From a virus: a stretch of 37,133 nucleotides of DNA. The position numbers and the translations under genes are program-made. Shown piece after piece: positions 1 through 37,133 of this stretch. A model generated the notes under the pieces. The model saw only the letters and a program-made list of their open reading frames with translations. It was not told the origin of the DNA and did no database searches. The stretch lies in the IMG/VR virus record IMGVR_UViG_3300020281_001017, positions 1 to 37,133 of that record. One strand, written 5' to 3'. The first letter of the stretch is position 1, and the number at the start of each line of letters is the position of its first letter.

Positions 1-560
1 AAGTCATTATTATTTCTGAAACGATAGTGTTTAAACTTTTGACATTTATTCCACTTACCATTACCTACTCTAGGTGAACCGAATGTATATAGAACGACAT
101 CAGGATTATTTAATCTACCTGCAACTAAAGTAGCAAGTGCGGCCCCTAGACTATGACCTGTTATGTATATTTGTTTTTTATCAGTTTCACACTCTTTCAT
201 ATACTTTACAACATCTTCCCAGACATCATTAAGAGCGTATTTGAAACCTCTATGTACTTTACCCTCTAACTTACCATCAATGCTTTTTGATTGCACTTTT
301 TTGATATCTAAATCTGCTTTGATATCTTGCCATTGTGTAGGTTCTGTACCTCTAAAGACTAATATAAAGTTATTGGCACCGTTTAGAGCGTATGCTTGTG
401 TACCACCAAAATCAAAAAACTTAACAGTCCAAGATTTAGTACCGATATGATCTTTGAATTTAGTTTGGTCTTGATAGCATTTCTCGGACAACTGTGCCAT
501 AAAAGCAGCAGTTGCCCAAGAATAGTTAGATGATAATTCTGTTAGTTTATTATCATCCAT
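1..560 (-). CDS. Class 3 lipase-like alpha/beta hydrolase (3'-truncated by window edge)
   Basis: The reading frame opens with ATG at 560 and runs off the left edge after 186 codons without a stop. The translation has the lipase class 3 (Lipase_3) layout: a FRGT oxyanion-region motif near residue 70, the nucleophile elbow GHSLGAAL at residues 135-142 (catalytic Ser137), and TFGSPRVGN at 159-167. It ends at ...RFRNNND, where the catalytic Asp of this family usually lies; the His would be beyond the edge. No signal peptide is seen, so the protein probably stays in the cell or virion. The predicted role is esterase or phospholipase, possibly acting on host membrane lipid at entry, in lysis or in lipid scavenging; the role is inferred. 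It sits directly downstream of a 53-aa membrane protein gene (4-bp gap). Confidence 0.85.
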   Translation of the reverse strand, partial: MDDNKLTELSSNYSWATAAFMAQLSEKCYQDQTKFKDHIGTKSWTVKFFDFGGTQAYALNGANNFILVFRGTEPTQWQDIKADLDIKKVQSKSIDGKLEGKVHRGFKYALNDVWEDVVKYMKECETDKKQIYITGHSLGAALATLVAGRLNNPDVVLYTFGSPRVGNGKWNKCQKFKHYRFRNNND

Positions 561-564
561 TTAA

Positions 565-726
565 TTATTCTCCTTTTACAAGAGTGAAGATACCATATGC
601 TAACCCAGCCCAAGCGGCCCACTTAGCGATACCTCCGAATAGAATTACGAAAATACAAATTGCGATTAGAGTAGCTCCGTCAAGTGAAGTCCTCTCAGTT
701 AATCGTCCTTTAATCCAATCTATCAT
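565..726 (-). CDS. Small single-pass membrane protein, 53 aa
   Basis: This short frame starts at ATG 726 and stops with TAA at 565. Its ATG overlaps the TGA of the upstream gene (ATGA, 723-726), a typical translational coupling. Residues about 18-48 are hydrophobic (GATLIAICIFVILF then GGIAKWAAWAGLAYGIF), consistent with one or two short membrane helices, after a polar N-terminus MIDWIKGRLTERTS. An internal GGAG-like purine stretch just before its stop (AAAGGAGAA) can serve as the ribosome binding site of the lipase gene 4 bp downstream. I do not recognise a family. Being co-expressed with a lipase, it could be a holin- or membrane-anchor-like partner, but that is speculation. Confidence 0.65.
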   Translation of the reverse strand: MIDWIKGRLTERTSLDGATLIAICIFVILFGGIAKWAAWAGLAYGIFTLVKGE

Positions 727-1520
727 TTTCTTCCTTTCCTCTTTGGTTTTTTAATATGCGACTTGGCAGTCGGCTTCTCATCAGGGTTGTCCGATTTTTG
801 TTGATGACTGGTCGTTGGTACATATGTGCCTAAACCATACTGACCAATACCCCTATATGAATACATTAATTCTTTTACTTTTTGAAACTTTGTTTTCTCT
901 GGTTTAATTTCTTCATAAGTTTTGAGTTCATTAATCTTGCTCAGTATCTTTCTACCTAGACCTGTTTTCATCCAATCTTTTTTCTTCGTTTTCTTTCTAA
1001 CAACTACCGTTGAACTATCATCACCTGTGCCTGGAACTGCTGTGCCTGTAGCATTTGCTGGGGCATCTTCATACTTAGCACTCTTTCTTTTAGTGCCATC
1101 TGCTCTAGGTATTAAACCTTTTGCCTTCAAGTGTGCCTTATCTGTAAATCCTGCCTTACCTGCTTTATATCTTTTCATAGCATCAGCAGTATTAGGTGCA
1201 GCTTCCTTTTGCATTTCTTTTGTTTTCTTTTTCATCTGTTCAATATATCTTCTATATACAGCAGCCTCTGCCATCTTACCCATTTCTTTTGCCCTTTGTT
1301 CCATAGCAACTGCGGCCTGTATTTTATGTGCGTGTGTTTTACCAGAGTTCTTTATTTTGTTTACACTCGCTCTTGCTGTTTTAACATCTTTAAATCCTAA
1401 ACCGTGTATTGTGCCTTTAGGATTTTCATCTGTATATAAGTCTGAATGTTTATCTGATTTAGCAGGTTGGCCTTTTTTTCTAGGTATGCGTGGCGCCTCC
1501 CATAATGCTCTAGTTTTCAC
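723..1520 (-). CDS. Conserved Lys-rich marine T4-like phage protein, 265 aa
   Basis: The start is GTG at 1520, chosen because a strong GGAGG lies about a dozen bases upstream and no nearby ATG exists. The N-terminal ~100 residues (beginning MKTRALWEAPRIPRKKG, with KHSDLYTDENPKGTI and a run of RAKEMGKMAEAAVYRRYI) form a block I associate from memory with conserved hypothetical proteins of marine T4-like phages. The rest is basic and low complexity, with a KKTKKKDWMKTGLGRKIL segment, and is probably disordered at the C-terminus. It is very basic, as expected of a DNA-associated or internal virion protein, but no catalytic motif is visible. It overlaps the upstream 195-aa gene by 11 bp and the downstream membrane protein by 4 bp. 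Confidence 0.75.
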   Translation of the reverse strand: MKTRALWEAPRIPRKKGQPAKSDKHSDLYTDENPKGTIHGLGFKDVKTARASVNKIKNSGKTHAHKIQAAVAMEQRAKEMGKMAEAAVYRRYIEQMKKKTKEMQKEAAPNTADAMKRYKAGKAGFTDKAHLKAKGLIPRADGTKRKSAKYEDAPANATGTAVPGTGDDSSTVVVRKKTKKKDWMKTGLGRKILSKINELKTYEEIKPEKTKFQKVKELMYSYRGIGQYGLGTYVPTTSHQQKSDNPDEKPTAKSHIKKPKRKGRK

Positions 1521-2097
1521 TTCTAATATCCTCCGATGTTATGTAGAGACTAGTACCATTTACCTCTACTGGATATACTTCATAACCTAAAATAGTATCG
1601 TGAACAGGAATGTCTTTTTTGAAGTTTACTTTTGTTCCTTCAGAGACAACAATATCGCCCTCAATATCGTATAGATCATTTCTAATAGTGTATGTACCTG
1701 CTGATATAGGTTCATTTATAACACTAGATTCAGATATTGTATCAAACTTATATCCTTCATTTTTTAAGTGTCTATAAATTTCTTTTTCATAGACATCTGA
1801 ATTATTATAAGTTTCTTTTAATAAAGCAACAGCAGCGGCAGCATAAGTTCCTAATCTACCACCTAGACCTACTTTCTTTAGTATTCTTTTAAAATTAAAT
1901 ACTAGTCTATGTAATAATGTATAGGATGTTTTCTCTCTACCTATTCTTAGACTTCTTGCTTTTCTTAGTACCTTACCATCTTTATCAATAATACCATATT
2001 TAAATGCGTCTTGTTTTTCAAAAGGCGTTGTAAGCAGTTTAAGAAAACGATAGGTAACAAATAAATCAATCGCTCTGTTTTCTTTTAGTTCTTGCAT
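1510..2097 (-). CDS. Conserved marine T4-like phage protein of unknown function, 195 aa
   Basis: ATG at 2097 overlaps the TAA of the preceding gene (TAATG). Residues 1-100 contain a helical, basic block (FVTYRFLKLLTTPFEKQDAF, then SYTLLHRLVFNFKRILKKVG and a GGRLGTYAAAAVALLKETY segment). Residues about 125-190 look like a beta-rich domain with SAGTYTIRNDLYDIEGDIVV and DTILGYEVYPVEVNGTSLYI. I recall similar sequences in cyanophage and pelagiphage genomes annotated as hypothetical or structural; no enzymatic motif is visible. Gene order among small virion-type genes suggests a structural or internal-head role, which is inference. Confidence 0.7.
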   Translation of the reverse strand: MQELKENRAIDLFVTYRFLKLLTTPFEKQDAFKYGIIDKDGKVLRKARSLRIGREKTSYTLLHRLVFNFKRILKKVGLGGRLGTYAAAAVALLKETYNNSDVYEKEIYRHLKNEGYKFDTISESSVINEPISAGTYTIRNDLYDIEGDIVVSEGTKVNFKKDIPVHDTILGYEVYPVEVNGTSLYITSEDIRSEN

Positions 2098-2462
2098 TAA
2101 ATATTCTCCAACTCTTTTAATAATAATTTATGCACTGGCAAATCTTGCATATCATTTTCAGGCATAAAATTTAAGAATACTAAAAATGTTTTTAACAATG
2201 GCCAGTATTCTCTTTCAACTTTAAAAAATAACATTGTTGTAGCAGCGTCAACACCAAACACATTAGTTAATATTATAATGTGATTAATAATTAATCTAGT
2301 TCTCAATTCACCTGTGGCAGTATATTTTCTAAATAATCGCTTTATATATTTAAAGCGTTTCATATCATCTAGAAACTCTGCCTGACCTACACACGATGGA
2401 TTATCATAGTGCTTGGCGGCGAATAGCATTATATTGCTACTTGTCAACTTCTTAAAATTCAT
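2097..2462 (-). CDS. Conserved small protein of marine T4-like phages (DUF7207-like?)
   Basis: The 121-aa protein has a helical block with AAKHYDNPSCVGQAEFLDD, KYIKRLFRKY, GELRTRLIINHIIILTNVFG and AATTMLFFKVEREYWPLLK. This is a pattern I associate with a short conserved family found beside structural genes in cyanophages and pelagiphages, possibly DUF7207; the name is from memory and uncertain. The hydrophobic 56-85 region looks like a packed helical core rather than a membrane span. It is coupled (TAATG) to the downstream 195-aa gene, so the two are probably made in fixed ratio. Confidence 0.7.
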   Translation of the reverse strand: MNFKKLTSSNIMLFAAKHYDNPSCVGQAEFLDDMKRFKYIKRLFRKYTATGELRTRLIINHIIILTNVFGVDAATTMLFFKVEREYWPLLKTFLVFLNFMPENDMQDLPVHKLLLKELENI

Positions 2463-2477
2463 AACGAAAGAGTATTA

Positions 2478-2870
2478 TTATTTTATACTAGCAGATACCT
2501 TATACATCCCACTAGGAATTTGCTCATATTTAATGGTCATATTAAACTTTTGTAGTTCACCTTCGGTAACATCTTCTGGTTTTTCAGCACCTGTTTTACC
2601 GTAGTGAGGAACTTGAGTTACCTCTATTGTGTGAGAACCACTTTGTCCTTCAGATGAAGGCACTTTAAAGTTTAAACCCATACTACCAAGTTTGTTATAA
2701 ACCTGATGAACACCAGCATCTGGATTCATAAATTCTCTTTCAGAGATTGAACCAAGATAAGCACTCAAAACTTGCATAGATTTTTCTGACCCATCAAAGA
2801 AATTAACATCATTCTTATCACCGTAGTGTTGTATGTTGCCTTCGTTAATGTGTTGTTTAAACGATTTCAT
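2478..2870 (-). CDS. Hypothetical protein with capsid-targeting-like N-terminus, 130 aa
   Basis: The N-terminus MKSFKQHINE-GN closely resembles the T4 internal-protein capsid-targeting peptide (MKTYQEFIAE-A), which is cleaved by the gp21 protease after [L/I]-x-E. Here I-N-E gives a predicted cleavage after residue 10. The remainder is a soluble alpha/beta protein with MQVLSAYLGSISEREFM and a C-terminal beta-rich part (SHTIEVTQVPHYGKTG, FNMTIKYEQIPSGMYKVSAS). I do not recognise the mature domain. Its start overlaps a 52-aa frame (2857-3015) by 14 bp. It is likely a packaged internal head protein; the targeting reading is inference from motif similarity. Confidence 0.7.
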   Translation of the reverse strand: MKSFKQHINEGNIQHYGDKNDVNFFDGSEKSMQVLSAYLGSISEREFMNPDAGVHQVYNKLGSMGLNFKVPSSEGQSGSHTIEVTQVPHYGKTGAEKPEDVTEGELQKFNMTIKYEQIPSGMYKVSASIK

Positions 2871-3015
2871 CTTTCTTATCCTCTTTTTTATATTTCTTTT
2901 CTTCTTTAGCCTTATTAGGATTTACCGTTAAGACCTCAGAAATTACCTCTTCTTTAGGTTCTGATTTTGCTTTATAAGGAACACCACCAGCACCCATTCT
3001 AACATTATCAGCCAT
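2857..3015 (-). CDS. Small charged protein, 52 aa
   Basis: The frame starts at ATG 3015 inside the TAATG overlap with the coiled-coil gene upstream, preceded by GGAGAAAACTA, and stops at TAA 2857, overlapping the next gene by 14 bp. The peptide begins MADNVRMGAGGVPYKAK and ends in a Lys/Glu-rich tail (KEEKKYKKEDKKDE). Tight coupling on both sides and a good ribosome binding site support a real gene although it is short. The Gly-rich start and charged tail suggest a small virion-associated or disordered protein; no family is recognised. Confidence 0.65.
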   Translation of the reverse strand: MADNVRMGAGGVPYKAKSEPKEEVISEVLTVNPNKAKEEKKYKKEDKKDEIV

Positions 3016-3236
3016 TAGTTTTCTCCTTCTTGAGCGACATCTTCTATTTTTTCATCATTGTAAGTTTGTTCGCTCTGTTCTTTTTCTAAATCAGCAAGAA
3101 ATAAGTTTACTTGTTGAAGGGCGCCTGATAATGCTTTTAGATTATCTTGTGCTTTAGTCAATGCTTCTTGACCTTTTTGTATACCCTCAGTAAGTTCTAA
3201 TTGTCTTGCTTCAAGTTTTTCTTTTGATATTGACAT
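3015..3236 (-). CDS. Small coiled-coil protein, 73 aa
   Basis: Residues 1-52 are a nearly continuous heptad-like helix (ISKEKLEARQLELTEGIQKG, then LKALSGALQQVNLFLADLEK), followed by an acidic tail. This length and composition are common for small accessory virion or chaperone proteins beside T4-like structural genes. It lies 21 bp downstream of the 147-aa structural gene and is coupled by TAATG to the 52-aa gene. No specific function can be assigned. Confidence 0.75.
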   Translation of the reverse strand: MSISKEKLEARQLELTEGIQKGQEALTKAQDNLKALSGALQQVNLFLADLEKEQSEQTYNDEKIEDVAQEGEN

Positions 3237-3257
3237 AATGTATTCCTTTCAATTCAA

Positions 3258-3701
3258 TTATGCGAGTGTACAACCATTATTACCTAGTACAACCCAAGCA
3301 GAGTTGACATACATAAGCATTACAGTATCGCCTACATCATTAAAGGTAATAGTTGTGTTTGATCCAGCGAAAGCAGCAGGTGTTAAGGTAACATCGCCAC
3401 CGTCTGTAATCATTGTAATAATTTTTATTTGCCCAACACTACCTGCAGCAAGAGTGACGGCATATGCGCCTGTACTTGCGAGTGTGGTTACTGCCGTTGT
3501 CAAGTTCACAGCACCTGTTGAAGTTAGTGCTTGTGGTGTACTATCAAATGCCAACCATGTTGGGAAATTGTTGAATAGACTTGCTATTGATATTTTTTTA
3601 TTAACGGGTGTGCCTGATGGATCATCTATCACATGGAGTAGATCCTCAGCAGCAATCCCAGTTCCTAAATCCGTTAGGGCGGTTATTTTTTTATCAGCCA
3701 T
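3258..3701 (-). CDS. Virion structural / fibre-type protein, 147 aa
   Basis: The N-terminus ([20 protein letters not shown] then [20 protein letters not shown]) is the typical start of phage tail-fibre or surface virion proteins, in which a short attachment segment precedes beta repeats. Residues 50-147 are Thr/Ala/Gly-rich beta structure ([40 protein letters not shown]) resembling a fibre shaft or head-decoration fold. ATG 3701 has a good AGGAG at -9. The gene follows a TATAAATA box (3795-3802) and a strong hairpin (3763-3790) in its leader. The exact virion location is unknown. Confidence 0.75.
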
Positions 3702-3762
3702 TATTTTCTCCTATAATTCCAAGTTAATGGTAAACTACTCTAGGCATACTACCTAGACCACC

Positions 3763-3790
3763 GTGAGGGAAGTAGCATCCCTTCCCTCAC
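3763..3790 (-). terminator. Perfect 10-bp hairpin between structural genes
   Basis: GTGAGGGAAG (3763-3772) and CTTCCCTCAC (3781-3790) form a perfect 10-bp stem with an 8-base loop. Reading leftwards there is no clean T-run after it. It lies just downstream of a TATAAATA box, so it may terminate the 195-aa structural gene, or form a 5' stabilising structure on the late transcript of the 147-aa gene. The sequence does not decide between these. Confidence 0.65.
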
Positions 3791-3794
3791 AATA

Positions 3795-3802
3795 TATTTA
3801 TA
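3795..3802 (-). promoter_or_regulatory. T4-type late promoter box TATAAATA
   Basis: The minus strand reads TATAAATA exactly, the consensus of T4 late promoters recognised by gp55 with the gp33/gp45 coactivator. It sits just past the stop of the 195-aa gene and about 94 bp upstream of the ATG of the 147-aa virion protein. A hairpin follows immediately in the predicted leader. AT-rich sequence makes chance matches possible, but the intergenic position supports it. Confidence 0.6.
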
Positions 3803-3804
3803 TA

Positions 3805-4392
3805 CTACGAACCAACTGTTATAGTTCCAGCAGCAGCACCGACAGCAGCAGATATTGCAACAGCTGAATCAGTTGTTGTACCTGCGTCTTTAATTGTACC
3901 GCCATTCTTATCGACATTTTGAGCACCAATTGATAACACATCAGTTGCATTAACAGCAGCATTTGAAGCCGTTCCTGAGAATGTTAGTGTATCACTAGTG
4001 ACCGGTAAAGTACCGTCCATTGTCAATGTTATGCTGGATGATCCTCCTGATCCTGTTTGGTCGTTTGACACAACCATTAGGGCAGGTTGACTTGAAACGG
4101 TGACCTGTTCGTTATAGTGTACTTCTACAACTATTGATGAACCGCCTGCACCTGATACAGTTTGTCCAACCGCAAAGTTTACAGCGTCAATAGTAGCATT
4201 ACCTAAACTTGTAGATAGGTCTCCGATTGCAACTAGAACTTCTGGTGTAGCACTTGTATTGTCATTTCCGCTATCAGCCGTACCTGCTTGTTTAACCCAA
4301 CCTGAAGAATTTGCAAAAACATTTTTCTTCTCGGCAGTAGTTAAATTCTTAGGTTTTGACTCATCGGAAGTACTTGCTCCCCATAATCCCAT
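3805..4392 (-). CDS. Virion structural protein with Ig/fibre-like beta repeats, 195 aa
   Basis: The N-terminal signature MGLWGASTSDESKPKNLTTA followed by NSSGWVKQAG is characteristic, as I recall it, of a virion structural protein family abundant in marine T4-like phages, ending in a GWV motif near residue 32. Residues 50-195 are Ser/Thr/Gly/Ala/Val-rich with alternating beta strands (VVVEVHYNEQ-type strands, SSSITLTMDGTLPVTSDTLT), consistent with a fibre or surface decoration. It lies about 46 bp downstream of an exact TATAAATA late promoter (4438-4445), in keeping with late, high-level expression. Confidence 0.75.
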   Translation of the reverse strand: MGLWGASTSDESKPKNLTTAEKKNVFANSSGWVKQAGTADSGNDNTSATPEVLVAIGDLSTSLGNATIDAVNFAVGQTVSGAGGSSIVVEVHYNEQVTVSSQPALMVVSNDQTGSGGSSSITLTMDGTLPVTSDTLTFSGTASNAAVNATDVLSIGAQNVDKNGGTIKDAGTTTDSAVAISAAVGAAAGTITVGS

Positions 4393-4437
4393 TTTAACTC
4401 TCCTTATTAATAAGTTTTTTAGTTATATAACTAGTAC

Positions 4438-4445
4438 TATTTATA
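4438..4445 (-). promoter_or_regulatory. T4-type late promoter box TATAAATA
   Basis: Exact TATAAATA on the minus strand in the 75-bp gap between the 735-aa gene and the 195-aa structural gene, 46 bp upstream of the latter's ATG. This spacing is typical for T4-like late promoters. This is the best-placed late box in the window. Confidence 0.7.
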
Positions 4446-4467
4446 AGATTTTTTGACTGTGTGGAAA

Positions 4468-6675
4468 TTAATTATTAGATGCGGCCTGAGCGTTTCCGCC
4501 TGCAGATGCCGATATGTCCATCTTTGGATCTATCTCAATCTTAGTCTTTCCAGTACCTACCTTTAATTTAGTAGTTTCTTTCTCTTTCATCTTGTATTTT
4601 TTGCCATCTCTCATATCTTTAATGATCTTTTGTGCTAGACCTACTTTGAGAGGAACTTCACCTGTATCTTTATTGGGTTCTACTGTTTTTTGAGATTTTT
4701 CTAAATTTTTAACTTTTAGTAATTGATTTTCTTTTTCTAGTTTCTCAATCTCTTGTTTTAGTTTTTCTTTATCATCTGTTTTTTTAGAGACTGTAGCAGA
4801 TGTAGTTTCTTTATCTGCACTTTCATTTTTTAGACCTTCTTTAAAATCTGTCCATTTCATACCTCTATTGATCACTAATTCAGATTTAGCAGTAGAGGTT
4901 ACAAATGGTATACTTGCCTGTGCCAGTTTATTTAACTGATCTTTTGTCATCTTCTTTATCATACCAGTCATTTTATTTAACTGTTCAGGAGACATTCTTC
5001 TACCTTTTAGAGGGGCATATTCTCTCTCTAATGTTTTGATTTGAGCAGCTGTAAATTCATTTAACTGTTCTTCACCATACATCTTTTTAAACTTCTTAGT
5101 AAATGTTGATGGTTTAGTTTTTGCTTCTTTATCACCTGGTGCAGCCTTATAGTCGTCATCATCATCTGACTTTTTATAACCAGGTCTATTCTTAAAGAAG
5201 TTTGCTCTTTTCTTTTTAGTATCTTTCTTTAGGTCTTTGTAATATTTTTTAGGTTGTGTACCTTTTACTTTCTTAACATCTTTATCTTGTGGTTGTGCGT
5301 CTAAATCTTCTAGTTTTGTAATTGAATCAACTTTACCACCATCTTTTTTTACTTTAGCAGCAAAATCATCTGCGTCTTGTTTAGTTGCGAAGTGATCTAT
5401 ATTTTTGATAGGTGTACCTTTCTTTTGAGAATGTACTGCATAGTCACCTTTTCTAGGAAATCTTTCTTCTAAGTTCTCTGCCTCTTCAGTAGGCACACAA
5501 TTAGGTACTTGTTTACCATTCTTAGTTTTCATACCTACTTGTTTGAAACCTTTCCAACACGCTTCAGGTAAATGCTCATCTTTAATATTAAACTTCTTTT
5601 TAAATCCATCATAACCACCAGCGGATTTTACCATCTTATTGAATACTGCTTGTGATTTAGGATTTATGAAGTTGCCATCTTTGTCAAATAGTTTTTTAAG
5701 ATGAGGTGGTAATGTATCTTTATTTTTTTCCCAGGAACTTTCTTCTAATTCTACTTCATCAGCAATTTGTTTTTCTAATTCTTTTGCTTGTTTAGCGTGT
5801 AATGCACTACCTTTTTTAAGACCTTTGATAACATCTTTAACTTGTTTCTCATCATCTTTTTCTAAATCTTCATTATATTTTGCCAATGCTTGTTTAACAA
5901 ATGACATATTAGATAGTCCCTTAGCAATTTTTTCTATCTCTGCCACAGCCTTTGTCATATTACCAGCAAACTTTTTAGCAATTTTTTGTGCTTTGTTCAC
6001 TTTATCCATTGATACAGTTAATTCATTTATATCTTCTTCTTCATCAATACCTAGTTTTTTCTTTACCATATTAGTTGCAGTACCAAATCTAACAGCGTCA
6101 CCCTTATCTTTACCATATCTATCTTTAAAACTTTTCTTTGGTAGATCATCTGCTACTTTGTGTACCATTTTAATTTGTTTTTTAGATAAATCTGCTTCTC
6201 CTAATACAGACTTAACTGCCTTTACATCTAACTTTAATGCCTTTGCAATTTCTTCAGCAGACTTACCATCTTTAGACATTCTGTCAATCTCAGACATTTT
6301 GCCTTCTTCTAATTCTTCTTTTTCAAATTCTTCACATAGACACTCTTCGCCGCCACATTTTTCACATACTGCAAATTCAAACTCTTCAGCCGCTCTAACT
6401 TTTTTAGCAAGGTCTTTATCTGCACCGCCCCAAGTTCCTGATGACTTGGTTACAAAACTGTTTACTCTTGCCAATGCCCATTGTACTTGAGTTGCCCCAG
6501 GTCTATGACCACCTTTCCATGCAGCCATACCTCTGTCATAAACTTTCTTTAGAATAGAGTAAGGCATACCAGTTTTCTTTGCCTTATTCTTAACTGCTGT
6601 GATTGTTTCGTCTATTTGATTTTGTCTGATCTCATCTAGAAGTTGACGAGTAGTTTTTGAATATTTACTTTTCAT
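4468..6675 (-). CDS. Lys/Glu-rich mosaic virion-type protein with DUF5824-like domain, 735 aa
   Basis: Residues ~25-95 match the DUF5824-type block seen in marine T4-like phages (KKTGMPYSILKKVYDRGMAA, GGHRPGATQVQWALARVNSF). A Cys cluster C-x2-C-x4-C-x-C follows at 104-114. After this come short modules that recur in other phage proteins: KMVHKVADDLPKKSFKDRYG near 180, CWKGFKQVGMKTKNGKQVPN near 370, and TFTKKFKKMYGEEQLNEF near 540. The C-terminal region has a strong coiled coil (KEKLKQEIEKLEKENQLLKV). The N-terminal RQLLDE and several internal [L/I]-x-E sites (INEL, LNEF, LPEA) resemble gp21 protease sites. It is probably an internal head or scaffold-like protein. ATG overlaps the preceding stop (TAATG). 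Confidence 0.75.
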   Translation of the reverse strand: MKSKYSKTTRQLLDEIRQNQIDETITAVKNKAKKTGMPYSILKKVYDRGMAAWKGGHRPGATQVQWALARVNSFVTKSSGTWGGADKDLAKKVRAAEEFEFAVCEKCGGEECLCEEFEKEELEEGKMSEIDRMSKDGKSAEEIAKALKLDVKAVKSVLGEADLSKKQIKMVHKVADDLPKKSFKDRYGKDKGDAVRFGTATNMVKKKLGIDEEEDINELTVSMDKVNKAQKIAKKFAGNMTKAVAEIEKIAKGLSNMSFVKQALAKYNEDLEKDDEKQVKDVIKGLKKGSALHAKQAKELEKQIADEVELEESSWEKNKDTLPPHLKKLFDKDGNFINPKSQAVFNKMVKSAGGYDGFKKKFNIKDEHLPEACWKGFKQVGMKTKNGKQVPNCVPTEEAENLEERFPRKGDYAVHSQKKGTPIKNIDHFATKQDADDFAAKVKKDGGKVDSITKLEDLDAQPQDKDVKKVKGTQPKKYYKDLKKDTKKKRANFFKNRPGYKKSDDDDDYKAAPGDKEAKTKPSTFTKKFKKMYGEEQLNEFTAAQIKTLEREYAPLKGRRMSPEQLNKMTGMIKKMTKDQLNKLAQASIPFVTSTAKSELVINRGMKWTDFKEGLKNESADKETTSATVSKKTDDKEKLKQEIEKLEKENQLLKVKNLEKSQKTVEPNKDTGEVPLKVGLAQKIIKDMRDGKKYKMKEKETTKLKVGTGKTKIEIDPKMDISASAGGNAQAASNN

Positions 6676-7004
6676 TAGTTATCTACCTTTGCTCCGTGAC
6701 GCCATTGAAAACAAGACCAGTAGCGTGCTTTTGTTTTAGGGCCTGGGTTATCGCAATTATGTCTTGCCCTAAATGATTTAATTCTTTCTGGACTATCCCT
6801 TTTAATCTCCATATTTGGGTCACCGAAAGTTACCTTTTTTATTTTATCTCCATCTTTTACAAAGACTTTAAACTTTTTTGGGCCGTCAGGTGTTCTCATT
6901 GGGTCATTTAATTTGACCTTTCTGCCTTGATATTCAGCCTCAGTTAATTCGTGAGGTAAAACTCCCCACTCATTTGCTTCTTTTATGTAGTCTCTAAATT
7001 TCAT
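6675..7004 (-). CDS. Conserved marine phage protein with capsid-targeting-like N-terminus, 109 aa
   Basis: I place the start at ATG 7004, two bases after the stop of the upstream gene, rather than at an in-frame GTG at 7022. This gives an N-terminus MKFRDYIKE-AN that matches the T4 capsid-targeting pattern, with cleavage predicted after I-K-E. The conserved body has YQGRKVKLNDPMRTPDG, FKVFVKDG, TFGDPNMEIKRDSPERIKSF and a terminal RHNCDNPGPKTKARYWSCFQ with two Cys. I recognise this as a family widespread in T4-like marine phages, always unassigned. The RARHNCDNPGP...YWSC pattern could form a small metal or disulfide site. The product is probably a packaged internal protein. Confidence 0.75.
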   Translation of the reverse strand: MKFRDYIKEANEWGVLPHELTEAEYQGRKVKLNDPMRTPDGPKKFKVFVKDGDKIKKVTFGDPNMEIKRDSPERIKSFRARHNCDNPGPKTKARYWSCFQWRHGAKVDN

Positions 7005-7006
7005 AT

Positions 7007-7645
7007 TTAATCCATTACACACCTAAAATTATTTATCTCTATATCAAGTTCTTCATAATCTATGTTATCAGGAACAATGAATAGGCATTGACGACCACAT
7101 TCTTCTTCCCTTTTAACAAACTTTTCTACAATATGATACACAGGATAATTTATATAATCATCAAATATTATTTTTGTTCCTGCGTCAGCATATTTAAGTG
7201 ATGAAAGAAAACAACAAACTCTAAATCTTCCATCAACTAATACTGTATCTGGTTTATCATCTTGCCAGATCCAATCAGTATATTCTACAAACTTATCTCT
7301 AAACTCATAACTTTCAGGTCTACCCCAACCAGTTATGGGTCCTACATTAACATAGTGAACACCATCATATTTTTCTGCAATTTCTTCTACCGTTTCTACT
7401 GACTTAACAATAGCGTTTGTATTTTCTAATACCCACTTTGTAGAATTACCACAACCATATTCACCATATATTTTTGTATTAGATAAAATCTCTTTAAATA
7501 ATCTATCATCACCATCGAATATGACACCTTTATCAATGTCTTTTCGCCAAGTGTTCATATAGTTTTTATCAAACAATATATGACCTGACGATAATTCAAC
7601 AGGTTGAGGTGCGTTTTCAATCGCCCTCTTAATATCAGATTTCAT
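7007..7645 (-). CDS. Class I SAM methyltransferase-like protein, 212 aa
   Basis: A Rossmann-type layout is visible. EYGCGNST at 62-69 corresponds to methyltransferase motif I, KSVETVEEIAEKY at 81-93 carries the acidic ribose-binding residue, and DTVLVDGRFRVCCFLSSLKY near 133-152 and IIFDDYINYPVYHIVEKFVK near 159-178 follow the VDGR...DDY arrangement of small bacterial proteins annotated as methyltransferase-like. The substrate is unknown. The start overlaps the stop of the 984-aa gene by 11 bp. There is no capsid-targeting peptide. It may modify a small molecule or protein; a nucleic-acid substrate is not indicated, because no DPPY or TRD is seen. Confidence 0.7.
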   Translation of the reverse strand: MKSDIKRAIENAPQPVELSSGHILFDKNYMNTWRKDIDKGVIFDGDDRLFKEILSNTKIYGEYGCGNSTKWVLENTNAIVKSVETVEEIAEKYDGVHYVNVGPITGWGRPESYEFRDKFVEYTDWIWQDDKPDTVLVDGRFRVCCFLSSLKYADAGTKIIFDDYINYPVYHIVEKFVKREEECGRQCLFIVPDNIDYEELDIEINNFRCVMD

Positions 7646-10589
7646 CTAACATTCTCGCAACAGACTTTTTAAGTTCTGATTTCCATGATCTTTTATATCG
7701 TTCCTTATATTTATCTATTGTAGACTCTTCATCTGCCCATTCTTTAATATCTTTTTTACTAATTTGATTAGTAATTTTCTTATAATTTTTAATACTTTGC
7801 CCAGGTGTTAATTCAAAGGCGTGTTTTGCATACTCTATTGTGCCTAACCCATAAGATTCAGGCAATATTTTTAGTGATTGTAATATATTTTGAAACTCCC
7901 TAGGACCTATTCCTATCTCTTGAGCGATGTCGGCTGCAAGTTTAAATTTATCTTTTGCAGCCGTCACCTTTTTCTTAAATATATTGATACCGTATCTCAC
8001 TTTAGCACGATCTACGGTCATACCTTTTAATATATCTAACAACTTGTTACCAGTAAAAAATTCTAGTTCAAGTTCTTCGATAAATTCATCAGCATTTTCA
8101 TATCTCTCCGTCTGCGTCTCCGATCTTTCTGCTTTCGTATCTTCATCCAACTCTCTAAGTAGTCTATCAAGTTCGTGTGATTCACCGTTGTGTACGGGTG
8201 CGAAATTTGATGATTGACTAATTTGTTCATTTGGTTGATCTGTTTGATTGTAAGCATTAGATTCCTCCTTAGTTGATTCTACGAGGTCATACAGCCAAGC
8301 TTTCTTAACTTCTTGTTCATCAGTTTCATAGACCACATAGTTTGGCCCACGCCTGATTACCATACCAGAAGTTCCGTTTTCTATGTTCTCGACCATATCA
8401 CCAATGTTAAAAATTTTATCTTTAATATAGTCCTCTCGTATATCATTATTAAGATAGTCAGCAAAAGATTCAATCCCTTCCCTAATACCCATACCTTTTC
8501 GCACAGAATTATAAAGGTCTTTTATATCTTTGTCAGACAGCAAACCTTTTACGCCTAATGTAAATGATTTTAGGTCATTATTTTTAGCAGCGTCTCTCAT
8601 TTTACTTGCACTCATACCTGTAGCACCTTCGGCATCAGGATCTCTATCGCCAGCAGATACTATCTTTACAGATTTAAAGTTATAATCTTTACCATTATAT
8701 TTGTCTGCAAGTTTTTGAAACTCATTTATTCTATCACTACCTGCGATCATAATAACATTACCATATAACTTATCATAAGTCTTTAATATTTCCATGAATG
8801 TTCTTTGATTACCACCAGCAGGTTTAATGTTCGAGCCTTTGAACATTTTTTTCATAAATTTAATTTTACTATTTTGATCTAATGGATTTTTTCTAGGATC
8901 GGAAGAGGCACTAGCAAAAACCTGGTGATTAGCCCGTTCTTTTCTAGCGACCTGTTTCACGGTGTTCATAAGTTTTGCGTGCCCTATGGTAGGAGGGTTG
9001 AACCTACCGAAGGCAAAAACGATTGTAGAGTCTCTATCTAACGCCTCTCCGACAGACATCAAACTATCTGCTTCTTTGTCAGATAATTTTCTGTCATCTC
9101 CTATTATTTCTTTAAGTTTGTTTATAAACTCAAAGTAATAATACTTCTCTAACATTTTATAGATTACATTGTTTGGTAATCTATTTCGTACACCATACTT
9201 TTTAATATCTTCTGGTGACATCTCGCCTTCAAACCCAGACTTTCTTTTATCTAGGGCATCATCTTTCATATCTATTAGTGTGTTAATATCATCTTCTAGT
9301 TCTTTAATCTTACCTTGAATTCTATCTCTAAGGTTTTCAATATCATCATCATCTAATTCAACTAGTTCTTTGTAGTCAACTAAATCTCTTTTAAATTCGC
9401 CTTTAGCAATATCTATTTTTTCTACTCTTGCTCTAAACTCTTTCATATAATCTTCTATATCAAATGGTTTAGATTGTGTTCTCTTTTCAAATCTATCGTG
9501 TACAATATCAAAGACATCATCGGCCATTTTATTTGCCTTATCATAAACCGATCTATCTACGATTACAAAGTAATTAACTGGGTGTACTGAACCTGGTACA
9601 TTTTTACCATTTACTTCTCTAACTATTCCTCTTAATTTTTCAGACATCGCTTCTTTATCTTCATCTGCAACATCAAATAAAACATTGATATCTAGGTCAG
9701 CGTCTTTTCTATATCTCTTTGTAAGAATGCTACCAATTAATCTATACTTAATTACAGGTGCAACCTTATTAAACTCTCGTATTTGATCTTCAATCATTTT
9801 CTTAACAACTGGTTTTAATACAGGTTTTTCCGTATCGTAATTATCAAATACAGTTTTTGAGTAATCTTTTCTAGGTAAGTCTATGATTGATTCTAATAAA
9901 TCTTGTTTAGATATTTCTAGGTAAGGTAAAACTTTTAATGCAAGTTCAACTCCTGCTTCGTGATCTGATTCGTAATGAAATCCAGCCTGTATTCTACCTC
10001 TACCAACTCGTTCAGCGATCTCTATAAATTGTTTTCTATGTGCTGGGTGTTTCATTGATAGGTACTCAGCAACTAATCTACTACCGCAACTATGTCCACT
10101 AGGATAAGCAGGTGTTTTCATTGTTGTACCATACATAGTGTCAAAGTCCATATTCAATGCTTTTGCAACTTGATATGGTCTAGGTCTATTGTATTTGTTT
10201 TTATGTGTTCTTGTTATCTTCCAGACATCATCTATGATAGCAGTAATCTCACTTGATCTGTAATCTAAATTATTTTCATTTAGATATTCTCTAAAGTGAA
10301 ATGATTCCATAAAGTCAGAAACATAAATTGAATTCTCATCATCTTTAGTTCTGGTTGTTTGCTCATCTATAATGTGTTGTAATTCTTCTTTGGTTTCTTG
10401 ACTATCATTTTCAGGCGGTGGAGTAAGTTCTATACTTTGCCAGCCATCTTTAAAATGTTTTTGATCATACTGCTCAACTTTATCCATTGACTCTTTAAGA
10501 GCATCCTCATTATAATAAACTAAGTCTTTTAAACTATAATCTACATCTTCAGATAATGTCTTTCTAAAATCAAAAAAACTTTTAGCCAC
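7635..10589 (-). CDS. Trifunctional PAP2 phosphatase / nucleotidyltransferase / NMNAT-like protein, 984 aa
   Basis: Three enzymatic domains are visible. A PAP2-type phosphatase has K130-x6-RP (137-138), PSGH (163-166) and R199-x5-H205-x3-D209. A pol-beta-type nucleotidyltransferase has GS at 286-287 and DLD at 298-300 (GSILTKRY, DADLDINVLF). A HIGH-superfamily cytidylyltransferase/NadM-like domain has GRFNPPTIGH at 528-537 and GMSASKMR at 658-665. The C-terminal ~270 residues have no recognised motif. The GTG start at 10589 overlaps the adenylate kinase stop; no ATG occurs for 34 codons. The N-terminus FFDFRKTLSE-D resembles a capsid-targeting peptide. Domains are clear from motifs; substrates are not. 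The NMNAT-like domain could make NAD or act on CTP, and the whole could process nucleic-acid ends. Confidence 0.8.
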   Translation of the reverse strand: MAKSFFDFRKTLSEDVDYSLKDLVYYNEDALKESMDKVEQYDQKHFKDGWQSIELTPPPENDSQETKEELQHIIDEQTTRTKDDENSIYVSDFMESFHFREYLNENNLDYRSSEITAIIDDVWKITRTHKNKYNRPRPYQVAKALNMDFDTMYGTTMKTPAYPSGHSCGSRLVAEYLSMKHPAHRKQFIEIAERVGRGRIQAGFHYESDHEAGVELALKVLPYLEISKQDLLESIIDLPRKDYSKTVFDNYDTEKPVLKPVVKKMIEDQIREFNKVAPVIKYRLIGSILTKRYRKDADLDINVLFDVADEDKEAMSEKLRGIVREVNGKNVPGSVHPVNYFVIVDRSVYDKANKMADDVFDIVHDRFEKRTQSKPFDIEDYMKEFRARVEKIDIAKGEFKRDLVDYKELVELDDDDIENLRDRIQGKIKELEDDINTLIDMKDDALDKRKSGFEGEMSPEDIKKYGVRNRLPNNVIYKMLEKYYYFEFINKLKEIIGDDRKLSDKEADSLMSVGEALDRDSTIVFAFGRFNPPTIGHAKLMNTVKQVARKERANHQVFASASSDPRKNPLDQNSKIKFMKKMFKGSNIKPAGGNQRTFMEILKTYDKLYGNVIMIAGSDRINEFQKLADKYNGKDYNFKSVKIVSAGDRDPDAEGATGMSASKMRDAAKNNDLKSFTLGVKGLLSDKDIKDLYNSVRKGMGIREGIESFADYLNNDIREDYIKDKIFNIGDMVENIENGTSGMVIRRGPNYVVYETDEQEVKKAWLYDLVESTKEESNAYNQTDQPNEQISQSSNFAPVHNGESHELDRLLRELDEDTKAERSETQTERYENADEFIEELELEFFTGNKLLDILKGMTVDRAKVRYGINIFKKKVTAAKDKFKLAADIAQEIGIGPREFQNILQSLKILPESYGLGTIEYAKHAFELTPGQSIKNYKKITNQISKKDIKEWADEESTIDKYKERYKRSWKSELKKSVARMLDEI

Positions 10590-11160
10590 GATCTTCTATT
10601 GCCCCTATTATTTGTGCTGAAATAGTTTCAGGATCTTTACCCTCTGCTCTAACTTCAATAAACTTATCTTTCTCTTGTCTAAATTTATCAAGAACAGGTC
10701 CTGTTTCTTTCTCATACACTTTCAATCTATTTTTTATAATCTCTGGTTTATCATCTTTTCTACCACGAGCAGTCAATCTTTTTATAACTTCTTTCTCAGA
10801 AACATTTAAATATACAACATATTTGTAGTCAATATTTTCTTGTTTCATTCTAGTTAATTGTTTCATATTTCTAGGAAACCCATCTAATATATATCCGTTA
10901 TCTGTATCATCTTTGCCTAGTCTATCTTTTAATGCCTTCATAACTTTTTCGATAGGCACTAGATCGCCTCTATCCATAATCTTTGCAACTTCAGGATCTT
11001 TTTTCTGTAAGTCTCTCATCATATCACCTGTATAGATATGTGGTATATCAAAATGGCCTGATATATATTTTGAATATGTTGATTTGCCTGAGCCAGGACC
11101 ACCTATCATCACGATAGTTACCATACTAAGTTCTTCCATAAACTGTTTTAGTGATTTCAT
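10582..11160 (-). CDS. adk: Adenylate kinase with capsid-targeting-like N-terminal extension, 192 aa
   Basis: The protein catalyses ATP + AMP to 2 ADP. The P-loop GGPGSGKST is at 20-28, followed by the NMP-binding helix HIYTGDMMRDL, DGFPRNMKQ for substrate binding, and RGRKDDKPEIIKNRLKVYEK as the short-LID arginine region, all typical of Adk. The ATG at 11160 forms ATGA with the upstream stop and adds MKSLKQFMEELS before the usual Adk start (M13). This extension resembles the T4 capsid-targeting peptide, with cleavage after M-E-E possible. It is unlikely to be only a leader, since coupling favours this start, but M13 (11124) is a fallback initiation site. It lies between ligase-like and phosphatase/nucleotidyltransferase genes whose reactions could produce AMP. 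Confidence 0.9.
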   Translation of the reverse strand: MKSLKQFMEELSMVTIVMIGGPGSGKSTYSKYISGHFDIPHIYTGDMMRDLQKKDPEVAKIMDRGDLVPIEKVMKALKDRLGKDDTDNGYILDGFPRNMKQLTRMKQENIDYKYVVYLNVSEKEVIKRLTARGRKDDKPEIIKNRLKVYEKETGPVLDKFRQEKDKFIEVRAEGKDPETISAQIIGAIEDRG

Positions 11161-12371
11161 CCTTTGACCCAATCTTTTGCTATGTTAAAGTTTGCTCTAC
11201 TAAACTCCATTCTATCTACAAGTTTTACAGCACCTGAAGATTTAATCGCAACATATCCCTCTGGACTGGTTACTCTAAATCCACTATCTGTTTTTAAGAA
11301 TGTGCCTATACTTTGTACACTTCTTAGTTTGTTTAGTAATAAGAGTTTAGCATTTTGTAATGACAAGTAAGTTGCAATACAGAAATATAATCCCTCAGAA
11401 TTGCCTTTTATAAATCTTACGCCTGCCTCTTGAATATCTTTATACTTTCTCTTTGTATTAGGTTGTTTTACCTTATCTATTTCTTGTTGTATTCTATCTC
11501 TATAAAATCCTACAAATTGACCTGTGAGTTTTTTTGTATTACCTAATGGTGTACCTGCTCTTATGAATGAGTTAAAGTATGCCTTTAATTGAACACCAAC
11601 AGACAATATATTTGTATCTCTTTTAAGTTTATCCATAAAGATAGATCCTTTACCTACTGAACCCATAGCCATTCTTAATATATTATCAAACTTTGCCTGT
11701 TCACTAGAACTAAACTTAGCACCAGTAGCGTCTTTGTAGGTTGCGTCATCAAAAAATACACTTCTTACTTTTCTAAGACCTCTAACATTTGCACCAAAAC
11801 TAGCACTCAATGTTGAGAATGATTTACCTCTATATGTTGTATGGAAAATAATGCCGATATTAGCATTTGCGATTCGACTTGCAAGGGGAGTTCCGACAGG
11901 TACTGCATATGTAATAGTATTAGGAGTGAATACAATATTTGATTCACCTTCAATCTTAGCAGTTTTTAATTCACCTTTTGTAAATAATAAGTCCCCTTGT
12001 AAGATACCTTTGATACCTAACTTTCGCAACTCCCTCAAGCAGATTTCTAATTTTTCAGCCACAGCACCAGTATGATTCTTTCTGATGTCTGAGGATGTGT
12101 AGTTAATTTTAGGAGTTTTATTGAATACAGACTTTGTACCAACAAAGAAACGACCGTTGTCAGGATTAGTACCACAGACTATTGCTGGTGCACCATCCCA
12201 TTTTACGGTCAAACTTGTTCTCTTACCACCACCAGAAAACATTTGTCTAATAGACTTCAAAAAATTTATGGCGTTTAACGCCCCACTACTTCCATTATTA
12301 ATTATATCATCTTCTAAGTGTTCTAGGTGGGTGTTCTTTGCCTCTACGAGGTACTGTAAAAACCCTTGCAT
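11157..12371 (-). CDS. KxDG ligase-like protein (DUF6267-type) with capsid-targeting-like N-terminus, 404 aa
   Basis: The sequence shows a covalent-nucleotidyltransferase (DNA/RNA ligase superfamily) signature. KWDG at 57-60 sits in TVKWDGAPAIVCG (motif I Lys). GILQGDLLFT at 122-131 resembles motif III. GIIFHTTYRGK near 173-183 resembles motif IIIa. EGYVAIKSSGAVKLVDR near 370-386 resembles motifs IV/V with two lysines. I recall it as DUF6267, unassigned in phages. The N-terminus MQGFLQYLVE-AKNTHLEHLE fits the [L/I]-x-E/A cleavage rule of T4 gp21. Two TATAAATA boxes lie 47-63 bp upstream. The likely chemistry is NTP-dependent nucleotidyl transfer, with RNA or DNA end-joining inferred. ATGA couples it to adk. 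Confidence 0.75.
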   Translation of the reverse strand: MQGFLQYLVEAKNTHLEHLEDDIINNGSSGALNAINFLKSIRQMFSGGGKRTSLTVKWDGAPAIVCGTNPDNGRFFVGTKSVFNKTPKINYTSSDIRKNHTGAVAEKLEICLRELRKLGIKGILQGDLLFTKGELKTAKIEGESNIVFTPNTITYAVPVGTPLASRIANANIGIIFHTTYRGKSFSTLSASFGANVRGLRKVRSVFFDDATYKDATGAKFSSSEQAKFDNILRMAMGSVGKGSIFMDKLKRDTNILSVGVQLKAYFNSFIRAGTPLGNTKKLTGQFVGFYRDRIQQEIDKVKQPNTKRKYKDIQEAGVRFIKGNSEGLYFCIATYLSLQNAKLLLLNKLRSVQSIGTFLKTDSGFRVTSPEGYVAIKSSGAVKLVDRMEFSRANFNIAKDWVKG

Positions 12372-12417
12372 TTATTCGCCTTCTCCATTTATATAATATA
12401 GAATTCACTTTCAATAC

Positions 12418-12434
12418 TATTTATATTATTTATA
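12418..12434 (-). promoter_or_regulatory. Tandem T4-type late promoter boxes
   Basis: Two exact TATAAATA octamers occur on the minus strand, at 12418-12425 and 12427-12434. The second overlaps the stop codon of the 363-aa gene. They are 47 and 56 bp upstream of the DUF6267-type ATG and could drive the whole 12371-to-4468 block, in line with late expression of packaged proteins. Confidence 0.6.
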
Positions 12435-13517
12435 GCCCCTATACAATAACTTTAATCCCATATAGGCGCCTAATTTTCCTTTTTGTTTTGCCTCTCTATA
12501 TTCACTATCACTTCTAATTGTCATTAATAAAGTTAGTTTATTTCTACCTGAGTGAACATCTATAAACCATTCTTGTACAGACGAGGGATTTAAATATGCC
12601 CTAACTTTATCTATCTTAGGAAATATTTTAGCAAGTTTATCGCCTTGTTCACTTGCACTATTACCTACGGCCTTAACTAATATCAAAGGCACATCCTCAC
12701 TACTGCCAGGTGTTTGTAATCTAAATTCTTCTTTTATCCATTGTTTGGTGGCCTTTAAATCTTTATTAATCATATTACACATATGTTCTCTACAAACTTT
12801 ATTTTGTATATTATAAAAGTCATCAAACTTTTTAGGATTTGATAAGAATAATTTTAGAACATTAGCCTGAACCTCAGGTCTAGGTTTTTGTGCCTTACCT
12901 GATATATCTAACCAGTTTTCTGAATTTAAACTTTTAGGCATACCTGGTATTTTAGAATAACATTTATTCCATAGTGCTCTTTTTAATTTTACCTCTGAGG
13001 TACGATCAGATTTAACCCACATATCTTTTTTGATTGTAGTTCTAACATAACTATTCATCTTAGGCTCTGCTGACTTAGCAGATCCTGCCTTTAAACTGAC
13101 ACCTAATATACCACCCTTTTTAAAAAAAACAAATATATCACCAGCATGGCTTTCAGGAACACCACTAGGTTTTGCTCTGTATCCCCAAACTACTTTTTGT
13201 ATAGGATTTCCTCTATTTAACTCATACAAATATTTTTGTATACCAACTGCATTACTTAATTTTTCTTGCAACATAGATGGTCTGATTTTTGCCGTATCTC
13301 TAACAAACTCATAACCTGAATCAATATCACCTTTATTAACAAAAGATTTACCACTTTTACTTGTATTTAATTGTTTCTTCTTTGCTAAGTCTAAAATGTA
13401 ATCATACATTTGATCTGCACTAGATAACTTGCGACCATTATTAAATGCTAGTGCTGGGAATAATTCTGTTATTGTAGAATTTATAGTAGTTTGATATCCG
13501 CCTGATAGGTATTTCAT
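12426..13517 (-). CDS. Putative PD-(D/E)XK-type nuclease, conserved marine phage protein, 363 aa
   Basis: The N-terminus MKYLSGGYQTTINSTITELF and the core VVWGYRAKPSGVPESHAGDI followed by FKKGGILGVSLKAGSAKS are, as far as I recall, conserved in cyanophage and pelagiphage proteins without an assigned function. The arrangement of E85, D127 (HAGDIFV) and S-L-K at 141-143 after a short strand and turn matches the D...xxK active site of PD-(D/E)XK nucleases. A Cys/His stretch VCREHMCNMI lies near 245. The C-terminus has RNKLTLLMTIRSDSEYREAK. The nuclease reading is inference. It could be a packaging or recombination nuclease, or be delivered against host DNA. No capsid-targeting peptide is seen. 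Confidence 0.65.
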   Translation of the reverse strand: MKYLSGGYQTTINSTITELFPALAFNNGRKLSSADQMYDYILDLAKKKQLNTSKSGKSFVNKGDIDSGYEFVRDTAKIRPSMLQEKLSNAVGIQKYLYELNRGNPIQKVVWGYRAKPSGVPESHAGDIFVFFKKGGILGVSLKAGSAKSAEPKMNSYVRTTIKKDMWVKSDRTSEVKLKRALWNKCYSKIPGMPKSLNSENWLDISGKAQKPRPEVQANVLKLFLSNPKKFDDFYNIQNKVCREHMCNMINKDLKATKQWIKEEFRLQTPGSSEDVPLILVKAVGNSASEQGDKLAKIFPKIDKVRAYLNPSSVQEWFIDVHSGRNKLTLLMTIRSDSEYREAKQKGKLGAYMGLKLLYRGYK

Positions 13518-13525
13518 ACCTATAT

Positions 13526-13774
13526 TTATGTTTGAATATTGCCTATTGTGAGAAACTTGACAACACCACCATTAGGTTCCCATTGTTTATGTTTATTTTG
13601 ATGATCAGTTATTGCGTCTGTATCTTCTTTAAAAAAGTTCTCACATAGAATAGAACCTGTAGGTTTCTCTACACATTGATATACTATCTGTTTACCTTTC
13701 TTGACCATAACAGTCTCATAAGATAACTTGACATCTTTTTTAGGTGGTCTTTTTTCTCGTTTTTTTCTAGGCAT
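13526..13774 (-). CDS. Small basic protein, 82 aa, possible Cys/His metal site
   Basis: I place the start at ATG 13774, with AAGGA five bases upstream, not at an in-frame ATG at 13795 that lacks a ribosome binding site. The N-terminus is strongly basic (MPRKKREKRPPKKDVK). The body has YQCVEKPTGSILCENFF and a later H-x3-H (DHQNKHKQWEP), which could bind zinc (C...C...H...H). It overlaps the 41-aa gene upstream by 8 bp and ends 8 bp before the 363-aa gene. The function is unknown; nucleic-acid binding is plausible from charge. Confidence 0.65.
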   Translation of the reverse strand: MPRKKREKRPPKKDVKLSYETVMVKKGKQIVYQCVEKPTGSILCENFFKEDTDAITDHQNKHKQWEPNGGVVKFLTIGNIQT

Positions 13775-13892
13775 TTTTTCCTTTATTGATTGCATTAACT
13801 AATTTTTGTCTATTCTTCTCGCCGAGTTCTCTTACTTTTTTATTCCACTCCTCGATTTCTTTATCTACTTTTTTCTTTTTTCTCTTTGTCAT
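13767..13892 (-). CDS. Very small basic helical protein, 41 aa
   Basis: The frame from ATG 13892 to TAG 13767 begins MTKRKKKKVDKEIEEWNKKV and is almost wholly charged and helical. Its ATG overlaps the TGA of the DoxX-like gene (ATGA, 13889-13892) and it overlaps the next ATG by 8 bp, so it fills what would otherwise be a 115-bp gap with coupled translation. The function is unknown. Such a peptide could be a small modulator or nucleic-acid binder. Confidence 0.55.
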   Translation of the reverse strand: MTKRKKKKVDKEIEEWNKKVRELGEKNRQKLVNAINKGKNA

Positions 13893-14302
13893 TTTACTCT
13901 ATTACCTCTCAATGCAAAAAATAAACCACCACAATAAAGTAGTAAATGAAAATGCTCATACATCAACACATACCATAAACTCTCTGGTTCTAATATTAAT
14001 ATAACACCTGTCATTATACCACAGATAACAATACCTGAAAATCTAGTAAGCATATCACCTACCCCAGGCCTAAGTGCAATCGTAAGACCGCCTACGAGTA
14101 ATCCTATACCCGCAAATAATTCACCCCAAGCAACAAAGAACCAGACTGTCATAGGTAGGCCAAATGCCTCTGCATCTGAAATATCAACAGGTAACTTTTG
14201 CAAACCTTGTAGTATGAAGATTATACCTAATGGTACTCTTAACAGCCAGTTTGCACCTTTGAAGTCTGGTATCTTTTTTAAATATTGCTCAAGTGTCATC
14301 AT
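13889..14302 (-). CDS. DoxX-like integral membrane protein, 137 aa
   Basis: Four hydrophobic segments are visible: ANWLLRVPLGIIFILQGLQK, TVWFFVAWGELFAGIGLLVG, FSGIVICGIMTGVILILEPE and WYVLMYEHFHLLLYCGGLFF. The first carries the R...G..F...G..K/L pattern of DoxX/DoxD-family membrane proteins, and E-H-F-H is in the last loop. DoxX proteins are associated with quinone or thiosulfate redox, or with oxidative-stress complexes. The gene overlaps by one base (TAATG) the upstream pseudoazurin-like gene, suggesting that a membrane redox partner and a periplasmic copper protein are made together. The exact donor and acceptor are not known. Confidence 0.8.
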   Translation of the reverse strand: MMTLEQYLKKIPDFKGANWLLRVPLGIIFILQGLQKLPVDISDAEAFGLPMTVWFFVAWGELFAGIGLLVGGLTIALRPGVGDMLTRFSGIVICGIMTGVILILEPESLWYVLMYEHFHLLLYCGGLFFALRGNRVK

Positions 14303-14721
14303 TATAATTGACTTATCAATTCAGGTAATATTTTTTTACTTTTACCGAGTGTCTTAGCACCAGCAACTGCGTCTTTGTTTGATGTATCACCACCAACAAC
14401 TACTAGTGCGATCATACCTAAACCTTTATGTGGTGTACATTGATATAGATACACACCAGGTACTTCAAATGTAAATGAATATTCTTTATTCAACTTACTC
14501 TTTTTAGGCATTTCAAATCCATCAGGTCCTGCAATAAACTCTACATTGTGACCCTTATCTGTTGGCAACCAAGTAATTGTTTCGCCTACATCTACTCTAG
14601 ATATATCTTCAGAATAGACCATTTTAGCACCATCATCTCTTTTGTTTAGCATATCAACTGTTATATCAGCATATGCAGGTGTTGTTAATAATAAAATTAA
14701 AAATGATATTATATATTTCAT
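14302..14721 (-). CDS. Pseudoazurin-like type 1 copper protein with signal peptide, 139 aa
   Basis: Residues 1-18 (MKYIISFLILLLTTPAYA) form a clear Sec signal peptide ending in AYA. The mature part follows the pseudoazurin pattern: VDMLNKRDDGAKMVYSED, VGETITWLPTDKGHNVEFI and VPGVYLYQCTPHKGLGMIAL. The copper ligands would be His58, Cys95, His98 and Met103, all present. It would be a periplasmic single-electron carrier delivering electrons to a terminal oxidase or nitrite/N2O reductase of the host; which one cannot be told. The C-terminal tail (~111-139) is longer than needed and charged. A strong AAGGAG precedes ATG 14721. It is a host-derived auxiliary metabolic gene, by inference. Confidence 0.88.
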   Translation of the reverse strand: MKYIISFLILLLTTPAYADITVDMLNKRDDGAKMVYSEDISRVDVGETITWLPTDKGHNVEFIAGPDGFEMPKKSKLNKEYSFTFEVPGVYLYQCTPHKGLGMIALVVVGGDTSNKDAVAGAKTLGKSKKILPELISQL

Positions 14722-14730
14722 ATTTACTCC

Positions 14731-16128
14731 TTATATTTTAAAATCTGAAAATTTGTTTAATCTTTTTGCCGTCTCTGTATTATCGAATACAGACTTTTCT
14801 GGTTCGTCTTGTTGATTAGCGTCAACCATATCTTCTTGGGCAGCCTGTTCTACATCATAAATTCTCATCTTAGAACGATCAACACCTAGCATAAACTTAC
14901 GATTTATTGTAGGATCATTATATCTGTTCTTTAATTGTTTTACAAGAAACTGATTTTTCTTTTCTAGTTCTTCAGTAGATATTATGGCAAACATAAAGTC
15001 AGCAGTTGCCGGCAGCCCAAAACTTTCTGAAGTATCTTCAAGACCAATATCGGTACTTGCATAACCAGTTCTTGTAGTTTGTGTTGCAGAAAAAATAGGT
15101 AGATCAAATTCTACTGCAAGACCTCTAAGTTCTTCAGCAATAGACTTGACGATTGTATAAGAGTTAGCAGATGAACCTGCCTTTAGTCTAGATGATACAC
15201 ATAGATTTAAATAATCAATATAGATAACATCTGGTTTAAAACTTTTCTTGATTGCAAGTTCATTAAGTAATACTTTAAAATGACCTGCGTGAGCAGAGGC
15301 AGTAGGATATTCTTTGATAATTAATTTGCCTTGAGTTTTTTCTTCTAATCTTTTAATCTTATCCTGATACATCAACTTAGGTAGTTCAGGCAAATCACTC
15401 ATAGCAACATTCAAAAGATTAGAGTCAATTCTTTCAGCAATTCTTTCTTCAGCCATCTCTAAAGTAATATACAATACATTCTTGCCTTGTAATAAATTTG
15501 CAGCTGCAAGATGACACATAAACAAAGTCTTACCAACACCAGTGCCTGCAAGAGCAATATTCAAAGTCTTTGTAGGAACACCACCTCTAGTGATACGATT
15601 CATAAAGTCTAAATCAAATTCAATTCTTTCCTCTTTCTTATGGTAGAAATCGTATCGTTCAGTAGACTCAGGAATATAATCGTGACCGATCTTCTCATCA
15701 AAAGATACTGACAAGGCATTAGATAAAAGTTCAGGTAAGAATTCAGGTGTATGTTTTTTATCTTTGCCATCTAGTATCTGAATACCATCCATGATAGCAT
15801 TATGTATGGCACGATCTTTACAAAACTTTTCAGTAGTTGATATTAACCACTCTAAATTAATTTCTTCTTTTTGAAATGTAGCGATTGTACTAGTGATGTT
15901 TTGAAACTCAGAATCATTAATATCTTTTCTGCCATTCAATTCTATAGCAAGAGTTTCATTGGTAGGTTGTGCGTTATATTTTTCATAGAATAAAGCAATC
16001 TCTCTAAAGATTAACTTCTCTAATCTATCTGAAAAATATTCTTCTTTAAGAAATGGCAACACTTTTCTAGCATACTGTTCAGTATGTATTAAGTGCTTAA
16101 GTGCTGTTCTTTCAATTCTCTCTTCCAT
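14731..16128 (-). CDS. 41: Replicative DNA helicase, T4 gp41 / DnaB-like, 465 aa
   Basis: The N-terminal helical primase-interaction domain (1-150) is followed by a RecA-fold ATPase. Walker A AGTGVGKT is at 194-201, then ITLEMAEERIAERID, Walker B-type DVIYIDYLNL near 295, FSATQTTRTGY as the sensor region, and VKQLKNRYNDPTINRKF with the arginine finger. The length (465 aa) matches T4 gp41 (about 475 aa). It would be the hexameric 5'-3' helicase at the phage fork. It overlaps the 102-aa gene upstream by 17 bp, which is in turn overlapped with uvsX, so the three form one operon. Confidence 0.93.
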   Translation of the reverse strand: MEERIERTALKHLIHTEQYARKVLPFLKEEYFSDRLEKLIFREIALFYEKYNAQPTNETLAIELNGRKDINDSEFQNITSTIATFQKEEINLEWLISTTEKFCKDRAIHNAIMDGIQILDGKDKKHTPEFLPELLSNALSVSFDEKIGHDYIPESTERYDFYHKKEERIEFDLDFMNRITRGGVPTKTLNIALAGTGVGKTLFMCHLAAANLLQGKNVLYITLEMAEERIAERIDSNLLNVAMSDLPELPKLMYQDKIKRLEEKTQGKLIIKEYPTASAHAGHFKVLLNELAIKKSFKPDVIYIDYLNLCVSSRLKAGSSANSYTIVKSIAEELRGLAVEFDLPIFSATQTTRTGYASTDIGLEDTSESFGLPATADFMFAIISTEELEKKNQFLVKQLKNRYNDPTINRKFMLGVDRSKMRIYDVEQAAQEDMVDANQQDEPEKSVFDNTETAKRLNKFSDFKI

Positions 16129-16420
16129 TCAACTCCTGATCCATTACGGTTATTAAGATATCTCCGATATGATTTATAAATTCTTGACTATCTGTATCGG
16201 CATCTATAAAATTTTTATCTACTGTATAATCGAACTTCATAGGTAAATTACCATTCTCATCTTCTTCTTTTGCGAATTGTACATTACCATAATGATATAT
16301 TATATCACAATAAGGGCCGCTGGTCAACTTAATTGAGGCATATTCCTTGTCAGGTCTTTCAACAAACACATAATCGACTTCGTGTTTAGGTAGACTCTGC
16401 TTCTTCTGCTTCGATACCAT
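16112..16420 (-). CDS. Conserved small protein between uvsX and helicase, 102 aa
   Basis: The ATG at 16420 lies inside uvsX (35-bp overlap). The protein has [52 protein letters not shown] and [20 protein letters not shown]. This looks like a small beta-rich fold with an acidic C-terminal helix. Similar short genes sit in this place in marine T4-like phages, as I recall, without a function. An alternative start at the GTG in the DYVFVE segment would shorten it and cannot be excluded. It is likely a replication or recombination accessory, by position only. Confidence 0.7.
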
Positions 16421-17426
16421 ATTTAAATTCTTTGGCCGCAGCCTTATCTAATTGTTCTAAGATTTCTTTAGTAAAATATTTCTCTGGATCAGAGTTAATT
16501 GTTTTTTGATACTGTTTAGTACCATCTGGTAATTCTATTCTTGTAGATACTTGTTTGAAAATATTATGTTTCAATGCAAGGTCAACTAAACCGTAGTGTT
16601 TATCTAAACCTTTGTCATAAGTTAATCTTACATCAACCATTTTATTTTCTTTTGTAAGTCTTGATTTTTGATTTTTACAATGAATTATATTACCTATAAT
16701 TTCTGTCCCATCTTTTTCTTTTCTTTTAGAAAGATAGACGATAGAACTGGCTGCATATTTCAAACCAGAACCACCGCCCATCTCTTTAGTTGGGAACATA
16801 GAACCAACCACATCATATGTATGGTTAGTAATAATAAGGGGAACTTGAGCCTTGCCTAATTTCAATGTTAAAACTCTAAATGCAGCCTTAACAATCTGGG
16901 CTCTTGTCATATCTCTTGTCTCTTTACCTGCTTCAGTATCTTCCATCTCTTTCGTTGTTGATAACATACCAAGACTATCTAAAACTAATAACATAGGTTT
17001 TCTATCAGCAGGATCTTGTTCAATATATCTATCTAATACTTTAATTGCCTGGTGTCTAAATTCTTGTACTGTGGTTACAGGCATAATAATCATACGAGAG
17101 GAATCAATACCTCTATCTTCAATCATATCTTTTGTTAGTGCAGATTCACTTTCAAAGTAGATAACACCAGCATCTGGATTTTCTTTTAAGAAGTTGTCAA
17201 CTACACCCAATACAAAGAAAGTTTTACCTGTAGCACTCTCACCAGCAAGGGCAGTAATTTTATTAGCAGGTAAACCACCGTGAATGGTACCTGATAGTAG
17301 TCCATTAAATATATAACTTCCAGTATCTATAAAGTTTGAGACATCACCTGCCTCAACACCCTCAGATACTATACTGGCATATTCGTTACCAGTATCTTTA
17401 ATAATTTGTTTGAAAAAATCTGACAT
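16386..17426 (-). CDS. uvsX: RecA-like recombinase UvsX, 346 aa
   Basis: This is the strand-exchange protein of T4-like recombination-dependent replication. Walker A GESATGKT is at 62-69, followed by [20 protein letters not shown] (the catalytic Glu region), [20 protein letters not shown] as Walker B, then [20 protein letters not shown] and a [16 protein letters not shown] segment with the L2/DNA-binding region. The C-terminus is acidic (IEAEEAEST), as in UvsX. It is preceded by a sigma70-like promoter and a late-type box in the short gap upstream. Downstream genes are coupled to it. The family call is certain from motifs and context with gp41. Confidence 0.93.
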
Positions 17427-17448
17427 AGTTCTTCACTCCGATAATAAT

Positions 17449-17476
17449 ATTATAACACTTTTATTTATAATTGCAA
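17449..17476 (-). promoter_or_regulatory. Sigma70-like promoter with embedded late box, upstream of uvsX
   Basis: On the minus strand TTGCAA (17471-17476) and TATAAT (17449-17454) are 16 bp apart, ending 23 bp before the uvsX ATG. An exact T4-late-like TATAAATA (17462-17469) lies inside the spacer. The gene may therefore be transcribed both early by host-type RNA polymerase and late. GGAG near the ATG is the ribosome binding site. Confidence 0.65.
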
Positions 17477-17482
17477 GCATAA

Positions 17483-18772
17483 TTAAGCAAAAAAATTCTC
17501 TAATGTTCCTTTTCTAGAATCTCTAAATAAATCAAAATCTTTATCACCAAAACACCAGACATTTTCTATGAACATTTTATTCATAAAATCTGCTTTTTCT
17601 TTTTCATCTTTGAATAATTTGTCTGACTTTGGCCTTTGCATTATTCTCATACCTATTTGACCTATAAATTTATCTTTCAAATGGTTTACTAATTCATCAC
17701 TTGACCTATATCTTTTGCTTTTGATCTTTGGATCCATAATATTGCAAAACATAAATCTAGATACACTCATACTTTTTTCTGCAACAGGTAAGTAAAAATC
17801 ATCTCGCCATTTTTCATATTCATCAAATTTAAACCAAGATTGATTTTCTTCTTTCTCACCACCTTTATTATATTCTTCAGTAGAAAAATAAGGTGGACTT
17901 GTAAATGCAACATCTATATCTGGTAGTTCATCATATGGTAAATCTTCAGCACCACAATTCCATATTTTTACTTTTTTAGGTTTACTTAATAATCTATTGT
18001 ATCTATCAATCTGTTCTGTATATCTCATATAAGTATTTGGATTAGGATCGCAACCATAGTATTCTTCAGCATTACTAGCAAAGAAACCTGCAAGTCTATC
18101 ACCCCAGCCACAACTCGTATCTAATACTCTCTTTGCGTCTGTCATTTCATACACACACTTAGCAACAATAGGTTTAAATTGTGTTGCAATATATGTACCT
18201 AATCTAAATGCAGATAGATAACTTGCCTCATCTAGTTTACCACCTCTTAGTTCTTCTTTACCTTCAACCATAACTTTCTTAACACCATTGATACCTCGCC
18301 ATATAGGACCAAAACACTTCCAGATATCTTTTGCAGTACCATTTTGCCAAACTTCTAATGGTGCTCTAAACCCATAACTTGAGCAAGCCAACCTCAAATC
18401 TTGATGAAAATAATTACTCACATTATTGAATGTACTCGGTGCGTCTATGATACCTAATCCATATTTGCTAAATGGATATTCAAGATCATCATACTTTTCA
18501 AAGATTTCTTTTTCTACTTGCTCAATAGGTGAGCAATAGGTACTATAATCAGCCTTCTTTAGGGATGAGAAGGTCGACCTCATATCTTCATCTGATATTG
18601 GTTTGAGCGGAAACTTAGGTCTTACTTTAGCAATATATTCTGATAGTGTCCAACGAAAGATATCTTTCCCAAATTCGTTAGTATATCTATCGAATGACTG
18701 ATTGTCTAAGATAGGTAGATTCACCTCGTTAGCGTGTGATTCTAGGCGTTTAAATAGTGTTTCATTAAGCAT
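17483..18772 (-). CDS. DNA methyltransferase, SPPY type, 429 aa
   Basis: This is an amino-methyltransferase of the beta-like class. The SAM-binding motif DTSCGWGDRLAGF is at 218-230, then YYGCDPNPNTYMRYTEQ with the acidic ribose residue, and the catalytic motif TSPPYF at 291-296. The ~200-residue N-terminal region has no endonuclease motif and probably holds substrate recognition. The S/DPPY motif indicates N6-adenine or N4-cytosine methylation of DNA. A second, shorter paralogue lies at 35287-36384. The ATG at 18772 overlaps the stop of a nucleosidase gene by 8 bp, so the two are probably co-translated; that enzyme could remove the SAH product. Its likely role is protection from host restriction, by inference. 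Confidence 0.87.
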   Translation of the reverse strand: MLNETLFKRLESHANEVNLPILDNQSFDRYTNEFGKDIFRWTLSEYIAKVRPKFPLKPISDEDMRSTFSSLKKADYSTYCSPIEQVEKEIFEKYDDLEYPFSKYGLGIIDAPSTFNNVSNYFHQDLRLACSSYGFRAPLEVWQNGTAKDIWKCFGPIWRGINGVKKVMVEGKEELRGGKLDEASYLSAFRLGTYIATQFKPIVAKCVYEMTDAKRVLDTSCGWGDRLAGFFASNAEEYYGCDPNPNTYMRYTEQIDRYNRLLSKPKKVKIWNCGAEDLPYDELPDIDVAFTSPPYFSTEEYNKGGEKEENQSWFKFDEYEKWRDDFYLPVAEKSMSVSRFMFCNIMDPKIKSKRYRSSDELVNHLKDKFIGQIGMRIMQRPKSDKLFKDEKEKADFMNKMFIENVWCFGDKDFDLFRDSRKGTLENFFA

Positions 18773-19310
18773 TTAATCTCATTCTCGCTACAAATAGTTC
18801 TACACCTTTTCTACAATTTTCTTGCCATTGTTTTGCATCTCCGTCATCAGAAATGTATTTAAAACATCTAAAAGGAATATTGTATGTTTCACAAACAGAT
18901 GCCAAAGCATATGCCTCCATATCTGCTACATCATACTCTTCGGTAAATTGTGTGTCACCCTCCCAAAAGTTATCTCCTGTGGCACAAACTAAATCTCCTT
19001 TGCCACCATTAATCGTACCTTTACCAAAAGGTGTTTGATAATTTTCAAATCCTAGTTGGGTCACATTCATATCTCTTTGTATATAACTACCAATCTCATA
19101 TAATTCGCCAACTTGCACTCTATTAGAACACTTGGCTGCTGTGCCATAATTAATTACAATATCAGGCAACATAGGTTTTCTGCCATCCCACATTACTATC
19201 TTTTCTGTCAATACTCTAGTGGCATTTATTTTACCTACACCAGTTAGTGTTACCTCATACGGCATACCTTGTACTTCTTCTGGTAGTGCTGCTACTAATA
19301 ATATTCTCAT
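18765..19310 (-). CDS. MTA/SAH nucleosidase-like (PNP/UDP family) enzyme, 181 aa
   Basis: The fold is that of purine nucleoside phosphorylase/5'-methylthioadenosine-S-adenosylhomocysteine nucleosidases: the short N-terminus MRILLVAALPEEVQG, TLTGVGKINATRVL, IVINYGTAAKCS, then YDVADMEAYALASVCETYNI with DME at 130-132 (the ribose-binding Glu) and FKYISDDGDAKQW with the catalytic Asp around 155-156. It is shorter than typical MTAN (~230 aa), missing much of the middle. ATGA couples it to thyX upstream and it overlaps the DNA methyltransferase downstream. Cleaving SAH or a nucleoside is the expected reaction; which one is not certain. Confidence 0.82.
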   Translation of the reverse strand: MRILLVAALPEEVQGMPYEVTLTGVGKINATRVLTEKIVMWDGRKPMLPDIVINYGTAAKCSNRVQVGELYEIGSYIQRDMNVTQLGFENYQTPFGKGTINGGKGDLVCATGDNFWEGDTQFTEEYDVADMEAYALASVCETYNIPFRCFKYISDDGDAKQWQENCRKGVELFVARMRLNA

Positions 19311-19963
19311 ACGGCGTTAATTGATTCTACTCCTGTTGTTGGGCAAAGATACTTCCAAGATATAGGAAAACCATTACTTAAAAATGAATTCATACTTTCA
19401 GTTACCTGTCTAGTTTCTTCTTGAACATCTGGTTTATTTCTAAGATTACAAACTCTAGCAAATGCATATAAACTACCACTCCATATCCACTCAGTCATCA
19501 TACTTTGAGGTAATACTGCTCTTGCCTGTTCAGGTGCGATACCTTCTTTTATCATTCTATTATATAAACCTATACTTTTTTCTATACACATATCATATTC
19601 AAATTTCATTTCTGTTGACATTTTTATATCACCTGAAGAGCCTTGTTTTGAGTTCTTAGGTCTACCACGCCATCTATCTATCTTATATACTTTAGGTACA
19701 TAGTCAACATATCTTCTAGATACTTCATTCCACGCAAGGCCAACTTGGTGTTTTACTAATTGTCTTGCAACAAATATAGGTGCTTCTATTCTAAAAGAAG
19801 CAAAAGCGTGTGCAAATGGCGACCAATGATTATGTTCTGCTAAATACTTAATTAGTTTTTCATCTTTATTATCAAACTCCTCAGATACTTTATTATAAGA
19901 AACTCTAGCAGCATTAACAACCGATAAATCTGATCCCATAATTCTTATAACTTCTACTCTCAT
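19307..19963 (-). CDS. thyX: Flavin-dependent thymidylate synthase, 218 aa
   Basis: ThyX converts dUMP to dTMP using methylene-tetrahydrofolate, FAD and NADPH. The family core is visible: VVNAARVSYNK, NHWSPFAHAFASFRIEAPIF and VARQLVKHQVGLAWNEVSRR-Y. The last is a variant of the ThyX motif RHRxxSxxxxSxR, with K-H-Q and one extra residue before NE. Later come APEQARAVLPQSMMTEWIWS and LRNKPDVQEETRQVTESM. The length fits the family (~220-250 aa). ATG forms ATGA with the stop of the 65-aa membrane protein. It supports dTTP supply in an AT-rich phage. Confidence 0.93.
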   Translation of the reverse strand: MRVEVIRIMGSDLSVVNAARVSYNKVSEEFDNKDEKLIKYLAEHNHWSPFAHAFASFRIEAPIFVARQLVKHQVGLAWNEVSRRYVDYVPKVYKIDRWRGRPKNSKQGSSGDIKMSTEMKFEYDMCIEKSIGLYNRMIKEGIAPEQARAVLPQSMMTEWIWSGSLYAFARVCNLRNKPDVQEETRQVTESMNSFLSNGFPISWKYLCPTTGVESINAV

Positions 19964-20157
19964 ATTCTTCTTCTCCTAAAAAATCTTCTCCATAGTGCTG
20001 ATCTTGTCATTGATACAGCCGTAAATATTAATGCAATCTGTATATTCTCAAATATTGTAGGATGTAAATCAAATAAAGGAAATATTGTAATCTGTATTAT
20101 GATAGATAAAAAGAAACCACTACCTACATCAATTATACTTTCTAATACATCATTCAT
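19960..20157 (-). CDS. Small two-helix membrane protein, DUF7220-like, 65 aa
   Basis: The start at ATG 20157 forms ATGA with the stop of a 27-aa zinc-ribbon peptide. The protein MNDVLESIIDVGSGFFLSII followed by QITIFPLFDLHPTIFENIQI and IFTAVSMTRSALWRRFFRRR has two hydrophobic helices and a basic end. It matches a short phage and prophage membrane family (I recall it as DUF7220) with the FPLF and FTAVSxxRS-xxxRR hallmarks. The topology is probably N- and C-termini in the cytoplasm. The function is unknown. Confidence 0.75.
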   Translation of the reverse strand: MNDVLESIIDVGSGFFLSIIIQITIFPLFDLHPTIFENIQIALIFTAVSMTRSALWRRFFRRRRI

Positions 20158-20237
20158 CTTAAAAATACTCCACAATGTAAACAGAACCATCCGTTTCTTA
20201 TATGTTTAAATCCACATCTATTACAAATGATAATCAT
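20154..20237 (-). CDS. 27-aa zinc-ribbon microprotein
   Basis: From ATG 20237 to TGA 20154 the peptide starts MIIICNRCGF and contains C-x2-C (5,8) and C-x2-C (19,22) with only ten residues between, a minimal zinc ribbon. GGTGAG stands five bases before the ATG. The ATG lies 5 bp after the gp43 stop and the stop overlaps the next ATG (ATGA). The four-Cys pattern in an otherwise empty 80-bp gap, with coupling, makes a real gene likely. A target or partner is unknown. Confidence 0.6.
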   Translation of the reverse strand: MIIICNRCGFKHIRNGWFCLHCGVFLR

Positions 20238-20242
20238 ATTAC

Positions 20243-22735
20243 TCACCCGAAAAAACTTTCTAAACTTGCCTGTCTTTCAAAGGACCAGCCAATTGCGTTG
20301 ACTATAAATCTTAGTGGATCTAAGAATGATTTTTCAAACTGTTCATCATAATCAATGTAATTTTTTAAATTAAACTCTCTAGGTAATCTTGTTGGGAAAG
20401 AAACAACATTATCTTTTAATGGATTAGGCATTCTTAATGAAACAAACTTTATCTTATCACCCTCTTTTATAGTCTCATACTTATTTAGCAATTTACTATC
20501 TTGTCTTAAATTAAGATTGTAAAGTAAAGCACCTTTTACATGGCGAGGAGTACTCTTTTTATATACTGTGGTATTATCTTGATATTTTAAAAGACCATTT
20601 ACACTACGAGGATGAGCAATTTCTTCGATAGGTAATTTATTAAATTCATCTCTAAAGTTATCAATAAATTCTATCAATGCAGCCTCATCTTTTGTCATAA
20701 TAACTTTTAGTGCCTCTTTAATTTTTTCTCTACACGCCTTAGGTGTTGATGACTTAACTGCCTCAATACCCATAATCTTTAGTTTAGGTTCGTCATAATC
20801 AACGCCTTCAGAATTGTAAACATTTAAAATATATCTTTTCTTAGCAGTCCAAATACCTTTGTTGGCAATCACTTCTTTATCCATCACCATCTTTTGTTTA
20901 TAAGCGTGAGTATAGTCTGCCAACTCTTGATACTTTTCATCAATGAAAGGTTTTAGTTTTTGATCACAAAACTTATCTAGTATTTTTACAGTCTTTTTTA
21001 TATCATCACCTAGACCCATTTTCTTTACAACATCGCCCATACGAATATAAATTGAATCTGTATCTGAGGCAACAACATAATCTACCTTTTCAGTTTTCAA
21101 TAACTGATTAAGATATTCATTGACACGCCTTTGAATATAGCGAATAGAATATTGACCTGCAAGAGTAATACCTTCGGCCTGCCTTACATCATAATATCTA
21201 CAATACTTGTTGCCGATAGCACCATAGGCACTATTAAGAGCAATCTTTCTTGCCATCTGAATGTTATTATACTTAGAAATATTATTAACAATAGATTTAT
21301 TACCTTTATCTTTTTGTAGTTTCTTTTGTTCTGCAATCATCAACTTTTTATACTTACTTCTATCTGTATAATATTTCTCCATCAACTCGCCTAGAAACCC
21401 AGGTCTGTCGGTTCTAAATATCGCACCGTTTGGTGTCATAGTTCTTTTTTCAAACTTAGAAAAATCAACCTCACGATCAAGCATTCTATCTACACTTGCA
21501 AGTTCAGGTTGAAAACCTATGATAGTTTCAGGCGATATATTATACTGCATAATTAAGTGTGGATACAAACTATTCAGATCATAACTAACAATCCAGTCGT
21601 GAAATCCTATAATAGGATCTTTTACATATGCACCTTCATAACCACGAGCACCTTCGTGTTCTTCTTTTTGTGGAACAACAATACCTTTATCTTTTAGGAA
21701 GTTAAATATAATTGCATCCCACATTGTAACCTGTTGGAATACTTCTTGAAAGTTTACCTTTGCCTCATAGGCCATAGTCAAATGTAATTCAATCAGTTTC
21801 ATTTTATCTTCTAGTCTGTCAACTAATTCTACATCTTGAATATTATAATCTACAAATGATTGATAGTCCTTGGTGTACCAGTCTTTGAAACTATCATAAG
21901 GGTTATCATCTTTATACTCACCGAGTTCTACACCAGCAATAAAGTTAAGACGATAACTTTCTTGTTTTGAATAAGTATATTTCTTATACAAATCTAGATA
22001 GTCTAAGGTTGACACACCAAGAATGTCATAATGTTGAATCTCACCACCAAATTGTTTGTTTTGAGATTTTGATTCTACAATACCCCAAGGACTTAATTTA
22101 GCAGATTGATCTTCACCCATTAAATAGTTAATACGATTTATTAGATAAGTCATATCAAAAAACTTACAGTTCCAACCTGTGATAATATCAGGATCATATT
22201 CTTGCCAGAATTTAATAAATGCCTCCAACAATTCCTGTTCGGTTGTAAAGTTTAGATATGTTACCTTCTCATTATCATTTTTATATTCGCCGATGCCGAA
22301 TACGATAATATCTTTTGTTGAATGAGATTTTACAGTAATACAAATTAATGGTTCGATTGCAGTTTTAGGATCAGGAAAACCATTCTCACAAGCAGTCTCA
22401 ATATCAATCGTAATCATATTGAGTTTAGATATATCCCAATCTATATTACCTTTAAATTCGTCTGATATGAAAGCGTGTTGATGTCTAGTATTACCAAAGT
22501 ATTCAAACCCGGTCACACCATCATACTGTTTTAACCATTCTCTTTGCTCATAAGTGCTATCGAAATGTATTCTCTCACACGGCCTGCCGTCAAGAGTTTT
22601 ATACTTAGTTTCTTTTTTTACTGGAATGAATAGAGATGGTTTATAATTAATTCTTTTTTGAATTCTTTTACCGTTAACTATGGCACGAACCAAAAGACGA
22701 CCACGGTGTGGTATAACGGATGTGTAGAACTTCAT
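20243..22735 (-). CDS. 43: Family B DNA polymerase, T4 gp43-like, 830 aa
   Basis: This is the phage replicative polymerase with 3'-5' exonuclease. Exo I DIE is at 111-113 (MITIDIETACENG), Exo II NCKFFD at 189-194 and Exo III YNIQD at 297-301. Polymerase motif A DLNSLYP is at 386-392, motif B K497-IALNSAYGAIGNKY to 511, and motif C SDTDS at 557-561. The C-terminus ERQASLESFFG ends in a clamp-binding-like motif (xLxSFF), consistent with use of gp45. The length is slightly less than T4 gp43 (898 aa). It is driven by a near-consensus sigma70 promoter directly upstream. It is the last of the gp45-44-62-regA-43 cassette, into which several accessory genes are inserted. Confidence 0.96.
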   Translation of the reverse strand: MKFYTSVIPHRGRLLVRAIVNGKRIQKRINYKPSLFIPVKKETKYKTLDGRPCERIHFDSTYEQREWLKQYDGVTGFEYFGNTRHQHAFISDEFKGNIDWDISKLNMITIDIETACENGFPDPKTAIEPLICITVKSHSTKDIIVFGIGEYKNDNEKVTYLNFTTEQELLEAFIKFWQEYDPDIITGWNCKFFDMTYLINRINYLMGEDQSAKLSPWGIVESKSQNKQFGGEIQHYDILGVSTLDYLDLYKKYTYSKQESYRLNFIAGVELGEYKDDNPYDSFKDWYTKDYQSFVDYNIQDVELVDRLEDKMKLIELHLTMAYEAKVNFQEVFQQVTMWDAIIFNFLKDKGIVVPQKEEHEGARGYEGAYVKDPIIGFHDWIVSYDLNSLYPHLIMQYNISPETIIGFQPELASVDRMLDREVDFSKFEKRTMTPNGAIFRTDRPGFLGELMEKYYTDRSKYKKLMIAEQKKLQKDKGNKSIVNNISKYNNIQMARKIALNSAYGAIGNKYCRYYDVRQAEGITLAGQYSIRYIQRRVNEYLNQLLKTEKVDYVVASDTDSIYIRMGDVVKKMGLGDDIKKTVKILDKFCDQKLKPFIDEKYQELADYTHAYKQKMVMDKEVIANKGIWTAKKRYILNVYNSEGVDYDEPKLKIMGIEAVKSSTPKACREKIKEALKVIMTKDEAALIEFIDNFRDEFNKLPIEEIAHPRSVNGLLKYQDNTTVYKKSTPRHVKGALLYNLNLRQDSKLLNKYETIKEGDKIKFVSLRMPNPLKDNVVSFPTRLPREFNLKNYIDYDEQFEKSFLDPLRFIVNAIGWSFERQASLESFFG

Positions 22736-22741
22736 AATTTT

Positions 22742-22770
22742 ATTATAACAAATTTAAATTGGTTAGTCAA
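22742..22770 (-). promoter_or_regulatory. Near-consensus sigma70 promoter of gp43
   Basis: Minus-strand TTGACT (22765-22770) and TATAAT (22742-22747) are separated by 17 bp. The -10 box ends 7 bp before the polymerase ATG, so the mRNA would be leaderless or nearly so. The -35 overlaps the end of the TauD-like gene (GAC TAA). The same GCTTGACT/17/TATAAT form is found upstream of the metallopeptidase gene at 30443-30471. Confidence 0.75.
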
Positions 22771-24013
22771 GCTCTTTGTTAGGTAAATGTGTAAAAACTT
22801 TTAATAAACTAAGACCATTAGACTCATCTAATCTTTCACCAGATATTGGTTTATTAATATCTAACCATAATGGCACACCTAACTTAGAATGATTTTGACA
22901 ACTTCGCCATAGAATTCTTTTGCTCGGATTTAAAGTCTTTGCATTATTTCTAGCGTGAATAGTAAGTAATTGATCAAAGATAATAACATCGCCATCTTCC
23001 CATTCGTGATCATACCTATACTTATTATTATCAATATAACTATCAAATAACTCCATAGAAAAGTGTGGGTCATCAATCATATCTTCGACCACAGCCATTG
23101 AACTAAATGTATGTTTGCCCCATTTAGTTTCGATAGGACATTCAAATACAAATGGTATATCAATACCTTTATTACCAGGTACAGCTGCACCTAATTCTTT
23201 TGCTTTTATAATTCGTCTTGTATTATTACTAGGTGTGCTTTCACTATATAATTTCTTTATTTGATTTATAACATCATACTTAGATTCAGTAATTTGTCCT
23301 GCATCTAATAAAACTAATTCTCTTGCTACATCTTGAGGATCATCATAAGAAGATTGCAACATTCTTCCTATTCTTGCTCTTAATATTTTTGATTTATCTT
23401 TTTGTTTTTGAGTAAAGTCTGAGTATGCTCTATTAACATTTGATACAGGAGTTATACTTCCTTTTGTGTGTTGAACGCCATAGAGAGATACTAAATTACC
23501 ATACTGGTGAGTAAAATGATTAGTTAAGTTTGTATGAAAAACTAAATCTTTAATACCGAACAGGCCTCTAGGTCTACCACTAACTTCTTGTATCCATGGA
23601 AAGTCAGAATTAAACCAACCCATAGGGTTGAGATAGTCTAAGTCATTTTCATTATGATACTGCAGGCCTGTGCCATACTTAATACCATCTTGTTCAAATT
23701 TAGTATCTGAATTTTTATTTAAGTATGATTGTTTTGCTTTCTGTATAACCTTATTAGGGTCATTAGTCTTTAGATCGTCACCATAGATCCAACTCTCCCA
23801 ATCAATAACATTATCTCTAACTAATTTATATTGATTATGTCCGAAGGCACTTGAAAGTTTTGAGAAATCTTTTAACTCTAGGTCTTGTTTTTTTAAAACG
23901 ATACACCCATAGTATAGTAAAAGATGGCCTAAATCTTTTAATTGATTGTCGTCTAACTCTTTTACTTTAACATCAACAAAGGCTGCGTTGCCATTTGCTA
24001 ATTCTTCGATCAC
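22763..24013 (-). CDS. TauD/TfdA-like 2-oxoglutarate-Fe(II) dioxygenase, 416 aa
   Basis: Beginning at GTG 24013 (GTGA overlap with the preceding stop; there is no nearby ATG), the protein starts with a TauD-like N-terminal region (GCIVLKKQDLELKDFSKLSS). It has H-N-E in LQYHNENDLDYLNPMGWF, a possible iron-ligand H-x-[D/E], and the distal DGDVIIFDQLLTIHARN and SKRILWRSC regions giving the second His and the 2-oxoglutarate-binding Arg. It is longer than E. coli TauD (283 aa), with insertions around 200-330. The substrate cannot be inferred; taurine is only the type member. It is inserted between a small Sm-like gene and gp43. Confidence 0.75.
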   Translation of the reverse strand: MIEELANGNAAFVDVKVKELDDNQLKDLGHLLLYYGCIVLKKQDLELKDFSKLSSAFGHNQYKLVRDNVIDWESWIYGDDLKTNDPNKVIQKAKQSYLNKNSDTKFEQDGIKYGTGLQYHNENDLDYLNPMGWFNSDFPWIQEVSGRPRGLFGIKDLVFHTNLTNHFTHQYGNLVSLYGVQHTKGSITPVSNVNRAYSDFTQKQKDKSKILRARIGRMLQSSYDDPQDVARELVLLDAGQITESKYDVINQIKKLYSESTPSNNTRRIIKAKELGAAVPGNKGIDIPFVFECPIETKWGKHTFSSMAVVEDMIDDPHFSMELFDSYIDNNKYRYDHEWEDGDVIIFDQLLTIHARNNAKTLNPSKRILWRSCQNHSKLGVPLWLDINKPISGERLDESNGLSLLKVFTHLPNKELD

Positions 24014-24318
24014 TCAGTAATCAAACCTTTAGGTGTTTGTATCAGTCCGCTACCGAAATTTTTATTGTAGTGATTTAATAAATCAAGACCAGGTTCTTCT
24101 ATTAAAAGAACATCATCTTTTGCTATATTAATTTCTCTTGAGTCTGTAAATGGGAACCAAGGTGCGAATTGTAAAGTACCTGCACCACTCTCGCCATTAC
24201 CTACAAAACCTAATGCCATAGGTTTCTCCATAGTATATTTGTCTTTTAACTCACTTACTTTAGCAATAATAAAATCACCTACTTTTAATCGTAGGACTTT
24301 CACTTCACTTTTAGCCAT
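24010..24318 (-). CDS. Conserved small beta-barrel-like phage protein, 102 aa
   Basis: ATG overlaps the RimK stop (TAATG). The sequence has LRLKVGDFIIAKVSELKDKY, GFVGNGESGAGTLQFAPWFP, FTDSREINIAKDDVLLIEEP and GLDLLNHYNKNFG. This is the pattern of small Sm-like/beta-barrel proteins that are common, unassigned, in marine T4-like phages (gDFIiaKv...PW.P...i.i..ddVl...eP...l..hY). No catalytic motif is visible. An RNA-binding Sm-like role is possible but not shown. Confidence 0.7.
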   Translation of the reverse strand: MAKSEVKVLRLKVGDFIIAKVSELKDKYTMEKPMALGFVGNGESGAGTLQFAPWFPFTDSREINIAKDDVLLIEEPGLDLLNHYNKNFGSGLIQTPKGLITE

Positions 24319-25712
24319 TATGCTTTCCTTATATCAATATTAAATGGTGTGGTTAACAAATACTTTTGAGCAGGATTAACCATAACATTCAATCGTTTCA
24401 TAAATTTCCTATCTAATAAGATAGGTGTTCGATCTTCTCTATCATCTATTGTAAAGAGAACATCATTATAGATGGTGCCTGCAAACTCAACATCTAATTT
24501 TATTAGTGGGCGATCTTCGTCATAATCTCTAAGACCTCCTACTTTAATATTGTCCATTCTAACTAAGTTAGCAGAATATCTTTTATCTAATAACTTCCAA
24601 CTAACTTTTTTGCCTTCTACTTTAATATCTTTTCCGTGTATCACATTTTGACCACTATTACCTGTATCAAACTTAGCAACTAATTCAAGACCACCTAGTT
24701 TTATAATCTCTTTAAATCCACACTCAGTAGGAACATAAACCCAATTATCTCTATCTTCAAAATATTCTATAATTTCTTTTGATACATTTCTTTTTGTTGC
24801 CTCTTCTACACCCTCAGTACCAGGTGATGAATTTACTTCAATAAAAAATGGTTCATCTTTTTCTCTATTCTTAGATGGTATAAAATCAACACCTGTCCAT
24901 ATACCACCAACTGCCTTAGCAGCCTCTAGACATTTTTCTATTTCTAACTTTGTAAGTTGTAGAGTTTTTGCTTTCGCACCTTGAGATATATTACTTCTAA
25001 AATCACCTTCTAAAACATCTCGTCTCATAGCAGTTAATACTTTACCACCAAGAACATGGACTCTAGCATCATAATCTGTTTTAATATATTCTTGTAATAA
25101 TAAATCTGTATCTTCATCTTGTTTGTATAATACTTGTACAAGACTCATTAAAGATTTTTCTGACTCTACAAATAATACACCAACACCTTTTGATCCTCTA
25201 AGTGTTTTAAGTATAATAGGAAAATCTGTATCTAATTTTTCAAAGTCTTTTTGAATATTATCAGGATCAGAAACTAAAACTGTTTTAGGTTGTCTTAGTC
25301 CTACATCTGATAATCTTAGTGCTGTTCTATATTTGTCGGCACAGGTACTTATAGTTTGTCTAGAATTTACACAAACAATCCCTGCCTTTTCTAATTGAGA
25401 TACTAAGTCCATCCAAGAGTCTTTTCTTGTAATAGAACCACGAATAACTGCCACAGTTGTCTCGGCAGATATTTCAAAACCTTTTTCATCATCTTTATTA
25501 TGCACTCTACGAATGCCATCTTCAAGTGTCATATAGCCGCCCGATAATCTATATAGATAATTTTTATAACCCTTTTTCTCTGCCTCTTCTCTTAACCTAT
25601 CAGCGGTATGAAATGTTTTTGCCTCTTTAGGCTCATCTGTAATAATAAGCAATCTAAATTTTTTTACTTCAGATTCTTCAGTAATATACTCATTAAACTT
25701 AACTGGCTTCAT
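24318..25712 (-). CDS. RimK-like ATP-grasp ligase fused to RimB/retropepsin-like protease, 464 aa
   Basis: Residues ~90-315 form an ATP-grasp amino-acid ligase of RimK type: CADKYRTALRLSDVGLRQPK, glycine-rich loop RGSKGVGVLF (172-181), LLLQEYIKTDYDARVHV, RSNISQGAKAK and metal-binding FFIEVNSSPGTEG (289-301). Residues ~330-455 form a RimB-type 'ATP-dependent zinc protease'/retropepsin-like domain with AKFDTGNSGQNVIHG (D349-T-G, H359) and LLDRKFMKRL. In bacteria RimK adds glutamates to ribosomal protein S6 and RimB is its protease partner; here they are one chain. The N-terminus FNEYITE-ES resembles a capsid-targeting peptide. With bS21 nearby, ribosome modification is an attractive inference. 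It lies between regA and an Sm-like gene. Confidence 0.85.
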   Translation of the reverse strand: MKPVKFNEYITEESEVKKFRLLIITDEPKEAKTFHTADRLREEAEKKGYKNYLYRLSGGYMTLEDGIRRVHNKDDEKGFEISAETTVAVIRGSITRKDSWMDLVSQLEKAGIVCVNSRQTISTCADKYRTALRLSDVGLRQPKTVLVSDPDNIQKDFEKLDTDFPIILKTLRGSKGVGVLFVESEKSLMSLVQVLYKQDEDTDLLLQEYIKTDYDARVHVLGGKVLTAMRRDVLEGDFRSNISQGAKAKTLQLTKLEIEKCLEAAKAVGGIWTGVDFIPSKNREKDEPFFIEVNSSPGTEGVEEATKRNVSKEIIEYFEDRDNWVYVPTECGFKEIIKLGGLELVAKFDTGNSGQNVIHGKDIKVEGKKVSWKLLDKRYSANLVRMDNIKVGGLRDYDEDRPLIKLDVEFAGTIYNDVLFTIDDREDRTPILLDRKFMKRLNVMVNPAQKYLLTTPFNIDIRKA

Positions 25713-26118
25713 CTACCTTTTTACCTATATTATATTTTGTCTCTAGTATCCAGTTACCTTTATCTTTGAAAGATATAACTTTTATTTGAGACAACGGTGC
25801 CTTATTTTCAGCAACATCAGGATTAACGATACTAATTAATCCCCAATCTGCTAGTAATTGTGCTATAGTGTTTCTTCTTTGTAAATCGTTTTCAGATAAA
25901 TTGCTATGTTTGCCATCTAGGGCAAATAGTTCTTTGAAATGTACGATAAAATATCTACCTTGTTTATGAAGAATGTGGCAAGATTGAAATAGTTTTTTAT
26001 CTTTTCTAGACGCCACACCTATTCTCGTTAGCGTTTCTCGAACCTTTAAAAAGTCATCAGGTTCTTTTAAAGAGACCTCGAGCATACTCTCTGGACTCCA
26101 TTGTGTTTCCTCACTCAT
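25699..26118 (-). CDS. regA: Translational repressor RegA, 139 aa
   Basis: RegA binds early phage mRNAs at start codons and represses translation. MLEVSLKEPDDFLKVRETLT, GVASRKDKKLFQSCHILHKQ and GRYFIVHFKELFALDGKH match T4 RegA nearly residue for residue in the first 70 residues, and NTIAQLLADWGLISIV and the end KVISFKDKGNWILETKY follow the family. The protein has an extra ~11 N-terminal residues (MSEETQWSPES) compared with T4; the codon context ATGA overlap with gp62 supports this start. Its classical position between 62 and 43 is kept, though a RimK fusion and two other genes now separate it from 43. Confidence 0.95.
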   Translation of the reverse strand: MSEETQWSPESMLEVSLKEPDDFLKVRETLTRIGVASRKDKKLFQSCHILHKQGRYFIVHFKELFALDGKHSNLSENDLQRRNTIAQLLADWGLISIVNPDVAENKAPLSQIKVISFKDKGNWILETKYNIGKKVDEAS

Positions 26119-26510
26119 TTTGTTCCACCTTTAAATAATTTCTCTTTAATATATTTAATCTGATCTTTAGAGAGTATCTTTAAAGCGTCTTTGGCCTTAT
26201 CATTACTATACCCATAATACTCTTTAACCACATCAATATCTTTAAGTTTAGACGCTCTAATGAACGGACTAAACCTTTTCTTTTTTCTAACACTATTTAT
26301 GTAAAATTGGAACTGTATATCTTTATCAAGATGGCTATGACGATTCATTTCATTAGCCAACATAAGAGTATCTAGGAATGCAGACATTATCTTATTCGTT
26401 ATGTAGGCAGGATATTTCTTTGCCCACATCTGATCATCTGAATTGACCAGATCCTCTTTTGTATAATTGATTGCGTTAAGATAATGTTTTAGTTCATAGG
26501 GATTTGACAT
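26115..26510 (-). CDS. 62: Clamp loader small subunit, T4 gp62-like, 131 aa
   Basis: The sequence has YELKHYLNAINYTKEDLVNS, DDQMWAKKYPAYITNKIMSA, FLDTLMLANEMNRHSHLDKD and IQFQFYINSVRKKKRFSPFI, typical of the T4-type gp62, which forms the clamp loader with four gp44 subunits. It is slightly shorter than T4 gp62 (187 aa). ATGA overlap with regA and a 17-bp overlap with the peroxiredoxin gene place it in the same transcript. The call rests on both sequence pattern and position. Confidence 0.9.
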   Translation of the reverse strand: MSNPYELKHYLNAINYTKEDLVNSDDQMWAKKYPAYITNKIMSAFLDTLMLANEMNRHSHLDKDIQFQFYINSVRKKKRFSPFIRASKLKDIDVVKEYYGYSNDKAKDALKILSKDQIKYIKEKLFKGGTK

Positions 26511-26997
26511 ATTCTAATATCTTTTCTGGTGTTGACTCTTCGTATGGATCTTCGTCATCACTCATATTATTTATGCCAGGTTCTATAAACATTTCTTTTA
26601 CTATACCATTAACGACATATGCAGAATATCTCCACGATCTATAACCAAAGTTCTGTACTGGTTTATTTACCAACATTCCTAATTGTCTAGTTAGAGACCC
26701 ATCGCCATCGGGTATCAATGTAATTTTTTTTATGCCTAAGTCTTTACCCCAAGCATTCATAACAAAATGGTCATTGACTGATACACAATATACATCATCA
26801 ACTTTATTTGTATCTATAAACTGCTCGTACATATCCTCATAGGCAGGTACTTGTTTAGATGAACAGGTAGGTGTAAATGCACCTGGTAACCCAAACATAA
26901 CTATTCTTTTACCTGTAAATAATGTAGGCATATCAGTTTCGGTTACTAATTCATCTTTGAATAAAATTCTGTTATCAAATAATTTCACATCTTTCAT
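26494..26997 (-). CDS. Peroxiredoxin (Prx5-like), 167 aa
   Basis: A thiol peroxidase reduces H2O2 and organic peroxides. The peroxidatic site GLPGAFTPTCSSKQVPAYED holds Cys45 with the preceding P-x3-T-x2-C (P38, T42). Further on are VSVNDHFVMNAWGKDLG, LIPDGDGSLTRQLGMLV and FGYRSWRYSAYVVNGIVKEM, which hold the conserved catalytic Arg and dimer contacts of the Prx5 subfamily. A resolving Cys is not obvious beyond C45 and the Cys in DDVYCVSV, so it may use glutathione or an external thiol. It is inserted between gp62 and gp44 and overlaps gp62. It probably protects against oxidative stress in the infected cell. Confidence 0.9.
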   Translation of the reverse strand: MKDVKLFDNRILFKDELVTETDMPTLFTGKRIVMFGLPGAFTPTCSSKQVPAYEDMYEQFIDTNKVDDVYCVSVNDHFVMNAWGKDLGIKKITLIPDGDGSLTRQLGMLVNKPVQNFGYRSWRYSAYVVNGIVKEMFIEPGINNMSDDEDPYEESTPEKILEYVKSL

Positions 26998-27013
26998 AAT
27001 ATAATCTTTCTAT

Positions 27014-27340
27014 TTATTTTACTGAGTCGAATATGACCTGAAGTCTCCTGACTGCACCCATATCACCCTCTAGTTTTATCTCGCCATTCATAAATGCACT
27101 GGCACTTGTTGTTGTTCCTTGTTTTAATTGTTCCCATAAATCACAGGACATTTTAACAGTAGCATCAGAGGTTTTAACTTCGTTAGATACTGTTATAGTA
27201 GTTGGTCCATTTTCTGAGCTACCATCTAGACATACAACACCTTCTCCGAAATCAAAGGTAACTATCGCACCGCCTAGATCAACTTTTTTACCATCAAGGC
27301 CTGTTGTAAGTTCTGCTGTTATACTTGTCAAATCAGCCAT
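27014..27340 (-). CDS. SCP2 sterol/lipid-transfer domain protein, 108 aa
   Basis: The single domain has VTFDFGEGVVCLDGSSENGP, TITVSNEVKTSDATVKMSCD, LWEQLKQGTTTSASAFMNGE and IKLEGDMGAVRRLQVIFDS. The ...FMNGEIKLEGDMGAVRRLQ.. end is the hallmark of SCP-2-like domains, which hold a hydrophobic ligand in a tunnel. It is a stand-alone domain with no enzymatic partner in the same chain. Host relatives are found in lipid or ubiquinone-biosynthesis accessory factors (UbiJ/UbiT type), a possible clue. It is inserted between gp44 and peroxiredoxin. The ligand is unknown. Confidence 0.82.
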   Translation of the reverse strand: MADLTSITAELTTGLDGKKVDLGGAIVTFDFGEGVVCLDGSSENGPTTITVSNEVKTSDATVKMSCDLWEQLKQGTTTSASAFMNGEIKLEGDMGAVRRLQVIFDSVK

Positions 27341-27350
27341 ATTTTTCTCC

Positions 27351-28286
27351 TTATTTAAATTTACATTGAGACATAATCTCAGTTAGGCAGGCAACAAGAT
27401 TAATTTCTTGATCTGCCACAAAAGCAGACTTATAAGAATAGTCTGCCAATATTAATACAGCGTGAGGTATAGTTTCTGATTCTAAGTTCTCATACATTGT
27501 ATCATATATTCTTCTAAAAACTACGACAGGATCATTATCTAAATTATTGACTACCCATTTTCTCATATTGGTAAAGTCTTTTTCTTTTAATAATGATATA
27601 AGTTTGTTTAAGTTATCATCAGAAATATTTGTTAATATACCTGTATCTATTTTACCACTTACAGAATATCTTTGTAATTCATTTAGTATTCTTCTATAAT
27701 CAGGAAAATGTTTATTGATAAGTTCAGCAACAACTGACTCATCAAAAGGTATGGTTTGCTCTTTAAGTATAATACCAACCTTAGCAAATAGTTTACTTGC
27801 AAGGACAGGTTTATCTTTATTAGCAATTTTAAAATCTATTGTTGAAAATCTACTATGTAATGGTTCAATTAATCTATTCTTAAAATTACAAGTAAGAATA
27901 AATCTACAATTCTTATGAAACTCCTCTATGAACCCACGCATGGCAGGTTGAGTAGATTGTGGATTTAAATAGTCTGCCTCATCTAGTATGACAACCTTCT
28001 TACCGCCTGATAATGATACTGTGGAGGCAAAGTTTTTGATCTTGGTTCGTAAGGTGTCAATACCAGATTCTTCAGAACCGTTGATAAACATATAGTCAGC
28101 ACCCATTTGCTCACACAATGCTCTTGCAACAGTAGTCTTACCACAACCAGGAGGACCTGCAAGTAGTAAGTTTGATATCTCACCACGATCTACAAAAGAC
28201 TGAAAGGTCTCTTTGATATCTGTTGGTAAGATACACTCATCTATTGTTTGAGGTCTATATTGTTCGACCCATAAGAAATCACTCAT
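27351..28286 (-). CDS. 44: Clamp loader ATPase, T4 gp44-like, 311 aa
   Basis: This AAA+ ATPase has Walker A GPPGCGKT at 44-51, the DEAD-type Walker B VVILDEADYL near 97-106, the SRC-like PLHSRFSTIDF arginine-finger region near 145, and ILNELQRYSV in the sensor-2 helix. The N-terminus FLWVEQYRPQTIDECILP matches the clamp-loader start pattern. It loads the gp45 clamp with gp62. It lies two bases downstream of a 65-aa coiled-coil gene and eleven bases upstream of the SCP2 gene. Confidence 0.95.
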   Translation of the reverse strand: MSDFLWVEQYRPQTIDECILPTDIKETFQSFVDRGEISNLLLAGPPGCGKTTVARALCEQMGADYMFINGSEESGIDTLRTKIKNFASTVSLSGGKKVVILDEADYLNPQSTQPAMRGFIEEFHKNCRFILTCNFKNRLIEPLHSRFSTIDFKIANKDKPVLASKLFAKVGIILKEQTIPFDESVVAELINKHFPDYRRILNELQRYSVSGKIDTGILTNISDDNLNKLISLLKEKDFTNMRKWVVNNLDNDPVVVFRRIYDTMYENLESETIPHAVLILADYSYKSAFVADQEINLVACLTEIMSQCKFK

Positions 28287-28287
28287 A

Positions 28288-28485
28288 CTAATACTTGCTA
28301 AAATGTCTCTGTAAAGATTCTAGTTTATCTTCGGCGTGTGCTAAATGTTCTAGTTTCTTTTCAGCAGTGGCAATATAATCAATATGCTCAGCGACACCGA
28401 TAGGGTTATTCAGAAAGACCTCTAAGTCTGATCTTGCTAACTCTATATCTGCCTCTAGTTTTTTCTTTAATGCGTTTGCAATCAT
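28288..28485 (-). CDS. Small helical/coiled-coil protein between gp45 and gp44, 65 aa
   Basis: The whole chain is predicted helix (MIANALKKKLEADIELARSD, LEVFLNNPIGVAEHIDYIAT, AEKKLEHLAHAEDKLESLQR). It overlaps gp45 by four bases (ATGA-type) and ends two bases before gp44, so it is translated with the clamp and loader. Short genes are seen at this place in related marine phages, as I recall. It may be a replisome accessory; no function is assigned. Confidence 0.75.
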   Translation of the reverse strand: MIANALKKKLEADIELARSDLEVFLNNPIGVAEHIDYIATAEKKLEHLAHAEDKLESLQRHFSKY

Positions 28486-29159
28486 TTACTTATTTTACTA
28501 TCTGGTTCTAAAGCAATCCAATATTCAATTGGTTTTACTTTGTTTTTAAAGTGTGATATTGATTTACTAGAAACAGCGACATCATAATCACCAGGTATAA
28601 TCTTTAAGTTTTCAATCTTAAAATTGAAAGTAAAATCAGCAGACGCTTCTGTGCCTACAAATTCTTCATAAGAATTAGCAGAATTCTTTTTATCGTGTAC
28701 TTTAAGAATTACATCTTGACCTTTTTTACCTACTAATGATAAATCAGGCAACTTCATAATTGCAGCCATCTTTAATAGTTTAGAAAGTATCTCATCTTTT
28801 AATTGAAAGTTTACATCAGCATCAGGCATAACCACATCTTTTTGAGGCGAGGTTACGACACTTTCATCTGAATAATAATATTTTGCTTTAGACTTTGAAC
28901 CAGTAGATCCGATAGTCATAAACTTTTCATTTGAAATATCTACATCTGGTTTTTCTATAGCAGATACGATACCTAATAATTCAGATAAATCATATACAGC
29001 AAATTGCTTGTCAAACGATTCTGTTATCGTTGCCTTTGCAAGTATATTTTTCATTGTTGAGATAGTGGATAATTCACTACCAGGTTTCACTAGAATATTA
29101 GTATTGATATCTGAAAAGTTTTTCAATACCTCTAATGTTTGATCACTCAGTTTCATCAT
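28482..29159 (-). CDS. 45: Sliding clamp, T4 gp45-like, 225 aa
   Basis: The protein begins (MMKLSDQTLEVLKNFSDINT) with the T4 gp45 N-terminal motif and ends PIEYWIALEPDS, as gp45 does. In between are FAVYDLSELLGIVSAIE and LLKMAAIMKLPDLSLVG. I place the start at ATG 29159, with GAGGA five bases upstream, not at an in-frame GTG at 29171; the next ATG (29156) aligns even better with T4 and cannot be excluded. It is the trimeric DNA clamp that tethers gp43 and in T4 also activates late transcription. This fits with the TATAAATA late promoters seen elsewhere. It overlaps DUF3310 by 17 bp. Confidence 0.92.
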   Translation of the reverse strand: MMKLSDQTLEVLKNFSDINTNILVKPGSELSTISTMKNILAKATITESFDKQFAVYDLSELLGIVSAIEKPDVDISNEKFMTIGSTGSKSKAKYYYSDESVVTSPQKDVVMPDADVNFQLKDEILSKLLKMAAIMKLPDLSLVGKKGQDVILKVHDKKNSANSYEEFVGTEASADFTFNFKIENLKIIPGDYDVAVSSKSISHFKNKVKPIEYWIALEPDSKISK

Positions 29160-29412
29160 ATTTTTCCTCACTCATTAATAATATAATATAGTGTACTGCC
29201 TTTAATAGATCAGTACGATTGTAGCCGCCTTTCTTACCGTACCTACACAAATATTTTATTGCATTAGCCTGGCAAAAATCTTTGTTAATCTTCAAGTGTC
29301 TTAATACATCTTGAACTTGAAATCCATCATCTGATTTGGAGTAGTGTTGTTCATATGTAAGGCCTACATATGCTTTAATTTCATTAATAATTTGATCTTC
29401 GTTATATTTCAT
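29143..29412 (-). CDS. DUF3310 protein, 89 aa
   Basis: The DUF3310 core is visible: YEQHYSKSDDGFQVQDVLRH, NKDFCQANAIKYLCRYGKKG and NRTDLLKAVHYIILLMSEEK. The start ATG 29412 has GAGG five bases upstream, better than an in-frame ATG at 29427 with none. The domain is common in phages, often annotated as nucleotide-kinase-like without proof. It is the first gene after the structured leader and late-type promoter (29430-29540) and overlaps the clamp gene by 17 bp. Confidence 0.88.
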   Translation of the reverse strand: MKYNEDQIINEIKAYVGLTYEQHYSKSDDGFQVQDVLRHLKINKDFCQANAIKYLCRYGKKGGYNRTDLLKAVHYIILLMSEEKYDETE

Positions 29413-29435
29413 TCTCACCTCATTCATAATATAGT

Positions 29436-29460
29436 GGGTATTGTTTGTGGCACAATACCC
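29436..29460 (-). other. Stem-loop in leader upstream of DUF3310/gp45
   Basis: GGGTATTGT (29436-29444) pairs perfectly with ACAATACCC (29452-29460), leaving a 7-base loop. It is followed on the minus strand by ACTATATTATG rather than a T-run, and lies 24 bp before the DUF3310 start, so it could affect translation or act as a weak terminator. Confidence 0.6.
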
Positions 29461-29472
29461 AAAAGCCTTATG

Positions 29473-29491
29473 GTGTCTCTTAGCAAGACAC
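29473..29491 (-). other. Second stem-loop in the same leader
   Basis: GTGTCT (29473-29478) and AGACAC (29486-29491) form a 6-bp stem around a 7-base loop. It sits between the TATAAATA box and the longer hairpin. The two together make the 110-bp intergenic leader clearly structured. Confidence 0.5.
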
Positions 29492-29529
29492 TCTACCTCT
29501 ACCAGGTCTTACGAATTGCCTAGCAGTAC

Positions 29530-29537
29530 TATTTATA
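29530..29537 (-). promoter_or_regulatory. T4-type late promoter box TATAAATA
   Basis: Exact TATAAATA on the minus strand, four bases past the stop of the 89-aa winged-helix-like gene and 118 bp upstream of the DUF3310 ATG. It would drive a transcript with the two-hairpin leader, reading into gp45, gp44 and beyond. Confidence 0.55.
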
Positions 29538-29540
29538 CGA

Positions 29541-29810
29541 TTAGTAAGCGTATTTAGTACCATAAAGTTTTTGGATCCCAGCAGCGATAATCGCTTTTGT
29601 AGGGGTTCCAATTCTATAAGAAGTATTATTCCCATTAGTACCAGTGTTCTGGTTAATGTAGATCATATGACCTTCACTTCTTAATGTGTCAATCATCGCT
29701 CTAGGTGATACTAAATCGAATCTTGATCTTAGAGTCTTCCAGAATACCGGTTGACCTTTTGATAAAAGGTTTAGGACCTTTTGTTTCTTTGATAGTCTTG
29801 GTCTAGCCAT
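29541..29810 (-). CDS. Winged-helix-like DNA-binding protein, 89 aa
   Basis: I choose ATG 29810 because AAGGAG stands seven bases upstream; the frame extends further up but without support. The chain MARPRLSKKQKVLNLLSKGQ, PVFWKTLRSRFDLVSPRAMI, DTLRSEGHMIYINQNT and SYRIGTPTKAIIAAGIQKLY looks like a winged helix: helix, helix, recognition helix (SPRAMIDTLRSEG) and a beta wing. I recall close relatives in marine T4-like phages near this locus. It is probably a DNA-binding regulator. It ends beside a late promoter. The target is unknown. Confidence 0.75.
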   Translation of the reverse strand: MARPRLSKKQKVLNLLSKGQPVFWKTLRSRFDLVSPRAMIDTLRSEGHMIYINQNTGTNGNNTSYRIGTPTKAIIAAGIQKLYGTKYAY

Positions 29811-29886
29811 TCTTATCTCCTTCTGTTTTTGCCACTTCACTTTTAACACATTCTGAATCCATAGTGGCATATGGATACCGAATACC

Positions 29887-30096
29887 TTAGGAGTACCTTT
29901 CACGGCGTCTCCGTAATCTCTTTTCTTTAGCAACTCGTCTTAAACTTTCTTTATGTTTTCGTTGCCTCTTCAAACTAGGTTTCTCGTAATACTCCCTTAG
30001 TCTTAACTCTCGAAGGATGCCTTCCTTCATTAACTTCTTTTTTAACTGGCGAATAGCCCGTTCAACATTATTCTGCTTGACTACTACTCTTACCAT
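29887..30096 (-). CDS. rpsU: Ribosomal protein bS21 homologue, 69 aa
   Basis: The sequence has VVVKQNNVERAIRQLKKKLM, KEGILRELRLREYYEKPSLK and RQRKHKESLRRVAKEKRLRR, which is the bS21 pattern over its full length (bacterial S21 is ~70 aa). bS21 binds the 30S platform near the anti-Shine-Dalgarno region and affects mRNA selection. Phage-encoded bS21 is known from marine viruses including pelagiphages. It overlaps the metallopeptidase gene by 29 bp, so it is coupled to it and under the same sigma70 promoter, suggesting early expression. A 76-bp stretch without a gene follows. Confidence 0.93.
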   Translation of the reverse strand: MVRVVVKQNNVERAIRQLKKKLMKEGILRELRLREYYEKPSLKRQRKHKESLRRVAKEKRLRRRRERYS

Positions 30097-30436
30097 ACTC
30101 TTTGTCTATTTGTTCCTTTATATACTCCATCAACCAAGGGTTATCAACAAATACATTCATTAAACCATTAGTTAAAGTATTCACAATCTTTTCTTCTTTA
30201 TCAAACTTATCCATTGTCTGAACCATACCATATTGATAAACAATGCCGTGCATAACTTCGTGTAATAAAGTATTAGCACCGTGTAGTGTTTCAACATAAT
30301 CACCTCTCAAACCAATCTTACGATCATTATTAAAGAATTCACCAACTGCCTCTTCGGTAGTAGCAAATGATTCAGGCCAAATGTCGATATCATATTTTTG
30401 ATATCCAATTTTAATTTGATTTTTAATTTTACTCAT
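30068..30436 (-). CDS. HExxH zincin-like metallopeptidase, 122 aa
   Basis: The motif HEVMH at 59-63 (in NTLLHEVMHGIVYQYG) gives the zinc-binding and catalytic residues. The following FDKEEKIVNTLTNGLMNVFV (E81/E82) could provide the third ligand, as in gluzincins. The N-terminal part (YQKYDIDIWPESFATTEEAV) is a short beta domain. It is small for a protease, closer to Spr/Wss-type minimal zincins or phage/ICE ImmA-like families. The promoter is TTGACT-17-TATAAT directly upstream. It is expressed with bS21. The target is not known; a host or phage repressor is a possibility. Confidence 0.75.
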   Translation of the reverse strand: MSKIKNQIKIGYQKYDIDIWPESFATTEEAVGEFFNNDRKIGLRGDYVETLHGANTLLHEVMHGIVYQYGMVQTMDKFDKEEKIVNTLTNGLMNVFVDNPWLMEYIKEQIDKEYGKSSSQAE

Positions 30437-30442
30437 ATTATT

Positions 30443-30471
30443 ATTATACTAAATTTTTTATCATAAGTCAA
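30443..30471 (-). promoter_or_regulatory. Near-consensus sigma70 promoter of metallopeptidase/bS21 operon
   Basis: Minus-strand TTGACT (30466-30471) and TATAAT (30443-30448) have 17-bp spacing and are 7 bp from the ATG at 30436, the same geometry as the gp43 promoter. It follows a strong terminator hairpin (30487-30519). It is likely an early promoter using host RNA polymerase. Confidence 0.78.
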
Positions 30472-30486
30472 GCCTTAAATATAAAT

Positions 30487-30519
30487 CCGCACCCAATACC
30501 ATTACAATATTGGGTGCGG
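30487..30519 (-). terminator. Strong 12-bp hairpin after the CobS-like gene
   Basis: CCGCACCCAATA (30487-30498) and TATTGGGTGCGG (30508-30519) form a perfect 12-bp stem with a 9-base loop, about 20 bp past the stop of the AAA+ gene. A T-rich but broken stretch follows on the minus strand (ATTTATATTT). It is likely the terminator of the cobS-like transcript, separating it from the next promoter. Confidence 0.75.
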
Positions 30520-30538
30520 CAAGGACTATAATAGAATT

Positions 30539-31726
30539 TTAGAATTGGTTATTATCCACTTCTTCCTCACTATCATTGGATTCTTCTTCTAGTTCCTCTT
30601 GACCATAATTTGATACATCTTCCCCAGCATCAACTTTGGTATAGAGGTCTAAGAAACTTGCCTTAGTATCATCATCAAATCTATTGACACATAACTCAAT
30701 CGCCTTCATTTTATCTGAGAAGATAGAATAGGCCTCGATGATGTGGACTAATCGTCTAGTGGATATGATCTCATCAATGCCACCATCATAGTAGGTTTTT
30801 CTGATTACATCTGCCCAGGTCACTAGATTTTTAGCATACTCTGAAGCAGTTTTGTTTACTAAGTCTTTACTTTTAAGAACATTCTCTAGGATTCTATTCT
30901 CAATCTTTACAGTAGGATAACTTTGTTCAACTGTGATTGGGAATCTCTCAAGAAATGCCTCGTTAAGAACATTGGTACCGATAAACTTACCACTATCAGA
31001 ACCTTGCCCTTTAGTATTGGCAGTGGCAACAACTGTGAAACCATCTTTTGGTTTAACAAACTTGTTAATCTTTTTAACAAAGATACCGTTGCCTTCTAAG
31101 ATCGGTTGTAAACACATAATCTTATTTGAAGCAAGGTCAATCTCATCTAAGAGAAGAACAGCACCTCTTTCCATTGCCTCGATAACTGGCCCGTTCTGCC
31201 AGACTGTATCGCCATCACGCAATCTGTAACCACCGAGTAAGTCATCCTCATCGGTCTCAATCGTAATATTGACACGGATTAATTCTCTATTCAACTCGGC
31301 AGCAGCCTGGGTGACATTTAAAGTCTTACCATTACCAGATAAACCAGTAATGAATATTGGATAGAAACTTTTTGATTTTAATATTGACTTGATATCTTTG
31401 AAGTGACCCCAAGGTACAAACTCAGCAAATCTATTTGGCACAACTTTGCCTTCTAAACTTGATACTATATAAGCAGCCTTAGTTTCAATTTTGTCATTGA
31501 CATCAATTTTTGCAGGTTCAACAACTTCAGTTTTAACAGGTACTGAACCTTTGATTGGTAATTGATATTGACCTCTAGCGATTTTGTACTTATCATTTTT
31601 TAACCAAGACTGATTTTTATAACCATTCTCTTTTTGAAAAGTATTAATATCATTTCTAGAGACTACATCAGTACCGAGAGCAGAATACATAGCCTCGGCA
31701 AACTGTTTTTGAGATTTATTTAACAT
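30539..31726 (-). CDS. cobS: CobS/MoxR-type AAA+ ATPase, 395 aa
   Basis: The N-terminal ~57 residues (MLNKSQKQFAEAMYSALGTD ... ARGQYQLP) form a small helical domain also present as a separate protein (31879-32127). The AAA+ core has Walker A GLSGNGKT at 128-135, TIETDEDDLLGGYRLRDGDT, Walker B AVLLLDEIDLASN near 189-201, VVATANTKGQGSDSGKFIGT (sensor 1), LERFPITVEQSYP and the arginine/sensor-2 region STRRLVHI. It matches the CobS-like proteins common in T4-like marine phages, often called 'porphyrin biosynthetic protein CobS'. Real cobalt chelation is unlikely here; a MoxR-type ATPase acting with the VWA partner is more probable. The C-terminal tail is acidic and disordered. Confidence 0.88.
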   Translation of the reverse strand: MLNKSQKQFAEAMYSALGTDVVSRNDINTFQKENGYKNQSWLKNDKYKIARGQYQLPIKGSVPVKTEVVEPAKIDVNDKIETKAAYIVSSLEGKVVPNRFAEFVPWGHFKDIKSILKSKSFYPIFITGLSGNGKTLNVTQAAAELNRELIRVNITIETDEDDLLGGYRLRDGDTVWQNGPVIEAMERGAVLLLDEIDLASNKIMCLQPILEGNGIFVKKINKFVKPKDGFTVVATANTKGQGSDSGKFIGTNVLNEAFLERFPITVEQSYPTVKIENRILENVLKSKDLVNKTASEYAKNLVTWADVIRKTYYDGGIDEIISTRRLVHIIEAYSIFSDKMKAIELCVNRFDDDTKASFLDLYTKVDAGEDVSNYGQEELEEESNDSEEEVDNNQF

Positions 31727-31756
31727 ATCTAAATAGTCCTTTCTTTTTGATATACT

Positions 31757-31880
31757 ATTATGCTACTATATTTTTCACATAAAAACAAGCAAATAATGGT
31801 ATATTCCTCGTTATATTACAATAACTTACCATTATTCTAAGGGTGTTGCAAAAATACAACACCCTATTATCGTTGAAATT
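31757..31880. repeat. Duplicated intergenic module, copy 1 (upstream of cobS-like gene)
   Basis: This shares a colinear series of blocks with 34426-34559: ATTATGCTACTA, AAAAACAAGC 24 bp further, AATGG (+14), TATTCC (+21), ATAACTTA (shifted by 11 bp), hairpin with loop CAAAAATA 20 bp later, and TTGAAATT. The hairpin GGGTGTTG/CAACACCC (31841-31848, 31857-31864) has an 8-bp stem and could terminate the upstream 82-aa gene. The rest contains a promoter-like GCTTGTTTTT...TAGCATAAT on the minus strand. Confidence 0.75.
31841..31864 (-). terminator. Terminator-like hairpin between the 82-aa gene and cobS-like gene
   Basis: GGGTGTTG and CAACACCC form a perfect 8-bp stem with an A/T-rich 8-base loop, 15 bp after the stop of the 82-aa gene. 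It is part of the duplicated module. The homologous hairpin upstream of the CobT-like gene has kept its stem by compensating changes (AAAAGTGT/ACACTTTT). Confidence 0.65.
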
Positions 31881-32127
31881 AGTCAACATTTTCAACTGTT
31901 TCAACTGATTCGGCAGATGCTTCTGCTTCTGCAAAAGTCTCTTCCAAAGTAGGGAGTCTATATTCGCCTCTACCTACTCTATACTGATGGTCTTTCATTA
32001 ACCATGCAGGTTTCTTAACGCCAGTTTTGACGCCAAGGTCGATAATGCCTTGTCTAGTAATTGTACCAGTATAACCATTATCATTAGCAGTCTTTACGAA
32101 TGCCTTTTGGTTTTTATCTAGGTTCAT
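31879..32127 (-). CDS. Stand-alone copy of the CobS-like N-terminal domain, 82 aa
   Basis: Residues 2-60 (LDKNQKAFVKTANDNGYTGT, ITRQGIIDLGVKTGVKKPAW, HQYRVGRGEYRLP) align with residues 2-57 of the neighbouring AAA+ protein, sharing the LxKxQKxF, Rxx-I and the W-L...K-x-x-YxxxRGxYxLP ends. The remaining 22 residues are acidic (EAEASAESVETVE). It looks like a duplicated adaptor or substrate-binding domain. It lies between the AAA+ and VWA genes, 13 bp downstream of the latter. It could compete with, or bridge, the ATPase and its partner. Confidence 0.8.
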   Translation of the reverse strand: MNLDKNQKAFVKTANDNGYTGTITRQGIIDLGVKTGVKKPAWLMKDHQYRVGRGEYRLPTLEETFAEAEASAESVETVENVD

Positions 32128-32140
32128 TTTATTGTTCCCT

Positions 32141-34420
32141 TTAGGCGACTAGTTTTATGAAACGGTTAAGTACGAAACGACTTTGTAAAGAACCAGTTCT
32201 GGATTTAGCAAAGAGTCTTTTCAACTCACCCGTTTTAGCATTTTCTGATGGGGTCGCCATAGCCTCATCGGAAACTTTCATTGATTGTGAAGCAATCGTA
32301 TAGTGTTCATCATAAGCAGTATTATGTTTACCTCTCTCGGTAACAATACACTTATTCTTTTTCCACTCTTGTTGCAAATTCTGTCTAACTTTCTCGGACA
32401 TATCAAGATAACCTCTATCGTCAACTTTGCCGTGTGTCTCTTGGTGTTGCCACATATCAACACCTTTTCTACTTTGAATATAGAAGCCAACAACTTTTGT
32501 GCCAGTTTCATATCTCAAATTCTCAATAAGATTCTTGGTGAATGATCTACTTGAATTAGACTTGTATTGTCTTTTATTTTTTCTACTCACAAAATAAGTA
32601 TTGACACCGTGACCGCCGTAAACATCCCAATCTTTACTAATAATATCTGGTTCATATCTTACACAACCACTATCTGAATACCCGTCAGTCAATATAATAG
32701 TATTCATTTTATCAATATTGTATTTTGAAATAAACTCAGGAACTAAAGTATGAAAAGCAATAAGAGCGTCATTCAATGGAGTTGATGACATATGGTAACT
32801 TGCAGGATAACTTATATCATCCCAAATATCTCTACCATCAAATCGTCTGCCTCTATTACCAATTGAATTAGCAAGAGCATAAAGATTGAATAAATTAGTT
32901 TCGTAATCTTTGTTATTCATTCTAGATGATGACCAGTTTATCAATCTGAAATCACCATCAATTCTTGTATCGCCTAATTTGTATTTAACATCACTATCTT
33001 TAAATTCTCTATGATATCTACGGCCTTCAGAATTATTAGTAAAAGCATAAACTTCATAAGGCACATTGATTTTTCTACAAAACATAGTTAAGTTAATTAA
33101 TTGTTCAACTGTCGGTAAAATTTTATCGTGCATAGAACCTGACCAGTCTAACAATAACATCAAACCGTGGTTCTTGCCATCAGGTATAATTGTTAATCTT
33201 TTGAATACATCATCAGCATATTTGTATGAATGTAATTTAAGAGGATCAATAACGCCAGTCTTGTCTGAAGAAGCACGAGCATATAAAGCAGCAGATTTTT
33301 TCTGTTCAAATTCTTTAACTAAATACATAACAGTTTTAAGTGATCTTTTAGAAAACTTTTTGTATTCATTTTTAGCAGCAACGAATGATTCTTTAGAAGT
33401 CTCAGCGTTAATATAATAACGAGAACCGTTTGCAAGCATATCAGCCCAATGTTTATTAAAATGTTTGATCACATCTTTATAATCAACAATAATATCTTTA
33501 TGGTTAAACTTGTGTAAATAAGCATACTGATTATTTTTAGCCTGTTTATCAACAATGGTATCTCTCATTGATTCCCAGTTTCTGTCAGTTTCAGAAATTG
33601 CCTGATCTAAGTCGTCTGATTTACCAGCGACACCAGTAGAAACCGGGTTCTCATTTTTTTCTTCTTCTTCTTTTTTATTATTTGTAGTAGCGTCACCTTC
33701 TTCATTTGATTCTTCATCTGATTCTTCATTTGACTTTGAGGCAACTTCTTCTATATTTTGTTTTTCTTCATCTGTAAGATCATCAGGATTAACTTCTTCA
33801 AAGTTGTGGTCATCAAAATTAATTTCTTGATCTCTACCTTTTTCTTCTCTTTCAGCATTACAATATTTTTGCAACAATTTAGAAACTTTAATTACATCCT
33901 CAGGAGTTTCTAATTCTTCGATCATCTTAACAAATTTCATTTCTTCATTTGTGAATTGTACATTTGAAGAAATATGAGAAGATTTAAAATGAATATTCAA
34001 TCTATCAATTAAAAGATAATCGTTGATGTCTTTATCAACTGTGCCAAAGAAGTTTTTGGCAATTAATTCTTTATAGCCACGAATGAATGATTGTCTTAAA
34101 CCATTATATCGTCTCTTAATAAGTTTTTCAATACGAGCATCCTCAACAACATTTACGATTGAGTGATTAATTTTTTGTTTATGTGCCTTAGTCAATAATG
34201 ACACTGGCGTATATAAAGCGTGACCAACTTCGTGTGCAACAAATAAATCGGTGACTGGTTCAGATAAGTCTTTTTTCCAGATAGGTAATGTTAAGATACG
34301 ATTCTTAACATCAAAAGAAGCAGTGGCAGTCTTTTTATATTGAACCTCTAGACTTTCTGTAGCAAGAAGGTTCGCAAGATACGACTTTGATTCTTTGTTG
34401 ACAATATATTTCTGTCTCAT
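32141..34420 (-). CDS. CobT-like metallopeptidase-VWA protein, 759 aa
   Basis: Residues 60-100 hold a zincin motif HEVGH at 63-67 (FVAHEVGHALYTP) with NVVEDARIEKLIKRRYNG as the third-ligand helix. An acidic low-complexity linker (about 215-265, EESDEESNEEGD) follows. The C-terminal ~350 residues form a VWA domain with MIDAS LLLDWSGSM, the second motif STPLNDALIAFHTL and TIILTDGYSDSG. This is the usual CobT-like partner of CobS-like ATPases in marine T4-like phages. Known chelatase and MoxR-VWA pairs remodel a substrate with ATP; here the extra HExxH suggests a regulated protease. The start has the duplicated module upstream and ends 13 bp before the 82-aa gene. Confidence 0.85.
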   Translation of the reverse strand: MRQKYIVNKESKSYLANLLATESLEVQYKKTATASFDVKNRILTLPIWKKDLSEPVTDLFVAHEVGHALYTPVSLLTKAHKQKINHSIVNVVEDARIEKLIKRRYNGLRQSFIRGYKELIAKNFFGTVDKDINDYLLIDRLNIHFKSSHISSNVQFTNEEMKFVKMIEELETPEDVIKVSKLLQKYCNAEREEKGRDQEINFDDHNFEEVNPDDLTDEEKQNIEEVASKSNEESDEESNEEGDATTNNKKEEEEKNENPVSTGVAGKSDDLDQAISETDRNWESMRDTIVDKQAKNNQYAYLHKFNHKDIIVDYKDVIKHFNKHWADMLANGSRYYINAETSKESFVAAKNEYKKFSKRSLKTVMYLVKEFEQKKSAALYARASSDKTGVIDPLKLHSYKYADDVFKRLTIIPDGKNHGLMLLLDWSGSMHDKILPTVEQLINLTMFCRKINVPYEVYAFTNNSEGRRYHREFKDSDVKYKLGDTRIDGDFRLINWSSSRMNNKDYETNLFNLYALANSIGNRGRRFDGRDIWDDISYPASYHMSSTPLNDALIAFHTLVPEFISKYNIDKMNTIILTDGYSDSGCVRYEPDIISKDWDVYGGHGVNTYFVSRKNKRQYKSNSSRSFTKNLIENLRYETGTKVVGFYIQSRKGVDMWQHQETHGKVDDRGYLDMSEKVRQNLQQEWKKNKCIVTERGKHNTAYDEHYTIASQSMKVSDEAMATPSENAKTGELKRLFAKSRTGSLQSRFVLNRFIKLVA

Positions 34421-34425
34421 ATGTC

Positions 34426-34559
34426 ATTATGCTACTACATATTGGTATCAAAAACAAGCGAAAAATGGATTATTCCGCTATTTTTAATCGTTTAAAATCA
34501 ATAACTTAGACGATAATCTCAAAAGTGTTGCAAAAATATCACACTTTTTACTTGAAATT
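34426..34559. repeat. Duplicated intergenic module, copy 2, at the divergent cobT/hsp20 junction
   Basis: It is the homologue of 31757-31880, with the same ordered blocks and an 11-bp indel. It lies between the CobT-like gene (minus) and hsp20 (plus). Its hairpin is 34521-34528 with 34541-34548. Its end, TTGAAA (34552-34557), serves as a possible -35 for hsp20. Confidence 0.75.
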
Positions 34560-34583
34560 TTAAGAAAAATACTTATATATAAT
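34552..34583 (+). promoter_or_regulatory. Sigma70-like promoter of hsp20
   Basis: TTGAAA (34552-34557) is followed by TATATA (34574-34579, 16-bp spacing) and an overlapping TATAAT (34578-34583, 20-bp spacing). The predicted leader to ATG 34642 is about 50 bases and includes an imperfect GACGCCGATTCGGGTC palindrome. No late box is present on this strand. Confidence 0.55.
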
Positions 34584-34641
34584 AGTATCAGACGCCGATT
34601 CGGGTCTGTATTATAACTCGCTTTTGGAAAGGAGAACTACA

Positions 34642-35079
34642 ATGAACAAAAGCCTATCATTTTGGTCTGATTTCAGACCTCACACAATAGGGTTCGATAC
34701 CATATTCGACAATCTCGACTATCTAAGAACCGTACCAAACAACAATTATCCCCCTTACAATATCAGAAAGATTGATGATGAACATTGGTCAATAGATGTT
34801 GCATTGGCAGGATTCAGTAAAGATGACATAGAAGTTGAGCATAAACCAGATGAGAACTCACTAATCATTAAATCTGTTATGTCTAAAGATGAGAAGGAAG
34901 TTGAAGATAATGACGGCCTTCTTTATAGAGGAATATCTAAACGCCAATTTACTAGATCGTTTAGTATTGCGGATGATGTAATTGTTAAGGGTGCCAAACT
35001 AGATAATGGTATGTTATCAGTAGAACTCGAAAGAGTCATACCTGAAGAAAAGAAACCCAAAATCATCAAAATAGACTAA
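34642..35079 (+). CDS. hsp20: Small heat shock protein Hsp20 (alpha-crystallin type), 145 aa
   Basis: The start at ATG 34642 has AAAGGAG eight bases upstream, so the in-frame TTG at 34624 is not needed. The alpha-crystallin domain runs from about 40 to 140: PYNIRKIDDEHWSIDVALAG, FSKDDIEVEHKPDENSLIIK, YRGISKRQFTRSFSIADDVI and GAKLDNGMLSVELERVIPEE. The conserved G-x-L (NGMLSVEL) motif is present. The C-terminal KPKIIKID contains an I-x-I-like pattern (IIKI). It is an ATP-independent holdase, as in many T4-like marine phages. It is the only plus-strand gene, transcribed divergently from the CobT-like gene, with a bidirectional terminator after it. Confidence 0.93.
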   Translation: MNKSLSFWSDFRPHTIGFDTIFDNLDYLRTVPNNNYPPYNIRKIDDEHWSIDVALAGFSKDDIEVEHKPDENSLIIKSVMSKDEKEVEDNDGLLYRGISKRQFTRSFSIADDVIVKGAKLDNGMLSVELERVIPEEKKPKIIKID

Positions 35080-35085
35080 AATAAC

Positions 35086-35122
35086 CGCCCTAGGATCACC
35101 GAGGATGGTGGTTTCTAGGGCG
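35086..35122. terminator. Bidirectional terminator between convergent hsp20 and minus-strand operon
   Basis: CGCCCTAG (35086-35093) pairs with CTAGGGCG (35115-35122), and inside it CACC pairs with GGTG (35097-35100 with 35107-35110), giving a long two-part stem. Hsp20 stops 6 bp before it; the opposing small membrane protein gene ends inside it. Confidence 0.75.
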
Positions 35123-35287
35123 TCTAGTATATAAGTACCCCCCTATTTTTACCAATATCAACACAATCCAGACACAAATAAATTCTTGAGTTATCATACC
35201 ATCTTCTTTAATAAACTCACCAAATATAGCAACAGCATACATACTGACAACAAATGCCAATATTGGACTTGTTAGTACAAAGAACAT
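35096..35287 (-). CDS. Small two-helix membrane protein, 63 aa
   Basis: Two hydrophobic helices are visible: FFVLTSPILAFVVSMYAVAI (near 2-21) and EFICVWIVLILVKIGGYLYT (near 35-54), with a basic end. The ATG overlaps the stop of the methyltransferase (TAATG), supporting a real coupled gene. The last residues are encoded by the terminator hairpin. No family is recognised. It may be holin-like by size, but no lysis genes are adjacent. Confidence 0.6.
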   Translation of the reverse strand: MFFVLTSPILAFVVSMYAVAIFGEFIKEDGMITQEFICVWIVLILVKIGGYLYTRRPRNHHPR

Positions 35288-36384
35288 TATTTTTGAAATA
35301 TAAAGGTAGGTTCAAACTTGCGACCAGAGATATTTGGTCTTTCATATCGACCCATATATCTCTGAGTTTGTTTCTTTTTTGCAACACCATCAAGTGTTGA
35401 TGTATCACTACCACCTTGTTGAGTAGACAACGATAACCACCAAGTATCAGTATGTTTAAACCCTACCTCTATGGCAAGGTCTACTGTATCTTCCTCAAAG
35501 GTCTTATACTGTTTCGTATTGGCAACATTGAGTGCAAGAAACTTACCTGGCTTCAATCCGTGATATGCATTAGCAATAGTCTTTTTAAGAAACTCTATTT
35601 TCCATAAGTCTGAATTATCAAACTTAATACTTGACTGTTCTGGTTCATCGCCATATGCTTCCCAACCAAAGTAAGGTGGACTTGTAAATACAAAATCTAA
35701 ACTATCTTCTTTTGGTATGTAAGTCTCACTACCTTGTCTTAGTAATGTGTATGATCTATAACTATGGCCATAATCTTCTAGTATCTGTTCTAAACCTTCG
35801 TATGTAGGTATACAAGGATCAGTACCTATATAATTTACACCAGCACATATCGCACCTAATAATCTACCACCATAACCCATACTTGGATCCCATACTGTGC
35901 CTGCTTCTGTGCCTTCTAGTGGACTTTCTTTATCAACGAATACATCATATAAGGCCGCAGCTGCAGTAGGTCTAAAGTTAGATACCATTTGAGTACCTGT
36001 ATATCTTCTTAACATAGACCTCATATCTGAGTCTGTTATTTGATGAGCCGCCTTTTGTTTAAAGAATGTGCCAGTAAGTATCTTATTGATACCTTTCTTT
36101 AGGTGTTCTTCATCATTCCATATCTCTACTGGTGTTCTCATTTTACCACACTTAATACCCCAAGCGTGTTCCATATACGACCAGGCAAGATTAAGACCGT
36201 GTGCTGATTGACCTATGACCTTATTCTTTCTATCTATTAATGTGTCTCTTTTGAAATTGTATAACTGATTAAATGTATCGTCTCGCCATTTTCTATCAGT
36301 AGGGTAGAAAGGAAAACCTTTATTGATGATTGTATTATATGCTTCGTCTAATACTTTGTTTTCGTCTTTATCAATTACTATCAT
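35287..36384 (-). CDS. DNA methyltransferase, SPPY type, second paralogue, 365 aa
   Basis: I use ATG 36384, which overlaps the GNAT stop by 14 bp; an in-frame GTG at 36432 would extend it into the GNAT gene. The SAM motif WDPSMGYGGRLLGAICAG is followed by YIGTDPCIPTYEGLEQIL, the catalytic TSPPYFGWEAYG, and LKPGKFLALNVANTK. The domain order (N-terminal recognition part, then SAM motif, then SPPY) is that of the methyltransferase at 17483-18772, and both share a 'T/A-P-x-E-x-W' segment (RTPVEIWND; RAPLEVWQN), so they are divergent paralogues. It probably has a different recognition sequence. Adenine or N4-cytosine methylation is expected. Confidence 0.85.
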   Translation of the reverse strand: MIVIDKDENKVLDEAYNTIINKGFPFYPTDRKWRDDTFNQLYNFKRDTLIDRKNKVIGQSAHGLNLAWSYMEHAWGIKCGKMRTPVEIWNDEEHLKKGINKILTGTFFKQKAAHQITDSDMRSMLRRYTGTQMVSNFRPTAAAALYDVFVDKESPLEGTEAGTVWDPSMGYGGRLLGAICAGVNYIGTDPCIPTYEGLEQILEDYGHSYRSYTLLRQGSETYIPKEDSLDFVFTSPPYFGWEAYGDEPEQSSIKFDNSDLWKIEFLKKTIANAYHGLKPGKFLALNVANTKQYKTFEEDTVDLAIEVGFKHTDTWWLSLSTQQGGSDTSTLDGVAKKKQTQRYMGRYERPNISGRKFEPTFIFQK

Positions 36385-36802
36385 ATAAATAAATATCGCC
36401 TGGTATTGTTCCTTTTGACCAAGAGGTATCACCTATTTTTAACATACCATTCTTTTCATAAAATCTTTTAGCAATATCATTCTCACTTCTCACACTCAAG
36501 AAAACTCTAGTGTTAATATGTTTAAAAAATTTATGTAGAACTTCTTTGGCAGAACCATTTCTATTCTTCGCAACTATCTGGTGTAGAATACAGTCGCCTG
36601 GTTGTGCTAATATCTCCTCGCTGAGTCTTTGTTTTCTTTTGTATATATTATACACTATAACAACATCCTGGTCAAGAACTACTTGGCCTTTGGCAATATT
36701 TCTTTTTAAGTAGTCTGTTCTTATATGTGGAAAGTATTTCTTATTATTCTTAAATATATTCCAAACTGTATCAAAATCATTATCTTTGGCGTGATTTAGC
36801 AT
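36371..36802 (-). CDS. GNAT-family N-acetyltransferase-like protein, 143 aa
   Basis: The end of the chain shows the GNAT fold signature: LHQIVAKNRNGSAKEVLHKF (acetyl-CoA pyrophosphate loop region), VRSENDIAKRFYEKNGMLKI (motif B helix, with A-x-x-FYEKNGM) and a terminal strand. The N-terminal half is less typical. It has no visible substrate-specific motif. Between a methyltransferase (overlap 14 bp) and a 2OG-hydroxylase-like gene (overlap 7 bp), it could modify a protein or a small molecule. In marine T4-like phages such GNATs occur beside DNA methyltransferases. Confidence 0.75.
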   Translation of the reverse strand: MLNHAKDNDFDTVWNIFKNNKKYFPHIRTDYLKRNIAKGQVVLDQDVVIVYNIYKRKQRLSEEILAQPGDCILHQIVAKNRNGSAKEVLHKFFKHINTRVFLSVRSENDIAKRFYEKNGMLKIGDTSWSKGTIPGDIYLYDSN

Positions 36803-37133
36803 ATTAAATATCGCATTTCATTATTTACATAACAATCCATAACTAAGTGTATTCTATCTGTATCTGATAAATTTTCTACAGCGTGTGCCTTTCTAACATC
36901 TGTATAATAGAAATGGCCAGTCTTTAGTTTATAGTCTTGTTTAAATTTATTATCATCCCATATAGAGAATGTAACCAAATCATTTGTTCTAACTGGCATA
37001 TGTATTCTAGTTATCTGACCATCATCTATACCTAAGTCTTTATCTATCTTGTCTGTATGTTTGCCAATAACTTTACCTGCTTCTAGTTTCATAAAACGAA
37101 CTCTTTCCATTCTACAAGGTAATGTTTTAAGAA
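36796..37133 (-). CDS. Asp/Asn beta-hydroxylase-like 2OG dioxygenase (5'-truncated)
   Basis: The frame is open to the right edge: residues before the internal ATG at 37110 continue as L-K-T-L-P-C-R-M-E-R-V-R-F-M-K, which fits this family, so the true start lies beyond the window. GKVIGKHTDKIDKDLG carries H-x-D (HTD), and HAVENLSDTDRIHLVMDC carries the distal His and the Arg for 2-oxoglutarate. This is the Asp_Arg_Hydrox (aspartyl/asparaginyl beta-hydroxylase) pattern. A protein or amino-acid-containing target is expected; it is unknown here. It overlaps the GNAT gene by 7 bp. Confidence 0.8.
   Translation of the reverse strand, partial: LKTLPCRMERVRFMKLEAGKVIGKHTDKIDKDLGIDDGQITRIHMPVRTNDLVTFSIWDDNKFKQDYKLKTGHFYYTDVRKAHAVENLSDTDRIHLVMDCYVNNEMRYLIC

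Follow-up and report, generated by a model that had tools for sequence, protein, structure and literature searches.

Five proteins encoded in the window, by which we mean the whole 37,133-bp stretch of DNA analyzed here, begin with a short peptide that is very probably a T4-type capsid-targeting sequence, marking cargo that would be packaged, cut and injected. This reading, put forward in the earlier note, was supported by four independent lines: coincidence of the tag with virion detection in cyanophage S-CREM2, identity of the tag's end with the gp23 maturation site, presence of the gp21 protease in relatives, and late promoters. The tag type is known from the T4 internal proteins; here it is found on enzymes and is widespread in marine T4-type phages.

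Results

The N-terminal tag in the window

The record represents part of the genome of a Kyanoviridae-like marine phage of the T4 type; its genes include those for DNA polymerase, UvsX, a gp41-type helicase and the clamp loader. Nearly all window genes lie on the minus strand. The DUF6267 protein was most similar (55%) to its homolog in Pelagibacter phage HTVC008M, which lies in a syntenic block, and Megablast of positions 1-20000 against isolates gave short matches only, near 12120-12206. A Lipase_3 family protein lies at the fragment edge (3-560). A plastocyanin/azurin-type copper protein adjoins a DoxX-like membrane protein (14302-14721 and 13889-14302), possibly as a phage electron-transfer pair.

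All N-termini quoted in the earlier note were present in the translations. For the tag we used a strict form modelled on T4 IPIII, [FYLIVM]xx[FYHW][ILMF]xE ending by residue 14, and five window proteins carried it as [FLV]xx[FYH][ILM]xE, all encoded on the minus strand. MKSFKQHINE (2841-2870) begins a 130-aa protein (2478-2870), MKFRDYIKE (6978-7004) a DUF5754-like protein (6675-7004, start at 7004), MKSLKQFMEE (11131-11160) an adenylate kinase (10582-11160), MQGFLQYLVE (12342-12371) the DUF6267 protein (11157-12371), and MKPVKFNEYITE (25677-25712) a RimK-RimB-like protein (24318-25712, start at 25712). The claim that at least five proteins share a T4-like tag thus held for 5 of 41 window genes, and the RimK-RimB tag, although it lies outside the interval 2478-12371 to which the claim had been tied, was the best-conserved case. 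When residues 2-30 of the 41 genes were shuffled in 5000 rounds, the strict motif was expected 0.158 times (shuffle mean) and no round gave five, a figure to be read with the strict expression having been settled after the N-termini had been seen.

The four anchors of the tag match residues 4, 7, 8 and 10 of T4 IPIII. In IPIII, residues 4 and 7 govern targeting, and residues 8 and 10 govern processing (PMC9026906). The equivalent anchors were present in the five window proteins and absent from the 984-aa protein (7635-10589, minus strand, GTG start at 10589), which the earlier note had also listed as tagged. Its tag-like start, MAKSFFDFRKTLSE (10548-10589), failed the strict motif because of its spacing, F-xxx-L-x-E. 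Its clade keeps the LxE, with the spacing longer by one residue (MAKNFFDFRKKLTE and similar), so we counted this protein as a partial case. The protein combines PAP2 with a nucleotidyltransferase-like part (SIIDLPR) and a cytidylyltransferase. In relatives, a tagged protein (MKFKDYITESIIDIPRR) begins with the second of these parts, an arrangement that suggests a fusion of two cargo proteins. Orthologs of its cytidylyltransferase domain are tagged and virion-detected in cyanophages. A 735-aa protein (4468-6675) appears to consist of small domains in series, between which several [IL]xE sites lie, and shares a short CWKGF-type segment with the virion-detected S-SZBM1_139.

Conservation of the tag among relatives

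Relatives were gathered using adenylate kinase, RimK and DUF6267 as queries. Alignment of N-termini across homologous phages, a check proposed in the earlier note, bore the tag out for RimK (43 of 44 distinct relatives) and adenylate kinase (40 of 55), and much less so for the DUF6267 family (17/73) and that of the protein at 6675-7004 (6/47); the 130-aa family had it in 7 of 17. The strict tag was found in none of the helicase, UvsX, DNA polymerase and clamp loader proteins of distinct relatives. Among 1819 unique N-termini of the related contigs, which had been chosen by their tagged proteins, there were 143 strict matches against 8.0 expected, and the excess was restricted to the tagged families, being about zero in replication genes. 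Two findings were counted against capsid targeting: the relatives L187 and L189 have an adenylate kinase without the tag that begins straight at the enzyme, and several DUF6267 clades are untagged.

In the 130-aa family the tag is kept (e.g. MKTFKQHIKE), the linker is hypervariable in length and sequence, and a core of about 90 aa is conserved. For the window member an alpha/beta core was predicted from about residue 21, with tag and linker at low confidence; a fold search for the family gave no significant match. The adenylate kinase has a complete fold by Pfam, AlphaFold and structure comparison. Its PF00406 domain starts at residue 18, 9 to 11 residues separate the tag E from the P-loop across relatives, and the predicted core matches solved adenylate kinases. 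The AlphaFold pLDDT was 47 for the tag block versus about 85-95 over most of the core. The anchor codons vary synonymously, which argues that selection acts on the protein; an mRNA-level explanation, with conserved start-region DNA, was rejected on this ground. The separable linker, the position of the domain start, the tag-less relatives and the synonymous codons together indicate that the tag behaves as a separate protein-level appendage.

The tag in IMG/VR and on unrelated proteins

IMG/VR was scanned with a 32-base DNA pattern corresponding to about M-K-[ST]-F-x-x-F-[IL]-x-E-A. At least 81 matches were obtained (80 loci kept), and 81 of the 81 matches listed marked the beginning of an open frame, the in-frame stop before each being no more than 27 codons away; all 75 complete ORFs among the matches listed were at least 60 aa long. 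ATAAATA was found within 150 bp upstream in 36/76 of the matches listed, against 7.25 in shuffles. The bodies of the listed proteins, several of them small, had nothing in common past the first 11 or so residues and represent dozens of families. The matches listed, combined with tagged proteins of the window, S-CREM2, T4 and other isolates, made a set of 110 proteins (a small number of them probably matching by chance), which fell into 46 groups after 14 residues had been trimmed. Among the groups were cytidylyltransferases, DUF6267, DUF5661, DUF6321, AAA/zeta-toxin-like kinases, an acetyltransferase-like protein and a transglycosylase-like protein. In 45 members chosen by the pattern, the only invariant residues were M1, K2, F4, F7, E10 and A11. 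PADLOC gave weak single matches only for 45 tagged proteins. One contig (L374) carries two consecutive tagged genes with unrelated bodies (3736-4152 and 4149-4532), a possible cargo cassette.

It is hardly credible that the similarity is due to chance or is a by-product of AT-rich start regions, in which the codons for MK, F, I and E are common. Loose versions of the motif are indeed frequent: one that allowed any hydrophobic residue at E-3 was dropped, UvsX N-termini matching it in 40/44 relatives. The strict motif, in contrast, exceeded all 5000 shuffles, the IMG/VR matches listed were N-terminal without exception, and four non-T4 phages gave zero strict matches.

Virion proteins of cyanophages

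The virion proteome of S-CREM2 determined by mass spectrometry comprises 52 proteins (PMC10665884). A matrix of the anchor positions was derived solely from the adenylate kinase, RimK and 130-aa tags of uncultured contigs, with S-CREM2 left out, and applied to the 219 S-CREM2 proteins. The five highest scores were those of gp154 (cytidylyltransferase), gp14 (kinase), gp136, gp6 (by Pfam an S-adenosylmethionine lyase) and gp13, with gp136 and gp13 being two unknowns. All five are non-structural and are virion-detected, while 0 of the 167 undetected proteins reached 7 bits (P = 4.4e-5, with anchor positions picked at the same stage as the strict expression). gp12 is virion-detected as well; it carries FASFMAEA some 19-26 residues past the annotated start and, although annotated as Cas9, gave no Pfam match. 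In the region 3837-13331 of the S-CREM2 record OR473000, gp6 and the nearby gp12-gp15 run are all virion-detected, and gp6, gp13 and gp14 are tagged. Two other scoring schemes were discarded: a broad first expression ([ILMV]xE within the first 20 residues) gave no clear separation (9/52 virion versus 19/167 non-virion), and a full-column matrix fitted the filler residues of pelagimyophages too closely (P = 0.013 at 8 bits). The S-CREM2 authors caution that abundant proteins might co-purify with virions (PMC10665884).

Virion studies report a cytidylyltransferase/NMNAT for S-SM1, S-SCSM1, S-SZBM1 and S-CREM2, and the protein is tagged in all four phages. A kinase has been reported in S-CRM01 virions, as cited in PMC10665884, and is apparently the tagged protein with MISFDQFLSEK. 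In S-SZBM1 and S-CREM2, the DUF6267 homologs are untagged and are absent from the virion lists of these phages. In S-SZBM1, one of four strict matches was in the virion list; taken by itself, this phage showed no clear association, which was counted against the capsid-targeting reading.

Cleavage site and protease

In a gp23 alignment, the T4 maturation site FLTE/A (cut at the slash) corresponded to FLGE/I, FLSE/A, FLAE/A, LLTE/A and LLQE/A in relatives, and the last four to five residues of the tag equal this site ([FL]LxE/A); the gene for this phage's own gp23 falls beyond the fragment. A Peptidase_S77 (gp21) search of the 37-kb fragment found none, which was counted against the reading. The refuting condition set in the earlier note, a genome that lacks a gp21-like protease, concerns a whole genome and so does not extend to a 37-kb piece. 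gp21 was present in 11/11 T4-type records tested and in 0/4 non-T4 podo- and siphophages of marine hosts, and lay on the same contig in 5/20 related or pattern-match fragments. Also counted against capsid targeting were HTVC008M, the closest isolate, which has gp21 and lacks the strict tag, and phiM12, which lacks the strict tag as well.

Late promoters

On its coding strand the window has six copies of the T4 late promoter element, TATAAATA. This total is not above chance, but five of the six copies lie in the 6.4% of the DNA that is non-coding, against 0.45 expected. Tandem elements (12418-12434, minus strand) stand about 47 bp before the DUF6267 start, upstream of the unit of DUF6267, adenylate kinase and 984-aa protein genes. 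Single minus-strand elements lie at 4438-4445, upstream of 3805-4392, and at 3795-3802, upstream of 3258-3701. The protein at 3805-4392 has homologs in HTVC008M (gp135) and S-SM1, and its sequence is similar to the beginning of S-SZBM1 virion protein 136. Among distinct relatives, an element was found within 120 bp upstream of DUF6267 in 79/103 cases and upstream of the helicase, DNA polymerase and RimK genes in 0/79, 0/56 and 0/50, respectively. In S-CREM2, gp6, gp15 (the first gene of the gp15-14-13-12 run) and gp154 each have a T4-type late promoter 20-22 bp upstream, and gp136 is preceded by ATAAATA at a distance of 19 bp. Late expression is more in keeping with head cargo than with replication enzymes; RimK, without a late promoter, is an exception and was counted against.

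The placement of RimK among replication genes would also suit a peptide that forms a helix for docking on some other complex of phage or host (replisome, ribosome or membrane), with the proteins acting unpackaged in the producing cell. A short N-terminal helix is predicted on adenylate kinase, and for adenylate kinase and NMNAT a metabolic role during replication is plausible. However, a docking helix needs neither the motif-final E nor the following A, which match gp23 maturation sites, and it does not account for the coincidence with virion detection in S-CREM2 or for the late promoter that heads the tagged operon. We consider docking quite unlikely.

Discussion

Capsid targeting, the preferred reading, would proceed as follows. 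The tagged proteins would be made late in infection, and the hydrophobic or aromatic residues at E-6 and E-3, judging from T4 IPIII genetics, would dock the cargo on the prohead core. A gp21-type prohead protease would then cleave behind [ILM]-x-E, with A as a frequent next residue, and the mature proteins so released would remain in the head and pass into the next host cell along with the DNA. There the cargo could act at once on host metabolism, ribosomes or defense: adenylate kinase on nucleotide balance, RimK-RimB on glutamylation or processing of ribosomal proteins. Further cargo would include the DUF6267 protein and others, and in relatives SAM lyase, kinase and cytidylyltransferase. The data suggest that phages of this kind bring ready-made enzymes into the host alongside their DNA.

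The tagged proteins might instead be packaged and stay in the head, in the core or in condensation, or be degraded there, without being injected as effectors. T4 heads also contain scaffold and core proteins cut by gp21 (PMC9026906), and the small size of several cargo proteins agrees with such a role. Filler, however, needs no catalytic activity, whereas adenylate kinase, RimK and the S-CREM2 SAM lyase belong to complete catalytic families that have been kept, and T4 proteins with the leader are packaged and injected (PMC12373910). Permanent residence in the head is therefore unlikely, and we favor injected cargo. Since T4 Ip1-3 inhibit GmrSD nucleases (PMC12373910), an anti-restriction role of the S-CREM2 SAM lyase after injection would fit. 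Adenylate kinase and NMNAT could replenish the nucleotides or NAD that defense systems attack, and RimK-RimB could modify the ribosome immediately.

More broadly, T4-type phages of the ocean probably have a general head-loading code, in which one exchangeable N-terminal tag is placed on dozens of unrelated effector enzymes, and injected cargo can be read from the genome. The cargo would include modifiers of nucleotides, NAD and ribosomes, kinases, SAM lyase, and acetyltransferase-like and zeta-toxin-like proteins. The literature covered, which leaves subscription journals mostly outside, contained no report of such a signal in cyanophages or pelagiphages, nor of adenylate kinase or RimK as virion cargo. 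Injected effectors of marine phages have been almost unknown so far because their discovery needs virion proteomics on hard-to-grow hosts; with a readable tag the question becomes a sequence search. The tag would also explain the recurring NMNAT/cytidylyltransferase of cyanophage virions and separate packaged cargo from ordinary metabolic genes. It predicts that adenylate kinase and RimK of pelagimyophages act before any phage gene expression, and it offers a candidate peptide with which to load selected proteins into the heads of marine phages.

Comparison with known systems

The tag of T4 IPI, IPII and IPIII (MKTYQEFIAE) is, like the one described here, N-terminal, about 10 residues long and common to otherwise unrelated proteins. 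Both have a hydrophobic or aromatic residue at E-6 and E-3, [IL] at E-2, E at position 0 and often A next, and both occur in phages with gp21, here found in relatives. They differ in that E-3 may here be Y or H, that cleavage of the window proteins is predicted from the motif, and that enzymes (adenylate kinase, RimK-RimB) and other families make up the cargo in place of small GmrSD inhibitors. In the T4 proteome the strict motif was found in ipII, ipIII and 61.1 only. The last gene (NC_000866, 18966-19130) adjoins adfA (61.2) and encodes a hypothetical 54-aa protein, gp61.1, that starts MKTFKEFIKED and is a candidate unrecognised internal protein.

The T4 Alt ADP-ribosyltransferase is a head-packaged, injected enzyme that is cut by gp21. 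Compared as a cargo type, Alt resembles the proteins described here in being enzyme cargo of a T4-type head, although the enzymes are unrelated. The virion NMNAT/cytidylyltransferase, SAM hydrolase and kinases of S-CREM2, S-SZBM1, S-SCSM1, S-SM1 and S-CRM01 come from the same phage family, the Kyanoviridae. Those checked by sequence carry the tag, as the window proteins do, and the cytidylyltransferase is an ortholog of the domain in the 984-aa protein; the accessible parts of these papers name no targeting signal. The polyvalent proteins of phages and conjugative elements are multi-domain and are presumed to be delivered together with DNA, which is also conceivable for the 984-aa and 735-aa proteins, but they are defined by domain architecture (PMC5512222), whereas the proteins described here are defined by a short N-terminal tag.
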